Source: Pedobacter sp. L105 (lineage in GTDB: Bacteria > Bacteroidota > Bacteroidia > Sphingobacteriales > Sphingobacteriaceae). Taken from it: 64,000 nucleotides of DNA. A program made the position numbers and the translations under genes. The notes beneath the pieces are model-generated. The model searched no databases, was not told the DNA's origin, and saw nothing but the letters and a program-made list of their open reading frames with translations. The stretch covers positions 62,001 through 126,000 of the forward strand of contig NZ_LMUP01000003.1 of assembly GCF_009765875.1 (NCBI RefSeq), given 5' to 3'. Below are positions 1 to 64,000 of the stretch, piece after piece (position 1 is the stretch's first letter; each line of letters opens with the position of its first letter).

Positions 1-170
1 ATAATAATCCGCAATTTACCCAAGCTGACCGATAAAAACTAAAAAAACAAACATGAACATCCTCAGTCCTTCAGCAGGCTGTTCAAGGCAAAGACCAGTT
101 TATCACCTTTGGATTTTAAAGCGAGTTTTAATTGACATAAGGCCTTGAATCATCACGATTAACATTGTCT
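1..170. other. Left edge, possible gene ends only
   Basis: There is no complete gene here. On the plus strand two short open stretches end in this segment (stops at 33-35 and 40-42); either could be the last codons of a gene starting outside the window, and they cannot be told apart. On the minus strand, bases 63-151 read as an open stretch of 27 codons that looks like a lysine/leucine-rich protein C-terminus, but it is cut off upstream by a stop and lies just downstream of the permease gene, so it may be a decayed fragment. Confidence 0.2.
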
Positions 171-2537
171 TTATTCATATCTTAACGCATCTATAGGGGC
201 TGCCTTAGCTACTTTGATGGATTGCACGCTGACTGTTAAAATGGCAATAATCAATGATAAACCCATGGCCACAGCGAAGGGCATAATGGTAATTGGTACT
301 CTAAATTCAAAGGCCGACAACCATTTATTGATAATGATATAAGCCAGTGGAAAAGCAATCAGATTGGAGATCGCAACCAGCTTAATAAAATCTATATTAA
401 GCAGCGTTAATATACTAAGCGTACTGGCACCTAATATCTTGCGGATGCTCACTTCTTTTTTCCTCTGTTCGGCAATAAATAAGGCCAATCCCAGCAAGCC
501 TAAGCACGAAATAAAAATGGCGAAACCTCCAAACCAATTAGATAAAGTTCCCAGTAGTTTCTCATCCAGGAACTTCTGTTCAAAGTTTTCATCTACAAAC
601 TTCCTGTCAACAGGGAAACCCGGATTAAGTGTTTTAAAAACACCATCAATCTGATCTGCTGAAGTACCCACGCTTTGAGCAGGATTTAGCCGGACAACGA
701 CATATTGAACCCTATCCATATTCTTATCTATAAACATTGGTGTTGCTTTTTTATAAGGAGACTCCATTACAAAGTCTTTCATCACCCCAATAACAGTAAC
801 GTTGGTTCCATTAATTGTTAGTTTAGCACCAATAGGCTGTTTTAATCCCATTGCGTTCACCGCCGCCTCATTGATCATCACTTTTGAAGAATCATCCTGA
901 AAATCTGATGTAAACTCCCGGCCGGCAACCATACCAGAACCAATAGTTTTAACAAAATCGTCACCTGTAGTCCTGCTGTTAAACAATATGTTTTCTTTAG
1001 GGTTTTTCCCTAGCCAGTCCACACCCCAGGTATTGTTTCCGCCCTCAATTAAACTGCTGCTAAAAAAAGTCACCTGGGAAGCTGACCCGGTTTTAATGAG
1101 TTGCTCTTTCAGCATGGCTAGTTTATCTTTTCCTTGTAGGGTTCCTTGGATCGGGATCTCAATCAAGCCGGTTTTTTGATAACCTATTGGTTTGTTCTTA
1201 ATGTAATGAAGTTGCTGATAAATAACAGAGGTACAGATAATCAGACAGGCTGCAAACACAAACTGAAATACAACCAGGATCTTTCTTACTGAAAGTGAAG
1301 CACTGCCAGCTGTACTAAACCCTTTAAGTACTTTAACCGGTTCAAACGAAGAAAGGTAAAATGCGGGATAGCTGCCAGCAATAAAACCGGTGATTACAGT
1401 TAAGCCTACCAAGACCGACCAAAATTGCCAGTCGCCATAATCAATCGTTAGCTTAATATTTAACAGGTTATTAAAATAGGGGAGGCTAAGCTCCATCAAT
1501 ATAAAGGCGAAAAGCATTCCTATAAAAGAAATCAAAATAGATTCCAGCAAGAACTGGATGATGAGCGCCCCTCTTGAAGAACCTATAGACTTTCTGATGC
1601 CCACTTCCTTAGCCCTTTTTTCTGATCTGGCAGTAGAAAGATTCATGAAATTCACACAGGCAATTAAAAGGATACAAAAGGCAAGAAGAAGAAAAATCTT
1701 AACCTGATTGATCTTACCGCCAATTGCCTTTCCGTTTTCAAATTTGTCGTATAAGTGCCATTTCGACAAAGGGTGCAGCAGGGCAGTGTTGACTGATCCC
1801 GTCATATTTTGCCGATAAATTTTATTGATTTCCCCATTAGCCTGATCAAAAGCACTATTGTTCTGTAGCTGTACTACAGTTAGGCAAAAGTTATTTCCCC
1901 AGCTTTGGTTATTTGCCCAGGGTTCCAGCCGGATAAACAATGTCCAGGGCATTAGATAATCAAACTGGATACTGCTGTTTTTAGGCAGATCTTCAATCAC
2001 ACCTTCTACTTTTAAAACCTCTTTATACTGTAATTTCACTGTTTTATTTATCGGGTCTTCCTCTCCAAAGAGGGCCTTAGCCATCGTTTTGGTCAGGATA
2101 ATTGAATTAACATTTTTTAATGCAGTACCCGGGTTTCCCTTGATAAATTTGTAGTCGAATATTTTTAAAAAATCAGGATCTGCGTAAATAGCATTTTTCT
2201 TGAAATTCTTTTCTCCGTTACTAACCATATCTTCCCTTGGATAGCTGGAGTGAGAGGCATAGGCTACCCCAGGTATTTTAGTTTTCACCTCATTTGCCAT
2301 CACTCCGGGAGTCCATGCCCAGCTAAACGTCTCTGTGTTGGTTTTAAGGTTATGATAAACGATATATGTTTTGTCGAAATTTTTAAACTGCCTGTCATAA
2401 CTCCATTCATAAGCTACATATAACAGTAAGATCATGCAGCTGGCAAGGCCAATTGCTAAACCTCCAACGTTGATCAGGGTATATCCTTTATTTTTCCAAA
2501 GGCTGCGCAGTGCTATTTTTAAATTGAGTTTGAACAT
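171..2537 (-). CDS. FtsX/MacB-type ABC transporter permease
   Basis: Inner-membrane permease of 788 residues, in the double-length form common in Bacteroidota. One membrane helix lies near residues 20-42, followed by a large MacB-type periplasmic domain (about 45-270) and three helices with an FtsX core near 275-400. The sequence then repeats this plan: a helix near 420, a second periplasmic domain, and three C-terminal helices. The motif EVGIRKSIG after the second helix and EVSIRKILGAS near the end are the paired cytoplasmic FtsX signatures. Such permeases work with a LolD/MacB-like ATPase in lipoprotein release, drug or peptide export, or mechanotransmission; no ATPase gene is adjacent, so the substrate is unknown. 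The start MFKLNLKIALRSL is typical of the family. Family call secure, role open. Confidence 0.9.
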   Translation of the reverse strand: MFKLNLKIALRSLWKNKGYTLINVGGLAIGLASCMILLLYVAYEWSYDRQFKNFDKTYIVYHNLKTNTETFSWAWTPGVMANEVKTKIPGVAYASHSSYPREDMVSNGEKNFKKNAIYADPDFLKIFDYKFIKGNPGTALKNVNSIILTKTMAKALFGEEDPINKTVKLQYKEVLKVEGVIEDLPKNSSIQFDYLMPWTLFIRLEPWANNQSWGNNFCLTVVQLQNNSAFDQANGEINKIYRQNMTGSVNTALLHPLSKWHLYDKFENGKAIGGKINQVKIFLLLAFCILLIACVNFMNLSTARSEKRAKEVGIRKSIGSSRGALIIQFLLESILISFIGMLFAFILMELSLPYFNNLLNIKLTIDYGDWQFWSVLVGLTVITGFIAGSYPAFYLSSFEPVKVLKGFSTAGSASLSVRKILVVFQFVFAACLIICTSVIYQQLHYIKNKPIGYQKTGLIEIPIQGTLQGKDKLAMLKEQLIKTGSASQVTFFSSSLIEGGNNTWGVDWLGKNPKENILFNSRTTGDDFVKTIGSGMVAGREFTSDFQDDSSKVMINEAAVNAMGLKQPIGAKLTINGTNVTVIGVMKDFVMESPYKKATPMFIDKNMDRVQYVVVRLNPAQSVGTSADQIDGVFKTLNPGFPVDRKFVDENFEQKFLDEKLLGTLSNWFGGFAIFISCLGLLGLALFIAEQRKKEVSIRKILGASTLSILTLLNIDFIKLVAISNLIAFPLAYIIINKWLSAFEFRVPITIMPFAVAMGLSLIIAILTVSVQSIKVAKAAPIDALRYE

Positions 2538-2891
2538 ATCAGAAAGGTAAAATAACGATTTTATTTAACGGCTACCGTGGTGCCAAAAGCTAAATAGATG
2601 CCAATAAAAAAAATAAAGGCTGAAAGGATCATTAAGGCATTTGTTAAATGAATTGAATTGCTGAAATGTTCGAAATTGAACAGTTACTGTACATTATCGT
2701 ACGAGGGAGGGCAAGTTTTAAGTGAATAATGCGGGCAACGTTTTTTCAATTCCGTTACATGTTATTAAGAACCTGGTTGAATAGGTGAAAGTATTTAAAT
2801 TTTTCCTCCTCCGGAAATAGGATTTTACTTAAACCCGATATTAGCTGCGCTAATGTTGTATATTCAAGTGTTAAAACTTAAGCTCTCACTC
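2538..2891. other. Divergent intergenic region with a possible tiny membrane peptide
   Basis: About 350 bases between two divergent genes. On the minus strand, bases 2561-2632 read as a 23-residue hydrophobic peptide beginning MILSAFIFFIGIYLAFG, one likely membrane helix. The same open frame extends upstream without a clear start before a stop, so it may be a leaderless tail of a decayed gene rather than a live one. It lies just upstream of, and in the same direction as, the permease gene. No clear promoter consensus was seen in the rest. Confidence 0.25.
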
Positions 2892-4025
2892 ATGAAAAAA
2901 ATATTGCTGTCGTTATTATTTCTTGTGCCCTTTGCAGCATTGGCGCAAGCTCCTTTCACGATTAAAGGTATCGGCGATGGTTTAAAAAATGGCGATAAAA
3001 TATATCTCACGTATTGGCTAGAGGATAAATTGAAACTAGATTCGGCTGTAGTTAATCATCACACTTTCGGCTTTAAAGGAAGCATAAATGGGATCACTCC
3101 GGCCCATCTGAACCAAAATGAAAACCCTACGCAAATAGATATATACTATAACGCTATCGCGTTTTATATAGAACCGGGAGATATTTTGTTTTCTACTGCC
3201 GATTCTCTTAAATACGCTGCCATTTCGGGCACTAAAACGAACCGGGATTTAACTGCCATTTCCGAAGATTTAAAAACTTTGCAAAATAAGTATGTCAAAC
3301 TCGAGAATGATTTTGATGAGCTGAAACCCGAGCAACAAAAAGATATTAACGAAGTTGCCAATTTTCGCAAGAAAAGGAAGGTGTTACTTACAGAGATGGA
3401 GCCAGTTAAGTTTGGTTTTATCAGTACCCATCCTGATTCCTACATCAGTCTAGTTACCATACAAGATTTGCTGAAAAATGACGCACCTATACAACAGATA
3501 GCTGCCGCTTACAATACCTTAACGCCGGATGTAAAGGCTACCCCTTCAGGTAAGAAAATGGCAGCCGATATAACAACCAACGTAGCAGGAAAGTTAAAAT
3601 CAGCTGTTAACCTGATGGCTCCGGATTTTACCTTGCCTGATACAGAAGGTAAGCTGGTAAAACTGGCCGATTATAAAGCTAAATATGTAATGGTTGATTT
3701 TTGGGCATCATGGTGTTTGCCTTGCCGTCAGGAAAATCCTAACGTTATACTGGCATATAATAAATTTAAGGATAAAGGATTCACCGTATTAGGCGTTTCA
3801 CTGGACAGTGAGCAAACGAAAAAAGACTGGATAAAAGCCATTAAAGAAGATGGCCTTACCTGGACACAGGTATCAGACTTGAAAGGCTGGAAAAATAAGG
3901 CGGCACTGCTTTACGGTGTAACCTCTATTCCCGCTAATGTACTGATAGACCCCACCGGCAAAATTGTAGCGCGTAATGTTAAAGACAAGGTTTTGATGGA
4001 TAAACTTGCAGAGCTGTTGAAATAA
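2892..4025 (+). CDS. DUF4369-thioredoxin (TlpA-like) disulfide oxidoreductase
   Basis: Secreted thiol-disulfide protein of 377 residues. A signal peptide covers residues 1-19 (MKKILLSLLFLVPFAALAQ); an upstream in-frame ATG at 2853 would add 13 residues before this signal and is rejected. Residues 20-115 match the DUF4369 beta domain, a charged helical linker follows, and residues 240-377 form a TlpA/AhpC-TSA thioredoxin fold. The redox motif is WCLPC, with C275 and C278, and the cis-proline is P347 in TSIPA. Such proteins in Bacteroidota reduce or oxidise periplasmic cysteines, for example in cytochrome maturation or starvation response, but the exact partner is unknown. It stands alone, convergent with the sigma/anti-sigma pair. 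Confidence 0.9.
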   Translation: MKKILLSLLFLVPFAALAQAPFTIKGIGDGLKNGDKIYLTYWLEDKLKLDSAVVNHHTFGFKGSINGITPAHLNQNENPTQIDIYYNAIAFYIEPGDILFSTADSLKYAAISGTKTNRDLTAISEDLKTLQNKYVKLENDFDELKPEQQKDINEVANFRKKRKVLLTEMEPVKFGFISTHPDSYISLVTIQDLLKNDAPIQQIAAAYNTLTPDVKATPSGKKMAADITTNVAGKLKSAVNLMAPDFTLPDTEGKLVKLADYKAKYVMVDFWASWCLPCRQENPNVILAYNKFKDKGFTVLGVSLDSEQTKKDWIKAIKEDGLTWTQVSDLKGWKNKAALLYGVTSIPANVLIDPTGKIVARNVKDKVLMDKLAELLK

Positions 4026-4102
4026 ATCTTTATTGCTGTAATATTTTCAATGATTAAATATCATCATTCATTTGCTTGTTTTTCATTATCCGCTTACAAA
4101 CA

Positions 4103-4378
4103 TTATTTTTTATTTAACTCATCTTCAATTTGCGCTTGTAATGCCGCCTTAAAGTCATCGCCCAACTTAAACTCCGGTTTTTTATCGGTCTTTAACATTT
4201 GGCTGATCATCTGGTTAATTTTCTGACTTTGGCCTACATACAGGCGGCAGAAGCTACAGCCCACCAGATGAACGCGCAACTCCACAGACTCCCTGAAGGT
4301 GATTTTACTGATCAGCCTCTTGTCAATCAAATAGGTTGCCTTACGGCAATTATAGATCACGTTTATTAAGTTGTTCAT
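4103..4378 (-). CDS. Small zinc-finger anti-sigma factor
   Basis: Cytoplasmic protein of 91 residues encoded one base after the stop of an ECF sigma factor. It carries H37-x3-C41-x2-C44 (HLVGCSFC), the signature of zinc-binding anti-sigma domains that clasp the sigma factor. There is no membrane helix, so this would be a soluble regulator rather than the usual membrane-spanning type. The C-terminal half is a charged helix. Position and motif together make the call good, though no target signal can be inferred from sequence. Confidence 0.75.
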   Translation of the reverse strand: MNNLINVIYNCRKATYLIDKRLISKITFRESVELRVHLVGCSFCRLYVGQSQKINQMISQMLKTDKKPEFKLGDDFKAALQAQIEDELNKK

Positions 4379-4379
4379 T

Positions 4380-4970
4380 TTACATCCAGTTTTTCTGAAG
4401 GCAAGCCCTCAGGTTGAGTTTAGCGCGGTGAATGATTACCCAAAAATTGGCCTGACTCAATCTGAGTTCGGCACAAACAAAGTCGGTCGTTTCATCGTCC
4501 ATATGTTTCATCGTAAAAACGGACAGCCACATGGCGGGTAATTTTTGCATGCACTGCTGCAGTATATGGTTCAGTTCTTTATGTGCCAGAGAATCAAAAT
4601 CATCGAGACCAAATTGTTTCGGCGCATGTTCTTTTTTCCAATGCCCATTTTCTTGAAAAAAATCAGGTTCTTCGCCTATCGGATTTTTAATTTCTTCTGT
4701 TTTTAATCCAGACGATTTTGCGCGGTATACATCATAGATCTTATTTTTTAAAATGGCCGTTAACCAGGTTCTTTCTGAACTTTTACCCTCAAATTTGTGC
4801 ATACTTTGGAGGGCTGCTAAAAAAGTTTCCTGCACAAGGTCGCGCGCCTGATCTTCGTCGCTGATCCGCTTAATAGCGAATAGATATAAATAATCAGCAT
4901 AAGTATTGACCCAATTTTTGGGGTCTGGCATCTGATCCACAGGGGGTAATTCAATTTCGTCCATTATCAT
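4380..4970 (-). CDS. RNA polymerase ECF sigma factor
   Basis: Sigma-70 family factor of 196 residues. Region 2 lies at about residues 24-85, with the core-binding stretch DQARDLVQETFLAAL and the -10 recognition stretch RTWLTAILKNKIYDVYR. Region 4 is near residues 140-190 (LPAMWLSVFTMKHMDDETT...). The long acidic linker between them is slightly extended. It is translated together with the zinc-finger anti-sigma factor directly downstream. The start could be either methionine of the first three residues (MIMDE). An imperfect inverted repeat at 5004-5039 lies in its upstream region and may be a control site. Confidence 0.9.
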   Translation of the reverse strand: MIMDEIELPPVDQMPDPKNWVNTYADYLYLFAIKRISDEDQARDLVQETFLAALQSMHKFEGKSSERTWLTAILKNKIYDVYRAKSSGLKTEEIKNPIGEEPDFFQENGHWKKEHAPKQFGLDDFDSLAHKELNHILQQCMQKLPAMWLSVFTMKHMDDETTDFVCAELRLSQANFWVIIHRAKLNLRACLQKNWM

Positions 4971-5003
4971 AAACAGGTTTTGTTGGTAACCCTGCTAAAA
5001 CCT

Positions 5004-5039
5004 TTATCCTAAATTCGGGGTAAATATACCGAAGGATAA
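5004..5039. promoter_or_regulatory. Inverted repeat upstream of the sigma factor
   Basis: Read on the plus strand: TTATCC (5004-5009), TTCGG (5014-5018), centre, CCGAA (5029-5033), GGATAA (5034-5039). The arms are complementary except for a four-base insertion on the left. On the minus strand the centre holds TATATTTA (5021-5028), seven of eight matches to the Bacteroidota -7 element TAnnTTTG, placed to drive the sigma gene. A repressor or autoregulatory site is therefore plausible. The function is inference. Confidence 0.4.
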
Positions 5040-5118
5040 CGGTCTAAAATGGTATAGATATATATTCAAAAACAATAGCCTATAGATAAACTCAATAATC
5101 GACTGTTAAATTTAACCT

Positions 5119-5126
5119 TAGCTTTG
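5119..5126 (+). promoter_or_regulatory. Bacteroidota -7 promoter element
   Basis: TAGCTTTG matches TAnnTTTG exactly and lies 22 bases upstream of the ATG of the small membrane protein at 5148. A good TTTG -33 element at the expected distance is not seen. Confidence 0.4.
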
Positions 5127-5147
5127 GCCACGTAACTCCAAATTTAT

Positions 5148-5525
5148 ATGATGGAATACTATATCAATACCATAAAAGATTACTTATTTCATCAGGCCAA
5201 TTTGCACCAGCTTAATCCCTGGTTATTTGGCGCTTTTTACTTGTTAAGTAAGATCTTGTTTCTCTCTTTTTTAGGATGGGCCATTAAAAATTTAAGACAA
5301 AAGACTTCTGTACTTCTACCTTTGCTGTTAGCCGCTTTAGGTTACAGTATACCTTATTTGTATTTGATCATTGCGGGGAAGAATATTCCGTTCTGGATAT
5401 ATCTGGTAATCAGCCTTATCTATTTATTCAGCGCATGGTCTATACGGGCAAAGCTCAAGTCTGCCAGGCTTCAGTCTGAAACAAATGATACTGCCGATGC
5501 TATCATTACCAAAACTGATAACTAA
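5148..5525 (+). CDS. Small integral membrane protein, unknown function
   Basis: Protein of 125 residues with three predicted membrane helices: about 26-46 (FGAFYLLSKILFLSFLGWAI), 54-75, and 78-100 (IPFWIYLVISLIYLFSAW). Charged loops and a basic stretch follow the last helix (IRAKLKSARLQ), and the C-terminal tail is hydrophilic. I recognise no family. The gene stands alone between the divergent sigma factor and a convergent lipoprotein gene. The TAGCTTTG element just upstream and normal codon use support its being a real gene. Confidence 0.65.
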   Translation: MMEYYINTIKDYLFHQANLHQLNPWLFGAFYLLSKILFLSFLGWAIKNLRQKTSVLLPLLLAALGYSIPYLYLIIAGKNIPFWIYLVISLIYLFSAWSIRAKLKSARLQSETNDTADAIITKTDN

Positions 5526-5613
5526 AGGAGAAATTTCGCAACCGGCTAGCGGAGCTGTTGCGATTCTGGTTTGATGTCATTGAGGTTAGGAATAAAGGTT
5601 GAACTGAAATTAA

Positions 5614-5639
5614 GCAGGCCTGGTTTTACCCAGACCTGC
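5614..5639 (-). terminator. Hairpin terminator of the spondin lipoprotein gene
   Basis: Ten-base arms GCAGGCCTGG (5614-5623) and CCAGACCTGC (5630-5639). Read on the minus strand the single mismatch becomes a G-U pair, and a U-rich TTAATTTC follows. It sits just after the stop of the gene at 5657. Confidence 0.6.
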
Positions 5640-5656
5640 CAGTTAATTTTGTGATC

Positions 5657-6961
5657 TTATTTAAGTGTTACCCTGATGATGTTACTGATTGCAGGCAGGG
5701 TAGTGAATGCATTAGGATTTGGAATAGCTACAATAGGTGTATTGGTAACCAATGGTGTACCGGCTAAATTAAACTGGGTAATTCCAGCACCAGGAAACTG
5801 ATCAGTTGCTGTTCCATCGTCAAAAAGATTGATGCTCGACGAAATGTCTCCTTTAGTTGTAGCATCCACTCCATTGTCAACTGAGGCAAAGAACCAGTCG
5901 TTCGAAAATCCGTACATCGTTGCTATGGCCAGACGATCACCTTTTGAAACATTGATATCCTGAGATACAATTCCTCCGGCTTTACCGCCGATAGAAGGTA
6001 ATAAAACTGTTGTAGCAGGAGCCGGTAAAACATATACTGCTTTAACACCAGGCTTTCCTTTCAGGTAAGCAGCCAATGTGCTGGCATCTCCCTGTTGTGC
6101 CAGTGGTTTAAGTCCGAAACCTGCGTCGATTGCGCCAGTTTTGTAAATTGGATTGTCTATACCATTATAGATAACAACCAGGATAGGAGACAGGGGAGTA
6201 AAGATTCCTGTTATACTTTTAACATAAGCGCTAAGGGGAGCATTATTACCTGCTTCTGCGATACTGGTTAGGCCATTAGCTGTATATTGTCCGCTGGCAT
6301 AAAGAGGTGCAGTATTTTGCAATGTTCCACCTACGATATAAGAAACGGCCCAAACGCCAGGACTTAAAGGGGTAGGATTGGCAGTACCGCCTGATATGTT
6401 TGTAAGTGTTAAGGTAAATACTGAATTACCATCATATTTTAAGCTTGCTTTTACCAATGAAGATGCAGCCAGATAAGTGTTTCCCTGTGCATCAACTCCT
6501 TTCACCTCTGAAATAGCTTTATTCTCCGCTACTCCCGGATGATTAACAGCTGCGCCTGGTGCCTGGTTTACCCGGGTTCCATTATCCCAAAGTTTTACCT
6601 GTGCAGAAACATCTCCTTCAATTGGATTTCCGTTGGCATCATAAACCTGGATACCTGGGTTGGCGGGTGCAAAGAATAAATCATTTGACCATCCGTACAT
6701 GGAAGCAAAAGTTATGGCTTCGCCTTTAGCTGCAGAAAACTGAAAGGAGACAGATTGTCCGGCCTGGATAAGTCCGGGGGTTCCGGTACCCTGAAATGTG
6801 CCCGATTCTACAAGGGGCTCTGAATTTAAAACGTTCTCAACTGTGATAGAAGATTTTGAAGATGTGGTTACGCCAGTGTTATTGTCTTTTTTACAAGAAG
6901 CAAATGATAAGGCTAGTAATGCAATTAATGCGAAATTTGATGTGTTTTTGAAGTAGTTCAT
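5657..6961 (-). CDS. Tandem spondin-domain lipoprotein
   Basis: Lipoprotein of 434 residues. The chosen start, MNYFKNTSNF, gives a normal lipoprotein signal with the lipidated cysteine at C23 (SFASCKK); an ATG 19 codons upstream would put an unlikely charged extension in front. Two copies of a spondin N-type domain follow. The first, at about 37-210, has FASMYGWSNDLFFAP and LWDNGTRVNQAPGA. The second, at about 270-434, has IATMYGFSNDWFFAS and LFDDGTATDQFPGAG. Spondin domains are C2-like beta sandwiches best known from animal extracellular-matrix proteins. In bacteria they occur in surface proteins of unknown role, possibly adhesion. A terminator follows; no operon partner. Confidence 0.8.
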   Translation of the reverse strand: MNYFKNTSNFALIALLALSFASCKKDNNTGVTTSSKSSITVENVLNSEPLVESGTFQGTGTPGLIQAGQSVSFQFSAAKGEAITFASMYGWSNDLFFAPANPGIQVYDANGNPIEGDVSAQVKLWDNGTRVNQAPGAAVNHPGVAENKAISEVKGVDAQGNTYLAASSLVKASLKYDGNSVFTLTLTNISGGTANPTPLSPGVWAVSYIVGGTLQNTAPLYASGQYTANGLTSIAEAGNNAPLSAYVKSITGIFTPLSPILVVIYNGIDNPIYKTGAIDAGFGLKPLAQQGDASTLAAYLKGKPGVKAVYVLPAPATTVLLPSIGGKAGGIVSQDINVSKGDRLAIATMYGFSNDWFFASVDNGVDATTKGDISSSINLFDDGTATDQFPGAGITQFNLAGTPLVTNTPIVAIPNPNAFTTLPAISNIIRVTLK

Positions 6962-7602
6962 GTTATTAATTTCCCCATTTGTCGGAGACAATAAAGATTC
7001 CTTACAGCCCTTTTTCATTTTTAGCGATAAAAAAGTGAAATTATTTTATGGGCTATATTAAAATTGATAAATTTTGTGAGATTATAAATTGATAATCAGT
7101 TATTTGCTGAATTTATTTTTCCAAGCGAAATCTCAGAAAAAAATGAAATTATTTTATTTGCCCTCGATTTTTCTTCAATGTTGAGGGGATATCACCTTTT
7201 TATTTTTGATTATGCCTCTGTTTAGAGACCTCCCTGTTGAATGACTTCGCCAGTTTAAATAGTCAGTATCAATGAACAACAGCGCATAAGATTTGAAAAA
7301 ACAGGTGATTCAAAACGAATCCACTCTCCATTGCAAGATGCTTTCGGCTACAGGTTGGCTCCGCCTTAGCTCGTCCGTACCTGCCCGATTTTACTAGAGA
7401 AAAGCAGGCAGTTAGGGTGCAGGGAATCTGAAGGCAATCTGGAGTTGAAAGCTTCGTGGTCTTCGTAGTCATTCACTTCTGGGATGCTATTTTTATGGTT
7501 AAGCCAGGTTAGGCAAAAATAATATTACAGTCAAATGCTGTAATAGAAGGACTGGCTGATGAGATGGAAAATAATAGCTGAACTTAGTGTTCGATCGTCA
7601 AT
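6962..7602. other. Long intergenic region with a repeat-like, GC-richer segment
   Basis: About 640 bases without a convincing gene. The left part is AT-rich. Bases about 7260-7475 are richer in GC and contain a minus-strand open frame (7269-7472, 67 codons) with unusual Cys/Arg/Lys/Pro composition, including GRAKAEPTCSRKHLAMESG. That composition is unlike the neighbours and suggests a dispersed intergenic repeat or non-coding element, not a protein gene. A small inverted repeat lies near 7528-7547 (TTACAG...CTGTAA). No copy of the segment was noticed elsewhere in this window. Confidence 0.35.
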
Positions 7603-8496
7603 TTAATTTAAAAGCTGTTTTTTAAACTGCCTTGGGCTTAGACCTGTTTCTCTTTTAAACAAACGGGAGAAATAAGGCAGGTTATCAAAACCAAGTGCAA
7701 AGGCTGTTTCGGTGATACTTTTATCTTCACCTTTGAGGATATTTTTTGCTTCTGACATCAGGAACAGATGGATCAGTTCTATGGCCGTTTTGCCGGTTTC
7801 CTGTTTTAAAAGATCGCTCAGATAACCGGATGAAACATTGAGTTTATCAGCCAGAGAGTTTACTGTTGGTAAACCATGATTGGTCAGCTTACCGTTTTCT
7901 AAATACTCAGAAAGCACTTCGTTAAACCGGGTAACGGTTTTGCCCGATAGTTCTTTGCGGTTAATAAACTGCCGCTTATAAAAGCGTTGCGCATATTTCA
8001 GGATAGACGTTACCTGGGCAATCATGATTTCATTGCTATACTCATCCTGATTATTGTAATATTCGGTTTCGATTTTATGGTAAAGTTCCCAGATAATCTG
8101 TTCTTCTCTCGGTGACAGGTAAAGTGCTTCGCTGGTCTCGTAATCAAAATAATTGTACTTCTTAATATCTGCATGGAGGTAACTTCCGTTAAGGAAATCT
8201 TCATGTAAATAAATAAAAAAACCTTCTCCCTGTGCTTCAACATCGCTTGCTCCCACAATTTGACGTGGTTTTACGAAAGACATGGAACCACTGTTATGGT
8301 CATACTTAGTTTTGCCATAGATCATCTCACCAGACTTGATCTTTTTTAAACCAATCCGGTAAAAATCGCCCGTATAAGACATACCGGCATTTTCGGAGCA
8401 AATACCGTTGCATATCACCAAACTGATCAGTGGGTTTTCCGGTGGCGCAAAATTATTTGCACTATGCAGATCGATAAGATTTTTATAATGTTTCAT
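7603..8496 (-). CDS. AraC-family transcriptional regulator
   Basis: Regulator of 297 residues. The C-terminal 100 residues form a two-helix-turn-helix AraC domain, with VSSGYLSDLLKQETGKTA (first HTH) and ITETAFALGFDNLPYFSRLFKRETGLSPRQFK (second HTH and family signature, quoted in two parts). The N-terminal 190 residues resemble an AraC ligand-sensing cupin-like domain. It lies 60 bases downstream of, and in the same direction as, an SDR oxidoreductase gene; such pairs are frequent in Pedobacter-type genomes, where the regulator probably controls the enzyme. A terminator hairpin sits between the two, so AraC must rely on read-through or a promoter inside the upstream gene. The effector is unknown. 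Confidence 0.9.
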   Translation of the reverse strand: MKHYKNLIDLHSANNFAPPENPLISLVICNGICSENAGMSYTGDFYRIGLKKIKSGEMIYGKTKYDHNSGSMSFVKPRQIVGASDVEAQGEGFFIYLHEDFLNGSYLHADIKKYNYFDYETSEALYLSPREEQIIWELYHKIETEYYNNQDEYSNEIMIAQVTSILKYAQRFYKRQFINRKELSGKTVTRFNEVLSEYLENGKLTNHGLPTVNSLADKLNVSSGYLSDLLKQETGKTAIELIHLFLMSEAKNILKGEDKSITETAFALGFDNLPYFSRLFKRETGLSPRQFKKQLLN

Positions 8497-8506
8497 CTGG
8501 TAAACT

Positions 8507-8537
8507 CAAAAAATCGGCATCCTCGCGGGATGCCGAT
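8507..8537 (-). terminator. Intrinsic terminator after the SDR gene
   Basis: Perfect ten-base stem ATCGGCATCC (8513-8522) and GGATGCCGAT (8528-8537) with a five-base loop, followed on the minus strand by a run of six U. It ends the SDR transcript and lies only 16 bases before the AraC start codon. Confidence 0.85.
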
Positions 8538-8556
8538 AAAATTAAACATTATTTAA

Positions 8557-9372
8557 TTAACCATGTGCAGCTGCAGAAACTTCACTCCATTCTTCCCACG
8601 ATTTTAAACGTTCCTCATAGATGTATTTTGTCCATGGATAGGCCATTTTCCCCAGAAATAAACGTAATGGAGGATTTTCATTGTCTGCTAACTGCAGGAC
8701 GGCATCAACTGTTGCTTCTGGTTTTCCAATGCTATCTTCGGTCATATTACCATAGAATGACTCTTTTAATTGATCATAGGCCTCAATTCTGTCTGTATGT
8801 ATGGCGGAAGTGTTATACCAGTCGGTAGAAAATGTGTTGGGTTCCACCAGTGTAATTTTAATTCCGAAGTCTTTTACTTCCGCAGCCAGCGATTCGCTCA
8901 GACCTTCAACGGCAAATTTTGAGGCCGTATAAATACCAAGTATTGGAAGGGTAACTACTCCTAATACACTTGATACCTGGATAATATGGCCAAAACCTTG
9001 CTCCCTCATTACCGGAATGGCGGCCTGGGTGATCCACAGCAAGCCAAATACATTGGTTTCCAGTTGTTCGCGTGCCTGTTCTTCGGAGGTTTCTTCTATG
9101 GTGCCGAATAAGCCATATCCCGCATTGTTGATCACCACATCCAGCGATCCGAAATGTTCTTTTGCCTTTTTAATAGCTGCGAAACCGGCAGCCCTGTTAT
9201 TCACATCTAACTGAATGGTGAGAATGGAATCTCCATATTCTTTTACCAGATGATCCAGTTTATTAATATCCCGCGCAGTAGCCACTACTTTGTCTCCACG
9301 TTTAAGAAATGCTTCGGCCCAGATTTTTCCAAAGCCTCTTGATGCACCAGTAATAAAAATTGTCTTTGACAT
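8557..9372 (-). CDS. SDR-family NAD(P)-dependent oxidoreductase
   Basis: Classical short-chain dehydrogenase of 271 residues. The cofactor motif TGASRGFG lies at residues 8-15, NNAG at 82-85, the catalytic serine at 134/135 (VSSVLG) and the catalytic YTASK at Y148 and K152. The basic residue after the first glycines (R12) and R34 in ATARD suggest NADPH preference. The substrate cannot be read from sequence; close relatives are annotated simply as oxidoreductases. A -7 promoter element precedes it and a strong terminator follows, so it is mainly monocistronic, with a probable AraC regulator downstream. Confidence 0.9.
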   Translation of the reverse strand: MSKTIFITGASRGFGKIWAEAFLKRGDKVVATARDINKLDHLVKEYGDSILTIQLDVNNRAAGFAAIKKAKEHFGSLDVVINNAGYGLFGTIEETSEEQAREQLETNVFGLLWITQAAIPVMREQGFGHIIQVSSVLGVVTLPILGIYTASKFAVEGLSESLAAEVKDFGIKITLVEPNTFSTDWYNTSAIHTDRIEAYDQLKESFYGNMTEDSIGKPEATVDAVLQLADNENPPLRLFLGKMAYPWTKYIYEERLKSWEEWSEVSAAAHG

Positions 9373-9394
9373 AATTTTAAGTATTTATTTAAGA

Positions 9395-9402
9395 CAAATT
9401 TA
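9395..9402 (-). promoter_or_regulatory. -7 promoter element of the SDR gene
   Basis: Minus-strand TAAATTTG, an exact match to TAnnTTTG, 22 bases before the SDR start codon. TTTCG about 16-20 bases further upstream may serve as a weak -33 element. Confidence 0.5.
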
Positions 9403-9496
9403 CTCGCTCCGCCATGTCGAAATTTATACAGAATCATGGAGTATTGATACGTATCACGGATGTTTTTGATTGCCATAATTTCAATTAGCACCATCC

Positions 9497-9524
9497 TTTG
9501 TTGATACTATAAAAACTATATTTG
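9497..9524 (+). promoter_or_regulatory. Candidate promoter of the secreted repeat protein
   Basis: TTTG (9497-9500), 16 bases, TATATTTG (9517-9524). The -7 match is exact; the spacing is a little shorter than the usual 19. The ATG follows 50 bases later. Confidence 0.5.
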
Positions 9525-9574
9525 TATCTTAGCTTTTATTAATTTTCCTGTTAAGAATAAAACAATAGTTACAT

Positions 9575-10414
9575 ATGAAAAGATACTTTTTATTAATCCT
9601 TTTACTCGTTTCCTTATCAGGATATGCCCAGAATACAATTAATAACTACAAATATGTGCTGGTGCCTGAACAGTTTAGTTTCCTTAAGCAAAAAGACCAG
9701 TACAAATTAAATACCCTGACCAAGAGGTTGCTGGAAGACAAAGGTTTTACGGTTTATTTTGATAATTCTGATGTACCAGGTGAAATTTCCAGCAATAAAT
9801 GTATTGCGCTGAATGCCGAAGTTGTAGGGAAAAGCACTATGTTCAGTACCAGTCTTACATTGATATTAAAGGACTGTAAAGGCAATATTATTTTTAAAGG
9901 TAAAGAAGGGAAAAGCAGGGAGAAAGATTACGATGTTTCTTACAACCTCGCTTTAAGGGATGCGTTTAATTCTTTAAACGCTGTGCCATACGCTTATGCA
10001 CCTTCGACAGATACGCGTGACCAGCAGCCGGTTGCTACAGCAAGTGTTCCTGCTATAGCGAGTGCTCCCGTTACAACAAGCGTTCCTGCTACAGCAAGCG
10101 CTTCTGCTTCTGCAAGTGTTCCAGTTACAGCGAATGTGGCTGTTCCGTCAAACATGTATGCTGCAAAAGTTATTGCAACAGAAACCGGTCAAACTGCGGG
10201 TACATTATATGCCCAGCCAACAGCAACCGGATATCAGTTAATTGATACCCAACCAAAAATCAGGTTAACATTATCTAAAACTTCTGTGCAGGATTATTTC
10301 ATTGCAGATAACGGAGTGGCTAACGGAATCGTTTTTAAAAGGAATGAAAACTGGTTTTTTGAATATTATACAAACGGTAAACTAGTTGCTGAAAAACTGC
10401 TGATTAAATTTTAA
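9575..10414 (+). CDS. Secreted protein with Ala/Ser/Val/Pro repeat linker, unknown function
   Basis: Protein of 279 residues with a signal peptide at 1-19 (MKRYFLLILLLVSLSGYAQ). Residues 20-140 form a conserved-looking alpha/beta domain that contains two cysteines (C76, C101). Residues 151-191 are a low-complexity run of Ala, Ser, Val, Pro and Thr in loose six- to eight-residue units (ASVPA, SVPAT, ASVPVT). Residues 192-279 are a second small domain ending in EKLLIKF. The plan suggests two periplasmic or surface domains joined by a flexible linker. I recognise no named family. The repeat unit at DNA level (about 10033-10145) is degenerate. Confidence 0.7.
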   Translation: MKRYFLLILLLVSLSGYAQNTINNYKYVLVPEQFSFLKQKDQYKLNTLTKRLLEDKGFTVYFDNSDVPGEISSNKCIALNAEVVGKSTMFSTSLTLILKDCKGNIIFKGKEGKSREKDYDVSYNLALRDAFNSLNAVPYAYAPSTDTRDQQPVATASVPAIASAPVTTSVPATASASASASVPVTANVAVPSNMYAAKVIATETGQTAGTLYAQPTATGYQLIDTQPKIRLTLSKTSVQDYFIADNGVANGIVFKRNENWFFEYYTNGKLVAEKLLIKF

Positions 10415-10437
10415 AAGCTATCAGATACCGCTTTTAT
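10413..10437. terminator. Weak bidirectional hairpin between convergent genes
   Basis: TAAAAGC (10413-10419) and GCTTTTA (10431-10437) with an 11-base loop, spanning the stops of the convergent genes on both sides. The arms supply A and U runs in both directions. The stem is short, so this is tentative. Confidence 0.35.
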
Positions 10438-12176
10438 CTGCGCTCTCCGATCTGCTGCCGCCACATGGAATAATACAATCCTTTTGTCTGGAGCAGATCT
10501 TCATGGCTGCCGGTTTCTGATACTTTTCCTTTTTCCAATACGTAGATCCTGTCGGCATGCATAATTGTTGAAAGCCGATGGGCAATCAGGATGGTCATTT
10601 GTTCTCTTCTTCCGGAGATCTCTCTGATCGTTCCTGATATCTCTTCCTCGGTAATGGAGTCCAGCGCAGATGTCGCCTCGTCAAAAATCAACAACTTTGG
10701 CTTTCTGAGCAGTGCCCGGGCAATGGAGATACGTTGTTTTTCTCCCCCGGAGAGCTTCATCCCGTTTTCTCCTAATAAAGTATCAATTCCATGTGATGCT
10801 TTTGCTATTAAAGCAGTTGCAGAGGCGTTTCTCAGGGCTTCAATAATATCTTCTTCACTGGCTTTTGAGTTTACAAAAAGCATGTTATCCCGGATTGATC
10901 CGGCGTATAATTGCGTGTCTTGTGTTACAAATCCAATTTGCCTGCGTAATGGATTGTAACGGATACGGTCTGCATTGATCCCGTTAAAAAAGATATCACC
11001 TTCTACGGGGAGGTAAAGTCCTACGAGCAGCTTAACGAGGGTCGATTTCCCCGATCCTGATGGCCCTACGAAAGCGATGGTCTGCCCGTTACTGATGTCG
11101 AAAGAAATATCATCTATCGCATTGTATCCCGCAGTCCGGTGTCGAAACACGACATTTCTGAATTCCAATCTTTCCAGGCTTCCAAGTTCAATAGAATTTT
11201 CCGGACGTACTTCGATGCGCTTTTGCATCAGGTTGTCAAAGGTCTTAAGCGAAGCATCGGCCTCACGGTAAAGAATAATCATGTTGCCGAGATCCTGAAG
11301 AGGGGTGAAGATGGCGGTAGATATAAATTGCATGGCAATCAGCTCTCCATTGCTTAATATTTTCCTAAAAATCAACCACAAAAGGATAAAAAGCACAGAC
11401 TGTTTCAGCACGTTGAGTAGATTGCCCTGGAGAAAAGACAACATACTTACCTTTCTAGCCTTTAACATTTCCAAATCGAAGATCTTTAACGTTTGCAGAT
11501 TGAGCCGCCTGATCTCGGAGAAAGTGAGCCCAAGGCTCTTTACCAGTTCAATATTGCGTAAGCTTTCAGTGATTACTCCCGCCTGGCGGTCTACCTGCCG
11601 GTTGATGGAACGCTGTATCGCTTTTATCCTTTTAGACAACAATCCGGTAAGCGATCCGAGAACCAGCACACCTATAAAAAAGACAGGCACAAGCAGCCAG
11701 TTTTTGTTCAGACTATACCACAATAGAAATCCTACACCTACAAGAGAAGAAAAGAGAATATTGATAAATGAATTGATAAACCGTTCTGCATCGGTCTTAA
11801 CTTTTTGCAGTACCGATAACGTTGTGCCACTTCTGCTGTCTTCAAATTCATGAAAGGATAACCGTAAGGTCTGCTTCAAGCCATCATTGAAAATATCCAT
11901 TCCAAACTTAGCGACAACCTTTCTGGTGGTAAACTCCTGAATGGATTTGAATAACCTTGCCATAAAGGCGATGCCAAGAGCAATAAATAACCAATAGGTG
12001 ACTTCTGATATCAGTTTTTGTTCGCTCAAATGAAACTTATTGGTAGAGTAATTGTCAATGATTTTCCCAAATATGATCGGATCCAATAAGCTTAAAAGCT
12101 GCGCACTTCCAGCCAGTAAAAGTGAAATAATAATGAGCGTCCTTCGTGGGCTCAGGTATTTTAGGAGTATTTTCAT
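10434..12176 (-). CDS. ABC exporter, fused membrane and ATPase domains
   Basis: Type IV ABC half-transporter of 580 residues acting as a dimer in the inner membrane. Six membrane helices lie in residues 12-300. The nucleotide-binding domain has Walker A GPSGSGKST (371-379), Q-loop near 419, signature LSGGEKQR (475-482), Walker B LLIFDEATSALD (495-506) and H-loop AHRLST near 531. The length and lack of a peptidase domain resemble lipid-A/multidrug exporters (MsbA/BmrA type). The substrate is unknown. A possible 48-residue gene lies 16 bases upstream on the same strand and could be co-transcribed. Confidence 0.9.
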   Translation of the reverse strand: MKILLKYLSPRRTLIIISLLLAGSAQLLSLLDPIIFGKIIDNYSTNKFHLSEQKLISEVTYWLFIALGIAFMARLFKSIQEFTTRKVVAKFGMDIFNDGLKQTLRLSFHEFEDSRSGTTLSVLQKVKTDAERFINSFINILFSSLVGVGFLLWYSLNKNWLLVPVFFIGVLVLGSLTGLLSKRIKAIQRSINRQVDRQAGVITESLRNIELVKSLGLTFSEIRRLNLQTLKIFDLEMLKARKVSMLSFLQGNLLNVLKQSVLFILLWLIFRKILSNGELIAMQFISTAIFTPLQDLGNMIILYREADASLKTFDNLMQKRIEVRPENSIELGSLERLEFRNVVFRHRTAGYNAIDDISFDISNGQTIAFVGPSGSGKSTLVKLLVGLYLPVEGDIFFNGINADRIRYNPLRRQIGFVTQDTQLYAGSIRDNMLFVNSKASEEDIIEALRNASATALIAKASHGIDTLLGENGMKLSGGEKQRISIARALLRKPKLLIFDEATSALDSITEEEISGTIREISGRREQMTILIAHRLSTIMHADRIYVLEKGKVSETGSHEDLLQTKGLYYSMWRQQIGERR

Positions 12177-12192
12177 CAGCGTATATATTGTT

Positions 12193-12339
12193 TTAAAGGT
12201 GATGAAGCGACCATGATCTATTTTTTATCAACTCTTTTATGTGTTCAAGAGCTTGTATTCCCGGCTCATTACTTTCTGTAACCGGTAAAATCATGATGGT
12301 TTCCTCTTTAATTTTGAAGCAGAAGATTATGTTTACCAT
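12193..12339 (-). CDS. Possible small peptide gene upstream of the ABC exporter
   Basis: Open frame of 48 residues starting MVNIIFCFKIKEETIMILPV and ending in NRSWSLHHL; a second in-frame ATG would give a 33-residue peptide. Its stop lies 16 bases before the exporter start codon and both are on the minus strand, so co-transcription is likely. Amino-acid composition looks protein-like. However, the same frame stays open upstream of the first ATG, and another frame nearby also reads like protein, so this could instead be the decayed end of a lost gene. No family is recognised. The rest of the 320-base gap (12177-12496) holds only the promoter of the next gene. Confidence 0.3.
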   Translation of the reverse strand: MVNIIFCFKIKEETIMILPVTESNEPGIQALEHIKELIKNRSWSLHHL

Positions 12340-12447
12340 GAATAACCCGTGGGAGGCCCAATAGTTTAGGTATTAAACCATTTGCCTGCAAAAGAATATA
12401 TTCAGGCTATTAAATCATTTTCATAAAAAAACATAAAGAATAGTAGA

Positions 12448-12478
12448 TTGGTGATGTGCTACTGAATCTGTACCTTCA
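12448..12478 (+). promoter_or_regulatory. Candidate promoter of the DNA repair pair
   Basis: TTG (12448-12450), 20 bases, TACCTTCA (12471-12478): correct spacing and six of eight matches to TAnnTTTG (four fixed of six). It would start transcription about 10-15 bases before the ATG at 12497. Confidence 0.4.
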
Positions 12479-12496
12479 TTATGGAATACGTATAAA

Positions 12497-13000
12497 ATGA
12501 AGTATCACAAAAAAATAAAGTTTCCGGTAGGAGAACTCATTCTCATAGCGAGCGATAAAAACCTTGCTGCTGTGCTTTGGGAGAATGATAACCCTAACAG
12601 GACTGGTATAGAAACAGGTCAAGAAAATAATGATCATCCTGTATTGCTTGAAGTGGAAAAACAACTGACCGAGTACTTTGAAAAAAAGCGGACAGTTTTT
12701 GCGCTTGAACTGGATTTTACAGGAACGGCATTTCAGAAAAAAGTGTGGGATGCCCTTTTAACCATACCATTTGGGGAAACGCGCACCTATGGCCAGATCG
12801 CCAAACAAATTGATCATCCAAAAGCAGTACGCGCAGTTGGATCTGCCGCAAATAAAAATCCAATCTCTATCATTGCCCCCTGTCATCGTGTGATCGGTAC
12901 TTCAGGCAAACTGATCGGCTTTGCTGGCGGACTTAAAAATAAATCTATTTTACTACAGCTCGAAGCTGCAAGAAAAACCCCGACGTTATGGGAAGATTAA
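12497..13000 (+). CDS. ogt: Methylated-DNA--protein-cysteine S-methyltransferase
   Basis: Suicide DNA-repair protein of 167 residues that removes O6-methyl groups from guanine by transferring them to its own cysteine. The active-site motif IAPCHRVIG places the acceptor at C129; the DNA-binding helix with the arginine finger is RAVGSAANKNP (112-122). The N-terminal 60 residues form the small Ada/Ogt ribonuclease-like domain; no Ada-type zinc domain or AraC domain is present, so it is the constitutive Ogt type. Its 3' end overlaps the next gene by 13 bases, a second alkylation-repair enzyme. Confidence 0.93.
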   Translation: MKYHKKIKFPVGELILIASDKNLAAVLWENDNPNRTGIETGQENNDHPVLLEVEKQLTEYFEKKRTVFALELDFTGTAFQKKVWDALLTIPFGETRTYGQIAKQIDHPKAVRAVGSAANKNPISIIAPCHRVIGTSGKLIGFAGGLKNKSILLQLEAARKTPTLWED

Positions 13001-13647
13001 AAGATATTCCTTTAGCCACATTTTCCTCTGAAAACTTCTTTCAAACCTGTGATCTGCTGGCATCAGCCGATGATGACCTCCTGTTTATTATTCAGACTTA
13101 TGGATATCCACCCATGTGGACAAGGCCAAATACCTTTGAAACGCTGGTTCATATTATTCTGGAACAACAGGTATCCTTGGCTTCAGCTTTAGCCGCTCTA
13201 AATAAATTACGTGAAAAAATAAACGAGATTACTCCTGCAAGAGTGCTACTCTTAAACGATGAAGAACTGAAATCCTGCTACTTCAGTCGCCAGAAAATGT
13301 CTTATGTGAGATACCTTGCTGAAGCTGTGGTGAGCGGAGCGCTCGATTTAACTTTAATGGAAAATTTGCCTGACGATGAAGTGCGTTCCACACTGAACCA
13401 ATTAAAAGGCGTTGGTAACTGGACAATTGATGTTTACCTGATGTTTGTATTACATCGAACAGATATATTTCCGATAGGCGACCTGGCTGCGGTGAATGCC
13501 TTAAAACAGCTGAAAAAATTGCGCTTAGCTACGCCCCGGGAAGATCTTTTGACGATAACCACCAACTGGCAGCCTTATCGAACCATAGCCACAATGTTGT
13601 TATGGCATTACTACCTTTCACTACGGGCAAAAAAGCAAAAGATATAG
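12988..13647 (+). CDS. AlkA-type DNA-3-methyladenine glycosylase
   Basis: HhH-GPD superfamily glycosylase of 219 residues that excises alkylated bases. The helix-hairpin-helix is LKGVGNWTIDV (139-149) and the catalytic aspartate of the GPD loop is D165 in FPIGDLAA. The protein lacks the N-terminal TBP-like domain of E. coli AlkA, as in short AlkA homologues. The start codon lies inside the end of the methyltransferase gene (13-base overlap), so translation is probably coupled and the two form one alkylation-repair operon. Confidence 0.88.
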   Translation: MGRLKDIPLATFSSENFFQTCDLLASADDDLLFIIQTYGYPPMWTRPNTFETLVHIILEQQVSLASALAALNKLREKINEITPARVLLLNDEELKSCYFSRQKMSYVRYLAEAVVSGALDLTLMENLPDDEVRSTLNQLKGVGNWTIDVYLMFVLHRTDIFPIGDLAAVNALKQLKKLRLATPREDLLTITTNWQPYRTIATMLLWHYYLSLRAKKQKI

Positions 13648-13847
13648 TTTAAATAATAAGTCTGCATTGATAGCCATAAATTCCTTTTCCGGGAACCTGG
13701 ACTAACACTTTGGGATTTATTGAAAAAGAAGTAGCTTGCATTAGGAAAGACTGTTTTTTAAGCAGCATGAATTAAATAGATAACGCTCAAAGCATGTCTC
13801 TGATAGAGATGAAGCAATAATCGGCAGTTGATTTGCCAGAATTAAAA

Positions 13848-14669
13848 ATGAAACCAAATAGATTAATTAATACTGAAATTGAAGATTTTTATACAGAAAC
13901 CTCTGAAGAAGACCGGTTAATATTGGGCTTAGGCCCTTTGGAATTTGAAAGAAACAAAGATCTGATCCAGCGTTATCTGCCCGCAAAAAAAGGAATAATT
14001 ATCGATGTAGGAGGAGGTCCGGGGGTATATGCTGAATGGCTGGCCGGATTAGGACATACGGTACATTTAATAGATCCGGTACCTAAGCATATCAAACAAG
14101 CGGTCAAACGGGCAGATAAATTAAAAAAGACTTATCAATCCCACCTTGGGGAAGCAAGAAAATTAGATTTTGGGGATAACTTTGCTGATGTGGTTATATT
14201 GCACGGACCCTTGTATCATTTACAGCAGAAAGAGGAACGGATAGATGCTATTATAGAGGCTAAGCGCATACTCAAACCCAATGGCATTATTCTCGGCTTT
14301 GCTATCAATTATACCGCTTCTACGCTGGTAGGGTTGCTAAACGGCCTGATCCACGACAATAGCATTTTTAATATGTGTAAGGAGGAACTCACTACAGGGG
14401 TCCATAACCCACCCAAAAATATCCCAGGCTTATTACCATCAGCATATTATCATAAACCCGCAGAATTAAGAAGTGAATTTGAAGAAGCAGGGCTAACTTA
14501 CCTGGAAACTTATGCTGTGGAAGGATCTATCTGGCTTGATAAAAATTATTTTGAAACCAGGGCTGATGCTAAGAAGAAAGAAAGAGTATTGGAATTGTTA
14601 AAGCTGACAGAAAATAATAAAGACCTGCTTGCTTTGAGTCCCCATATGATGATTGCAGGTAGGAAGTAA
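13848..14669 (+). CDS. Class I SAM-dependent methyltransferase
   Basis: Methyltransferase of 273 residues. SAM-binding motif I is IDVGGGPG near residues 51-58, the acidic residue ending strand 2 is D in HLIDPVP, and a motif IV-like ILHGPLYHL precedes the motif V region RILKPNGIILG. A TTG codon at 13833 would add five residues (MPELK); ATG at 13848 is preferred. The substrate is unknown: the fold is of the Methyltransf_11/25 type used on small molecules. The upstream 200 bases (13648-13847) show no gene and no clear promoter consensus. Confidence 0.85.
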   Translation: MKPNRLINTEIEDFYTETSEEDRLILGLGPLEFERNKDLIQRYLPAKKGIIIDVGGGPGVYAEWLAGLGHTVHLIDPVPKHIKQAVKRADKLKKTYQSHLGEARKLDFGDNFADVVILHGPLYHLQQKEERIDAIIEAKRILKPNGIILGFAINYTASTLVGLLNGLIHDNSIFNMCKEELTTGVHNPPKNIPGLLPSAYYHKPAELRSEFEEAGLTYLETYAVEGSIWLDKNYFETRADAKKKERVLELLKLTENNKDLLALSPHMMIAGRK

Positions 14670-14743
14670 TCGGCTGTAAATTTAATGCTAATGGTAGTGG
14701 TATATTGATCTGGTATAACTTTTCCTACCGCTATTCGCTTTCA

Positions 14744-15529
14744 TCATTGAGCCGGATTAGCCGAAAGGAGTTCCATTTTTGTAGCGGCTGTAATTTTTCC
14801 ACTGTTACGCTGTTGAAGAAAGGCAATAATTTCTAAATTCTTCAGCTCGATACCTTCAGGCAAATTTAGCACAACATTTCCATTTGTACTTTGTAAGGCA
14901 ATAGTTTCCAGTGCACGAACTATTTGTACATGGGATAAGGTACGCCCGCTGTTCTCTCCACGTTTTACGTGGCTGACGGCTGATTTCTGAACCAGGGCTA
15001 CAACAAGGGATTCTTTCTCCTGAACATCTTTTGTCAAATACCGGAGGCTGACCTGTTTGGAGTGAACGGTAATGCCTTTTAACCTTAGCTGTTCTGAAGA
15101 ACTGGTTTGAAGTTGTTTGGTAATTGCCGTACGGAGGGTTCTTTCCTCAGAGCCGACAAACTCCATTTGACCATTTACAATTGCTTGTGGTGTATAAATG
15201 GAATGCAGATTTAACTGTTCGGCATAGTCATTCTGCCGCTTTGAATAGAGAGGGTTGCTAAAAATATCTGTCCAGCCAAGTCTATTCCAGTAATCCACAT
15301 GGAAAGCAAGGATGTAAACCGGTTTATTTTTATTTTCCTGCTGTATTTTGGCAAGTAGTTCATCAGCAGGAGGGCAGCTTGAACAACCCTCAGAAGTGAA
15401 CAACTCTATTACTGCGAATCCAGGGGAGTGATCCGATTGAACGGGTACCGCCGGCCGGGGCTTGCTTTTTACACTTAATGCAATTAAAGCGATAGAACCG
15501 GCGATAAAAAATGAGGTTAAAATTTTCAT
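14744..15529 (-). CDS. DUF1223 secreted thioredoxin-like protein
   Basis: Exported protein of 261 residues with an N-terminal signal/anchor (residues 1-20). The family hallmark ELFTSEGCSSCPPAD puts a CxxC at C49 and C52 in a thioredoxin-like fold, followed by the conserved HVDYWNRLGWTD (position about 80-91) and YTPQAIVNGQ. DUF1223 proteins are widespread in Gram-negative bacteria, and their role is unproven; a periplasmic redox function is inferred from CxxC. It is convergent with the methyltransferase. Family call secure. Confidence 0.9.
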   Translation of the reverse strand: MKILTSFFIAGSIALIALSVKSKPRPAVPVQSDHSPGFAVIELFTSEGCSSCPPADELLAKIQQENKNKPVYILAFHVDYWNRLGWTDIFSNPLYSKRQNDYAEQLNLHSIYTPQAIVNGQMEFVGSEERTLRTAITKQLQTSSSEQLRLKGITVHSKQVSLRYLTKDVQEKESLVVALVQKSAVSHVKRGENSGRTLSHVQIVRALETIALQSTNGNVVLNLPEGIELKNLEIIAFLQQRNSGKITAATKMELLSANPAQ

Positions 15530-15762
15530 TAGAATATATTTGTTTTTATGGTTATGAAGCTATCATAAGCAAGTGGAGGTTTCATAACAACTGGTTTGTT
15601 TTTTCTTATTAGTCGTCCCTGCAAAGGAATCCTTACAAAAAAATAAAACACTGTAAGATTTTTCAAATTATACAGCTGAATCACCAATAGATCTCTGGCT
15701 AACTGCGATCCTGAAAAAAAAGATCATCGATTAAATAGGGGATGTATTGGCACAACCATGAA
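15530..15762. other. Intergenic region, nothing clear
   Basis: AT-rich spacer upstream of the DUF1223 gene on the minus strand and downstream of a terminator. No gene, exact -7 promoter element or repeat was recognised. Confidence 0.4.
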
Positions 15763-15807
15763 TGAAAAAAGGACCAGGTAAGCATTATACCAGGTCCTTT
15801 GACTATT
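15763..15807 (-). terminator. Terminator of the small His-rich lipoprotein gene
   Basis: Thirteen-base arms at 15768-15780 (AAAGGACCAGGTA) and 15788-15800 (TACCAGGTCCTTT) with one A-A mismatch, followed on the minus strand by a U run. The plus strand also has a T run after the hairpin, so it could act in both directions. Confidence 0.75.
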
Positions 15808-15830
15808 TTTTTGCTGAATTGAATTACCTC

Positions 15831-15971
15831 TTAATGGTGGTAATCATCGTGCATTGGTCTTCCATCATGGTGATCACGATCATAACCATGATCGCGACGG
15901 TGCATAGCACAGCTGCTTATACTAAAACAAAAAGCAACTAAAACGGCGATTTTTAAGATATTCTTTTTCAT
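15831..15971 (-). CDS. Small His/Asp-rich lipoprotein
   Basis: Protein of 46 residues starting MKKNILKIAVLVAFCFSISS and followed by a lipobox cysteine (SISSC, C21). The mature part is only about 26 residues and is packed with His, Asp and Arg (MHRRDHGYDRDHH... ending DDYHH): seven histidines and six aspartates. It would be anchored in a membrane after lipidation. The composition suggests metal binding, but this is inference. It has its own terminator 30 bases downstream, which supports expression as a separate gene. No family is recognised. Confidence 0.7.
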   Translation of the reverse strand: MKKNILKIAVLVAFCFSISSCAMHRRDHGYDRDHHDGRPMHDDYHH

Positions 15972-16046
15972 AATTAGAGTATTAATAAGCTTGCCCTGTA
16001 TGACGAGAGCTTTATTGCTTAGATGTGGTTATACAACAAATACGCG

Positions 16047-16619
16047 TTATATTTTGTTTACACTTTTCTCATAAGGTTTGTCTTTTAGATTGGCGGCCAC
16101 ACGTTTAATAAATAAGTAATTTGCCGTGCCGCCAATAACGGCGCCTACTACCGGTACCAGCCTTTCTGCGGTTTTTGAACCCAGATTAAGCATTAGTTTT
16201 TCAGCTACTTCTTCCATCATATTTTTTGTCATGGCCATTCCCGCATCTACTTTTAGAGAGGCCGCCACTATTTTGAAGAAGTCTTCAAACTTGAGTTCAT
16301 AATTGCCGGTATAAAAATAAGAAACGGCCATGGTGACCCTAAACTGCTGGGTAATCAGGTTGATCATATCCACAGGCACTCCAATCAGCATGGTAGTGAT
16401 GCCTCCGGCACCAGTGATTACACCGGAGCCGGCAGCCATTAACGCACACTGATTGGTAAACTTGTCCAGGCCCATTTGGTCGACTCCCTTTTTTATACCT
16501 AACTGATCGATCTGGTTAAATATCTTTTGGAATCCACCCCTGGAAAGATGATTAAAGCTCTCTTTAAAATTGGTCCTGATTTTATTCAGGTTGATTTTAG
16601 GAAATGTTGGGATACGCAT
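16047..16619 (-). CDS. EcsC-like protein
   Basis: Protein of 190 residues with a glycine/alanine-rich amphipathic core: AAGSGVITGAGGITTMLIG near residue 67-85 and, near the C-terminus, VPVVGAVIGGTANYLF, the pattern seen in the EcsC family. EcsC-type proteins are often found with ABC transporters, but none is adjacent; function is unknown. It is divergent from the DUF4142 lipoprotein across 113 bases. The family call rests on the C-terminal motif and length and is moderate. Confidence 0.6.
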   Translation of the reverse strand: MRIPTFPKINLNKIRTNFKESFNHLSRGGFQKIFNQIDQLGIKKGVDQMGLDKFTNQCALMAAGSGVITGAGGITTMLIGVPVDMINLITQQFRVTMAVSYFYTGNYELKFEDFFKIVAASLKVDAGMAMTKNMMEEVAEKLMLNLGSKTAERLVPVVGAVIGGTANYLFIKRVAANLKDKPYEKSVNKI

Positions 16620-16732
16620 CTTTGTTTTTATAAGTTGTTTAATGTTAAGCTATTTCCATGCCATAGAATAAAGACCAACTTAAAACTATTAGGCCTCCCT
16701 GGTGTTATGAGTAAAACAAAACTAAAAAACCT

Positions 16733-17320
16733 ATGAAAAAGTTAATTTACGTGATCGCGATTGCTGCGACAACAGTTGCCTTCCAGGCATGTAATAATAG
16801 TCCAAAAGATGCTAAACAGACTGCGGACAGCTTAAACAAAACAAAAGACACTACATCAAATGCAGCTGCCACTGGTGGAATTGCTGTGGATAAAACTGAT
16901 GCCGACTTCTCTACAAAAGCCGCAGTAGGCGGTATGGCAGAAGTTGCGTTGGGGAAGTTAGCTGCTGAAAAATCTTCTAATGCACAAATCAAAATGTTTG
17001 GCAATATGATGGTAAAAGATCATGGAATGGTTAATGATGAACTGATGGCTATTGCCAAAACAAAAAACATTACCCTTCCTGCTACCGTAGATGATGAGCA
17101 TATGAGAAAAATGGATGATCTTAAAGCAAAAACAGGTGCTGATTTCGATAAAGCTTATGTTGATGCAATGATAGATGGCCATAAAAAAACGCTTACCCTA
17201 ATGCAGGACGAAGCCAAAAATGGTAAAGATGCAGACTTGAAAGCTTTTGCTGCTAAAACAGCACCGGCAGTTCAAATGCACCTGGATGCAATTAACAAAA
17301 TTCACGATAGCATGAAATAA
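16733..17320 (+). CDS. DUF4142 lipoprotein
   Basis: Lipoprotein of 195 residues with lipobox cysteine C20 (AFQACNN) and a short Lys/Thr/Asp linker. Residues 55-195 match DUF4142, a four-helix ferritin-like bundle: the helix with FGNMMVKDHGMVNDEL, then FDKAYVDAMIDGHKKTL, and a last helix with QMHLDAINKI. The conserved histidines (in MVKDH, DGHKK and MHLD) could bind metal. DUF4142 proteins in Bacteroidota are often stress-induced envelope proteins, role unproven. A strong terminator follows. Confidence 0.9.
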   Translation: MKKLIYVIAIAATTVAFQACNNSPKDAKQTADSLNKTKDTTSNAAATGGIAVDKTDADFSTKAAVGGMAEVALGKLAAEKSSNAQIKMFGNMMVKDHGMVNDELMAIAKTKNITLPATVDDEHMRKMDDLKAKTGADFDKAYVDAMIDGHKKTLTLMQDEAKNGKDADLKAFAAKTAPAVQMHLDAINKIHDSMK

Positions 17321-17345
17321 GTCATTTGCTCCTTATGGGAGTTAA

Positions 17346-17384
17346 AAAGGTCGCGGTTATGAACAATAGCCGTGGCCTTTTTTT
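17346..17384 (+). terminator. Terminator after the DUF4142 gene
   Basis: Fifteen-base stem (17346-17360 with 17366-17380) including three G-U pairs, five-base loop, followed by a T run. Confidence 0.85.
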
Positions 17385-17430
17385 ATTTATCTTCGTCCCT
17401 TAAACATCACCGTCAATTACTGCAGTATCA

Positions 17431-18120
17431 ATGAATATTTTAATTATTGAAGATGAGGAAAGGGTTCTTGCATTAATCAAGCGGAGCCTCGAAGAAAAAG
17501 GATACACTGTTACAGCAGCATTTGATGGTTATACAGGAGAGCGGCTCGCTATCAGCAATACTTATGATTTGATTATTTCTGATATTATTTTACCTCAGGT
17601 AAATGGATTGGAGCTCTGTAAATCAATTAGAAAATTAAAACCAGAAGTGCCTATTATATTGCTTACGGCTCTGGGTACCACCGATGATAAACTGGAAGGA
17701 TTTGACGCAGGCGCGGACGATTACCTGGTTAAACCCTTTGATTTGAGGGAACTCCATGCCAGGATCACAGCCCTGCTGAAGAGGAATGGCACAAAACAGG
17801 CTGAATTGCCAACTGTACTCAAATGTGAGGATCTGGAGCTGAACCTTAAAACTAAAATCATTACACGCGGAGGAAAAGATATCAGGCTAACACCAAAAGA
17901 ATTAAAACTGCTTGAATTTATGATGCAGAACCCAAACAGGATTTTGGGTCGCAATGAGATCGCTGAAAAGGTATGGGATACTTACTTTGATACGGGGACT
18001 AATTTTATTGACGTCTATATCAATTACCTCCGTAAAAAGATTGATAAAGATTTTGCCGTTAAGCTGATTCATACCCAACCTGGCTTAGGATTTATTTTTA
18101 GAGCAGCTCATGAAAATTAA
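17431..18120 (+). CDS. OmpR-family response regulator
   Basis: Two-component regulator of 229 residues. The receiver domain (1-120) has the acidic pair E7/D8, phosphorylation site D51, T79 and K101 (LVKPFD). The winged-helix Trans_reg_C domain spans about 130-225 with RLTPKELKLLEFMMQNPNRI. It overlaps the histidine kinase gene by 11 bases, so they form an operon. TATCTTCG at 17389-17396 is a possible -7 element. The linked desaturase gene suggests a membrane-lipid or envelope response, which is inference. Confidence 0.93.
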   Translation: MNILIIEDEERVLALIKRSLEEKGYTVTAAFDGYTGERLAISNTYDLIISDIILPQVNGLELCKSIRKLKPEVPIILLTALGTTDDKLEGFDAGADDYLVKPFDLRELHARITALLKRNGTKQAELPTVLKCEDLELNLKTKIITRGGKDIRLTPKELKLLEFMMQNPNRILGRNEIAEKVWDTYFDTGTNFIDVYINYLRKKIDKDFAVKLIHTQPGLGFIFRAAHEN

Positions 18121-19477
18121 AAACCGCCTCACGTTAATCTTTACCATTTGTATCGCCTGCCTGCTGCTCATCTTTGCCCTGGTGATCTATACTTCATTCT
18201 CTAAAAACCGGGAAGACGAATATTTTAAAAGATTAAAACAGCTCGCCACTACAAAAGCCAACCTTTTACTGGACGCCAAAATTAATCCGCAGGTATTACA
18301 GCTGATCTATAAAAGCTCTTCCAGTTCAATTTTCCCGGAAGAAGTAGCTATCTATGATACTGGTTTTCATTTGTTATACCATGATGCGGTAAAGATCGAT
18401 AAAGTAAAGGAAACACCCCAAATGATACATGATATCATCAGGGATAAGGAAATAGAATTTTATCAGAATGAATTACAGGTAGTAGGGTTTCTGTATCCTC
18501 ATCAGGGAAAATTGTATGTGATCACTGCGGCCGCTACTGACGTTTATGGGTTAAAGAATTTTGCAGGACTGAAGTATACTTTACTGGCAGGTTTTTTAAT
18601 TACTATTTTCCTGGTGTTTTTTACAGGCCGTTTCCTTTCCCAGCAGGCCTTAAAACCAGTGTCAGACCTGGTAGATCATGTGGAAGAAATAACAGCGAAG
18701 AATCTGGACCTACGGGTAAATGAAGGAAATGGTAAAGATGAAATTGCCGAGCTGGCCATTACCTTTAACCGGATGCTGGACCGTCTTGAAAATTCTTTTG
18801 ATGGCCAGAAGCAATTTGTATCCAGTATTTCCCATGAACTAAGAACACCTCTGGCTACGATGCTTGGGGAATTAGAGCTGGTATTACAAAAAGAACGGTC
18901 GCCAAAAGAATATCAGGATTCTATTCAGCATGCAATGGAGGATGGGCAGAAACTGACAAAGTTATGCAACAGTCTGCTGGATTTTGCCAAAGCCAGTTAT
19001 GACCCTGCCGAAATTAGCTTTAAGGAAGTGCGACTGGATGAAATTTTAATGGAGGCCAGAAGCCAGGTGTTGGATAGTTATCCCGGATATAAGCTCAATA
19101 TATTTTTTGAGAAGGATATTGAAGATGATGATTATATTTCCATCCTTGGTAATGAATATCTGCTTAGGGTAGCTTTTGTAAATCTGATGGAAAATGGCTG
19201 TAAGTTTTCTGAGAATAAGGAGTGTCAGATTGCCATAACTTACCATGCAAACCAGGCTATTATTCGTTTTCAGGACCATGGAGTTGGCATTAATGAAGAA
19301 GAAATCCCTAATATTTTTAACCCTTTTTACCGTGGGGGGAATAAAAAATTTGCTTCCGGTAACGGAATTGGTCTTTCTCTAACAAAAAAAATAATCGACC
19401 TGCATAAAGGTATAATCGGGGTTGTTTCTAATAAAAACGATGGTTCTGTCTTTACCGCAGAGTTTCCACATGTGTAA
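18110..19477 (+). CDS. Sensor histidine kinase
   Basis: Membrane kinase of 455 residues. Helix 1 lies at about 8-29 and helix 2 at 156-176, enclosing a periplasmic sensor of about 125 residues with no recognised ligand domain. HAMP spans about 178-230. The HisKA box FVSSISHELRTPLATM places the phosphorylated histidine at H242. The ATPase domain has N-box FVNLMENGCKFS, GVGI and GNGIGLSL. It is translationally coupled to the response regulator. The desaturase gene starts about 100 bases later on the same strand. Confidence 0.93.
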   Translation: MKIKNRLTLIFTICIACLLLIFALVIYTSFSKNREDEYFKRLKQLATTKANLLLDAKINPQVLQLIYKSSSSSIFPEEVAIYDTGFHLLYHDAVKIDKVKETPQMIHDIIRDKEIEFYQNELQVVGFLYPHQGKLYVITAAATDVYGLKNFAGLKYTLLAGFLITIFLVFFTGRFLSQQALKPVSDLVDHVEEITAKNLDLRVNEGNGKDEIAELAITFNRMLDRLENSFDGQKQFVSSISHELRTPLATMLGELELVLQKERSPKEYQDSIQHAMEDGQKLTKLCNSLLDFAKASYDPAEISFKEVRLDEILMEARSQVLDSYPGYKLNIFFEKDIEDDDYISILGNEYLLRVAFVNLMENGCKFSENKECQIAITYHANQAIIRFQDHGVGINEEEIPNIFNPFYRGGNKKFASGNGIGLSLTKKIIDLHKGIIGVVSNKNDGSVFTAEFPHV

Positions 19478-19500
19478 TTTTTTAATGAAAATTTAATCTG

Positions 19501-19533
19501 TTCGTGAAATGGACAGTATAAATTCTATCTTTA
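19501..19533 (+). promoter_or_regulatory. Candidate promoter of the desaturase
   Basis: TTCG (19501-19504), 21 bases, TATCTTTA (19526-19533), one mismatch to TAnnTTTG. If used, transcription would start near 19540, which rules out the ATG at 19509 and supports the start at 19575. Confidence 0.45.
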
Positions 19534-19574
19534 CCGCGCATTTAACAAATTATAATTCTGTAAGTTGTACACCT

Positions 19575-20585
19575 ATGACAAAAAGAACAAGCTTTACCTG
19601 GTCAGACGAACGTGAACCTCACAAATTACGTACAAAGACCATTATCAAAGAACATCCTGGTATCCGGGCGCTAATTGGGCTAAATCCGTTTACTTTCCTA
19701 ATCATCCTCTTCTGTGTAGGCCTGCAGGTAGTGCTGGCATGGTTTCTAAAAGATCAATCCTGGTGGTGGAATGTAATTGCTGCCTATTGTATAGGTGCAT
19801 TTGCATGTCATACATTATACGTTTGTATTCACGAATGTTCGCATAACCTGGTGTTTAAGAACAAAAACATGAATGTGATCAGCAGTATGATTGCTAATCT
19901 TCCATTGATTTTTCCTAGTGCCGTTTCTTTTGCTAAATACCATATGAAACATCATTCGTACCAGGGTGTAGAAGAACTGGATGCGGATATGCCTTTTCGC
20001 TGGGAAGCTAAACTAATTGATAATTCAACGATTGGTAAAAGTATCTGGTTATTGTTTTATCCGATATTTCAAATGCTGCGTCCCATCCGTTTAAAAGAAA
20101 TTAAGTTATTTGATGCCTGGACTGTGGCCAACCTGATTGTTCAGATCATTTTTACAGCAGCTATTGTTTATTTCTTTGGCGTAAAAGCAGTGGTATTTTT
20201 GATTTTAAGCTTTTTCTTTTCTGTGGGTTTACATCCGCTTGGAGCAAGATGGGTACAGGAACACTTTTTAACCCATGGAGACCATCAGGAAACCAAAAGT
20301 TATTATGGCAGCATGAACATTCTGAACTTAAACGTAGGTTACCACAATGAACATCATGATTTTCCATCTATACCCTGGAATAAGTTACCTCAGTTAAAAA
20401 AACTAGCTGATAACCATTATGAGAATTTAGGTTATCATACTTCTTATACCAAATTATTGTTCCAGTTTTTATTTAACAGGGAGATTTCGGTGTATTCCCG
20501 TACAGCCCGCTCCAACAGAGGGGGGAAGACTGTGGAAGTTAAACCCGTACCTGTTCAAAATTATGCAGATACGCCTGTGATCTAA
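19575..20585 (+). CDS. Membrane fatty-acid desaturase, DES1 (dihydroceramide delta-4 desaturase)-like
   Basis: Integral membrane di-iron desaturase of 336 residues. Three histidine boxes are HECSH (86-90), HMKHH (123-127) and HNEHH (257-261). Beyond the generic boxes it shares the lineage-specific stretches of animal DEGS1 as I remember it: ANLPL.. before box 2, GLHPLGARWVQEH, YYGSMNILNLNVGYHNEHHDFPSIPW (quoted in part) and a C-terminal SVYSR. Eukaryotic DES1 puts the 4,5-trans double bond into dihydroceramide. Sphingobacteriaceae make dihydrosphingolipids, so a lipid substrate of this type is plausible but unproven. The start was moved from 19509 to 19575: the family N-terminus aligns and a promoter lies between. 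It follows a two-component system and ends at a strong terminator. Confidence 0.85.
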   Translation: MTKRTSFTWSDEREPHKLRTKTIIKEHPGIRALIGLNPFTFLIILFCVGLQVVLAWFLKDQSWWWNVIAAYCIGAFACHTLYVCIHECSHNLVFKNKNMNVISSMIANLPLIFPSAVSFAKYHMKHHSYQGVEELDADMPFRWEAKLIDNSTIGKSIWLLFYPIFQMLRPIRLKEIKLFDAWTVANLIVQIIFTAAIVYFFGVKAVVFLILSFFFSVGLHPLGARWVQEHFLTHGDHQETKSYYGSMNILNLNVGYHNEHHDFPSIPWNKLPQLKKLADNHYENLGYHTSYTKLLFQFLFNREISVYSRTARSNRGGKTVEVKPVPVQNYADTPVI

Positions 20586-20605
20586 AGTAGGAACAGAATA
20601 TATAA

Positions 20606-20640
20606 AAAGGGCACGGCTTCATCAGCTGTGCCCTTTTTTT
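20606..20640 (+). terminator. Terminator after the desaturase gene
   Basis: Thirteen-base arms AAAGGGCACGGCT (20606-20618) and AGCTGTGCCCTTT (20624-20636), one G-U pair, five-base loop and a seven-base or longer T run. Confidence 0.9.
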
Positions 20641-20703
20641 GTTCTAATTATTTTCTAATAAAATTCTAATTGACCTCTAAGAGGAAAGCTACGCTGCTAT
20701 CTC

Positions 20704-20711
20704 TACTTTTG
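20704..20711 (+). promoter_or_regulatory. -7 promoter element of the mgtA operon
   Basis: TACTTTTG, an exact TAnnTTTG match, followed by the GC-rich initiation-type sequence CCGCACC. It leaves a 5' leader of roughly 110 bases before the ATG at 20828, long enough for a control element, but no known riboswitch was recognised in it. Confidence 0.5.
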
Positions 20712-20827
20712 CCGCACCTTAAAAAAAGAAAAATGGATTCTGGCCCCAGTTATTATTACCTCGTAAAAATTTTTTAAATCTGTACAGGATCGCTGCTGCG
20801 TTTTCTGTAAGGAATAACGTTGTTAGC

Positions 20828-23524
20828 ATGAAAGTACAAAACAAAAAAATATTACCTTTTTCAAAAAATGCTGATAATGGCTTTGATCCGCAGGTAATCG
20901 CAAAACTTCGCGAAGTCGCCAGCCAGGACCTCCCTCAATTTCTTGAAGAATTAGACTCTGCTGAAGAGGGCCTTACAGAACTTCAGGTAAGTACAAAAAG
21001 AAAACATTTCGGGATCAATGAAGTGCAGCATGAAAAAGCACCGGCTTGGTATTTACAGTTGCTGTCGGCTTTTTTGAACCCTTTTATTGGTGTATTGATT
21101 ATTCTGGCGGTCATATCCTTAATCATGGATGTACTGCTGGCTGCTCCTGCAGATCGTGACTATAAAACAGTGATCGTGGTAGGAGTAATGGTCCTGCTGA
21201 GCTCTTTGCTCCGTTTCTGGCAGGAATATACCAGTAACCAGGCAGCAAAACAGCTCAAAAGTATGGTTAAAACTACGGCTGCTGTACTTCGGGATGGTTT
21301 AACCAGGCAGGAAATAGAAATCACGGCACTGGTTCCGGGAGATGTTGTTTATTTGAGTGCAGGTGATATGATCCCGGCAGACTGCCGCATGATGCAGTCG
21401 AAGGATCTTTTTGTAAGCCAGGCGATGTTAACAGGCGAATCGCTTCCTGTAGAGAAACGGTGCAGCCCTATTCCTGATGCAACACTAAAATCACCGCTGG
21501 AATTGGAAAATATCTGTTTCATGGGTACCAATGTAGTCAGTGGAACAGCAGTTGCCGCAGTAGTTTTTACAGGCAACCAAACCTATTTCGGCTCTCTTGG
21601 AAAAGCGTTGACAGGTAAACGTGCAGAAACTAGTTTTGATAAAGGAATTAATAAAGTGAGCTGGCTGCTGATCAGGTTTATGCTGGTGATGGTGCCCTTG
21701 GTATTTTTGATCAATGGATTGACAAAAGGCGACTGGATGCAGGCCCTGCTGTTTGGAATTTCTATTGCTGTAGGTTTAACCCCCGAAATGCTGCCGATGA
21801 TTGTTACTGCAAACCTGGCAAAAGGGGCGCGCAGTATGAGTAAGTTTAAGGTGATTGTTAAACGCCTTAACGCTATTCAGAATATTGGGGCAATGGATAT
21901 CCTTTGCACCGATAAAACCGGAACATTGACTATGGATAAAATTATCCTGGAGAAACACCTTAATGTGTCTGGTGATCATGATGATGAAGTATTAAAATGG
22001 GCCTATCTTAATAGCTACCATCAAACGGGCTTAAAAAACCTGCTGGATGTAGCCGTATTACAACATATAGAATTGCACGATTACCTGAAGGTAGAGGAAG
22101 ATTTTAAAAAGATCGACGAGATACCTTTTGATTTTAACCGGCGCAGAATGAGTGTGGTGCTGGAACAAAAAAATGGCAGTCATTTGCTGATCTGTAAAGG
22201 TGCTGTTGAAGAAATGCTGGAGCTTTGCAGTCACTCTTTTGATCCCGGAGAAAATCATCAGCTTCATGTAGAGCAGGATAAAGTGGTTCCCATGGATGCA
22301 AGGATGCGGAAAACCGTGTTGAATACTTCAAAAAAACTGAATGAAGAGGGGCTGCGTGTATTGTTGGTAGCCATTAAAGAATATAAGGAACAACCGTTAA
22401 ATTATTCTGTTAACGATGAAAGCAGAATGATCCTCACAGGCTTCATTGGTTTTCTTGATCCCGCCAAGCCTTCTGCAAAACCTGCTATAGAGAGCCTGCA
22501 AAGATTGGGCATCAGTATTAAGGTACTTACCGGCGACAATGAAATTGTAACCAAGAAAATATGCAGGGATGTAGGTATTCCTATCAACCATGTGATTTTG
22601 GGAAGCGACCTGGAGAAAATGTCAGATGAGGAATTATTAAAGGATATTGATCAGATCAGCATTATGGCTAAACTTAGCCCTATTCAGAAATCCAGAGTGG
22701 TTAAGTTATTGCAAGCTAAAGGCCATACCGTTGGTTTTATGGGTGATGGTATTAATGATGCTGCGGCCCTGAGAGATGCCGATGTGGGTATTTCTGTAGA
22801 TACTGCAGTAGATATCGCTAAAGAAAATGCAGATATTATTTTGCTGGAGAAAGACCTGATGGTGTTACGTAAAGGTGTAATCTATGGCAGAAGAACCTTT
22901 GGTAATATTATCAAGTATATCAAGATGACTGCAAGCAGTAATTTCGGCAATATGTTCAGCGTACTGGGCGCAAGTATTTTTCTGCCCTTCCTGCCTATGC
23001 TGCCTATTCACCTGCTGGTTCAAAATCTGTTATATGATGTATCACAAATTGCTATTCCCTGGGATAGTATGGATAAGGAATTTATTGAAAAACCGCAAAA
23101 ATGGGATGCCAATGGTATCAGCCGTTTTATGATCTTCATTGGTCCCATCAGCTCTATTTTTGACTATGCAACTTTTGCGGTATTGTACTTTGTGTTTAAA
23201 GCCAATACCACTGCTCACCAAACGCTATTTCAGTCTGGCTGGTTTATTGAAGGTTTATTGTCCCAGACCTTAATCGTTCACATGATCCGTACCAGAAAGA
23301 TTCCCTTTATCCAAAGCTGGGCTACAAAACCAGTTGTCGCATTGACAAGTTTGATCATGGTGATTGGAATTTACATTCCGTTTTCACCCATTGCCCATGC
23401 CCTAAAGCTAGAGTCACTTCCGCTAAGTTATTTTCCCTGGTTGCTGGGCATATTGTTAAGCTATTGCCTGCTTACACAATTGATCAAAACATGGTTTATT
23501 AAAAAATTTAACGACTGGCTTTAA
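20828..23524 (+). CDS. mgtA: Magnesium-transporting P-type ATPase
   Basis: P3B-type ATPase of 898 residues that imports Mg2+ across the inner membrane using ATP. The phosphorylated aspartate is D362 in CTDKTGTLTMDK, the actuator motif is MLTGESLPVEK, and the hinge motif is MGDGINDAAALRDADVGIS. The Mg-type intramembrane signatures VGLTPEMLPMIVTANLAKGA and, in the sixth helix, SSNFGNMFSVLGAS are typical of MgtA/MgtB and not of other cation pumps. Length matches E. coli MgtA (898). It heads an apparent operon with a CDF transporter (27 bases downstream) and a DUF1275 protein. Confidence 0.93.
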   Translation: MKVQNKKILPFSKNADNGFDPQVIAKLREVASQDLPQFLEELDSAEEGLTELQVSTKRKHFGINEVQHEKAPAWYLQLLSAFLNPFIGVLIILAVISLIMDVLLAAPADRDYKTVIVVGVMVLLSSLLRFWQEYTSNQAAKQLKSMVKTTAAVLRDGLTRQEIEITALVPGDVVYLSAGDMIPADCRMMQSKDLFVSQAMLTGESLPVEKRCSPIPDATLKSPLELENICFMGTNVVSGTAVAAVVFTGNQTYFGSLGKALTGKRAETSFDKGINKVSWLLIRFMLVMVPLVFLINGLTKGDWMQALLFGISIAVGLTPEMLPMIVTANLAKGARSMSKFKVIVKRLNAIQNIGAMDILCTDKTGTLTMDKIILEKHLNVSGDHDDEVLKWAYLNSYHQTGLKNLLDVAVLQHIELHDYLKVEEDFKKIDEIPFDFNRRRMSVVLEQKNGSHLLICKGAVEEMLELCSHSFDPGENHQLHVEQDKVVPMDARMRKTVLNTSKKLNEEGLRVLLVAIKEYKEQPLNYSVNDESRMILTGFIGFLDPAKPSAKPAIESLQRLGISIKVLTGDNEIVTKKICRDVGIPINHVILGSDLEKMSDEELLKDIDQISIMAKLSPIQKSRVVKLLQAKGHTVGFMGDGINDAAALRDADVGISVDTAVDIAKENADIILLEKDLMVLRKGVIYGRRTFGNIIKYIKMTASSNFGNMFSVLGASIFLPFLPMLPIHLLVQNLLYDVSQIAIPWDSMDKEFIEKPQKWDANGISRFMIFIGPISSIFDYATFAVLYFVFKANTTAHQTLFQSGWFIEGLLSQTLIVHMIRTRKIPFIQSWATKPVVALTSLIMVIGIYIPFSPIAHALKLESLPLSYFPWLLGILLSYCLLTQLIKTWFIKKFNDWL

Positions 23525-23551
23525 TATTTATATATTCATAACTCAATTCAA

Positions 23552-24940
23552 ATGGTTCAAAGTAAACAAACGATCACCACGATTTCAGTGGTTTCCAGCG
23601 CTGGTCTCTCGGCGTTGAAATTCGTCGTAGGAATAGCAACCGGCAGCTTAGGCCTGATTGCCGAAGGTGCACACTCTCTTCTTGATTTGTTATCCACACT
23701 TATCACTTTCATTGTAGTGCGTGTTTCCTCGCTTCCACCAGATGAAAATCATCCTTATGGTCATGAAAGGGCAGAATCCCTAGGTGCATTGGGAGGGATG
23801 ATCCTGTTGGCTGTTACTGCCATCTGGATCTTATACCAGTCGATCGTTAAAATTGTATGGCATCCGGAGAAACCCGAAATCACTGTCTGGTCTTTTGCGA
23901 TTATTATTATCAGTCTTCTGGTTGATTTATGGCGGGTGAGAAGCCTGAAAAAGGCAGCTGCTCATTATAAGAGTGCTTCCCTGGAATCGGACGCAGAGCA
24001 TTTTGGAAACGACCTGTTAGGGTCTATGGCTGTTTTAACAGGTCTTTTTGTAATTTTTCTTTCCAGATATATCAATTTACCGGTATGGCTGGTAGACCGT
24101 ATAGATGCTATAGCAGCATTAGGAGTCGCTTTTGCAGCGATGAAGTCTTTCTGGAACATCGGTTCACAGGCCATCAAATCGTTAATGGACAATGTTCCTG
24201 AAGATCTGATCCCAAGATTAAATGCGCTGATTGAACAGGAAGCAGGGGTAATCCCTAATACGGTGGTCACTAAAATCAGGTATGTAGGTAATTTGCCCCA
24301 TGTGGAAGTGGTGATAGGCATCAACAGGGAGCTGAATTTTGAAAAAGCACATCAGCTGACCGAGAAAATTGAACATTCAATTTCAAAGGATCTGGGCAGT
24401 GATGCACAGGTGATTGTACATGCAGAACCAACAGCAGCTTCTAATGAACCTTATTCAGTTACGGTAAGGGCTATTGCCGACAGGCTGGGATTGCGTATCC
24501 ATAACCTGCATGTTTATCTGGTAGATGAAAAAGTATGTCTGGAACTGGATATGGAGATTTCCAGTCATTTACATCTGTCAGAAGCCCACCGTTCTTCAGA
24601 GCGGCTGGAAAAAGCATTGATTGCCGAATTTAAAGCCCCTGTAACCGTCAATGTACATCTGGAACCTTTAAATGAAAAGGCGCAAAAGGCTACTCAGAAT
24701 GAACAACTGACCGCTGAAGTGCAGCAGATCATTCATTCTATCAACGACCAGATTATCCTGGATAACGTTTTGACAGTTAAAGAAGGACTTGTTTTAACGA
24801 TTAAGCTTCCCTTAGAAGATTCTTCACCATTAATAGAGGCTCACGCTATAATGTCAAATCTGGAGCGTAAAATCCGGTCAAAAATCGATAATATTGTAAA
24901 AGTTCATGTAGATCCTGAGCCAATATCTAAAAAAAGTTAA
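23552..24940 (+). CDS. Cation diffusion facilitator (zinc-type) with three C-terminal domain copies
   Basis: Metal/proton antiporter of 462 residues, well above the usual 300. Six helices occupy residues 10-215. The transport-site residues are H41 and D45 in helix 2 (HSLLD) and H150 and D154 in helix 5 (HFGND). An HD-HD site is typical of zinc-selective members, while DD-HD members also accept Fe or Cd. After the membrane part, three ferredoxin-like cytoplasmic domains appear in tandem, each ending in a similar strand: VIVHAEPT, VNVHLEPL and VKVHVDPEP. Most CDF proteins have one such domain. The gene is in the mgtA operon, 27 bases after it. Confidence 0.88.
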   Translation: MVQSKQTITTISVVSSAGLSALKFVVGIATGSLGLIAEGAHSLLDLLSTLITFIVVRVSSLPPDENHPYGHERAESLGALGGMILLAVTAIWILYQSIVKIVWHPEKPEITVWSFAIIIISLLVDLWRVRSLKKAAAHYKSASLESDAEHFGNDLLGSMAVLTGLFVIFLSRYINLPVWLVDRIDAIAALGVAFAAMKSFWNIGSQAIKSLMDNVPEDLIPRLNALIEQEAGVIPNTVVTKIRYVGNLPHVEVVIGINRELNFEKAHQLTEKIEHSISKDLGSDAQVIVHAEPTAASNEPYSVTVRAIADRLGLRIHNLHVYLVDEKVCLELDMEISSHLHLSEAHRSSERLEKALIAEFKAPVTVNVHLEPLNEKAQKATQNEQLTAEVQQIIHSINDQIILDNVLTVKEGLVLTIKLPLEDSSPLIEAHAIMSNLERKIRSKIDNIVKVHVDPEPISKKS

Positions 24941-24979
24941 GGGTAAAGGATTAAGTTTATATACTGTTAAATAGAGTTT

Positions 24980-25726
24980 ATGCTGAGAAACACTAAAGAA
25001 GCCCGATCCTTAAAGGAAAACCTGATGTTAGCCTCTTCAACAGCGTTTGTTGCGGGAATTATCAATGTTGCAGGCCTGATTGCTTTTTTTGCCTTTTCTT
25101 CTAATATTACAGGGCATGTGGCAAATCTGGCTAAGAATATTGTGGATTTTGATCTGAGTGATGTGATTTCGCTTTCTTTATGGCTGCTGGCTTTTTTTTC
25201 GGGTGCTTTTGTTTCCAGTTATATTATCAGGTCTTACAATTATAGAAGTCAATACAGGGCACATTCTTTACCTATAGTAATAGAGACCGTCGTTCTATTT
25301 ATGGTTGCGCTTTATGGTAACCACATTTACAAAGGATCACAACAGGAAAGTGAAGTGATCATAGGTTTTATCCTGTTTTCTATGGGACTGCAAAATGGAA
25401 TGGTGAGTATCATATCCGGTGGACTGGTAAAGTCTTCTCATTTAACCGGATTAATCACTGATATGGGGGCCGAAGCAGCAGAGTATATTCATCCGAAATC
25501 TAACCAGCCGGCTGTGGTAAAGAATAAACTTTATGTCAGGGTTACCATTCTGTCTTTTTATATCCTGGGAGGATTGGTAGGCGCTTACTTTTTCTACTTG
25601 TTCAAGTTTAAGGTTTTTTATGTAGCACCTGCTGTTTTGCTTACCATTTTAGCATACGATTTACTACCCTTATTTTCTCATCGAATAGCTTCTTTTTTTA
25701 AGCCGGCAGCGCATAAGGGTAAATAG
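24980..25726 (+). CDS. DUF1275 (YoaK-like) membrane protein
   Basis: Inner-membrane protein of 248 residues with six predicted helices. Family stretches are AFVAGIINVAGLIAF (residues 21-35), SSNITGHVANLAKNI (41-55), GLQNGMVSIISGG near 139-151 and a SSHLTGLITDMG motif. DUF1275 proteins are widespread and uncharacterised. It is the last gene of the mgtA-CDF run and is followed by a strong terminator, so it may work with the ion transporters, although that is only positional inference. Confidence 0.88.
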   Translation: MLRNTKEARSLKENLMLASSTAFVAGIINVAGLIAFFAFSSNITGHVANLAKNIVDFDLSDVISLSLWLLAFFSGAFVSSYIIRSYNYRSQYRAHSLPIVIETVVLFMVALYGNHIYKGSQQESEVIIGFILFSMGLQNGMVSIISGGLVKSSHLTGLITDMGAEAAEYIHPKSNQPAVVKNKLYVRVTILSFYILGGLVGAYFFYLFKFKVFYVAPAVLLTILAYDLLPLFSHRIASFFKPAAHKGK

Positions 25727-25753
25727 AAAATCTCCTTACAATTTCAACTTCTC

Positions 25754-25791
25754 AAAAAGCGTTATGTTTTCGTAAACATAACGCTTTTTTT
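25754..25791 (+). terminator. Terminator after the mgtA-CDF-DUF1275 operon
   Basis: Perfect 16-base stem (25754-25769 with 25774-25789), four-base loop, ending in a T run. The sequence is nearly symmetric and could also act on the minus strand. Confidence 0.9.
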
Positions 25792-25991
25792 CAAATGTAT
25801 TTGTCTGTGGGGTTTATTTGTGAAAATAATATTTGTAATTAAACATATAAATAATTAATGGGTAATTATTTGTAATAAGGGTTATTAATTAAATGGATTG
25901 ATTCTATACTGGTAATTTTTCCAAGATCTGTAGTCTGAAACTGGAATAATTCTGCGAAATTAGGGATAATCAGTTTTTAATTTATACCATT

Positions 25992-26615
25992 ATGGATAAC
26001 AAATCCCAGAAAGAGAACCCCTCAGGAAGCTCCCGTCGTGATTTCCTGAAAAAATCCTCTGCGATAACTGCCATAGCTTTGACTCCGGCTATCGCTGTAA
26101 AAGCCTCTGATCTGAAGTTGGATGAGAAGCTCTCTGAAGCGATGGAGCAAATGCCATTGAACATTGAGATCAATGGAGAAATGCATCACCTTAAGGTTGA
26201 ACCTCGTTTAACTTTACTCGATTTATTAAGAGAGCGGCTTAAGCTGACCGGAACAAAAAAAGGATGCGACCAGGGACAATGCGGTGCCTGCACTGTACAT
26301 GTAGATGGTGTCAGAACAAATTCATGTTTATCACTGGCCATTATGAACGATGGTGCAAAAATAACTACTATAGAAGGCCTTGCTAAGGGTAATGAACTGC
26401 ATCCAATGCAGGAAGCATTTATCAAACACGATGGTTTCCAATGCGGTTATTGTACTTCAGGTCAGATCATGTCGGCCATAGCCTGTATCCATGAAGGTCA
26501 TGCCGATTCAGAGACAAATATCAGGGAGTTCATGAGTGGAAATATCTGCCGCTGCGGTGCTTACGCAAATATTGTGAATGCTATACAGGAAGTTAAAGCA
26601 GGAGGAAAAGTATGA
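25992..26615 (+). CDS. paoA: Aldehyde oxidoreductase 2Fe-2S subunit, PaoA-like
   Basis: Iron-sulfur subunit of 207 residues in a periplasmic molybdenum aldehyde oxidoreductase. It starts with a Tat signal (SSRRDFLKK, residues 13-21), which exports the folded heterotrimer. The plant-type [2Fe-2S] motif is GCDQGQCGAC... with the fourth cysteine in TNSC. The second [2Fe-2S] helical domain is QCGYCTSGQIM and ICRCGAY. It passes electrons from the molybdenum site to FAD. It overlaps the next gene by four bases and heads the three-gene operon. A leader of about 200 AT-rich bases precedes it. Confidence 0.93.
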   Translation: MDNKSQKENPSGSSRRDFLKKSSAITAIALTPAIAVKASDLKLDEKLSEAMEQMPLNIEINGEMHHLKVEPRLTLLDLLRERLKLTGTKKGCDQGQCGACTVHVDGVRTNSCLSLAIMNDGAKITTIEGLAKGNELHPMQEAFIKHDGFQCGYCTSGQIMSAIACIHEGHADSETNIREFMSGNICRCGAYANIVNAIQEVKAGGKV

Positions 26616-27598
26616 ACAATTTTCAATATACCAGGGTCAGCAGCCCTGCAGCCGCTATCGCAGAATTGTCAAAAGACCCAACTGCAAAGTTAGTGGCAGG
26701 TGGAACAAACCTGATTGACCTGATGAAATATGGGGTAATGGCCCCTGATAAGTTGGTCGATATCAATCATCTTGGTTTCAATGAAATAAAGAAAGACAAC
26801 GGAACATTACATATTGGCGCTACGGTGAGAAACGCAGTGGCTTCAGGCAATGCCGATGTACTGAAATATCAGCCGCTATTGTCACAGGCAATGCTCTCCG
26901 GAGCTTCTCCCCAGCTTAGGAATAAAGCAACTATGGGCGGTAATTTATTACAGCGCACACGCTGCGGTTATTTTTATGACATTTCTGCTCCCTGTAACAA
27001 AAGAGAACCCGGATCGGGATGCAGTGCTATAGAAGGATATAATCGTATGCACGCAATATTCGGCGCCAGTGATACCTGTATTGCTGTAAATCCCAGTGAT
27101 ATGAATGTAGCCTTGGTTGCCCTGGATGCCATTATCATGGTAGCAGGACCTAAGGGGAACAGGAAGATACCTATGGCTGATTTCCATCGTTTGCCAGGTA
27201 CACATCCTGAACTGGATACCACACTAGATAAGAAAGAAATTATTACCGGCATTGTTATTCCGGATAATCATCTGGCAGCGCATAGTACTTATTTAAAAGT
27301 GCGCGACCGTGCCTCTTATGCTTTTGCTTTGATTTCTGTGGCAGCAACGATGGATCTAGAAGGCTCAACGATCAAAGATGTACGGCTTGCAATGGGTGGT
27401 GTGGCACATAAGCCATGGCGCTTAACAGCGGCAGAGGAGTTTTTGAAGGGAAAAACGGCTTCTTTAGAGAATTTTAATCAGGCTGCAGAAATAGCTATGA
27501 AGGGCGCTAAAGCATATGAATTCAACGCTTTTAAATTAAAGTTGGCACCCAATACAATGGTTCAGGCGTTGAAAACAGCATCAGGCATTAAAGCATAG
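26612..27598 (+). CDS. paoB: Aldehyde oxidoreductase FAD/4Fe-4S subunit, PaoB-like
   Basis: FAD-binding subunit of 328 residues (CO-dehydrogenase flavoprotein family). FAD-binding stretch KLVAGGTNLIDLMK lies near residue 25-38 and ATMGGNLLQRTRC near 108-120. The insertion RTRCGYFYDISAPCNKREPG followed by SGCSAIEGYNR has the extra cysteines that hold a [4Fe-4S] cluster in E. coli PaoB and are absent from ordinary xanthine dehydrogenases. It has no signal of its own and would be exported as a hitchhiker with PaoA. The 3' end is three bases before paoC. Confidence 0.92.
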   Translation: MNNFQYTRVSSPAAAIAELSKDPTAKLVAGGTNLIDLMKYGVMAPDKLVDINHLGFNEIKKDNGTLHIGATVRNAVASGNADVLKYQPLLSQAMLSGASPQLRNKATMGGNLLQRTRCGYFYDISAPCNKREPGSGCSAIEGYNRMHAIFGASDTCIAVNPSDMNVALVALDAIIMVAGPKGNRKIPMADFHRLPGTHPELDTTLDKKEIITGIVIPDNHLAAHSTYLKVRDRASYAFALISVAATMDLEGSTIKDVRLAMGGVAHKPWRLTAAEEFLKGKTASLENFNQAAEIAMKGAKAYEFNAFKLKLAPNTMVQALKTASGIKA

Positions 27599-27601
27599 GT
27601 T

Positions 27602-29815
27602 ATGAGCAAAAAACATTTAGAAAATGCGGATATGGAATTGGCCCTATCCCGCGTAGACGGAAGAGTAAAAGTAACCGGTGCAGCAAAATATACAGCAGAG
27701 GTACAATTGCCGGAACTTACTTATGGCGTTCTGGTAGAAAGTACCATAGGGCAGGGGATGATTACCGCATTGGATACTAAAAAAGCAGAGCGTGCCCCTG
27801 GTGTGATGGCTGTCATTTCACACCTTAACACCCCTGGAGTACCAGAGTATAAGCTACAAAATCAGGATGTTATTCAAAAGCAATTGCGTGTTTTTGATAG
27901 TGAAAATATATATTTTAATGGTCAGCCTATTGCAGTAGTAGTAGCTGACACATTGGAGAGGGCACAGTATGGAGCCTCGCTGGTTAAAGTTGTTTATGCT
28001 AAGGGTAAGTCGGCAACCAGCCTGGAAAATAATCTGTCCAGGGCAGTAATGCCTAAAAAAACCAAGGAAGATTATATGCGCGGAAAGGCGGCGGCTTTTA
28101 AAGATGCCGAGTTTCAGGTAGAGGAGGAGTATACGTTACCTTCCGAGGCCCATCATCCTATGGAACCTCACTCTATTATTGCCTGGTGGGAAGCAGCCGA
28201 TAAGCTAACACTGGTGGATAAAACCCAGGGTTCACAAAATACAGCGGCTATCATGGCGAAATCTTTTCAGCTTTCCCCGCAAAATGTAAAGGTCATTTCC
28301 ACTTATGTGGGAGGTGCCTTTGGTTCTGCACTGCGGGTATGGCCACATGAAATTGTAGCTGTTCTTGCTGCTAAGAAAGTGCAAAAACCGGTAAAGCTGG
28401 TGCTGCACCGTAACCAGATGTCGTATATGGTAGGCTATCGTCCTCATACGTTGCAAAAAGTAGCTTTGGGTGCTTCTAAAGATGGTAAGCTGCTGGGTAT
28501 TTCTCATGAGTCTTATGGAAAAACTTCTATGTACGAAGAGTTTACAGAGAATGTTCTGGCCATGACACGCATGATGTATGACGTGCCTAATATTGATACG
28601 AAATATAGGATTGTTCCGCTAAATGTAAGCACACCGGCACCCATGCGCGGGCCGGGAGAGGCTACAGGGTCTTTTGCATTGGAATGTGCACTGGATGAAC
28701 TTTCCTACAAATTGAATATGGATCCTATCGAACTTCGGCTGGCGAATTATGCAGATCAGGACCCGGATAAAAAAATGCCATGGTCCAGTAAATACTTAAA
28801 GGAGTGTTATCAGCTGGGTGCAGAGAAGATTGGCTGGGACAAGCGTAAGGCACTCCCTGGTGCGGTTCAGGAAGGTGAATGGAAAGTAGGTTACGGTATA
28901 GCGACGGGTACTTTTGGTGCTTTCCGTGGCGGGGCTTCGATGAAAGCTACTTTTAAGCCTGATGGTACATTGCTTTTACAGTCGGCCATTGCTGATATTG
29001 GTCCTGGTACAGCAACCACCATGACCATTATTGCCTCGGAAAATCTGGGCATACCAGTAGAGAAGATCAGCTTCCAGCTTGGGAATTCTACTTTTCCGAA
29101 GGCTCCGCAGCAGGGCGGTTCGAATACTGTAGCTACAGTAGGATCTGCCGTTGTTGCTGTTTGTAATAATTTAAAGGTAGAGCTGGCGAAACGTGCCGCA
29201 AAGCAAAAAGCAGACTGGGGAAATGCAGTAGCGTCAACGATAAGGTTTAAGGGGGCAAACCTGGTAAATACTGATGAACCCTCTTCTAAAATTGAATTTG
29301 CCTCTTTATTTGGTGCTGAAAGTCCAAATGAGCTGGTAATTACAGCCGACGCTGCGCCGGGGGATGAAAAGAACAAGTATTCTTTTTATTCCTTTTCAGT
29401 ACATTTTATAGAGGCACATGTACATGAGTTAACAGGTGTAGTGAGAATTAAGAATGCTGTTTCTGTGATAGATTGCGGAACGGTGGTGAGTCCTAAAACT
29501 GCCCGCAGCCAGTCGATGGGAGGGATAGTTGGTGGTATAGGCATGGCATTGACGGAGGAGCTGGTACTTGATGATCGTAATGGCCGTACAGTAAATGCCA
29601 GTTTTGGTGATTACCATGTGCCTGTACAGGCCGATATTCCACAGATGCAAATGATGTTTGTGAACGAGAAAGATCCTTATCTGAATCCAATGGGTTCTAA
29701 GGGGTTGGGAGAGATTGTGATCATTGGCGTAGCGCCGGCAGTAGCGAATGCGGTATATAATGCAACAGGTAAACGGATTCGGAATCTTCCGATTACTCCG
29801 GATAAGTTGATATAA
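27602..29815 (+). CDS. paoC: Aldehyde oxidoreductase molybdenum subunit, PaoC-like
   Basis: Catalytic subunit of 737 residues that oxidises aldehydes to acids on a molybdopterin cofactor. The N-terminal a/b hammerhead lies at about 15-135. The cofactor-binding part has GGAFGSALRVWPHE (about 238-251), PMRGPGEATGSFALE and QQGGSNTV. The catalytic glutamate is in GSKGLGEIVI near residue 703. All three subunits are present and intact. The usual maturation chaperone (PaoD/XdhC-type) is not next to it and must be elsewhere. Expected role: detoxifying aldehydes in the periplasm. Confidence 0.92.
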   Translation: MSKKHLENADMELALSRVDGRVKVTGAAKYTAEVQLPELTYGVLVESTIGQGMITALDTKKAERAPGVMAVISHLNTPGVPEYKLQNQDVIQKQLRVFDSENIYFNGQPIAVVVADTLERAQYGASLVKVVYAKGKSATSLENNLSRAVMPKKTKEDYMRGKAAAFKDAEFQVEEEYTLPSEAHHPMEPHSIIAWWEAADKLTLVDKTQGSQNTAAIMAKSFQLSPQNVKVISTYVGGAFGSALRVWPHEIVAVLAAKKVQKPVKLVLHRNQMSYMVGYRPHTLQKVALGASKDGKLLGISHESYGKTSMYEEFTENVLAMTRMMYDVPNIDTKYRIVPLNVSTPAPMRGPGEATGSFALECALDELSYKLNMDPIELRLANYADQDPDKKMPWSSKYLKECYQLGAEKIGWDKRKALPGAVQEGEWKVGYGIATGTFGAFRGGASMKATFKPDGTLLLQSAIADIGPGTATTMTIIASENLGIPVEKISFQLGNSTFPKAPQQGGSNTVATVGSAVVAVCNNLKVELAKRAAKQKADWGNAVASTIRFKGANLVNTDEPSSKIEFASLFGAESPNELVITADAAPGDEKNKYSFYSFSVHFIEAHVHELTGVVRIKNAVSVIDCGTVVSPKTARSQSMGGIVGGIGMALTEELVLDDRNGRTVNASFGDYHVPVQADIPQMQMMFVNEKDPYLNPMGSKGLGEIVIIGVAPAVANAVYNATGKRIRNLPITPDKLI

Positions 29816-30153
29816 TAAACATTCAATTTCTTTAGCTCTCTGGTCTTGATCAGGGAGTTTTTTGTTGGGGGGATAATCGCTGGGTAAAAAAAATTGAATG
29901 CTAATCTCTTCCTCAATCCTTTGCTGAAGGGCAAAGTATTGCATGTCATCGATTAGCATTTAATTTTTTTTTACAGGATATCCTGGTGGATAGAGTTGAA
30001 GATATTCCATTAGATCATCTTATTGCAGGATTCATAACCGCTGATCATCATATTGGTTATGTTTTAACTATGGAGTTAGTTATATTTGGTTTAAGCAAGC
30101 TTACAAGTACATCGGTCTAAGTCAAATAGCCTTTTAACCAAAAACGTAATTGA
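29816..30153. other. Intergenic region with terminator and possible small frame
   Basis: Just after paoC, bases 29833-29862 hold a hairpin (CTCTCTGG with TCAGGGAG, two G-U pairs) followed by six T, a probable terminator. On the plus strand, 29986-30120 reads as a 44-residue frame from a GTG codon (VDRVEDIPLDHLIAGFI...), protein-like in composition but with no recognised family and no convincing start; it could be a remnant. Nothing else is seen. Confidence 0.35.
29833..29864 (+). terminator. Terminator of the paoABC operon
   Basis: Eight-base stem including two G-U pairs, six-base loop, followed by a T run, 18 bases after the paoC stop. Confidence 0.65.
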
Positions 30154-31074
30154 ATGAATAAAACTGTGTTTCTACTATTAATACTATTATCCATAGCATA
30201 CAATGGGTTCTCACAGACATTGAGATACTTTGAGACTATCCATAAAGCAGATTCTTTATTAAATAAGAAGAGTTATCTGGCAGCAGCCGAAGCTTATTCC
30301 AGTATCCTCGATCATTACACTGCCAAAATTATCGTTAATGATTACTATGATGCGGCTTGTGCTTATGCCCAGGCTAATAATCCGGGTAGAGCGTTCCATT
30401 ATTTAGACGTTATGGCCGAAAAAAAAGGATACGGAAATTCAGAAGGATTAATAAGGGATAATGATTTGGATAATCTTAAAAAGGCTCCTGAATGGAAACC
30501 ATTGATCAGCAAGGTCCAAAGGAATGCTGCAGAGGCAGAGAAACATTATAATTTAAAATTAAAGACAGAACTGGAGCAAATATTTGTCGACGATCAAAGA
30601 TACAGGTTGTTACTGGGTGGTGTTATAAAGAAGTTTGGCATAGATTCAAAGGAAGTTGAGGAGCTGGAGAATAAAATGGGTGAAGCAGACAGTCTTAACT
30701 TGAGGAAAGTAAGTGAAATACTTGATAAGTATGGATGGCTTGGAGCAAAAACTATAGGTGAAAAAGGAACCTTAACACTATTTATAGTGATTCAGCATGC
30801 CGATGATCATCCGGAACTTCAGGTTAAGTATGCGAAAATGTTTAAGAAAGCTATTCTGGCAGGTACGGTAGATAACACAGAAGAATATGCAATGTTAGAA
30901 GATAGAATTTCAATACACCAGCATAAATATCAAATTTATGGATCACAGTTAATAAGGAATAAAGAAGGTAAGTTTCTCCCGTTGCCAATCCAGGACAGTA
31001 TTTATGTTGATCAAAGAAGAATGAGTGAAGGACTACCTCCTTTAAAATATTATATTCAGCAGAGTAATCCATAA
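30154..31074 (+). CDS. Secreted TPR-like / DUF6624 protein
   Basis: Exported protein of 306 residues with a signal peptide at 1-20 (NGFSQ end). Residues 25-110 form a helical repeat region like TPR units (YLAAAEAYSSILDHY, YDAACAYAQANNPGRAFHYL). Residues 140-300 match DUF6624 as I recall it: DQRYRLLL, ILDKYGWLGAKTIGEKG, LFIVIQHADDHPELQ and a C-terminal QIYGSQL. DUF6624 proteins are common in Bacteroidota and have no known activity. It appears monocistronic. Confidence 0.75.
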   Translation: MNKTVFLLLILLSIAYNGFSQTLRYFETIHKADSLLNKKSYLAAAEAYSSILDHYTAKIIVNDYYDAACAYAQANNPGRAFHYLDVMAEKKGYGNSEGLIRDNDLDNLKKAPEWKPLISKVQRNAAEAEKHYNLKLKTELEQIFVDDQRYRLLLGGVIKKFGIDSKEVEELENKMGEADSLNLRKVSEILDKYGWLGAKTIGEKGTLTLFIVIQHADDHPELQVKYAKMFKKAILAGTVDNTEEYAMLEDRISIHQHKYQIYGSQLIRNKEGKFLPLPIQDSIYVDQRRMSEGLPPLKYYIQQSNP

Positions 31075-31122
31075 ACAGTTATTATCCATTAATCACTACC
31101 TTCAGCACTCAAAGAAAAGATA

Positions 31123-31413
31123 ATGATACCTGAAGTTGCGATATTGAATATTATCCCAGGAAAATCTGGAGAATTTGAACAGGCTTTTGCGGAAGCGCAG
31201 CAAATCATATCAGGGATGACAGGTTATGTAAAACATGAGCTGCAGCGTTGCATTGAAAATCCTGACCAGTACATTCTGCTGGTAAATTGGAAAACACTGG
31301 AAGACCATACTGCTGGCTTTAGAGGATCTGAAGGATATCTGCAGTGGAAAGCATTACTGCACCATTTTTATGATCCCTTTCCAAAAGTCGAACGTTATAA
31401 CCGGGTATTTTAA
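31123..31413 (+). CDS. Antibiotic biosynthesis monooxygenase (ABM) family protein
   Basis: Protein of 96 residues with the ABM ferredoxin-like fold: an N-terminal strand VAILNIIPGKSGEFEQAF, then GYVKHELQRCIENPDQYILLVNWKTLEDHTAGFRGSEGY (quoted as family pattern; the central WKTLEDH is typical) and a C-terminal strand with HHFYDPFPKVERY. Members act as cofactorless oxygenases or small-molecule binding dimers such as YgiN/HmoB. The true function is unknown. It lies 33 bases upstream of the bacillithiol transferase-like gene, so they may be co-transcribed. Confidence 0.8.
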   Translation: MIPEVAILNIIPGKSGEFEQAFAEAQQIISGMTGYVKHELQRCIENPDQYILLVNWKTLEDHTAGFRGSEGYLQWKALLHHFYDPFPKVERYNRVF

Positions 31414-31446
31414 TCCATTTTTTTATCTTAGGGATAAAATATACCA

Positions 31447-31986
31447 ATGGAAGATCTTCAAGAAAAACATACTTATCCTATCGGGCGTTTTGTGCCTGCC
31501 GACACTTATACGGAACAATCACTTGCTGCATGGATCGGTTCAATCAGATCAATACCATTACTTTTGGATTACTGTATTGAAAATCTGGATGAAGCACAAT
31601 TAAATGTGCCTTATCGCGAGGGGGGCTGGAATACGATACAAGTGATTCACCATATCGCAGACAGTCATATGAATGCCTATATCCGGTTAAAGCTGGCACT
31701 GACCGAAGATAGGCCTACTATTACACCTTATGAGGAACATCTCTGGGCAGAACTTCCTGATGTGACGGATGTTCCTTTAAATGTTTCTATCACTTTGATT
31801 CACGCTTTACACCGCCGCTGGACTTCCATGCTGATGCAAATGAAAGAAGAGGATTGGACGCGTGAATATTACCATCCGGGAAGCAAGACTTATGTTCCCT
31901 TATGGCAAATGACAAATAACTATAGCTGGCATGGTAAACATCATGCAGAACAGATTCTCTCCCTGCGTAAAAGAATGGGCTGGTAA
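31447..31986 (+). CDS. YfiT-family DinB-like (bacillithiol S-transferase-type) protein
   Basis: Four-helix DinB-superfamily metalloprotein of 179 residues. The start, YPIGRFVPADTYTEQ, and the centre, PYREGGWNTIQVIHHIADSHMN, closely resemble B. subtilis YfiT. Metal ligands are expected in HHIADSH and in the C-terminal WHGKHHAEQI. YfiT/BstA proteins are proposed bacillithiol S-transferases acting on electrophiles; Bacteroidota with bacillithiol have homologues. Metal and substrate are inference. A small hairpin (31979-31994) spans its stop. Confidence 0.85.
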   Translation: MEDLQEKHTYPIGRFVPADTYTEQSLAAWIGSIRSIPLLLDYCIENLDEAQLNVPYREGGWNTIQVIHHIADSHMNAYIRLKLALTEDRPTITPYEEHLWAELPDVTDVPLNVSITLIHALHRRWTSMLMQMKEEDWTREYYHPGSKTYVPLWQMTNNYSWHGKHHAEQILSLRKRMGW

Positions 31987-32007
31987 TCACCAGCTCAGCC
32001 TTATAGA

Positions 32008-34029
32008 TTAGATCTGAGGATAGATCAGTAATTTGGTTTGCGATTCAAATAAGCTTTCCAGTTTACGATGGGTATAATTTAAAGAGAGCAGGTAAGTAGT
32101 TTCGGCTTTACGATCTAGTACCACGATCAGAAAATCCTGTGGGGTAATCTTTTCCTGCAGTTCTTTCCATTCTTTCCATACTTCTGTAGGATCAAATTTG
32201 AAGGTGACATTGGATCTGGTAGACTCCAGGAAATGATTGATATGCGTTTTTGTGGCATCATCACAATAACAGGTTACATTCAAACTGAGTTCTGTACTGA
32301 GTTTACAAACCTTAGCCAGCCATACGTTCATCGTTTTTTCCATCATATAGGCAGGAGGGCATACCAGCTGGATAGTTTTATGGACCGTTATAGGCTGGCT
32401 CAAATGCAGGATAAATAGATTTGCAGGCGATTTTTCTATCAGCGGGGCTGATTTATCACCTAAGAATTTATCAATTACCGTGGTCTTCTTCGGCCATCCG
32501 GTAATAATGATATTTGCCGATTTTTCTTTCGCTATGCGAAGCACCCCTCCGGATACATTGTGATCCAGCGTAGCTACAATCTCTACTTCAGTTCCATTTC
32601 CGGAGGCATATTTAACGGAATCGTTTAATTTTTTGCGGGCAGTCAGCAGGTTGGCTTTGGCATTTACACTGTCGGGAACTACTGAAAGCAGGGTGATAGG
32701 CTGATGGGAAGTTTTGTCTTTAAAGAGAACCGCAAGATCCAGCATGTTGTCCAGGTTATTGAAATCGGCTATCGGGATCAGTATATTTTCTACTTCAGGT
32801 GTGATCTCGGGTCCGTCGGTTTCTTCAGCCAGTATAATCCGGCGGCTGGCGCGTTCAGTAGCAAAAGAAGCGATTACACAGGTCACCAAAATTAGGATAA
32901 TGGTACCATTCAGGATATTGTCATCAATGATTTTGGCTTTATAACCTACCAATATAATAGCCAGTGTTGCAGCCGCATGGGCACTGCTCAAACCAAATAT
33001 TAATAAACGCTGATTTTTTGTGTATTTGAATATCCATTGTGTAAAAGTAGCGGAGAGATATTTTCCTATCAGGGCTACCAGAGTTAAAGATCCGGCAACG
33101 ATCAGTGCTTCGGGCCCTCTGAACAATACGCGAAGGTCTACCAGCATACCTACACCAATCAGGAAAAAAGGAATGAATAAGGCATTACCTACAAATTCAA
33201 TCCTGTTCATCAGGATAGAAGAATGAGGAATCAGTTTATTCAACGCCAATCCGGCCACAAAAGCACCAATAATAGGTTCTATACCAGCAAGCTGTGCCAG
33301 GAAAGCAGAGAAAAAAACCACAGAAAGTACAAAGATATAATGGGAGGTTTTTTCACTTTCCAGTTTAGTGAAGAACCATTTAGCTATCCTGGGGATCACT
33401 AAAAATACGATAGCTGTAAATATGCTCAGGGATATGGTCAGCTGAATCCAGAATGAAGTATCCAGATGTCCCTGTACAGAACCCATGATCACCGCAAGGA
33501 TGATCAGTACAGCGGTATCGGTTAGTATGGTGCCACCTACAGTCACAGCTACGGCTTCGTTTTTAGAAATGCCAAACTTATTGACAATAGGGTAGGCTAC
33601 AAGGGTATGTGTAGCAAACATACTGGCGGTAAGGATAGAGGTGACCAGGGAATAATGAAGCCCGTAATAACAAACCGGAAAGCCAATAAGGATGGGTACC
33701 GCGAAAGTGAGGAACCCGAAAACGAAACTCTTGTGTTTTTTCTTTTTAAACTCCCCCAGGTCGAGCTCTATACCCGCGATAAACATAATATATAAAAGGC
33801 CTATAGTAGAGAAGAGCTCTATGGCAGAGTTTTTTTTAAGGATATTAAAGCCATTGGGGCCAATCATAATACCGGCAATGATAAAACCCACAATGCCGGG
33901 GATTTTTATTTTACCTAATAAGATTGGGGCGATTAGAATGATAAAAAGTAACAGTGAAAAAATGAGGACCGGATTGGTAAAAGGGAGGTCGAATTGTCTG
34001 GAAAGATGATCGAAGAAATTCGCGTGCAT
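32008..34029 (-). CDS. CPA2-family cation:proton antiporter with C-terminal USP-like domains
   Basis: Inner-membrane Na+/K+:H+ antiporter of 673 residues. Twelve to thirteen helices occupy residues 18-390, including IPGIVGFIIAGIMIGPNGF (family motif) and the unwound region with TDTAVLI. The remaining 270 residues are cytoplasmic, with two universal-stress-protein-like halves: NILIPIADFNN and ANIIITGWPKKT...APANLFILH for the first, and a weaker second one. No TrkA-N/RCK domain is seen, so gating would differ from KefB/C. The next gene upstream on the same strand is a CPA1 antiporter, 87 bases away. Confidence 0.88.
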   Translation of the reverse strand: MHANFFDHLSRQFDLPFTNPVLIFSLLLFIILIAPILLGKIKIPGIVGFIIAGIMIGPNGFNILKKNSAIELFSTIGLLYIMFIAGIELDLGEFKKKKHKSFVFGFLTFAVPILIGFPVCYYGLHYSLVTSILTASMFATHTLVAYPIVNKFGISKNEAVAVTVGGTILTDTAVLIILAVIMGSVQGHLDTSFWIQLTISLSIFTAIVFLVIPRIAKWFFTKLESEKTSHYIFVLSVVFFSAFLAQLAGIEPIIGAFVAGLALNKLIPHSSILMNRIEFVGNALFIPFFLIGVGMLVDLRVLFRGPEALIVAGSLTLVALIGKYLSATFTQWIFKYTKNQRLLIFGLSSAHAAATLAIILVGYKAKIIDDNILNGTIILILVTCVIASFATERASRRIILAEETDGPEITPEVENILIPIADFNNLDNMLDLAVLFKDKTSHQPITLLSVVPDSVNAKANLLTARKKLNDSVKYASGNGTEVEIVATLDHNVSGGVLRIAKEKSANIIITGWPKKTTVIDKFLGDKSAPLIEKSPANLFILHLSQPITVHKTIQLVCPPAYMMEKTMNVWLAKVCKLSTELSLNVTCYCDDATKTHINHFLESTRSNVTFKFDPTEVWKEWKELQEKITPQDFLIVVLDRKAETTYLLSLNYTHRKLESLFESQTKLLIYPQI

Positions 34030-34116
34030 AAATAAGTGTTAAGTGAGCTTGATAAGGGTTTAACGAAAATTGACGGATTAAAGTTTAATTGTGAATATCT
34101 AATAGGGTAAGGTAAA

Positions 34117-35355
34117 TTAAGTTGCAAGTTTGTTAACTACTTTGTTTAGGGTTAAACCTTGTACAATGATTGAAAATATAACGATCAGATAACTGGCAGA
34201 AACGATAAGTGGCTTGTAATTTGATTCGGGTAAGGAAAGCGCAAGTGCTACTGAAATCCCGCCTCTCAAACCTGCCCAGATCACAATACCCATTTTATTA
34301 TAAGAGATATTCAGGGATCTGTTCAGCAATACCGTTGGAACAGCGATGCTGATCGCCCTGGCTACGATCACAAAAAGAATAGCCAAAAGGCTGATCAGCC
34401 AGTAATGGCCGAAAAATGGAATGATCACTACCTGAAGGCCGATCATCACAAAGAGGATTGTATTCAGCAGATCGTCAATTAGTCCCCAGATCTTATCCAG
34501 TAATTCTTTGAGATGGGCTGAGCTGCTGGATTCACCCAGAGTCATATTGCTCAGCATCAATCCGGCGGTAACTGCTGCCAGGGGGATAGAGACATGTAAT
34601 AAGCCACCGCATACGGCAATTTCCATCACCATGGCCAGGGTAATCATCACGATGGTTTGCAGTTCATCAATTTTTTTGACCATTAGTGTACAGAGGTAAC
34701 CAGAGATAATACCAAGGACTATACCTCCAAATACTTCCTGAACAAAGAGGTGTCCGGAGTGTGCCCATGAAAATTCTATACCATTGTCTTCTACAATCTC
34801 TCTCAGCGTAACAAATAACAGGATGCCTACGCCATCGTTAAATAACGATTCACCGCCAATAATGGTCTCCAGGGAAGGCGGGATCTTTGATTTCTTTAAA
34901 ATAGATAAGACAGCGACAGGGTCGGTAGGGGAGATCAGGGCGCCAAAGAGGAAACAGTACATCAATGGGATTTCGATACCCAGCAAGGTAGCCGCCCAGT
35001 AAAATAAAAAGCCAAAAATCGTGGTAGATCCAATAACACCTATGGTGCTTAAAATCAAAACAGGCAGCTTTTGCGCTTTTAGCTTTTCAAAGTCAAAATG
35101 CAAAGCACTGGCGAAAAGCAAAAAAGCAAGCATTACATCCAGCAGGGTTTTGGTGAAATCCAGGTTCGAGCTCAACTCAATCACAAAACCATGCATCTCC
35201 GGAAACGCCTTTCCCGCAATCATGATCAGGATAGAAAGTGTAATCGCGATTACCATAATGCCTATGGTGCCGGGTAATTTTACATAGCGATAATTGAAGA
35301 AAGAGATCAATGCACTGATGGTAACCAGAATTGTAATCGTAGTAAAAGTATCCAT
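34117..35355 (-). CDS. CPA1-family (NhaP-type) sodium:proton antiporter
   Basis: Antiporter of 412 residues with about twelve helices and almost no cytoplasmic tail. Signatures are GALISPTDPVAVLSILKK (the TDP ion-binding motif), GESLFNDGVGILLFV (the conserved ND pair) and WAGLRGGISVALALSLP near the C-terminus, all hallmarks of NhaP/NHE proteins. It exchanges Na+ or K+ for H+ in pH and salt homeostasis. It sits upstream of the CPA2 antiporter on the same strand and the two may share a transcript. The 258-base region upstream (35356-35613) is divergent with an aldo/keto reductase. Confidence 0.92.
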   Translation of the reverse strand: MDTFTTITILVTISALISFFNYRYVKLPGTIGIMVIAITLSILIMIAGKAFPEMHGFVIELSSNLDFTKTLLDVMLAFLLFASALHFDFEKLKAQKLPVLILSTIGVIGSTTIFGFLFYWAATLLGIEIPLMYCFLFGALISPTDPVAVLSILKKSKIPPSLETIIGGESLFNDGVGILLFVTLREIVEDNGIEFSWAHSGHLFVQEVFGGIVLGIISGYLCTLMVKKIDELQTIVMITLAMVMEIAVCGGLLHVSIPLAAVTAGLMLSNMTLGESSSSAHLKELLDKIWGLIDDLLNTILFVMIGLQVVIIPFFGHYWLISLLAILFVIVARAISIAVPTVLLNRSLNISYNKMGIVIWAGLRGGISVALALSLPESNYKPLIVSASYLIVIFSIIVQGLTLNKVVNKLAT

Positions 35356-35613
35356 TAAACGAATTAAAAATTTTGTGTAAGTCCGTACGTATTCAACAAA
35401 ATAAGCTATTTTCCTTAGTTTTCCATCTTTTAAATGTCATTCTGAAGCAATGGCTGAACTATTGTCTAAATAATCTCAGGATTTAAAAAAAACAATTAGC
35501 TTAGCAAACCCTATTTGATAGGATAATATGATCGCTTCATCAAAGCAGTAAAATATAAAATGCAATCAATAGTAATAACAATTAACAGCAGAAAACGTTT
35601 AAAGAATTAACAT

Positions 35614-36510
35614 ATGCAATATTCAAAACTGGGAAAATCTGATCTGAAGATCAGTAAAATTGGTTTCGGCTGTATGTCTTTAAAAGGAACTGCTGCAGAA
35701 AATGAAATCATTGTAAATAAAGCCCTGGAGTTGGGCATCAATTATTTTGATACGGCCGATCTGTATGAAAATGGAGAGAACGAAATCAAAGTAGGTAAAC
35801 TGTTAAAATCCAATCGCCATCAAATCGTACTGGCTACCAAAGTAGGTAACCAGGCCAGGCCGGATGGTTGCGGATGTGACTGGAATCCCAGTAAGGCATA
35901 TATTTTAAGTGCAGTAGAAAATAGCCTCAAACGACTGCAAACAGATCATATTGATCTCTATCAGTTACATGGCGGTACAAAAGAAGACCCTATTGATGAA
36001 ACGATTGAAGCTTTTGAAAAGCTAAAAGAACAGGGGAAAATAAGATATTATGGCATCTCTTCCATCAGGCCAAATGTGATCAGGGAATATGTAAAAAGAT
36101 CTTCTATAGTAAGTGTGATGATGCAGTACAGCCTGCTGGACAGAAGACCCGAAGAAGAATGTCTTGACCTATTAAAAGAGCATCATATCAGTGTGTTAAC
36201 CCGTGGAAGCGTGGCCCAGGGTTTGCTGGTTGACAAGCCGGGAAGACCCTACCTCACCTGGTCGCCTGCGGCGGTGAGTGCAGCAGCAGAGATTGTGCAT
36301 CAGGTAACAGGTAAAAGCGGAAGTGCCGCTCAGACAGCCATTCGTTTTGTTTTACATCATGATGCAGTAAGCAGTGCGGTAGTAGGGATCAGGACTTTGG
36401 CACAACTGGAGGATATCACTGCTTCGGCAGATGCCGAAGAACTCTCAGCGCAGGAGATGGATGTGCTCACCCATGCCGCATACCCGCAGTTTTATTCAGA
36501 CCACAGGTAA
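35614..36510 (+). CDS. Aldo/keto reductase
   Basis: NADPH-dependent (beta/alpha)8 reductase of 298 residues. The catalytic tetrad is visible: D46 and Y51 in FDTADLY, K76 in LATKVG and H119 in YQLHGG. Cofactor binding lies in the C-terminal RFVLHH..VSSAVVGIRTLAQLED. An unusual Cys-rich loop, DGCGCDW (84-90), follows the third strand. The substrate is unknown. The stop is three bases before an ASCH-like gene on the same strand, so they form an operon. Confidence 0.9.
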   Translation: MQYSKLGKSDLKISKIGFGCMSLKGTAAENEIIVNKALELGINYFDTADLYENGENEIKVGKLLKSNRHQIVLATKVGNQARPDGCGCDWNPSKAYILSAVENSLKRLQTDHIDLYQLHGGTKEDPIDETIEAFEKLKEQGKIRYYGISSIRPNVIREYVKRSSIVSVMMQYSLLDRRPEEECLDLLKEHHISVLTRGSVAQGLLVDKPGRPYLTWSPAAVSAAAEIVHQVTGKSGSAAQTAIRFVLHHDAVSSAVVGIRTLAQLEDITASADAEELSAQEMDVLTHAAYPQFYSDHR

Positions 36511-36513
36511 AAT

Positions 36514-37023
36514 ATGAAGTTATCTTTCGGTACAGAAGTTAATCATCAGCCCAATTATTTTCTGGAGAAAATATGGAAAGGCCTGTTACAGGGGCCGGGA
36601 AAACTGGAAGAAAGTTACCTGAATTACCAGAGCCGTTACCTGGAAAAGTTTGGTCAGTTCTGGGAAGGGGATACCTTTGGTGAATTTCTGGAGCCGAAGA
36701 TCCACACGATCAGGAGGGATGCAGATCATGAGTGGAAGGCAGGAATGGATATTCAGCTGGTCATTAACCTCAATACCCCTGATGAATTTCAGTTTGCCCC
36801 TTTATTGAAATGCCAGTCTGTTCAAAGAATCCAGATTGACTATTCCAACCTGATCAGTGAAAAAGGGCCGGCAGTATTTATAGATTATGAACTCCTGGAC
36901 AGGGTAACCCTTGCACAGATGGTGATGAATGATGGATTCCCCACGATAGATGATTTTTTTCTGTATTTCAATGAAGAGTTTACAGGGAACCTCATTCACT
37001 GGACTCCCTTAATCTACAGTTAA
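36514..37023 (+). CDS. ASCH/PUA-like protein, unknown function
   Basis: Protein of 169 residues with no signal or membrane helix. The central EPKIHTIRRDADHEWKAGMD resembles the K-x-x-T-I-R-x-D ... G pattern of ASCH/PUA-like domains, followed by FAPLLKCQSVQRIQIDY. ASCH domains bind RNA or modified nucleotides in some proteins, but no activity can be assigned here. It is three bases after the aldo/keto reductase and its stop lies next to that of the convergent ABC gene at 37025. Family call tentative. Confidence 0.6.
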   Translation: MKLSFGTEVNHQPNYFLEKIWKGLLQGPGKLEESYLNYQSRYLEKFGQFWEGDTFGEFLEPKIHTIRRDADHEWKAGMDIQLVINLNTPDEFQFAPLLKCQSVQRIQIDYSNLISEKGPAVFIDYELLDRVTLAQMVMNDGFPTIDDFFLYFNEEFTGNLIHWTPLIYS

Positions 37024-37024
37024 G

Positions 37025-38881
37025 CTAGCGGTATCCCATGGCCTGCAGGTTGAACAGTTCCGCATATCTTCCTTTTTTTTTCAGTAATTCCTGATGGCTT
37101 CCAATCTCCACCAGTTCTCCTTTTTCCAGTACAAGTATCCTGTTAGCCATTCTTACGGTAGAAAAGCGGTGGGAGATCAGGACTGCCGATTTTCCCCGGG
37201 TCAGTTCTGAAAAACGCTGGAATACTTCATATTCTGCCCTGGCATCCAGAGCCGCGGTTGGCTCATCGAGGATCAGCAGCTGTGCATCTTTCATATAAGC
37301 CCTGGCAAGGGCAACTTTCTGCCATTCACCTCCGGATAGTTCAACTCCCTTTGCAAATCTTTTGCCCAATACCTGATCATATTTGGCCGGCAGCTTTTCT
37401 GCAAGCATATCTGCCAGGCTTTGGTGGGCAGCTGAGTGGATCAGGGGATTATTGTCTTTCTCTTTGATATTGCCTACTGCAATATTCTGTGAAAAGCTCA
37501 TTTGATAACGGATATAATCCTGGAAGATAATACCCAGGTTCATTCTTAAATCTGCCAGGTCATATTCTTTCAGGTCTATTCCATCCAGTAAGATGCGTCC
37601 TTCTGTAGGATCGTATAATCTGGACAGTAATTTAACCAGTGTTGTTTTTCCTGCTCCGTTTTCTCCTACCAGCGCCAGTTTTTCACCAGGATATAAAGTG
37701 AAATTCAGGTGCCGATTGGCCCATCGGTCGGAGTGGAGGTACTGAAAACCAACATTTTCAAAGGTAAATCCCTGCTGAATAGGTTTTGGGAAAGGCAGTG
37801 ATTTTGCAGCTGTTTTGATTCGCGGACTGATCTCAAAGAACTCGAAAAAATCCCGCAGGTAAATGGCCCCTTGCGAGACGGCCGTGAAACGGTTCAGGAT
37901 TCCTTCCAGTAATGTTCTCAATTGACGGAAAGAACCCGCTAAAAAGGTCAGTTCCCCAATAGTTACTTTTCCTGATACGGCATCAAGTATGATTACAATA
38001 TAAGCACCATAATAACCTGCCGTGCCCAGCAGGGCGAAAAAGGTACCCCAGGTTGAACGCTGGATGCTTAGTTTTTTATTGGCGATGTAAAAACGGTCGG
38101 ATAAAGTAGCAAAACGATCGATCACAAAACCAGAAAGGTCAAAGATCTTCATTTCCTTCGCTGTTTCGTCGCTAGCTCCCAGGAACCTGAGGTAATCGAG
38201 TTCCCTTCTTTCGGGCGTTTGCCCGCGGGTAAGCGCATAACTGCGGTCATTAAAATAAGACTCGCCCATAAAAGAGGGGATAACCGCCAGCAGCAACAAT
38301 AAAATGAGCCATGGGTTAAAGACGATCAATCCTGCTGCCAGGAAGCCCATGGTGATCAGGTCCTGCAACTGGCTCATCACCTGTGAAAGTAATATGGTAC
38401 GGCCAATAGTTTGCTGCCTGGCCCGCTCCAGCTTGTCATAGAATACTGCATCTTCAAACTGGTCCAGATCTAGCGTTGCCGCATGGGCCATGATCTGTAT
38501 AGAAGTATGTTTAGAGAAAAGATCACCCAGTAAGCTGTCAATCAGGGTAATCACCCTGTTCAGCAGATCCGAACTGACTGCCAGTACAAATTCCAGTACA
38601 ACCAGTTTCCAGATCAGTGTAAGGTTAGGATGTTGCGGCGTTTTACTGATATGAACCACCTGGTCGATGATCAGTTTGCCTACGAAAAGCATAGCTAGCG
38701 GAATGGCTGATCTGACGATGCGCAGCAGTAAATTGCTGATGGTCATTGCCGGACTGGTTTGCCAGACCATCCTGAAAAATTCGGGCAGGTTGCCCAGGGC
38801 TGCAATCCGCTCTTTGAAAGTTAAGCCATCTTTCTTTGAATTTTGTAAGGAAGATTTATTGAAGAGCTTCTCTGTAGCCAT
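37025..38881 (-). CDS. ABC transporter, fused membrane and ATPase domains
   Basis: ABC half-transporter of 618 residues. The start MATEKLFNKS is chosen; the longest frame begins 21 codons earlier and would overlap the preceding gene further. Helices lie in residues 45-345. The ATPase has Walker A GENGAGKTT (406-414), signature LSGGEWQK, Walker B LLILDEPTAALD and H-loop ISHRFST. GENGAGKTT rather than GPSGSGKST sets it in a different subfamily from the exporter at 10434, nearer to ABC peptide/lipid exporters that lack a peptidase domain. Its start overlaps the phosphoesterase end by 26 bases, so it is the last gene of a three-gene operon. Confidence 0.9.
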   Translation of the reverse strand: MATEKLFNKSSLQNSKKDGLTFKERIAALGNLPEFFRMVWQTSPAMTISNLLLRIVRSAIPLAMLFVGKLIIDQVVHISKTPQHPNLTLIWKLVVLEFVLAVSSDLLNRVITLIDSLLGDLFSKHTSIQIMAHAATLDLDQFEDAVFYDKLERARQQTIGRTILLSQVMSQLQDLITMGFLAAGLIVFNPWLILLLLLAVIPSFMGESYFNDRSYALTRGQTPERRELDYLRFLGASDETAKEMKIFDLSGFVIDRFATLSDRFYIANKKLSIQRSTWGTFFALLGTAGYYGAYIVIILDAVSGKVTIGELTFLAGSFRQLRTLLEGILNRFTAVSQGAIYLRDFFEFFEISPRIKTAAKSLPFPKPIQQGFTFENVGFQYLHSDRWANRHLNFTLYPGEKLALVGENGAGKTTLVKLLSRLYDPTEGRILLDGIDLKEYDLADLRMNLGIIFQDYIRYQMSFSQNIAVGNIKEKDNNPLIHSAAHQSLADMLAEKLPAKYDQVLGKRFAKGVELSGGEWQKVALARAYMKDAQLLILDEPTAALDARAEYEVFQRFSELTRGKSAVLISHRFSTVRMANRILVLEKGELVEIGSHQELLKKKGRYAELFNLQAMGYR

Positions 38882-40007
38882 GTTTGCTAAAATACGTAAA
38901 TTCCTCGAAGAGATAGGCATCTTCACCCGGCTGCAGGCCTTCATGAGGAATAGCGTAATATTTTCCCTCGATCTGGATTCCCGTCGTTGTTCTTGTTAAT
39001 TCCAGGTTGAGGAAACCATGCTGCATGGTCAGGTAATTTTCCAGTTTAACACCTTCAAAGATTTCGCTGTTAGCTGTATAAGTAATATCATCGGCCTCTG
39101 CCAGCCAGTGCAGTTCATCAAAACCACCGGCGCCGCAAACAATAAAAGGAACTATTTTACCGCTGCTATAAATTTTGCTGAAGCGCTGGTAATTATGTAC
39201 ATGTCCGCTTAATACGAGGTCAGGAACCACACCAGAGATCGTAAAAGCTTCTTCAAGAAAAGTGATCATTGGCAGGCTGGAACTGTGGTTAAAATCGGCT
39301 GAGTAGGGGGCATGGTGTAAACAAACGATGATTGCTTTATCAGGGTGTGAAGTTGCTGCATAGTGCAGTTCCTCAATGAACCACTTTTTCTGCTCTTCTG
39401 TAATTATCCCATATTTGGGCACATTACTGGCCAGCCCAATGATGGTAGCTAAAGGGGTTTCCATTGTCCAGTAGACGTGGGGCTGCAAACCGCTTTTACG
39501 CGTTTTGTTGTCTCCGAAAGGAACTGGTCTGTGTTGATCCTTAGTTCCGCAAAAAACACTGGTAAAAGGATAAAGGCTTGCGTATGGTGCGTCGGCAAGC
39601 GGGTTAACATCAGCATCGTGGTTACCGGGAATAGCAAAAATTGGTAATGGATAGTTTTTATAAGGTTTGAAAAACTGTCTTTCGTATTGTGTTGCTTCTC
39701 CAAAATGATAGACAATATCGCCTACATGATAAAGAAACGAAGGTTTATCTGTTACCTTTTTTGCATTTAAATATTGCTTGCCCATTTGTTCTGCAATGAG
39801 CTGCTGAAAGGCGGGGGACTTGAGGCCGCCGGTGTCGCCCGCTACCTGGAAAATCATCTGATCAGGTCCTGAAAGTTCCAGTTCGGGTGCTAAGCGGTAG
39901 GGGTATGGGCCAAAAGGCTGTGGCAGGGGCTGGAATTTATAATTGTCGTCTGCTTGATTTAATTTGAATAGTGGTGTTGTTGGTATACTTTTGTTTTCTG
40001 ATGACAT
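38856..40007 (-). CDS. Calcineurin-like metallophosphoesterase
   Basis: Cytoplasmic phosphoesterase of 383 residues; no signal peptide is seen. Metal-binding motifs in order are GDTG (57-60), GDIVYHFGE (96-104), GNHD (128-131), CLHHAPY and GHVHNYQR. These are the five blocks of the binuclear calcineurin/purple-acid-phosphatase fold, and the GHVHNYQR ending is typical of the latter group. The substrate is unknown. It starts five bases after a DUF47 (PhoU-like) gene, which hints at phosphate-linked regulation. Confidence 0.88.
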   Translation of the reverse strand: MSSENKSIPTTPLFKLNQADDNYKFQPLPQPFGPYPYRLAPELELSGPDQMIFQVAGDTGGLKSPAFQQLIAEQMGKQYLNAKKVTDKPSFLYHVGDIVYHFGEATQYERQFFKPYKNYPLPIFAIPGNHDADVNPLADAPYASLYPFTSVFCGTKDQHRPVPFGDNKTRKSGLQPHVYWTMETPLATIIGLASNVPKYGIITEEQKKWFIEELHYAATSHPDKAIIVCLHHAPYSADFNHSSSLPMITFLEEAFTISGVVPDLVLSGHVHNYQRFSKIYSSGKIVPFIVCGAGGFDELHWLAEADDITYTANSEIFEGVKLENYLTMQHGFLNLELTRTTTGIQIEGKYYAIPHEGLQPGEDAYLFEEFTYFSKHGYREALQ

Positions 40008-40012
40008 GCTAT

Positions 40013-40654
40013 TTAAGCGTTTTTAATCAGGATCGATTCCAGCACATTGGCAGCATCATCGCACATATCTGTGGCCATTTCCAGGGACTGGAGGATCTCT
40101 TTTTGTTTGATGAGCTCGATGGCGTTTGTTTCTGTTTTAAACAGACGCGCAATGGCAGTATTGCATAGATGATCTGCCTGGCTCTCTCCTTTGTTTATCT
40201 TAATACAAATGTCGGTAATAATTTTGGTATTCCTTAGCTTACGGAGCTCTAAAATTGCGATTTCGAGATCTTTACACATATCTGCAAGTAAGTTGGCCAG
40301 CTGAACCAGCTCATCACCAAAGGTGGTAATCTTGTATAACTCGATGTTGAGTGCAGTGGTATAGATATTATCGGCCACGTCATCAATAGCAGTAACCAGG
40401 GTGTGGATATCCTCCCTGTCGAAGGGTGTAATGAAATTTTTGCACAGCTCCAAAAAGATAATATGTGTGATTTCGTCGCCTGCTTTTTCCAGACGCTGTA
40501 TTTCCAGAAAATGGACACTGCGCTTATCTTCATCTTCTTCATTCAACGCAAACATTAAACTTTGGGATAGGTTAACCAGGTTTTTAATGTCTTGTTCAAA
40601 GAGCGACTGAAACTTTTTATCCTTGGGTCTAAAGAAGCTAAATAGAGAATTCAT
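40013..40654 (-). CDS. DUF47 PhoU-like protein
   Basis: All-helical protein of 213 residues of the DUF47/PhoU family. Typical parts are FFRPKDKKFQSLFEQ at the N-terminus, LEKAGDEITHIIFLELCKNFITPFDREDIHTLVTAIDDVADNIY (the conserved E-x-x-x-D metal-binding patterns; given here as the family core) and a C-terminal ATDMCDDAANVLESIL. DUF47 proteins usually partner a PiT phosphate transporter and adjust its activity; no pit gene lies in the window, and it heads an operon with a phosphoesterase and an ABC transporter instead. Confidence 0.9.
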   Translation of the reverse strand: MNSLFSFFRPKDKKFQSLFEQDIKNLVNLSQSLMFALNEEDEDKRSVHFLEIQRLEKAGDEITHIIFLELCKNFITPFDREDIHTLVTAIDDVADNIYTTALNIELYKITTFGDELVQLANLLADMCKDLEIAILELRKLRNTKIITDICIKINKGESQADHLCNTAIARLFKTETNAIELIKQKEILQSLEMATDMCDDAANVLESILIKNA

Positions 40655-40724
40655 GAAGGTTTTTTATTTGCCGTAAAATTATAAAGGCAATGTTAAGTTT
40701 TCATAAAGTCTGTGTAAGCTTAAC

Positions 40725-40955
40725 CTATATGTTATGTTTCCTGAGTACCAGCTGTCTTAAATCTGTATCCGTCACCAGCTCCGGATCTTTAAACTGACGG
40801 TTTAAAATGGCGTTTTTAATTCGTAAAGTGCCCGTAGTAGTGATCACAACTGCTACCTGCTGGTTAAAAGTATGGGAAACGTAAGATCCTATGGAAGGGT
40901 CAAATCGCTGTATTCTGATGATCAATTCGTAGATAATAAAAATAGGTATCGGCAC
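40725..40955 (-). CDS. Short conserved-looking protein, unknown
   Basis: Open frame of 76 residues beginning MPIPIFIIYELIIRIQ, with a hydrophobic N-terminus that could be a short anchor, then a beta-rich middle (QQVAVVITTTGTLRIKNA) and a charged C-terminus (DPELVTDTDLRQLVLRKHNI). Codon use resembles the neighbours, which supports a real gene, but no family is recognised. It lies 70 bases upstream of DUF47 on the same strand and is divergent from kup. Confidence 0.45.
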   Translation of the reverse strand: MPIPIFIIYELIIRIQRFDPSIGSYVSHTFNQQVAVVITTTGTLRIKNAILNRQFKDPELVTDTDLRQLVLRKHNI

Positions 40956-41151
40956 ATCGCAAAGCTAATTTAACAATTTGGTAATCTTTAATTATCATTC
41001 TGTTAATAAACGACTAGAGTTAACATGAATTTAATATTGCATCATTATGGTTACTTCAAAGATAGCAGTTGTGAAAAAGGAAATATGCGCGGAGATTAAA
41101 TTTATATTAGAAAATAGCGAAAATAGTGCTTCTCAATGCTTTAACAATTAC

Positions 41152-41159
41152 TACCTTTG
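41152..41159 (+). promoter_or_regulatory. -7 promoter element of kup
   Basis: TACCTTTG, an exact TAnnTTTG match, followed by GC-rich GCGCCAC, 24 bases before the kup ATG. A clear -33 element is not seen at 19-20 bases upstream. Confidence 0.55.
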
Positions 41160-41183
41160 CGCCACTAATTTTAAAAGGGAATA

Positions 41184-43124
41184 ATGGGAAATCACAAAGA
41201 TGTCAATAAACTAACTGCTGCTGGTTTATTAATAAGCTTAGGGATCATTTATGGAGATATAGGTACTTCTCCGCTATACGTGTTTAAGGCGATCATTGGC
41301 GACCGGCTGATTACCGCAGATCTGATTTTAGGAGGTTTATCCTGTATATTCTGGACACTTACACTACAAACTACTATAAAATATGTAGTGATCACACTTC
41401 AGGCCGATAACAAGGGCGAAGGAGGGATCTTCTCACTTTATTCCCTGGTTAAACGCAGGGCCAAATGGCTGATCATTCCAGCAATGATAGGGGGTGCAGC
41501 ACTGCTCGCTGACGGAATTATGACCCCTGCGGTGACGGTTTCTTCTGCCATTGAAGGATTAGGTATTATTTACCATGGCCTGCCAACAGTGCCCATCGTT
41601 ATTCTGATCATTACTTTTCTGTTTGCGATACAACAATTCGGTACTTCTTTTATCGGTAAGGCCTTTGGCCCTATTATGTGGCTCTGGTTTACAATGATTG
41701 CTGTATTGGGCGGTATTTATGTAGCGCAATTTCCTGAAATATTAAAAGCAATCAATCCATGGTACGCTTATCATATCCTGACCACCAACAGGGAAGCCTT
41801 TTTAATTATCGGCGCTGTTTTCCTTTGTACAACCGGAGCTGAAGCTTTATATTCTGACCTGGGGCATTGCGGACGTTCTAACATCCGTGTAAGCTGGGTA
41901 TATGTAAAAACCTGTTTGGTTTTAAATTACATGGGCCAGGGTGTATGGCTAATGCAATTGCAGGGCAAACACCTGGGAGAATTGAATCCCTTCTTCCATA
42001 TTATGCCGCAATGGTTCCTGATCTATGGTATCCTGATTGCAACCGTAGCTGCGGCAGTTGCTAGTCAGGCCTTGATTTCAGGCTCTTTCACTTTAATTTC
42101 CGAAGCCGTACGTTTAAACTTATGGCCAAAAGTTAAAATCAACTATCCAAGTAATTCTAAAGGTCAGTTGTATGTACCTTCCATGAACTGGGTACTGTTT
42201 ATTGGTTGTATCCTGGTAGTATTGATCTTTCAGAAATCAGAGCACATGGAAGCTGCTTATGGTCTGTCGATCACGGTAGCCATGTTAATGACTACCATTC
42301 TGGTGACCATATTCCTGATGCGGAAAAAAGTACCGATGTACCTGATCGTCATTTTTGCTACTGTCTATACCATTATTGAAATGACCTTCCTTTTAGGTAA
42401 TACCGCCAAAATATTGCATGGAGGATGGTTTACACTGATATTAGGTATTTCCCTGTTCTCCATTATGTGGGCATGGTCTAATGGAAGAAGGATCAGAAAC
42501 CGCTACATGCGTTTTGTAGATATAGAAAAGTTTTATCCAATTATCAGTAAAATTAGCGAAGACGATAGTATCCCTAAATATGCCTCTCAGCTGGTTTACC
42601 TGACCAGTGCCAATTTTAACTCTGAAATAGAGTCTTCTATCATGTATTCCATGATTCAGAAACACCCTAAACGGGCAGATGTATATTGGCTGCTTCATGT
42701 TGACGTTACCGATGAGCCATTTACAATGGAATATAAAGTACAGCAGCTGATTGATAAAAAGCTGATCCGTATAGATTTTCGTCTGGGCTTCCGTGTAGAG
42801 CAGCGCGTTAATGTGCTGTTTAGAAAGGTAGTGGAAGAAATGGTTAAAAACGGGGAAATTGATATCACCAGTCAGTATAAATCATTAAAAGAACACAAGA
42901 TTGTGGGCGATTTCAGGTTTGTTGTGATTGAAAAGGTATTCACCAACACTTCTACGGGTCTTAATTTTAAAGAGCGGTTTACCATGGCTTATTATTCTAT
43001 TCTTAAAACATTCAGTGTACCTGAAGAAAAAGGGTTTGGTTTGGATTTAAGCTTTGTAGCCGTAGAAAAGGTGCCTTTGATTGTTGATCTGCCTACTGAT
43101 TTCTTCCTGAAAAGGCTAAGTTAA
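41184..43124 (+). CDS. kup: Kup-type potassium uptake protein
   Basis: K+/H+ symporter of 646 residues of the KUP/HAK/KT family. The N-terminal signature GIIYGDIGTSPLYVFKAI (residues 19-36) and QADNKGEGGIFSLYSLVKR (quoted as part, about 74-92) are diagnostic. About twelve helices occupy residues 12-430, followed by a cytoplasmic domain of about 200 residues with RADVYWLLHVDVTDEP. It has its own promoter. The stop overlaps the stop of the convergent AraC gene within a shared TTAA. Confidence 0.94.
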   Translation: MGNHKDVNKLTAAGLLISLGIIYGDIGTSPLYVFKAIIGDRLITADLILGGLSCIFWTLTLQTTIKYVVITLQADNKGEGGIFSLYSLVKRRAKWLIIPAMIGGAALLADGIMTPAVTVSSAIEGLGIIYHGLPTVPIVILIITFLFAIQQFGTSFIGKAFGPIMWLWFTMIAVLGGIYVAQFPEILKAINPWYAYHILTTNREAFLIIGAVFLCTTGAEALYSDLGHCGRSNIRVSWVYVKTCLVLNYMGQGVWLMQLQGKHLGELNPFFHIMPQWFLIYGILIATVAAAVASQALISGSFTLISEAVRLNLWPKVKINYPSNSKGQLYVPSMNWVLFIGCILVVLIFQKSEHMEAAYGLSITVAMLMTTILVTIFLMRKKVPMYLIVIFATVYTIIEMTFLLGNTAKILHGGWFTLILGISLFSIMWAWSNGRRIRNRYMRFVDIEKFYPIISKISEDDSIPKYASQLVYLTSANFNSEIESSIMYSMIQKHPKRADVYWLLHVDVTDEPFTMEYKVQQLIDKKLIRIDFRLGFRVEQRVNVLFRKVVEEMVKNGEIDITSQYKSLKEHKIVGDFRFVVIEKVFTNTSTGLNFKERFTMAYYSILKTFSVPEEKGFGLDLSFVAVEKVPLIVDLPTDFFLKRLS

Positions 43125-43915
43125 TCCTGTTTTCCGAAATCTGACGGTCTGATATTGGTCAGCTGATAAAAAGCTTTACTAAAGGCCGCCAGACTATTGT
43201 ATCCGGTAAGATAGGCTATTTCGGTTGTCGTGTGATCTCCCTGCATGATCAATTCTATAGCTTTCGTTATCCTCATCAACTTTAAATGTTGCAGGAAAGA
43301 GACGCTCATCGCAGACTGAAAAAGGCGCGATAAGGTGCGTTCTCCCATTCCAAAACGCGTTGAAATATTTTCCAAAGTAATAGGATCAGAAAAATTCTGC
43401 CACATATACAACACGATAGGCCTTAATTTGGAATTGGTAGTGGTGGGTAATGCGATAGAGAAAGATTTGGTGCTTAATTGCGGCAGGATATTCTTTATGG
43501 CCGCCATAAATACATAGGCCTTATCTTTTTTTTCAATGTATCCATTCCAGTTTTCCGTGAAACTTATCATTTCGAATAGCAAATTGTTGACAGGGTATAT
43601 CCCCAATTTACTGTAAAAAGGATCATTATTGTCATCTTCTGTATAAAAGTATAAGTTCTGGGTTACAGTGGCAGAACTTCTTACTTTCAGAAAATGAGGC
43701 AACCCCTGTGGTATCCAAACGTAATGCCGTGCCGGAATCACCCAGGTTTTGTCTTCCATGAAAATATAGGCTAAACCACCATCTACATAAGTAAACTGAC
43801 CCTTGGAATGGGTATGAAGCGGCAGGTTCCTTTCCATTCTTTCATGGACGATAAAAACACTCCTGGGCTTCATTTCAATGTCGTGAAGATACTCTTCGAT
43901 GTTTGAATTCTGCAT
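43121..43915 (-). CDS. AraC-family regulator, divergent from an efflux operon
   Basis: Regulator of 264 residues. The start at MQNSNIEEY is chosen; an upstream ATG 16 codons earlier gives an unlikely hydrophobic extension. The N-terminal cupin-type sensor domain has HTHSKGQFTYVDGG (about 33-46) and PARHYVWIPQGLPH, typical of the AraC_binding domain. The C-terminal double HTH has ISTRFGMGERTLSRLFQ and TTEIAYLTGYNSLAAFSKAFYQLT. It is divergent from TolC/HlyD/MFS genes across 80 bases and probably controls them. A tandem repeat at 43971-43990 is a candidate binding site. Confidence 0.9.
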   Translation of the reverse strand: MQNSNIEEYLHDIEMKPRSVFIVHERMERNLPLHTHSKGQFTYVDGGLAYIFMEDKTWVIPARHYVWIPQGLPHFLKVRSSATVTQNLYFYTEDDNNDPFYSKLGIYPVNNLLFEMISFTENWNGYIEKKDKAYVFMAAIKNILPQLSTKSFSIALPTTTNSKLRPIVLYMWQNFSDPITLENISTRFGMGERTLSRLFQSAMSVSFLQHLKLMRITKAIELIMQGDHTTTEIAYLTGYNSLAAFSKAFYQLTNIRPSDFGKQD

Positions 43916-43970
43916 TGGCTGGAATGGACAAATATTTGGTAATATAGATAAAATTAGGGGCATTACATAC

Positions 43971-43990
43971 GTGTAATTTTGTGTAATATT
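43971..43990 (+). promoter_or_regulatory. Tandem ten-base repeat over the efflux promoter
   Basis: GTGTAATTTT followed directly by GTGTAATATT, nine of ten bases identical and one helical turn apart. It overlaps the exact -7 element TAATTTTG (43974-43981), and TTACATACGTGTAA (43962-43975) is an adjacent inverted repeat. AraC proteins often bind direct repeats near promoters, so this is a plausible operator for the divergent regulator; that is inference. Confidence 0.45.
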
Positions 43991-43996
43991 TATGAT

Positions 43997-45322
43997 ATGT
44001 ATTACTTTAATAAAAAATTAACCCTCATTTGTTGCACGATCTTCCTGCTGAACAATGCCAAAGCTCAGCAAGCCCCGAAGATGCAATTGTCTATTTCCCA
44101 GGTATGGGATAAGGTGTCTGCCAATAACAAAGCGATCAAGATGCAGGACCTGAGGGTCCAGCGTACAGTAGAAGGTATTAAAGATGCGAAAGCGGAACGT
44201 CTTCCGGAAATTACGGCTGACGGTCAATACTCTAAGATTACTAATGTCCCTATCTATAACAATGGTTTGTTAAAAGCGCATACAGAATATGAAGCTGTAC
44301 ATACGTTATACAGCTTTGGCGGGGATGCTTACTTTAACTTGTACAATGGCGGTAAAGTAAACGTCAGGATAGATGAAGAAAAGAAAGAAAGCGAAATTGC
44401 AACCGAGCAGAAAAACCTGACTACTGAAGAAATGAAATTAAGGGCAACGGCCTATTATCTCGACCTTCAGCGCAGCCATATTTTCAAAGACCTGCTGTTG
44501 AAAGATATCAGTACTCAGGAAAAACAGCTGGAAGAAATCAAACAGCTCCTTAAAAACGGGGTGATCTTAAAAAGTGATGTGTTGCGGGGAACGCTGAAAT
44601 TATCAAGACAGAAAATGTCACTGATACAACTCGATAATGATATTCTCATCGCTAACCAGAAACTTAATATTCTTACTGGTTTACCCGATGAAACCGTGAT
44701 TGAGCCTGTAGACGATGAAAAAAGTGAGCTTCCTGTTTTAAAACCTTATGCAGATTACCTGAATGACGCGATGGAACATTCTTATGCTTTTAAGATATCT
44801 CAAAAAGAAACTGAACTGAGTAAACTCGATATAAAAAATGTAAAGGCTAACGGCGCTATTAAACTGGGTCTCTTCACCAATTACAATTACACTTATCCAC
44901 AGATTTTATTATATCCCTATTCAATGGCTATTTATGGTTTGGGTTTCTCTGGTATTAAAGCAAGTATTCCAATTTCAGCTTTATATACCAATAGGCATAA
45001 AGTAAAGGCGGCCGAGCTGAAATATAAACAGCAGGAAGTAGAGCATGCGGATACAGAGGACAGGCTAAGACAGGAAGTGAATGAATCTTATTTGCGATAC
45101 AAAGAAGCACTGATCCGTATTGATGTAGCCAAAGAAAATATCAATCAGGCGACTGAGAATTTAAGGATTGTGAACAACACTTATTTCAATCAGCTTTCAT
45201 TGATCACTGATCTGCTGGATGCAGATACCCAATTGCTACAAACCCGTTTCGATTATGCAGCTGCAAGGATAGCAGCTCAATTACAATATTATCAATTACA
45301 AAAGGCCATAGGTAACCTCTAA
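43997..45322 (+). CDS. TolC-family outer membrane efflux protein
   Basis: Outer-membrane channel of 441 residues with signal peptide (NNAKAQ end at residue 24). The start at ATG 43997 is preferred to a TTG 18 bases earlier, which lies within the promoter. Two outer-membrane-efflux halves carry long amphipathic helices, including LRATAYYLDLQRS, LLKNGVILKSDVLRGTLKLSRQ and the repeat in the second half, ELKYKQQEVEHADTEDRLRQEVNESYLRYKEA (quoted in part). It pairs with the HlyD and MFS genes, whose first codons follow immediately. Confidence 0.9.
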   Translation: MYYFNKKLTLICCTIFLLNNAKAQQAPKMQLSISQVWDKVSANNKAIKMQDLRVQRTVEGIKDAKAERLPEITADGQYSKITNVPIYNNGLLKAHTEYEAVHTLYSFGGDAYFNLYNGGKVNVRIDEEKKESEIATEQKNLTTEEMKLRATAYYLDLQRSHIFKDLLLKDISTQEKQLEEIKQLLKNGVILKSDVLRGTLKLSRQKMSLIQLDNDILIANQKLNILTGLPDETVIEPVDDEKSELPVLKPYADYLNDAMEHSYAFKISQKETELSKLDIKNVKANGAIKLGLFTNYNYTYPQILLYPYSMAIYGLGFSGIKASIPISALYTNRHKVKAAELKYKQQEVEHADTEDRLRQEVNESYLRYKEALIRIDVAKENINQATENLRIVNNTYFNQLSLITDLLDADTQLLQTRFDYAAARIAAQLQYYQLQKAIGNL

Positions 45323-46380
45323 TGAAAACGCAGAATAACTACACACAAACCGATCGTTTAATTACCAAAATAACGGCATGGATAGCCGGAATCATCACCA
45401 TAGCATTGGCTGTTTGGGGAGTGATTACCGTGATAGACTTGTATAGCAATGAAGAAACCAATGATGCCCAGGTAGAGGAATATATTAATCCGATTACTTC
45501 CCGTGTAATCGGTTATATCAGGGAAATCAAATACGAAGAGAACCAGGAAGTAAAAAAAGGGGATACACTGCTGATCATAGATAACAGTGAGTATAAGTTA
45601 CAGCAGGAGGAAGGGGAAGCAGCCCTGACCAATGCCCAGGCACAGATCAATGTGCTGGAAAGTAACGTTACCACTACCTCAAAAATGACTGAGGCAGGTT
45701 TATCGCAGATCGCATCGGCTAAAGCTAAGTTGTTAAGACAGCAACAAGACTACGACCGCTATTCTAAATTATTTAAGGTAGAATCTGCCACACAACAGCA
45801 GCTGGAAAACAGCAGGGCAGCATTGGATGTAGCTACCTCAGAATACCAGGCGGCAAAAGAAAATTATCAGGCTTCTTTATCAAAAGTAAATGATATTAAA
45901 GCGCAGAAAGGGGTTTATGAAGCAGAGATCCTGCGTCGTAAAGCTTTGCTTAACCGTAGTAAACTCGATGTGGGTTATACGGTAATCAGGGCCCCTTACA
46001 ATGGTAAAATGGGAAGAAGGACAATACAGGAAGGACAGATCATCCAGCCAGGGCAAACATTAGCCTTTATTGTTGATCAGGATGCCGGCAAATGGGTGAT
46101 TGCCAATTTCAAGGAAACCCAGATTGAACATATGCATATCAATGGAAGTGCAGAGATCACCGCTGATGCTTTTCCAGGAAAAAAATTTAAAGGTGTGATT
46201 ATCTCTCTTTCACCTGCTACGGGAGCGCGGTTTTCTTTACTGCCACCCGATAATTCGACAGGTAATTTTGTGAAAATTGTACAGCGTATACCCGTAAAAA
46301 TTAAATTGACAGAAAGCCCGGCGGTGATAGAACAGCTGCGTGCCGGAATGAATGCCAACGTAACGATAAAAAAGGACTAA
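45322..46380 (+). CDS. HlyD/EmrA-type membrane fusion protein
   Basis: Periplasmic adaptor of 352 residues. One helix anchors it at about 17-38. The lipoyl half-motifs flank a coiled-coil hairpin: EIKYEENQEVKKGDTLLIIDNSEYKLQ (first) and APYNGKMGRRTIQEGQIIQPGQ (second), quoted in part. The beta-barrel part follows (VIANFKETQIEH). This is the EmrA form. It overlaps the TolC stop by one base and is followed after one base by the MFS gene, so the three form one tight operon for export of a hydrophobic drug or metabolite. Confidence 0.92.
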   Translation: MKTQNNYTQTDRLITKITAWIAGIITIALAVWGVITVIDLYSNEETNDAQVEEYINPITSRVIGYIREIKYEENQEVKKGDTLLIIDNSEYKLQQEEGEAALTNAQAQINVLESNVTTTSKMTEAGLSQIASAKAKLLRQQQDYDRYSKLFKVESATQQQLENSRAALDVATSEYQAAKENYQASLSKVNDIKAQKGVYEAEILRRKALLNRSKLDVGYTVIRAPYNGKMGRRTIQEGQIIQPGQTLAFIVDQDAGKWVIANFKETQIEHMHINGSAEITADAFPGKKFKGVIISLSPATGARFSLLPPDNSTGNFVKIVQRIPVKIKLTESPAVIEQLRAGMNANVTIKKD

Positions 46381-46381
46381 A

Positions 46382-47977
46382 ATGAGTTTAGCACAACCGG
46401 TATTTAAATCGTGGGCCCCTGTATGGCTGATCAGGATCACTATTTTCCTGCTCATCACACCCAGTTTGCTGCTGTTTACCTTATCTACTGCCAGTTCAGT
46501 TGCGGCAGCTGGCTATTATGGAATTGAGCCTGCCGATGTGCTGTATTCTATGATTGTATTTTATGCCGCATTAGCCGGGTTTTTTGCTTTGGAAAGAAGG
46601 TTTTTTACTTTCTTCGCTACTAAGGAGTACTTTTTAATCTGTATGGTGATCGAAGCAATTACCTGTTATGCCTGTTTTCATACCAATAATCTTTATGTAC
46701 TGTTGCCTGTTCGCTTTATCCAGGGGTTGGCCAACTGTATGTCTACCAGTATTCTGATCACCCTGATGTTTGGGAGCTTACAAAGTGAAAGGGCTAAGGA
46801 AATCGGATATTCTGTATTTTATGGGTTATTACTGGCTATAGCACCCATTTCTGCACTCATTACTTCCCCGATCATTGATGATTTTGATTTTAATGTATTG
46901 TATAAGTTTATTATTTTCTCTTTCGTTCCCGGTAGTGTGGTCTTACTGCTGATCATGAATAATGTACGGTTAAACAGGAAAATGCCTCTCTATCAGGTAG
47001 ACTGGTATAGTTTTGTACTCTATTCTGGTATGCTGTGCTCCATAGGTTATGTGTTGTTATATGGGCAGCAGTATTACTGGCTGCAGGATAAACGGATTGT
47101 TATAAACCTGATTGCCAGTGCTGTGCTGATGGTGATCAATATTCTTCGTCAGCTTCATCAGAAACGCCCATATATTGACCTGACTATTTTTAAAAGGAGA
47201 AATTTTGTGGTCGGCGCAGTGATGATCTTTCTGCTTTATTTAGTGCGCGGGGCTTTTGGGATTACCACACTTTATTTTGGTTCAACATTGGGGATGGACC
47301 CAAGAAATATAGGTTATCTGCTTATTGTCAATCTTATAGGGATTGTCATAGGAAGCCTTGTATCTTCAAGAATGGTGATCTTGAGAAGGCCAATGCGCTT
47401 AATATGGTTATATGGCTTTTTCATTTTACTGATCTTTCATTCCTGGATGTGGTTTTTATTCAGTACCCAGGCTGATGCGCTGACCTTTGCCGTCCCATTG
47501 TTTCTTCAGGGGGCAGGAGTGGGGATGCTGATGACGCCTATTATCATTTTTATGATCTCCTCAGTGCCCGGTCATTTAGGGAGTTCGGCCTCGGCAGCAG
47601 GTGTTTTTTTTCGCTTTATGGGTTTTTGCACCAGCATAGCCCTGGTAAATTATTTTTCACTGCGTTTCAAAACAGATCATATGAACCGTTTTCAGGATCA
47701 GTTAAGCAGTTTAAATCCGGTTGTTGCAGAACGTTTAAAAATGTACACAGGGGCACTCACTTCAAAAGGTGTAGCTCCGGATCAGGCGGCTAAAATTGCC
47801 CGGGGATTGTTAAACAGATCTGTAGAAGCGCAGGCATCCCTGCGTACAATGATGGATTATTATTTATTGGTTAGCATTTTAATTGCTGTTATACTGCTGA
47901 TCATTGCCCTCATTCCATACCTGAACAGGACAAAAATTAATCTAAAATCTAATCAGCCAGCTCCCGCAGGTTACTGA
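46382..47977 (+). CDS. MFS drug efflux transporter, DHA2 (EmrB)-like
   Basis: Proton-driven exporter of 531 residues with 14 predicted helices, as in the DHA2 family. The first helix is near 18-38 and the last near 495-515. Parts such as FIQGLANCMSTSILITLMFGS and VGMLMTPIIIFMISSVPGHLGSSASAAGVFFRFMG (quoted in part; antiporter-type G-x-x-x-G region) match this group, though the usual motif A is weak. It completes the TolC-HlyD-MFS pump. Its last seven bases overlap the end of the convergent small gene at 47971. Confidence 0.88.
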   Translation: MSLAQPVFKSWAPVWLIRITIFLLITPSLLLFTLSTASSVAAAGYYGIEPADVLYSMIVFYAALAGFFALERRFFTFFATKEYFLICMVIEAITCYACFHTNNLYVLLPVRFIQGLANCMSTSILITLMFGSLQSERAKEIGYSVFYGLLLAIAPISALITSPIIDDFDFNVLYKFIIFSFVPGSVVLLLIMNNVRLNRKMPLYQVDWYSFVLYSGMLCSIGYVLLYGQQYYWLQDKRIVINLIASAVLMVINILRQLHQKRPYIDLTIFKRRNFVVGAVMIFLLYLVRGAFGITTLYFGSTLGMDPRNIGYLLIVNLIGIVIGSLVSSRMVILRRPMRLIWLYGFFILLIFHSWMWFLFSTQADALTFAVPLFLQGAGVGMLMTPIIIFMISSVPGHLGSSASAAGVFFRFMGFCTSIALVNYFSLRFKTDHMNRFQDQLSSLNPVVAERLKMYTGALTSKGVAPDQAAKIARGLLNRSVEAQASLRTMMDYYLLVSILIAVILLIIALIPYLNRTKINLKSNQPAPAGY

Positions 47978-48288
47978 CGGATGATCCTTTCATCCTTGTC
48001 TTCGTGCGCGTCCCTTTGCCCGTTGCCAAGGTCGGTTTTGGTGTTTTCGCCGAAGATGGAATCGTCATTTTTTGGTACTGATGGGGTAGAATCGTCTCCA
48101 TTTGCTGATTTTGGTTCACTTTTTAACCCATCTGTTTGATTTAAATTTTCAATCGCCGGCGCTCCAGCTGCATTGCGGTGATCGGAGTTGCTATTGAACT
48201 TTGGAAAGGTCTCGTTTTGAGGTTTTTCAACGTTATAGTGCTCTGAACCAACTACTTTCGGGTTTTCTTTTTCGTTTTCGTTTTCCAT
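47971..48288 (-). CDS. Small disordered hydrophilic protein, unknown
   Basis: Protein of 105 residues. The start MENENEKENPK is chosen over an ATG 12 codons upstream, where the added stretch lacks a good context. It is almost entirely polar: rich in Asn, Asp, Glu, Lys, Ser and Pro, with no predicted fold, signal or helix. Sequences like this are common short hypothetical proteins in Pedobacter-type genomes, perhaps stress-related. The gene overlaps the MFS end by seven bases on the opposite strand. Confidence 0.6.
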   Translation of the reverse strand: MENENEKENPKVVGSEHYNVEKPQNETFPKFNSNSDHRNAAGAPAIENLNQTDGLKSEPKSANGDDSTPSVPKNDDSIFGENTKTDLGNGQRDAHEDKDERIIRQ

Positions 48289-48391
48289 GATATTGTTCTT
48301 TTGAATAGGTAGTTTAACTAACAAACCCGTTCTTAAATGGTTTTAAATAAACATCTATATATATTAAAAGGCAATATTCGAACGTTAATCA

Positions 48392-48422
48392 TTTGGAAGA
48401 AAACCAATAATTATTAACTTTA
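48392..48422 (+). promoter_or_regulatory. Strong promoter of the histone H1-like gene
   Basis: TTTG (48392-48395), 19 bases, TAACTTTA (48415-48422). Spacing is exactly the Bacteroides consensus and the -7 element has one mismatch to TAnnTTTG. The ATG follows at 48456. Confidence 0.65.
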
Positions 48423-48455
48423 AGCCCATAAATCAAATTTAATTAACAAAATATC

Positions 48456-48635
48456 ATGGAAAAATTCGCAAAATTAAAAGAGTTAATCGCCGGAGTTGAG
48501 GCAGATGCTGACAAGTTTTACAATTCAGGTAATGGTGCTGCTGGTACAAGAGTACGTAAAGCTATGCAAGATTTGAAAACCCTTGCTCAGGACATCCGTA
48601 CTGAAGTAACTGAAAAGAAAAACAGCGATAAATAA
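48456..48635 (+). CDS. Histone H1-like protein (Hc1 family)
   Basis: Basic/acidic helical protein of 59 residues: MEKFAKLKELIAGVEADADK then GNGAAGTRVRKAMQDLKTLAQDIR and a lysine-rich tail. It matches the short Bacteroidota form of the Hc1/histone H1-like family as I remember it (start MEKF, AAGTRVRKAMQDLK), but the tail is much shorter and less lysine-rich than chlamydial Hc1. It is thought to bind DNA as a nucleoid protein. Strong promoter upstream and terminator downstream support high expression as a single gene. Confidence 0.8.
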   Translation: MEKFAKLKELIAGVEADADKFYNSGNGAAGTRVRKAMQDLKTLAQDIRTEVTEKKNSDK

Positions 48636-48670
48636 ATAATTAGTTTTTGCTGATAGCATACTAAGAGAAG

Positions 48671-48703
48671 ATCCCGGTTGGTATTTACTAACCGGGATTT
48701 TTA
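48671..48703 (+). terminator. Terminator of the histone H1-like gene
   Basis: Arms ATCCCGGTT (48671-48679) and AACCGGGAT (48690-48698), extendable inward by three pairs with one G-U, followed by a T run. Confidence 0.85.
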
Positions 48704-48788
48704 TTTGTTAGCCAATTTGTATTTTTAAAATTGATTTCTGTTTTATATTTATAAATAATCTATTTTTATCTTTTCAATAGCTCTCAGC

Positions 48789-49565
48789 ATGGTTAATACA
48801 TTTAAAAGAAATATCCGTCTAGGCCTGGGCATATCGCTTTTGGCTTTAATTCTAAGTTCCACTGCTTCTTATGTCAGTATCCGGAAATTACTGGAAAGTA
48901 ACGAATGGTTAAACCATACCAGTGTGGTTATCCAGGGGCTCGACGATATCCTTTCCCGCATGAAGGATGTGGAAACGTCCCAACGGGGTTATCTGCTGAC
49001 CGGAGACCAAGTGTTCTTAGAACCTTACACTGGTTCAAGGGAGGATGTAACAACCGATGTTGATCATATTCAATTGCTTACCGCTGATAATAAGTGGCAG
49101 CAAAAGGATATTCCATACTTAAATAGCCTGATCAATCAAAAATATGCAATTGTTGACCGTACAATTTCCGATAAGAAAAACGGTATTTCTGTAACTAAAA
49201 CGTCTTTGCTGGAAGGTAAGGGCATCATGGATCATATCAGGAAGCAGATCCATCTGATGAAGTACCGTGAGCATCAACTGATGGTTGCCAGAACTTCAAG
49301 AGTAAATCGCTTCGCTACTTTTACACCCCTGCTGATTCTGCTGGCTTCTCTGGTAGCTGTAGTGGTGACTTTTGTTTTTTACCGTCGCATGAAAGCCAAT
49401 CTGGCTGATAATCAGTTTCTAATGGAAGAACTGGAAAGAAAAGAAAAAAGTACACAAAAAAATATTGCAATGATCAGTAACCTGGCAGAGCAACTGGCAA
49501 AAGGTAATTACGATGTGAGAATTAAAGACAACGATTTAAAACCTCCGCGTGATAATCCTTTTTAA
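48789..49565 (+). CDS. CHASE3-domain sensor protein without output domain
   Basis: Membrane protein of 258 residues. Helix 1 lies at about 12-29 and helix 2 at 176-197. Between them is a CHASE3 sensing domain of about 145 residues, recognisable by VETSQRGYLLTGDQVFLEPY and the spacing of its helices. After the second helix come a coiled-coil linker (EELERKEKSTQKNIAMISN) and a HAMP-like tail (LAKGNYDVRIKDNDLK), and the protein ends. In Pedobacter-type genomes this head is usually followed by a histidine kinase or response domain; here a stop follows. It may be a partner protein or a truncated kinase. The LysR gene starts ten bases later. Confidence 0.75.
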   Translation: MVNTFKRNIRLGLGISLLALILSSTASYVSIRKLLESNEWLNHTSVVIQGLDDILSRMKDVETSQRGYLLTGDQVFLEPYTGSREDVTTDVDHIQLLTADNKWQQKDIPYLNSLINQKYAIVDRTISDKKNGISVTKTSLLEGKGIMDHIRKQIHLMKYREHQLMVARTSRVNRFATFTPLLILLASLVAVVVTFVFYRRMKANLADNQFLMEELERKEKSTQKNIAMISNLAEQLAKGNYDVRIKDNDLKPPRDNPF

Positions 49566-49574
49566 AAGATCATT

Positions 49575-50471
49575 ATGTCAGATTTTCGTTTAGAAGTTTT
49601 TTATACTGTAGCCAGGCGTCTCAGTTTTACCAAAGCTGCGGCCAGTCTATTTATTACTCAACCGGCTGTAACCAAACATATTTATGAATTGGAGCAACAA
49701 TATGATAATAAACTTTTTGAGCGTAACGGCAATAAAATCAAGCTGACCATTGCCGGAGAAATCCTTTTCAGTCACACAGAATCTTTATTTGATATCTACC
49801 GGAAAATAGACTTTGATATGAATGCCCTCGTTCATAAAAAGGAAGGGATATTACACATGGGAGCAAGTACTACCGTTTCGCATTATGTGATTGCACCTCT
49901 ATTGGCAGGCTTCAGGAAAAAGTTTGAAGCTATTCAAATTAATCTGATCAATGGTAATACGGAGCAGATTGAAAAGTCGCTGCTGGATAAAGAAATAGAA
50001 ATGGGGATCATCGAAGGAAGGTCCAGAAACCCGGAGATCAGTTATACCGAATTCATTAAAGATGAGATTGTGCTGGTTTGCGGTAAAAATCACCCGCTGG
50101 CCGGTCGAGCTGAAGTAGGGGCTGAGTTATTAAAATCCAGCTCCTTTGTGATGCGTGAACAAGGTTCGGGCACGCTGGAAGTGATTGATTATTCACTAAA
50201 AGAAGTGAACATGAGCATTGCTGATCTAAAGGTGGAAATTCAATTGGGAAGTACAGAAAGCATTAAATCTTACCTCCAATATTCCGATTGCCTGGCCTTT
50301 ATTTCCATCCATGCGCTAACCAATGAATTACAGAGCGGAACACTTAGAGTTATAGACGTTGAAGGATTGACTATCGCCCGTAATTTCTATTTTATCCATT
50401 TACAAGGTAAAACGGATGGTTTAACAGAAGTTTTCCAACGGTACGCCAGGCTATTCTATAACTTAAAGTAA
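49575..50471 (+). CDS. LysR-family regulator paired with YeiH
   Basis: Regulator of 298 residues. The N-terminal winged HTH (residues 1-60) has FTKAAASLFITQPAVTKHI as its recognition part. The C-terminal periplasmic-binding-like effector domain spans about 90-295. It lies 73 bases upstream of a YeiH-type exporter, the arrangement seen in E. coli (yeiE-yeiH), where the LysR regulator responds to sulfite. That role is likely here by analogy. It follows the CHASE3 gene closely, so may share its transcript. Confidence 0.9.
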   Translation: MSDFRLEVFYTVARRLSFTKAAASLFITQPAVTKHIYELEQQYDNKLFERNGNKIKLTIAGEILFSHTESLFDIYRKIDFDMNALVHKKEGILHMGASTTVSHYVIAPLLAGFRKKFEAIQINLINGNTEQIEKSLLDKEIEMGIIEGRSRNPEISYTEFIKDEIVLVCGKNHPLAGRAEVGAELLKSSSFVMREQGSGTLEVIDYSLKEVNMSIADLKVEIQLGSTESIKSYLQYSDCLAFISIHALTNELQSGTLRVIDVEGLTIARNFYFIHLQGKTDGLTEVFQRYARLFYNLK

Positions 50472-50491
50472 TGGCAGATCAAATTTAACAA

Positions 50492-50523
50492 TTTGACTGG
50501 CCTTCCTGTTAGTGACACCTTTG
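50492..50523 (+). promoter_or_regulatory. Promoter of the YeiH gene
   Basis: TTTG (50492-50495), 20 bases, CACCTTTG (50516-50523), one mismatch to TAnnTTTG. Transcription would start close to the GTG start codon at 50544. LysR binding sites are expected here. Confidence 0.5.
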
Positions 50524-50543
50524 TTTAACAAAAAACAAAGATC

Positions 50544-51479
50544 GTGGAACTCAACCTCACTACCAGAAAAATCATTTTTATCATTGCCGCACTGGTTTGC
50601 CTGCTGCCTTTAATGTCTCCTCCTTTAGCCCTTTTGCTCGGATTAATACTCGCGCAGCTCATGGAACATCCTTACCAGCACTTCAATCATAAAGCTACCA
50701 ATTGGTTGTTAAAAGTATCTGTTATAGGCCTTGGTTTTGGGATGGATGTATTCAGCGCAATGATGGCGGGAAAGGAAGGAATACTGTTTACAATCGTTTC
50801 TATCTTCGGTGTATTGACACTCGGATACATACTGGGGAAGATCTTCAAAATTGAACTTAAAACATCATTTCTAATCTCAGCCGGTACTGCCATCTGCGGT
50901 GGAAGTGCCATTGCAGCTTTGTCTCCTGTAATGAAAGCCGATGAAAAGGACATATCAGTTTCATTGGGAATTGTGTTCGTCCTGAATTCTGTAGCCCTGT
51001 TTCTATTTCCTGCTATAGGACATGCTTTAAACTTATCACAAAGCCAGTTTGGAATGTGGTGCGCCATTGCCATTCATGATACGAGTTCTGTAGTTGGGGC
51101 TGCCAGTAAATATGGAAACCAGGCTTTGCAGCTAGCTACCACGGTAAAACTGGCCCGTGCATTATGGATTGTACCTGTAGCTTTTGGCACTGCTTTTCTG
51201 TTTAAAAGCGAGAAGGCGAAAGTTCAGGTTCCTTATTTTATAGGCCTGTTTATTTTAGCGATGCTGGCTAATACCTACCTGCCATCCGTACAAAACATTG
51301 CCCCTTATGTAGTAAACCTGGCAAAAAAGGGGCTGACTTTAACTTTGTTCCTTATTGGAAGCGGCTTGTCGGTTAAAGTGATCCGGTCAGTGGGCGTGAA
51401 ACCTTTTCTGCAAGGGGTTATTTTATGGGTAGTGATTTCTTCTGCTTCGCTTTGGGCCATTGTAACGCTGGTTGCTTAA
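50544..51479 (+). CDS. yeiH: YeiH-family (UPF0324) putative sulfate/sulfite exporter
   Basis: Inner-membrane protein of 311 residues with about ten helices. Diagnostic stretches are KVSVIGLGFGMDV, LISAGTAICGGSAIAALSPVM (about 111-130) and WCAIAIHDTSSVVGAA. The start is GTG at 50544, fitting the promoter just upstream. YeiH proteins are poorly studied, and export of a sulfur oxyanion is the proposed role, supported here by the LysR gene alongside. Confidence 0.9.
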   Translation: MELNLTTRKIIFIIAALVCLLPLMSPPLALLLGLILAQLMEHPYQHFNHKATNWLLKVSVIGLGFGMDVFSAMMAGKEGILFTIVSIFGVLTLGYILGKIFKIELKTSFLISAGTAICGGSAIAALSPVMKADEKDISVSLGIVFVLNSVALFLFPAIGHALNLSQSQFGMWCAIAIHDTSSVVGAASKYGNQALQLATTVKLARALWIVPVAFGTAFLFKSEKAKVQVPYFIGLFILAMLANTYLPSVQNIAPYVVNLAKKGLTLTLFLIGSGLSVKVIRSVGVKPFLQGVILWVVISSASLWAIVTLVA

Positions 51480-51508
51480 ACAAAACAGAATTATATAAAA
51501 AGTAAGTC

Positions 51509-51516
51509 TAATTTTG
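51509..51516 (+). promoter_or_regulatory. -7 promoter element of the copper pair
   Basis: TAATTTTG, an exact TAnnTTTG match, 80 bases before the DUF3347 ATG. No convincing -33 element. Confidence 0.4.
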
Positions 51517-51596
51517 TAAAGACCAGAGGGGCAAAGGATTTTACCTTTACACTTTGATAATATCAGTTAATCCATGAATTTAGTTAATTATTAGCT

Positions 51597-52094
51597 ATGA
51601 AAAAGATCATCTTCATCCTTACCCTGCTTACCACAACTTTCAGTCTGCAAACATTTGCAACAAACAGCGCAGCGTCTCCTCTTTCGGCTCTATTGAACAG
51701 TTATTTTGATGTTAAAAATGCACTGGTAAATTCTGATGGTATTGCGGCAGCAGCAAAATCAAAAGAATTGTTAGCTACTATTGAAGCTGTTGATGTGAAA
51801 AACCTTTCTACTGATGACGCCAAAGTTTTTCTGCCTTTAAAAGAAAAGCTGAGTGTATCCGCCAAAGCCATTGCTGGAGCAAAAGATATTGCTGCACAAA
51901 GAAGTTCTTTCGCAAATCTGTCAACAGATTTTTATGCATTGACTAAAAATGTAAAGATCAGCAGTACGCCTGTTTATTATGCTTATTGTCCAATGACAAA
52001 AAACTATTGGCTAAGCAATGATCAGGTGATCAAAAATCCTTATTTCGGAAAACAAATGCTAAGCTGTGGAACAGTTAAAGATACGTTGATCTAA
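51597..52094 (+). CDS. DUF3347 periplasmic protein (copper-associated)
   Basis: Exported protein of 165 residues with signal peptide (QTFATNS end at about 24). The DUF3347 domain (about 30-145) has LLNSYFDVKNALVNSDGIAAA and the C-terminal YAYCPMTKNYWLSND..IKNPYFGKQMLSCG, in which a CPM/.../Cys motif could bind copper. DUF3347 domains accompany heavy-metal efflux and copper proteins in Bacteroidota. The stop is one base before the multicopper oxidase gene, so both are translated from one transcript and act on copper together. Confidence 0.88.
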   Translation: MKKIIFILTLLTTTFSLQTFATNSAASPLSALLNSYFDVKNALVNSDGIAAAAKSKELLATIEAVDVKNLSTDDAKVFLPLKEKLSVSAKAIAGAKDIAAQRSSFANLSTDFYALTKNVKISSTPVYYAYCPMTKNYWLSNDQVIKNPYFGKQMLSCGTVKDTLI

Positions 52095-52095
52095 A

Positions 52096-54303
52096 ATGAA
52101 GTTCTTCTGGCTGATCCTTTTCTTTTTTACTGTCCAGGGTGTTTATGCCCAGCAAACCGAACGTCCTAAAACCCTGCGGTATGATTTGAATGTGGCGGAA
52201 AAGATGGTGGATTACACTCGTAAAATGAGGATGGCTATGGCGATAAACGATTCCATACCCGGGCCTACCTTATATTTCACAGAAGGAGATACAGCAGAGA
52301 TCTACGTGCATAATAATTTAAAAGAAGAAACTTCTATCCACTGGCACGGTTTAATCCTGCCTAACCAGTATGACGGTGTTTCTTACCTCACCACTCAGCC
52401 AATCAGGGCCGGGGAAACACATTTGTTTAAATTCCCTATTGTACAGCATGGTACTTATTGGTACCACTCCCATACTAGTATGCAGGAACAGATGGGCATG
52501 TATGGCGCCCTGGTTCTCCGCCCAAGAAATGAACCGGTTCATAAAGAGTATACCATGGTGCTCAGCGACTGGGCGGATATGGATGCTATGGAAATAAACC
52601 GTAGTTTGCATAACGCTACCGACTGGTTTGCGATAAAGAAAAATTCTGTACAAAGTTATGCCGAAGCGATTAGACAAGGACATTTTGGTACCAAGCTAAA
52701 TAGCGAATGGAAACGGATGCCGGCGATGGACGTAAGTGATGTAGCATATGATAAGTTCCTGATCAATGGTAAAACTATCAATGAACAACCTCAGTTTAAA
52801 GCCGGGGATAAGGTTAGGCTACGAATTGTAAATGGCGGTGCTTCAACTTATTTCTGGCTAACGTATGGCGGCGGAAAAATGACGGTCGTAGCCAACGATG
52901 GGGAAGCTGTACAGCCTGTGGAGGTAGACCGGCTAATTATAGCGGTAGCGGAAACCTATGATGTGATTGTTACCATTCCCGAAAATAAAAATTACGAATT
53001 TCGGGCAACAGCAGAAGATCGCACTCAATTTACCACTTTATGGTTAGGTTCAGGAGCCAGAATTAAAGCACCCGCTTTGCCTGCACTTCACTATTTTGAA
53101 GGCATGAAAATGATGAACGGCATGATGCAGCTCAATGGAAAGATGAAGGCGATGGAAGGAATGAAAATGACCAACCAGGAAATGGATATGAATGCAGTCA
53201 TGTACCCGGAGATCACAGGCAGCCCCGATAAAATGGATATGGGAATGAAAATGGACATGGGGAAAGAGAAGGGAATGAAAATGGGGGCTCCAGAAGATAT
53301 CGTTACTTTGAATTATGGTATGCTGAAAGCAACGCAAAAAACGACACTTCCTCCGGGAAAGTTTAAGCTGCTGCGTTTTAACCTGACCGGAAATATGAAC
53401 CGTTATGTATGGTCTATCAATAACAAAACGGTATCTGAAGCAGATAAAATACTGATCAAAAAAGGCGAGAATGTAAGGGTAATTTTGACTAATAATACCA
53501 TGATGCGTCATCCTATGCACCTTCACGGGCATTTTTTTAGGGTGCTGAACGGACAGGGAGAATATTCTCCTTTAAAAAACACCCTGGATATCATGCCAAT
53601 GGAAACCGATACGATAGAATTTGCTGCAACAGCCAGTGGCAACTGGTTTTTCCACTGCCATATTTTATACCATATGATGAGCGGCATGGGAAGAATCTTT
53701 GAGTATGAAAACTCTCCTCCTAATCCGGAAGTGCCTGATCCTGCCTATGCGTTAAAGCAAATTAATAAAGATGATGAACGTTTCCATGCGATGGCCAGTG
53801 TAGGATTAGAAAGTAATGGCTCTGATGGACAAGCAGGGATCTCCAACACCCGCTGGAAGATCAATACCCTATGGCATTTGGGTACCAGCAGTACAAAAGG
53901 TTATGAAAGTGAAACCATGGTAGGCAGGTATTTGGGTGAAACACAGTGGTTAATGCCCTATGTAGGTTTTGATTATCACTACCGGAAATCTGACGAACAG
54001 GAAAATAACCTGTTTGGACAGTCGAGCGATAAAAATAACCGGAAAACATTTATGGTGGGTTTTGCTTATACTTTACCCATGCTTGTTGTAGCAGATGCCC
54101 GGATTGATGGAAATGGGAAATACAGGTTCCAGCTGGGAAGGGATGATATACCGGTTTCCAAAAGATTAAGGGCTAATTTTATGGTTAATACCGATAGGGA
54201 ATATGCCGCAGGACTAAAATATGTACTCACCAAATATATTGCTTTATCAAGTCACTATGATAGCGATATGGGCTGGGGCGGAGGATTAACAATTACTTAT
54301 TAA
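52096..54303 (+). CDS. Multicopper oxidase fused to a Met-rich insert and outer-membrane-like barrel
   Basis: CopA-like oxidase of 735 residues, signal peptide 1-19. Cupredoxin copper ligands are HWHG (82-85), WYHSH (122-126), HPMHLHGH (472-479) and HCHILYHMM (520-528, with C521 as type 1 ligand and M531 as the axial residue). Residues about 335-395 are Met-rich (repeats such as MDMGMKMDMG), a Cu(I)-binding type insert. After the oxidase, residues about 590-735 contain alternating short strands (VGRYLGETQWLMPYVGFDYHY, FMVGFAYTLPMLVVADARIDG) ending in Tyr-rich GGGLTITY, like an outer-membrane beta-barrel (CopB type). It would detoxify copper at the cell surface, as an oxidase joined to its anchor. 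Confidence 0.85.
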   Translation: MKFFWLILFFFTVQGVYAQQTERPKTLRYDLNVAEKMVDYTRKMRMAMAINDSIPGPTLYFTEGDTAEIYVHNNLKEETSIHWHGLILPNQYDGVSYLTTQPIRAGETHLFKFPIVQHGTYWYHSHTSMQEQMGMYGALVLRPRNEPVHKEYTMVLSDWADMDAMEINRSLHNATDWFAIKKNSVQSYAEAIRQGHFGTKLNSEWKRMPAMDVSDVAYDKFLINGKTINEQPQFKAGDKVRLRIVNGGASTYFWLTYGGGKMTVVANDGEAVQPVEVDRLIIAVAETYDVIVTIPENKNYEFRATAEDRTQFTTLWLGSGARIKAPALPALHYFEGMKMMNGMMQLNGKMKAMEGMKMTNQEMDMNAVMYPEITGSPDKMDMGMKMDMGKEKGMKMGAPEDIVTLNYGMLKATQKTTLPPGKFKLLRFNLTGNMNRYVWSINNKTVSEADKILIKKGENVRVILTNNTMMRHPMHLHGHFFRVLNGQGEYSPLKNTLDIMPMETDTIEFAATASGNWFFHCHILYHMMSGMGRIFEYENSPPNPEVPDPAYALKQINKDDERFHAMASVGLESNGSDGQAGISNTRWKINTLWHLGTSSTKGYESETMVGRYLGETQWLMPYVGFDYHYRKSDEQENNLFGQSSDKNNRKTFMVGFAYTLPMLVVADARIDGNGKYRFQLGRDDIPVSKRLRANFMVNTDREYAAGLKYVLTKYIALSSHYDSDMGWGGGLTITY

Positions 54304-54395
54304 TACATCAGCTGATCGGAGTTAAAATGTATTAAATATATTTAAAAGCTATTTGCTAGTTAAATATATTTAGTAATATAGCAAAAAAAACTCTC

Positions 54396-55010
54396 TTGCA
54401 GCTACCTTTAAATCATCCTTCTGTCTCTGCCAAAGCATATTGGTCGTCCTTGAAAAAGGGAGATGCCAATGCGCTTGAAAACCTTTATACATTGTATGCT
54501 AATAGTTTATACAATTACGGATCGAAGTTTACGCCAGATAAAGACCTCATTAAGGAATGTATACAGGAGTTGTTTGTAAACCTCTGGACCAGGAGAACGT
54601 TTATCGGCAATCCGCCGGATGTTAAAAATTATCTCTTTAAATCATTCCGGCTTTCGGTTTTTAAAAAAGCAGCCCTGCTGCAAAAACATCAGGAATATCA
54701 GGAAGCAGAAGACTATCCTTTTCACATCACGTTAAGCATAGAAGAAGATATCATTACCGGTGAAAAAAACGAAACACTAAAAAAGCGTATAGAAGCTGCG
54801 CTTGAGCAGTTAACAGACCGGCAAAAGGAAGCTGTCTTTCTTAAATTCTATGAAAATCTTTCTTATGATGAAATTGCAGCAATCATGGATATTTCAGTAA
54901 AAGCTACCTATAAACTAATGGCGCGTTCATTGGGCTTTTTAAAGGAAAACTTATCTAAAGATGACCTGCTACTATTAATTACTCTATTTTATTTAAAAAT
55001 ATATCATTGA
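54396..55010 (+). CDS. ECF sigma factor of the FecR/TonB-receptor cassette
   Basis: Sigma factor of 204 residues, starting at TTG 54396 because no in-frame ATG exists before region 2. Region 2 (about 22-90) has FTPDKDLIKECIQELFVNLW, and region 4 (about 135-185) has LEQLTDRQKEAVFLKFYENLSYDEIAAIMDI (quoted in part). It is followed by FecR and a TonB-dependent receptor: the standard cell-surface signalling order, in which FecR relays substrate binding to the sigma factor. Confidence 0.92.
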   Translation: MQLPLNHPSVSAKAYWSSLKKGDANALENLYTLYANSLYNYGSKFTPDKDLIKECIQELFVNLWTRRTFIGNPPDVKNYLFKSFRLSVFKKAALLQKHQEYQEAEDYPFHITLSIEEDIITGEKNETLKKRIEAALEQLTDRQKEAVFLKFYENLSYDEIAAIMDISVKATYKLMARSLGFLKENLSKDDLLLLITLFYLKIYH

Positions 55011-55092
55011 TAATCAATTGTTTGAATAATAATATTTAAGGCCGTGGGGTAAAAAAATAGTTTTTCAGCTAATAGGATTGAAAAAGAAATTT

Positions 55093-56118
55093 ATGAATAT
55101 GCAATCTGCTGATTTTAGTTCCTACACGCTGGAAGATTTTATAGATCATCCCCGCTTTATACTTTGGGTGAGCGCCCCAGATCCTGCACTTGATGCCTTC
55201 TGGCAAAAAGTACAGGAAGATTATCCTGAAACTGTGGCTATCATCACAGATGCCCGAAAAATAGTATTATCTCTCCGCTTTCAACAGGAGTATTTAAATT
55301 CAGCTGAACAGCAATCCCTGTGGAATGCCATTGCGCAGCAAAGCAAATTGTATGAAAAACCGGTTTTCCGTTTGTCCTTTTGGCTGCGGTCGGCTGCAGC
55401 AGTTTTACTGCTTGGGTTATTGGCTATTTCCTTCTTCTTTTACCAGCAATACCAAAAAATTACAGTGGATACCCGATATGGTCAGGTGAAAACTTTAACC
55501 TTGCCGGATGGAACCATAGTTACACTGAACGCCAATTCAAAACTGCGATATCCAAAAAACTGGAACAGCGCCAATACCAGGGAAGTATGGATAGAAGGGG
55601 AAGCTTTTTTTAAAGTAAACCACCTGCATAAATCAGGAGTGATCAAAGAAGGAGATCATTTTGTAGTCCATGCGCAAAAACTGAAGGTAGAAGTGCTGGG
55701 TACGTCATTTAATGTAAACAACAGGCGCGGGCTGGTAAAAGTAGCATTGGCAACAGGCCGCGTTGGGCTTGAAGTTAAAGGACTGCAACGGCCGCTGATT
55801 AAACTTCAGCCGGGTGATCTGGCAGAATATCGGGAAAAAGAGGAAACTATTGTGAAGCGAAAAATTTATACGCCCGACTATGTTTCCTGGAAAACTGGCG
55901 AACTGCACTTTAACAGTACACCGCTTAGCGAAGTACTGCGTATCATTGAGGATGATTATGGAGATAAAGCAATCTTGAAAGATCCTGCTATAGGTTATAA
56001 AAGACTATCAGGTAATTTCTCTGTAAGTTCTGAAGATGCCTTACTGAAAGCAATATCAACTTCTTTGGGTATTTCTATACAAAAAGATCAGGCAGCTCAT
56101 CAATTGATCATTAACTAA
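55093..56118 (+). CDS. FecR-type anti-sigma/transmembrane regulator
   Basis: Protein of 341 residues. The ATG at 55093 is chosen over a TTG 15 bases earlier. A cytoplasmic segment (1-95) binds the sigma factor, one helix lies at about 98-116 (AAAVLLLGLLAISFFFYQQY), the periplasmic FecR domain has RYGQVKTLTLPDGTIVTLNANS, and a DUF4974 domain ends the protein (LHFNSTPLSEVLRIIEDDYG). It receives the signal from the receptor's STN domain. Its stop overlaps the receptor start (TAATG). Confidence 0.92.
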   Translation: MNMQSADFSSYTLEDFIDHPRFILWVSAPDPALDAFWQKVQEDYPETVAIITDARKIVLSLRFQQEYLNSAEQQSLWNAIAQQSKLYEKPVFRLSFWLRSAAAVLLLGLLAISFFFYQQYQKITVDTRYGQVKTLTLPDGTIVTLNANSKLRYPKNWNSANTREVWIEGEAFFKVNHLHKSGVIKEGDHFVVHAQKLKVEVLGTSFNVNNRRGLVKVALATGRVGLEVKGLQRPLIKLQPGDLAEYREKEETIVKRKIYTPDYVSWKTGELHFNSTPLSEVLRIIEDDYGDKAILKDPAIGYKRLSGNFSVSSEDALLKAISTSLGISIQKDQAAHQLIIN

Positions 56119-58838
56119 TGCGCAGTTCTTTTTTGATGAAATCAATCCCTCAGAGGGTTTGTTTATTGCTGATCTGTATCCTGTTTCATAGTATAGTTTA
56201 TGGGCAGGCAGTTAAATCTCCCGGTACCTTAATGCCATTGGCCGATGTATTAAAGCAGCTAACAGCACATTATCAGACCAATTTTCTATATGAAGAAGGT
56301 AACGTCCGGGATAAAAAAGTAAACTTTAGCAGCGAAACTTTAAAGGATAAAAATATAGAACAGGTGTTAACCGGATTACTTTCTCCATTAGGGCTCAGCT
56401 GGTATAAAATAGATACCAAAAACTATTCTATATTTCCAGTCAGGGATAAAAAGCAATCCTTAAAAACAGAAACCGGGCAAGGGATATCAACGGCTGTTGA
56501 CTCTGCAGGCACAGGAAAAATAACTGGCCGTGTTACAGATCAAAAATTACAGGGGCTGGAGTTTTCAACTATGACTTTGCTGCGTGCTGCAGATTCTGCA
56601 GTGCTGAAAAAAGTACTCAGTGATACTTCTGCATCTTACCTTTTTACAGCGGTAAAAGCAGGTGAATATAGAATCAGGGCTTCGAGTATTGGTTACCATG
56701 ATGCTTTTTCACCGAAATTTATGATGGAGGATGGAGGTAGCTTAACTTTGCCGCCTCTGCTGATAGAAGCACTTTCCAAAACCTTAAACGAGGTAAAGAT
56801 AAGTGCCAGCAGGGCTGTGGTGGAAACAAAAAGCGACCGATTTATATTTAATGTAGAGAATAGCGCGATGGCTTCCGGAAATTCCATACAGCTGTTAAAG
56901 AGTGCTCCCTTTGTAAAAGTTTCTGCCGACAATACGGTTAGTCTGCAAGGGAAAAAAACAATGGTTCTGATCGATAATAAACCAGTTCCTGATGCTTCTT
57001 TAGAGAGTATTCTCGAAACATTACCTGCTGGTAATATTGCTAAAATTGAGCTGATCACCCAGCCGTCCGCAAGGTATGATGCTGCCTATGGTGCAGTGAT
57101 CAACATCATCACGAAAAAAAGCCAGGTGGATGGCTTAACCGGTAATATACGTGCAGAAGGATCATTAGGAGAATATGGCCGGTCCGATATAAATGCTGCT
57201 GTCACCTGCAAACATAAAGCGCTAACGGTTTTTGGAACTGGCGGTATCAACAGACAGGATGAATTATTTTCCATCAATACAGAGAAAATTCTTGGCGTTT
57301 CAGCCACCCCTGAGATACTTCAAATGAATTTACGCAGACTTGGTCATGATAAATCTTATTATTTTCAGGCTGGCGCAGATGTTGAACTGGGTAAGGATCA
57401 AACCATTGGATTACTCGTGAACGACAATGTTTTTAAGCTTAACGGACCATGGACATCCGTCACTTCATTTCACAAACAGGGTTCAGGAATTGATTCTGTT
57501 TTGAACACCAATTCCTCTTTTCATGTAAATCAATCTACCTTTACCTATAATGTTAATTATCACCTGCTGGCAGATTCGGGCAAAAATGAATTGACATTCC
57601 TGACTTCATTAACGCCGTTCAGACATGTCTTATCCCAGGATTTTCCATCCGTATTGTTGAATTCTTCAGGAGAAACGATCAGAACACCTGCAACTTATCA
57701 AACTATAAATACAACGGCTATTAATATTTATATTGCCCAGGTAGATTACCTGCATCAATTCAATCACAGATGGACTATTGAGACCGGATTGAAATATCAG
57801 GAAACCTATTCTAAAAATGATGCAGATTACCTGGTCAATAACCAGGGACATTTGGATCGTGATCCGGCTTTTTCCAGTAACAGTAAGTTAGATGAAGCTA
57901 TATCTGGTGCTTATGGTGTGCTAACCAAGAATTGGGCGTCTGATAAATTGCAGGCCGGCCTGCGTGTAGAAAATACAAAAACCGTTTACACAGGTTATTA
58001 TTCGCACAATTACCTAAACGCATTTCCTGCATTGTTATATCAGCATACCTTTAATGCCGACTATAATCTTTCCTTTTCTTTCAAACGCACCATCACCAGG
58101 GCCCCATATTATGACCTTGTTCCCTATACAGTTTTTAATAATCAATATACAATAGAACAGGGTAATCCTGCGCTAAAACCTGAATATGATAATATTTATA
58201 CGATCAGCACAAACGTTCATAAATTGAATATTTCTTTTAATTATACAGCTGGTAAAGGAATGTTTGCCATGCTTCCATCAAAAGAAGATTATGTAAATAA
58301 TGTAACTTATTCTTCCCTGCAGAATTTGAACAATTCATCCGACCTAAACCTCAATCTTTTTTATCCCCTGCAGCTTACCTCATGGTGGGGAACGCAGAAT
58401 AGCGGAGCTATTTTAGGTCATAATAAGGTAGAAGGGACAATATTAAATGCCTCTTATGCGCTTTCAGGTTTTTATTCTGACTTCAAGTCTGCCCAGATAT
58501 TTACATTATCAAAAAAAGTCAAACTTCAGCTGGATGCCTATTACTTTACCTCGTATAAACAAAGTCTGTCTAATTATAGTGGTTATAAAAATATCGATGC
58601 AGGATTACTAATTGACCTTTTTAATGGAAAAGGGCAGTTAAGATTGAGCGGGAATGAAATTGTATTTAAAAGGAACGACTACCATCAGGATCAATATTTT
58701 ACCGGTTATACCTCCAGACAGGTTTACAATACGGATAGCAGAAGAGCAAGCATCGGCTTCACGTATAAATTCGGAAAAAGCAATATTAAATCATCAAATA
58801 AGAAATTAGGGAATGAAGATGTGATCAAGAGGCTTTAG
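56118..58838 (+). CDS. TonB-dependent receptor-like outer membrane protein with STN domain
   Basis: Outer-membrane protein of 906 residues. A signal peptide ends near residue 29 (YGQA). An STN signalling domain spans about 40-107 (LADVLKQLTAHYQTNFLYEE), then a carboxypeptidase-regulatory-like fold (about 133-210, ITGRVTDQK...GEYRIRASSIGY), a plug (about 225-335, VVETKSDRFIFNVE ... SARYDAAYGAVINIITKK) and a C-terminal beta-barrel of the OMP_b-brl_3 type. No SusD gene follows, so it is a signalling receptor rather than a SusCD transporter. The ligand is unknown. Confidence 0.88.
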   Translation: MRSSFLMKSIPQRVCLLLICILFHSIVYGQAVKSPGTLMPLADVLKQLTAHYQTNFLYEEGNVRDKKVNFSSETLKDKNIEQVLTGLLSPLGLSWYKIDTKNYSIFPVRDKKQSLKTETGQGISTAVDSAGTGKITGRVTDQKLQGLEFSTMTLLRAADSAVLKKVLSDTSASYLFTAVKAGEYRIRASSIGYHDAFSPKFMMEDGGSLTLPPLLIEALSKTLNEVKISASRAVVETKSDRFIFNVENSAMASGNSIQLLKSAPFVKVSADNTVSLQGKKTMVLIDNKPVPDASLESILETLPAGNIAKIELITQPSARYDAAYGAVINIITKKSQVDGLTGNIRAEGSLGEYGRSDINAAVTCKHKALTVFGTGGINRQDELFSINTEKILGVSATPEILQMNLRRLGHDKSYYFQAGADVELGKDQTIGLLVNDNVFKLNGPWTSVTSFHKQGSGIDSVLNTNSSFHVNQSTFTYNVNYHLLADSGKNELTFLTSLTPFRHVLSQDFPSVLLNSSGETIRTPATYQTINTTAINIYIAQVDYLHQFNHRWTIETGLKYQETYSKNDADYLVNNQGHLDRDPAFSSNSKLDEAISGAYGVLTKNWASDKLQAGLRVENTKTVYTGYYSHNYLNAFPALLYQHTFNADYNLSFSFKRTITRAPYYDLVPYTVFNNQYTIEQGNPALKPEYDNIYTISTNVHKLNISFNYTAGKGMFAMLPSKEDYVNNVTYSSLQNLNNSSDLNLNLFYPLQLTSWWGTQNSGAILGHNKVEGTILNASYALSGFYSDFKSAQIFTLSKKVKLQLDAYYFTSYKQSLSNYSGYKNIDAGLLIDLFNGKGQLRLSGNEIVFKRNDYHQDQYFTGYTSRQVYNTDSRRASIGFTYKFGKSNIKSSNKKLGNEDVIKRL

Positions 58839-59086
58839 CCAGTGAAATGTAATTTATCGTTAAAAAAGAGCCATTTGTTTGAAGATAAATTAACCGTCCG
58901 GTGTTACGCACTCTAAAACAGGCAGATAATTTTTTTTATTGAAATCTGTTGTTATATTAGTGTGCCAATTATAAAGACTGTGATGAACCCTGTTCAGGTA
59001 AATAGGGTATTAGCAACTCAGGGATTAATTCTATAAATGAGACTTCATCTTTATTTTTATATGGGCTTAACACTTATTTCAATTGT
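58839..59086. other. Intergenic region, nothing clear
   Basis: About 250 AT-rich bases between the receptor gene and the next sigma factor. No gene, exact -7 promoter element or strong terminator was recognised. Confidence 0.4.
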
Positions 59087-59647
59087 ATGGATAGTCCTCT
59101 TGAAGAGAAAGAACTGCTAAGACGTTTGGCAAATGATGATCGTAAAGCATTCGATGAACTTTATGTTATGTATATGCGTGGTTTATACAACTTCGTTCAT
59201 TTGTTGTGTAAATCGAAGGATACTACCGAAGAAGTTCTGGAGGATCTTTTTGTTAAGATTTGGAGAGATCGTGAAAAGCTGGAGCAAGTTGTCCATTTCA
59301 AAGTCCATATTTATCGTACAGCGCAGCATTTACTGGTAGAAAGGACAACGAGGCTTGAGATGGAAATAAAAGGGGCAGAAAAGATCAGGCTGCTCAGTAA
59401 AGGTAGTGATCAGCAAGCCCGCAGGGACTTCATTTGCCAGCAGTTTGAACAATTGACTATAGAAGTAATTAACAGCCTGCCAGAGAATAGAAAAGAGATT
59501 TTAACGCTTCGTACTCAGGATAAGCGCTCTCCTGAAGAAATTTCAGATCTCCTGGATATCCCTAAATTTGTTATAAAAAAGCAATTGACTAACGGATTAG
59601 TGCTCATCCGTGATTATATCCATCAGCACAATGATGGATTTGCCTGA
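59087..59647 (+). CDS. Orphan ECF sigma factor
   Basis: Sigma factor of 186 residues. Region 2 (about 15-80) has LANDDRKAFDELYVMYMRGLY and EEVLEDLFVKIWRDREKL; region 4 (about 125-175) has INSLPENRKEILTLRTQDKRSPEEISDLLDIPKFVIKK (quoted in part). Unlike the cassette 4 kb upstream, no FecR or receptor gene follows; the next gene is a secreted glycosidase. Region 4 looks somewhat diverged. It might control the glycosidase region, which is inference. Confidence 0.8.
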   Translation: MDSPLEEKELLRRLANDDRKAFDELYVMYMRGLYNFVHLLCKSKDTTEEVLEDLFVKIWRDREKLEQVVHFKVHIYRTAQHLLVERTTRLEMEIKGAEKIRLLSKGSDQQARRDFICQQFEQLTIEVINSLPENRKEILTLRTQDKRSPEEISDLLDIPKFVIKKQLTNGLVLIRDYIHQHNDGFA

Positions 59648-59819
59648 TACCCTCCTCTATATTTAAATAGTAATTATTTTTAGGGGTTTTTATTTTTTAA
59701 ATTTTTTAAACATCATATTGACGGATGAATTGCCTGATGGCCGATAAACTATTAATGAGTTGCAAAAAGGATTCAGCAGCTGCTGATACTAGTAATGATT
59801 AATTTTTGTAAAATATACG

Positions 59820-61757
59820 ATGATGAAAGCTAAAGTAATTTTTATCCACTTACTGATGCTGGCAGTCAGTTTTGCTTTTGCCCAGCAGAAGGATTATCCC
59901 ATACAGCCGGTGTCTTTTACCAAAGTAAAACTGGATGATACTTTTTGGCTGCCAAGGATAGAAACCAACAGAACAGTTACCATTCCTGCATCTTTTGCAA
60001 GGTGTGAAAATACAGGGAGGGTAAAGAACTTTGAAATGGCCGCTGCAAAAAGCGGTAAGTTCTGTACCAAATTCCCCTTTGATGATACTGATATTTATAA
60101 AACTATAGAAGGGGCTTCTTATTCTTTGGCTATGCACCCGGATGCAAAATTAGATGGATATGTAGATTCGCTGATCAATAAAATAAAACTGGCACAAGAA
60201 CCTGATGGTTATTTATATACTGCTCGTACCATTGATCCCCTGCATCCCCATGCCTGGTCGGGCTCCGAGCGCTGGGTAAAAGAAAATGAACTCAGTCATG
60301 AATTGTATGATTCGGGGCATCTGTTTGAAGCTGCTGCCGCCCATTATCAGGCTACTGGCAAACGGAACTTCCTTGATATCGCCCTGCGCAACGCAGATTT
60401 GCTGGTAGAAACCTTTGGCCCGGGCAAAAGGCATGTGGCTCCGGGACATGAGATCGTAGAAATGGGACTGGTTCGTTTATACAGGATCACCGGAAAACAG
60501 GATTACCTAAGCCTGGCCAAGTTTTTTATTGATGAACGCGGTAAGCGTACCTATGATAAAAACAATAAGGATGTATGGAAAAATGGTAAGTACTGGCAGG
60601 ATGATGAGCCGGTTACTACACAGGAACAGGCAGAGGGACATGCGGTAAGAGCTATGTACCTCTATAGTGGCATGGCCGATGTAGCCGCTTTAACCGGTGA
60701 TAAAGATTATATTGATGCCATTGATAAGATATGGGACAATATGGTGGGCAAGAAAATCTATGTGCAGGGAGGAATAGGCGCGGTTCCCGATGGTGAACGT
60801 TTTGGCGAGAACTACGATCTGCCCAATGCTACCGCCTACAACGAAACCTGCGCTGCAATAGGCAATGTTTTCTGGAACCAGCGGATGTTTTTACTGCATG
60901 GAGATTCAAAATATATTGATGTCATGGAAAAGGTTTTATATAATGGACTCATCTCGGGTGTTGGCCTGGATGGTAAATCTTTTTTTTATACCAATGCCCT
61001 GCAAATCACAAAAGGGTTTACCCATCCGGCACTGGAACCCAACCGTTCCGGATGGTTTGAATGCTCCTGCTGTCCAACTAATATAGCCCGCTTTCTACCT
61101 TCACTTCCGGGTTATATGTATGCACAGAAAGGAAATGATACTTATGTGAATTTGTATATCAGCGGAACTGCCGAACTTAAAATTGAAGAGCAGCCGGTGA
61201 CTATCGTTCAGCAAAATAACTATCCATGGAGCGGCCTGCTGAGTTTTGTGGTATCGCCAAAAGAAGAACAGCAGTTTACCCTGCGTTTCCGCATCCCCGG
61301 ATGGGCAGAAAATAAAGCAATGCCAACTGATATTTACAACTTTGCACAGCCTGTTTCTTCGGTTGTTACTCTCAAAATTAATGGAAGTCCTGTAAAATAT
61401 GAAATACAAAACGGATATGCTGTCATTTCACGCAGCTGGAAAGCAGACGACCTGGTTCAGTTAAATATACCTATGCCAGTACGTAAAGTAATTGCCAATA
61501 ACCAGATCAAAGATGATCAGGGTAAAGTAGCTTTGCAGCGCGGGCCGTTGATGTATTGCGCAGAATGGACAGATAACCGGGCAAAAATAAACAGCCTGAC
61601 TGTTCCTTTAACTACCAGTTTTAAACCACTTTTTGATTCAGATCTTTTAAATGGGGTCATTAAATTAAAAGGCGGCGGATTTACAGCCATTCCTTATTAT
61701 GCCTGGGCTAACCGGGGCAAAGGAGAAATGACAGTCTGGTTCCCTTCTGCAAAATAA
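59820..61757 (+). CDS. GH127 beta-L-arabinofuranosidase-like enzyme
   Basis: Secreted glycoside hydrolase of 645 residues, signal peptide ending AFAQ (about 22). The GH127 (DUF1680) alpha/alpha barrel carries the zinc-thiolate catalytic set: E342 and C344 in YNETCAA, C417 and C418 in FECSCCPTN. E326 in DGERF fits the acid/base position. The spacing matches Bifidobacterium HypBA1 as remembered (E338, C340, C417, C418). It would release beta-L-arabinofuranose from plant glycans. Both ATG codons at 59820 and 59823 are possible starts. A GH39 gene follows 1.3 kb later. Confidence 0.9.
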   Translation: MMKAKVIFIHLLMLAVSFAFAQQKDYPIQPVSFTKVKLDDTFWLPRIETNRTVTIPASFARCENTGRVKNFEMAAAKSGKFCTKFPFDDTDIYKTIEGASYSLAMHPDAKLDGYVDSLINKIKLAQEPDGYLYTARTIDPLHPHAWSGSERWVKENELSHELYDSGHLFEAAAAHYQATGKRNFLDIALRNADLLVETFGPGKRHVAPGHEIVEMGLVRLYRITGKQDYLSLAKFFIDERGKRTYDKNNKDVWKNGKYWQDDEPVTTQEQAEGHAVRAMYLYSGMADVAALTGDKDYIDAIDKIWDNMVGKKIYVQGGIGAVPDGERFGENYDLPNATAYNETCAAIGNVFWNQRMFLLHGDSKYIDVMEKVLYNGLISGVGLDGKSFFYTNALQITKGFTHPALEPNRSGWFECSCCPTNIARFLPSLPGYMYAQKGNDTYVNLYISGTAELKIEEQPVTIVQQNNYPWSGLLSFVVSPKEEQQFTLRFRIPGWAENKAMPTDIYNFAQPVSSVVTLKINGSPVKYEIQNGYAVISRSWKADDLVQLNIPMPVRKVIANNQIKDDQGKVALQRGPLMYCAEWTDNRAKINSLTVPLTTSFKPLFDSDLLNGVIKLKGGGFTAIPYYAWANRGKGEMTVWFPSAK

Positions 61758-61859
61758 AACTCCATACGCTTTTAACAGCTGGAATTAATTTGGGTACTAA
61801 TTTGAAGATAAATCCCCACAGAATCATTGATTACAGTATATATTGTATCCTCTTCCATA

Positions 61860-61972
61860 GATCCAGCAGCAGAAACAGGGCTAAGGTCTATGAAAATGTA
61901 TCTAATTATCTGATCAAACCGATGAACTCAGAGCAGCTAAAAGAAATACTACGTGAACATCAAAATGATTAA
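61860..61972 (+). pseudogene. Remnant of a receiver domain
   Basis: The last 26 or so residues of an open frame read YENVSNYLIKPMNSEQLKEI, which matches the end of a response-regulator receiver domain (conserved lysine-proline after a hydrophobic strand, then the last helix). The upstream part of the frame does not resemble a receiver, and no phosphorylation aspartate is present. Probably a decayed gene end. Confidence 0.4.
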
Positions 61973-61996
61973 TTTACATTCCGTATAATAGGCAGC

Positions 61997-62929
61997 CTAA
62001 TGAATCAATTTTTCAGCTTTTAATATTGTCCTGGTTTTTTTTATAAAGCTTATAGAAATATCTGTATAGTCCATAATTTGCTGGTCTGAAAAACCATGTT
62101 TAATAATTAGACTACGAATTACATCTTCTTTAGCTTCCTTTTTTCCTTCTATTTTACCCTTCTTTTTTCCTTTAAAATATCCGGTTATTTCAGCGTCCTC
62201 ATATATCGCATCTGCAATTGTATACATATCTTTAGTGTTTTTATTGGTTAATATATTAACTTTTAGTTCAAATTTAGCGGTTGTTTCTGAATATTCAAAA
62301 TTTATGTAATAAAAAAGAAAATCCATTATTGCGTTTTGCTTATGAACAGGTAATTTACGTTCCAATAGCAGTTTAACCATTTCGATTTTATGTGTCAGTA
62401 ACCGCTCATCAAATTCAAGGTTATTCTTACAGCTTTTTTTTAGCAGGACTGATTTTGCAATTAAGAGGATTAATGCAAACGGGCTAGGATGATTAATCAG
62501 ATCGTCAATATGCTGACTGGCAATTTTACAGGTGTTAAACTGATAGTTCATTACAGTTCCCATATAATCAATTCGGAAAGTGTTTTCACGATCAATTTCA
62601 TTTGGTTCTGTAAAGATAGCACAGGCAATTATTGGCAATTTATATTTAGCATACAGTCTGTTGAAATAACTGTACATCCTTTCACTAAAATCTTTGTTAT
62701 ATTTTTCCTGTACTTCCAGATGCACCAATAGTTGTTTTCCATCTTTGGTATGCAGCTTTACTAGTTTGTCTAATATTTTCTGTTCATACTTCCCATTTTC
62801 AATCGGGATTACTGAGTTAAGTTCTTTATTCAAAAATTCGAAACCTTTGGTCAGATCAACGGACTGAACTAAACCGGGGTTAATAAAAGGCAGGAAATCT
62901 TCGAATAGCTGTTCCAGTGCGCCTTTCAA
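61997..62929 (-). CDS. Rpn-family PD-(D/E)XK nuclease / putative transposase-like protein
   Basis: Protein of 310 residues. The N-terminal part has a PD-(D/E)XK-like core: ILDKLVKLHTKDGKQLLVHLEVQEKY, with acidic residues in D...ExQ spacing. The C-terminal third is lysine-rich (KGKKKGKIEGKKEAKED) and ends in helices typical of the family. E. coli Rpn proteins promote RecA-independent recombination; many such genes sit in genomic islands. It lies between two glycosidase genes and on the opposite strand. Intact frame. Family call good, role inferred. Confidence 0.85.
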   Translation of the reverse strand: MKGALEQLFEDFLPFINPGLVQSVDLTKGFEFLNKELNSVIPIENGKYEQKILDKLVKLHTKDGKQLLVHLEVQEKYNKDFSERMYSYFNRLYAKYKLPIIACAIFTEPNEIDRENTFRIDYMGTVMNYQFNTCKIASQHIDDLINHPSPFALILLIAKSVLLKKSCKNNLEFDERLLTHKIEMVKLLLERKLPVHKQNAIMDFLFYYINFEYSETTAKFELKVNILTNKNTKDMYTIADAIYEDAEITGYFKGKKKGKIEGKKEAKEDVIRSLIIKHGFSDQQIMDYTDISISFIKKTRTILKAEKLIH

Positions 62930-62972
62930 TATATGTCTTTTTGTTTTGCCATATGCTAACGTACTTCCAAAA

Positions 62973-63005
62973 TTTCGAATAGTGGTAATTTATTTCTTAT
63001 ATTTA
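62973..63005 (+). promoter_or_regulatory. Candidate promoter of the GH39 gene
   Basis: TTTCG (62973-62977), 20 bases, TATATTTA (62998-63005), seven of eight to TAnnTTTG. The ATG follows 40 bases later. Confidence 0.35.
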
Positions 63006-63045
63006 TAATCAACAGGTTAAATTCACCCGAAATAAATCTCATATT

Positions 63046-64000
63046 ATGTGGTTCAAAAAAACGGCCTTAATGATCATAATTGTCTGTACCTGTATGCCTT
63101 TTTTGGCTTACAGCCAGGATCCGATAACTGTTCAGGTAGATCTAAGTGTATCTAAAGCACCAATGAAACCCATATGGGCATGGTTTGGTTATGATGAACC
63201 TAACTATACCTACATGAAGGATGGTAAAAAACTGCTGACAGAGATTTCGAAGTTGAGTAAAGTGCCTGTATATGTACGTGTGCACAGTTTGCTGGTAACC
63301 GGAGATGGAACTGCCGCTTTAAAATGGGGTTCTACCAATGCCTATACCGAAGACGCAAAGGGCAATCCTGTCTATAACTGGACTATTATCGATAAAATAT
63401 TTGATACCTTCATTGCCCGGGGCATGAAACCAATTGCACAGATCGGCTTTATGCCCGAAGCGCTTTCTGTTAAACCCAAACCTTACCGTCATCACTGGAC
63501 GCCGGCTTCCAATTACAACGATATTTATACCGGATGGGCTTATCCGCCAAAGGATTATCAAAAATGGGAGGAACTCGTTTACCAATGGGTAAAACATTCC
63601 GTTGCCAGATATGGACAGAAGGAAGTTGAAAGCTGGTACTGGGAAGTATGGAATGAACCCAATATCGGGTACTGGAAAGGAACCACTGAAGAATATATTA
63701 AACTTTACGACTATTCCGCTGCGGCTGTAAAACGTGCTTTGCCAACGGCCAGAATAGGAGGGCCGGAAGTAACCGGGCCTTCATCGGCACAGTCGGCCGT
63801 ATTCCTTAAAACCTTTCTGAATCACGTAACCGGAGGAAAAAACTATGTTAACGGAGGGATTGGATCACCCATCGATTTTATCACTTATCATGCTAAAGGA
63901 TCCCCAAAATTGGTAGATGGGCATGTACAGATGAACATGGGCACCCAGCTCAGGGATATCGACAGCGGATTTCAGATCGTGGCTTCGTATCCGGTGCTGA
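63046..64000 (+). CDS. GH39 beta-xylosidase-like enzyme (partial, runs off the window)
   Basis: First 318 codons of a secreted glycosidase; the 3' end is outside the window. A signal peptide ends near LAYSQ (about residue 24). The barrel shows the GH39 pattern: PVYVRVHSLLVTGDGTA, a strand IAQIGFMPEALS and the acid/base glutamate E204 in WEVWNEPNIGYW, followed by YDYSAAAVKRALPTARIGGPE. The nucleophile glutamate lies beyond the window end. GH39 enzymes cleave xylo-oligosaccharides or related glycans, which fits the neighbouring GH127 enzyme. Confidence 0.88.
   Translation, partial: MWFKKTALMIIIVCTCMPFLAYSQDPITVQVDLSVSKAPMKPIWAWFGYDEPNYTYMKDGKKLLTEISKLSKVPVYVRVHSLLVTGDGTAALKWGSTNAYTEDAKGNPVYNWTIIDKIFDTFIARGMKPIAQIGFMPEALSVKPKPYRHHWTPASNYNDIYTGWAYPPKDYQKWEELVYQWVKHSVARYGQKEVESWYWEVWNEPNIGYWKGTTEEYIKLYDYSAAAVKRALPTARIGGPEVTGPSSAQSAVFLKTFLNHVTGGKNYVNGGIGSPIDFITYHAKGSPKLVDGHVQMNMGTQLRDIDSGFQIVASYPVL

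Follow-up and report, generated by a model that had tools for sequence, protein, structure and literature searches.

Control of CDF transporters by their cytoplasmic tails has been worked out on proteins with one C-terminal domain (CTD) per chain, which is also the makeup of the solved CDFs matched by the protein described here. In YiiP, as presented in the portions of PMC10617992 and PMC10932157 cited here, site C holds a zinc pair at the CTD interface, and breaking this site splays the CTDs apart. The cited portion of PMC10617992 further reports that site C keeps the dimer intact, that zinc is bound at about 33 nM at pH 7, and that H234, H263 and D287 are site C residues; a DD-HD quartet is given for transport site A of YiiP in the cited part of PMC6440370. 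A metal-responsive regulatory CTD is described for MamM in the part of its literature covered here. Both MamM and MamB have one CTD, and the solved chain of CzcD/TM0876 from Thermotoga maritima (2zzt, 6vda) contains a single CTD.

The window, i.e. the whole stretch of 64,000 nucleotides of Pedobacter DNA that was analysed, encodes a CDF that departs from these systems, as three tandem CDF-type CTDs lie behind a six-helix transport domain in one chain. Table 1 lists the features. The protein resembles YiiP/FieF in its transport fold, in the positions of sites A and B, in its CTD fold and in most site C positions. It differs from YiiP in showing HD-HD instead of DD-HD at site A, and in having three CTDs instead of one, of which the second bears the site C signature. 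The family assignment is clear from PF01545 (147 bits, cut-off 26.6) and TIGR01297 (190.9 bits, cut-off 82.35), together with the alpha-beta-beta-alpha-beta fold of the cytoplasmic CTD, here in three copies. The scores stayed below the equivalog thresholds of FieF/YiiP (NF050169, 135 bits vs 420; NF007064, 124.9 vs 447), MamM (NF033615, 133.1 vs 350) and MamB (105.2 vs 350).

Table 1. Features at and around the three-CTD CDF gene, in positions of the window.
Feature	Position	Strand	Basis
Three-CTD CDF transporter gene, 462 aa	23552..24940	+	ORF, Pfam, NCBIfam
Six-helix transmembrane domain, residues 10-212	23579..24187	+	Pfam Cation_efflux, 7.6e-43
Transport site A, first half, H41 and D45	23672..23686	+	Alignment; H41 48/51, D45 51/51
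Site B loop D64-x-x-H67-x-x-x-H71, helices 2-3	23741..23764	+	Alignment; invariant 51/51
Transport site A, second half, H150 and D154	23999..24013	+	H150 49/51, D154 51/51
CTD1, residues 209-297	24176..24442	+	Profile, alignment, model, structure match
CTD2, residues 298-376	24443..24679	+	Profile, alignment, structure match
CTD3, residues 377-460	24680..24931	+	Profile, alignment, model
MgtA-type magnesium P-type ATPase, 898 aa	20828..23524	+	TIGR01524, 1298.7 bits, cut-off 610.75
DUF1275 membrane protein	24980..25726	+	PF06912, 7.4e-33
Terminator-like hairpin between desaturase gene and mgtA, 15 pairs and T run	20604..20638	+	Hairpin scan

A sequence-only reading had proposed that this is a CDF with three C-terminal ferredoxin-like domains, and profile searches, shuffles, self-alignment and AlphaFold agree in confirming it. 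The Pfam ZT_dimer model matched three stretches at E up to 1, two of them at E<=0.001; in the genome scan the corresponding values were 2.3e-8 for CTD1, 5.6e-9 for CTD2 and 4.0e-4 for CTD3, the last of these scoring under the Pfam curated cut-off. Because circularity was to be avoided, a CTD profile was built from 115 collected single-CTD CDFs of fewer than 345 residues, with the window protein left out. This profile matched residues 210-295 (3e-14), 315-375 (9e-10) and 383-459 (3e-7), with 52.4, 37.9 and 30.3 bits for CTD1, CTD2 and CTD3, against 10.3, 13.3 and 10.2 bits for the best of 1000 shuffles each.

Self-alignment of the three segments had been named as the test on which the proposal could fail. 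CTD1 aligned with CTD2 at a score of 61 and CTD2 with CTD3 at 68, and none of 2000 shuffles equalled either value. The pairwise alignment of CTD1 with CTD3 (score 37) was not significant, with 194 of 2000 shuffles as high, but profile-profile comparison with hhalign supported all pairs (E 2.9e-13 for CTD1-CTD2, 4.9e-16 for CTD1-CTD3 and 3.7e-17 for CTD2-CTD3). The structure prediction that had been asked for, run with an alignment of 34 rows, returned three alpha-beta-beta-alpha-beta units and six long helices inside residues 5-212 (mean pLDDT 91.5, pTM 0.67). A model of the CTD fragment alone (pLDDT 94.4, pTM 0.74) hints at a defined mutual arrangement of the three CTDs. Regarding the similar end strands noticed earlier, VHAEPT and VHLEPL correspond, but VHVDPEP lies two residues off register in the ungapped alignment, so that the in-register residue of CTD3 is D454 and not H452.

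Comparison with solved structures places the individual domains among known CDFs. The transport domain with CTD1 matched YiiP and human ZnT structures, Foldseek giving YiiP 8f6e (1.5e-15) and VIA giving ZnT7 8j7v (Z 22.7, 2.7 A over 266 residues). The structure matches listed cover CTD1 and CTD2 individually: CTD1 matched YiiP 3j1z (VIA Z 13.1, 1.6 A over 83 residues), and CTD2 matched the MamB CTD 6qfj (Z 12.4, 1.5 A over 79 residues) and the Thermotoga CzcD CTD 6vda (Z 12.0, 2.7 A over 81 residues). In fold, CTD1 is like the MamM CTD and CTD2 like the MamB CTD (VIA Z about 12), and the CzcD/TM0876 CTD, a weak match by sequence (E about 0.01), is like CTD2. The top Foldseek matches listed for the CTD model were ribosomal and secretion-ring proteins at TM of about 0.2-0.3; these were set aside as sharing a common unit.

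The site C residues of Shewanella YiiP were mapped onto each CTD with MAFFT, using H234, H263 and D287 as well as H250 and H285, which we take to be part of the same site. Four of these five positions are expressed by the signature H-x-H-H-[ED]. Counts were made on 36 non-redundant three-CTD proteins, 15 of the 51 having been dropped at the 85% cut; they hang on the MAFFT placement, were recounted with larger sets, and are not independent, since Chlorobi supply many of the 36 rows. The signature was found in CTD2 of 35 of the 36 proteins, with L154 as the single failure, and in CTD3 of 21, and CTD1 never carried it (0/36). The core without the first His was present in 13 of the 36 CTD1s, that of the window protein among them. 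At the position of YiiP H250, CTD2 shows Asp in 22 proteins, His in 11, Gln in 2 and Asn in 1. Judged by these alignments, the best-kept candidate for a regulatory metal site is CTD2, not CTD1.

In the window protein, the five positions read VVHHE in CTD1, HDHHE in CTD2 and DKHDE in CTD3. The site in CTD2 consists of H317, D333 (His in YiiP), H346, H369 and E371, and both H317 and H369 are invariant in all 51 three-CTD proteins. CTD1 has no His at the H234 position; as H267, H290 and E292 remain, and likewise in 13 of the 36 CTD1s, it may still bind metal. In CTD3 the site is altered, H431 and E456 being kept (His in 48 of 51 and Glu in 49 of 51 proteins at these positions), with D454 at the H285 position and H452 two residues upstream. 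Among single-CTD relatives nested in the transporter clade described below, 17 of 18 carry the full signature in their sole CTD, the exception being L044 (PVHHA). Over the 115 single-CTD profile proteins it occurs in 47 (all 17 nested ones and 30 of the 98 others), and the core without the first His occurs in 108. Therefore, the first His is no universal mark.

The earlier suggestion, that dimerisation or metal sensing could be altered by the added domains, is reasonable, and the conservation of a putative site C in CTD2 sharpens it. The reading that we lean towards is a dimeric, YiiP-like antiporter exporting Zn2+, perhaps Cd2+, for H+, with its metal clamp in the added CTD2. By analogy with YiiP, Zn2+ (and perhaps also Cd2+) would leave the cytoplasm in exchange for protons. 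The protein would form a dimer, with the CTDs running on away from the membrane. With its site C incomplete, CTD1 would serve mainly as a structural adaptor. Because CTD2 retains the signature and CTD1 lacks it, CTD2 could be the clamp that, when loaded with metal, holds the two chains together and adjusts transport to the metal in the cytosol. CTD3 may act as a further clamp or brace, its metal site being kept in some lineages and altered in the window protein. How the CTDs would stack and pair between chains is something we infer. A bolder version, which we regard as rather doubtful, sees the three-CTD CDFs as graded sensors, in which the main clamp would have moved from CTD1 to CTD2 and CTD3 would be a second, tunable clamp; the response to zinc would then be stepwise or cooperative, with the number and affinity of clamps set by lineage.

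The same domains could also pair within one chain. CTD2 and CTD3 would then form an intramolecular pseudo-dimer with metal at the internal interface, only CTD1 would pair with the partner chain, and the extra domains would make up a separate sensor in each subunit. CTDs are indeed dimerisation domains, the hhalign comparison finds CTD2 and CTD3 closest to each other, 21 of the 36 proteins have the signature in both, and the pTM of the CTD-only model fits such an arrangement. However, CTD3 of the window protein reads DKHDE; leaving an Asp/Glu swap aside, three of its five site C residues are unlike those of YiiP, so that an internal site would be lopsided in this protein. Moreover, total absence of the signature from CTD1 is odd for the sole clamp between chains. 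We consider an internal pseudo-dimer rather unlikely.

The three-CTD plan turned out to mark a wide subfamily, and the idea that the triple domain is an oddity of one protein had to be abandoned. Of 60 collected CDFs of at least 345 residues, 51 have three CTDs, two have two and seven have one, and three CTDs were found in every one of the 51 proteins of at least 450 residues, the window protein included. For the three-CTD CDF subfamily, as we name it here, the defining traits are three CTDs and the signature in CTD2, and the window protein shows both. The family sample (151 genomes) gave a full-length match in the window's own genome only; in the genus, 5 of 145 genomes carry a three-CTD CDF, the other four being 58-73% identical, and the order sample (300 genomes) contained 4 genomes with such a protein, all of the window's genus.

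Within the phylum, 106 of 395 genomes gave a match at E<=1e-30. About 79 of these (own included) reach residue 448 or beyond, eight end at 380-411 with open frames of at least 459 aa, one is split over two contigs, and 18 cover the transport domain and CTD1 only. As many as 65 of the 79 full-length matches come from one family (f18), taken as Chlorobi because the FMO antenna protein (PF02327), which we take to be a Chlorobi marker within the Bacteroidota phylum, was found in 5 of 5 of its genomes tested and in 0 of 9 others and 0 of 14 controls. Overall, the matches listed comprise Bacteroidota (mostly Chlorobi), Acidobacteriota, Chloroflexota, an actinobacterial bin and Alphaproteobacteria, the latter with Asticcacaulis and two Azospirillum plasmids (L186, L187); several relatives are metagenome bins, with taxonomy as labelled. 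A one-off fusion was rejected, given the plan's presence in about 79 phylum matches and several other phyla.

Concerning descent, a transport-domain tree of 81 rows united 33 of the 34 three-CTD rows and 18 nested single-CTD rows in one clade with support 98. The nested position of the single-CTD rows fits lineages in which the two outer CTDs were lost. In a tree of single domains (149 rows, only 91 columns), CTD1, CTD2 and CTD3 clustered by position with 6 changes against a minimum of 3, and because of this grouping, largely by position, one old triplication older than the spread of the plan seems likely. A three-CTD CDF from an Anaerolineales genome (L043:7917-9344) fell on a long branch outside the clade, with its transport domain among single-CTD proteins, and may represent a second origin or a domain exchange. 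AU tests, on groups picked after the tree was seen, rejected all 34 three-CTD rows as one clade (p 3.3e-45), and rejected weakly the 33 rows without L043 (p 0.031) and the 34 rows plus the nested single-CTD rows (p 0.029). Two two-CTD CDFs, from a deltaproteobacterium (L063:7968-9137) and a SAR324 bin (L065:7965-9140), are like the window protein in having an extra CTD after CTD1 and unlike it in having two CTDs. Their transport domains group with single-CTD proteins elsewhere, so they probably had a separate origin. The number of CTDs in CDFs can consequently change, as one, two and three copies were found.

The breadth of the subfamily also bears on whether the added domains do anything with metal. 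They could serve for the docking of partner proteins, or be duplicates in decay with no role in metal sensing, and CTD3 does diverge fastest among the genus orthologues (40-46% identity, compared to 51-75% in CTD2 and 69-86% in the transport domain), with its site C altered in several lineages. Per-domain selection values were unusable in this comparison, since dS was saturated. On the other hand, three CTDs persist in all the collected proteins of at least 450 residues over several phyla, and positions 317 and 369 of CTD2 are invariant and 431 and 456 of CTD3 nearly so. We regard docking or decay as quite improbable. No site residue checked differs between the window protein and its four orthologues in the genus, and all five carry the third motif, H-[VI]-D-P-E-P.

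Public records already contain proteins of the three-CTD plan, named simply as CDFs. Among the open-access papers listed by the literature searches, no title or abstract beginning describes a CDF with more than one CTD; an earlier mention of multi-CTD CDFs in print is possible. The new point is the location of the putative regulatory metal signature, in CTD2. In a three-CTD family, the membrane-proximal dimer contact and the metal-dependent clamp, which YiiP combines, could be taken apart, so that each role could be mutated on its own.

The transport domain was then considered for the choice of metal. Paired metal residues of CDFs in helices 2 and 5 are present as H41, D45, H150 and D154, and D64, H67 and H71 of site B align with D70, H73 and H77 of Shewanella YiiP. 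The HD-HD site that the sequence-only reading had pointed out is thus there, and zinc, which it had derived from it, is a fair guess; export of zinc (or cadmium) appears likely from this motif. HD-HD was found in 47 of the 51 three-CTD proteins, the departures being L037 (DD-ND), L039 (HD-ND), and L153 and L154 (both ED-HD). The L037 protein (L037:2712-4148), from a Chloroflexales bin, is at 41% identity the closest relative outside the genus among the matches listed, and its quartet hints at a different metal in an otherwise similar protein. According to the cited part of PMC5703985, the clades in which zinc has been tested best have the HD-HD quartet, but HD-HD is also found in an iron-linked CDF clade, and A-site composition does not correlate well with specificity. 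Because of this poor correlation, HD-HD leaves the metal unsettled.

Another divalent ion, i.e. Fe2+, Mn2+, Co2+ or Mg2+, would fit the neighbouring mgtA gene, which had been read as sharing an operon with the CDF. Co-orientation and spacing stand, as mgtA, the CDF gene and the DUF1275 gene lie on the same strand with gaps of 27 bp and 39 bp. The terminator-like hairpin upstream of mgtA is possibly the upstream edge of this three-gene unit; the scan found 7 such sites against 6.0 expected by shuffling and is indicative only. A further hairpin within the CDF frame (24011-24044, +; 13 pairs, loop 8, TTTTT) may be due to chance, given that the total was not above the shuffles. The adjacency, however, is not kept in congeners. 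The mgtA orthologues of nine congeners (74-77% identical) had no CDF and no DUF1275 gene within the stretches fetched, and the four genus CDF orthologues had neither mgtA nor DUF1275 within theirs, some congener stretches being short on one side (L200 and L214, contig end). MgtA as a functional partner is thus not supported as a kept trait, with 0 of 4 genus CDF orthologues adjoining mgtA.

Wider neighbourhoods were compared at 30 loci. No gene cluster recurred in more than 6 of the 30, and 33 non-CDF clusters were found in at least three; some recurring clusters are antisense frames, and a partner gene could be missed, as the CDF itself escaped ORF picking at three of the 30 loci (L158, L186, L187). 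Two scans annotated 18 neighbour proteins, and a third scan annotated 10. Three kinds of neighbour occur in more than one lineage, namely a VTT-domain protein (4 loci), an RsmB-like methyltransferase (5 loci) and a Na/Ca-exchanger (PF01699). In L149 and L039, the CDF is preceded by EamA-type and TauE-type membrane proteins. The Na/Ca-exchanger directly follows the three-CTD CDF on the opposite strand at L155:8793-9821, and its cluster recurs beside the CDF in L156 and L157; in a fourth locus, L186, one lies some kilobases away. On the two Azospirillum plasmids (L186:8001-10122, L187:8001-10143), the CDF gene follows two ABC-transporter genes and overlaps a downstream MgtC/SapB-family gene.

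Altogether, a transporter for another ion would draw on the mgtA neighbour with its short gap, on the iron-linked HD-HD clade of PMC5703985, on the MgtC/SapB overlap in the Azospirillum plasmids and on the Na/Ca-exchanger genes that adjoin the CDF in three Chlorobi loci. Against it stand the absence of mgtA and DUF1275 beside all four genus orthologues within the stretches fetched, and the HD-HD quartet of those clades that, in the cited part of the same paper, have the best tests for zinc. In addition, no Rfam family was matched at 15000-31000; control by a known metal riboswitch there was thus rejected. We hold another ion to be unlikely. Further downstream in the window, at 25992-29815, three adjacent frames look by eye like a molybdenum hydroxylase, with a putative 2Fe-2S subunit that has a twin-arginine-like start, a putative FAD subunit and a putative large subunit.
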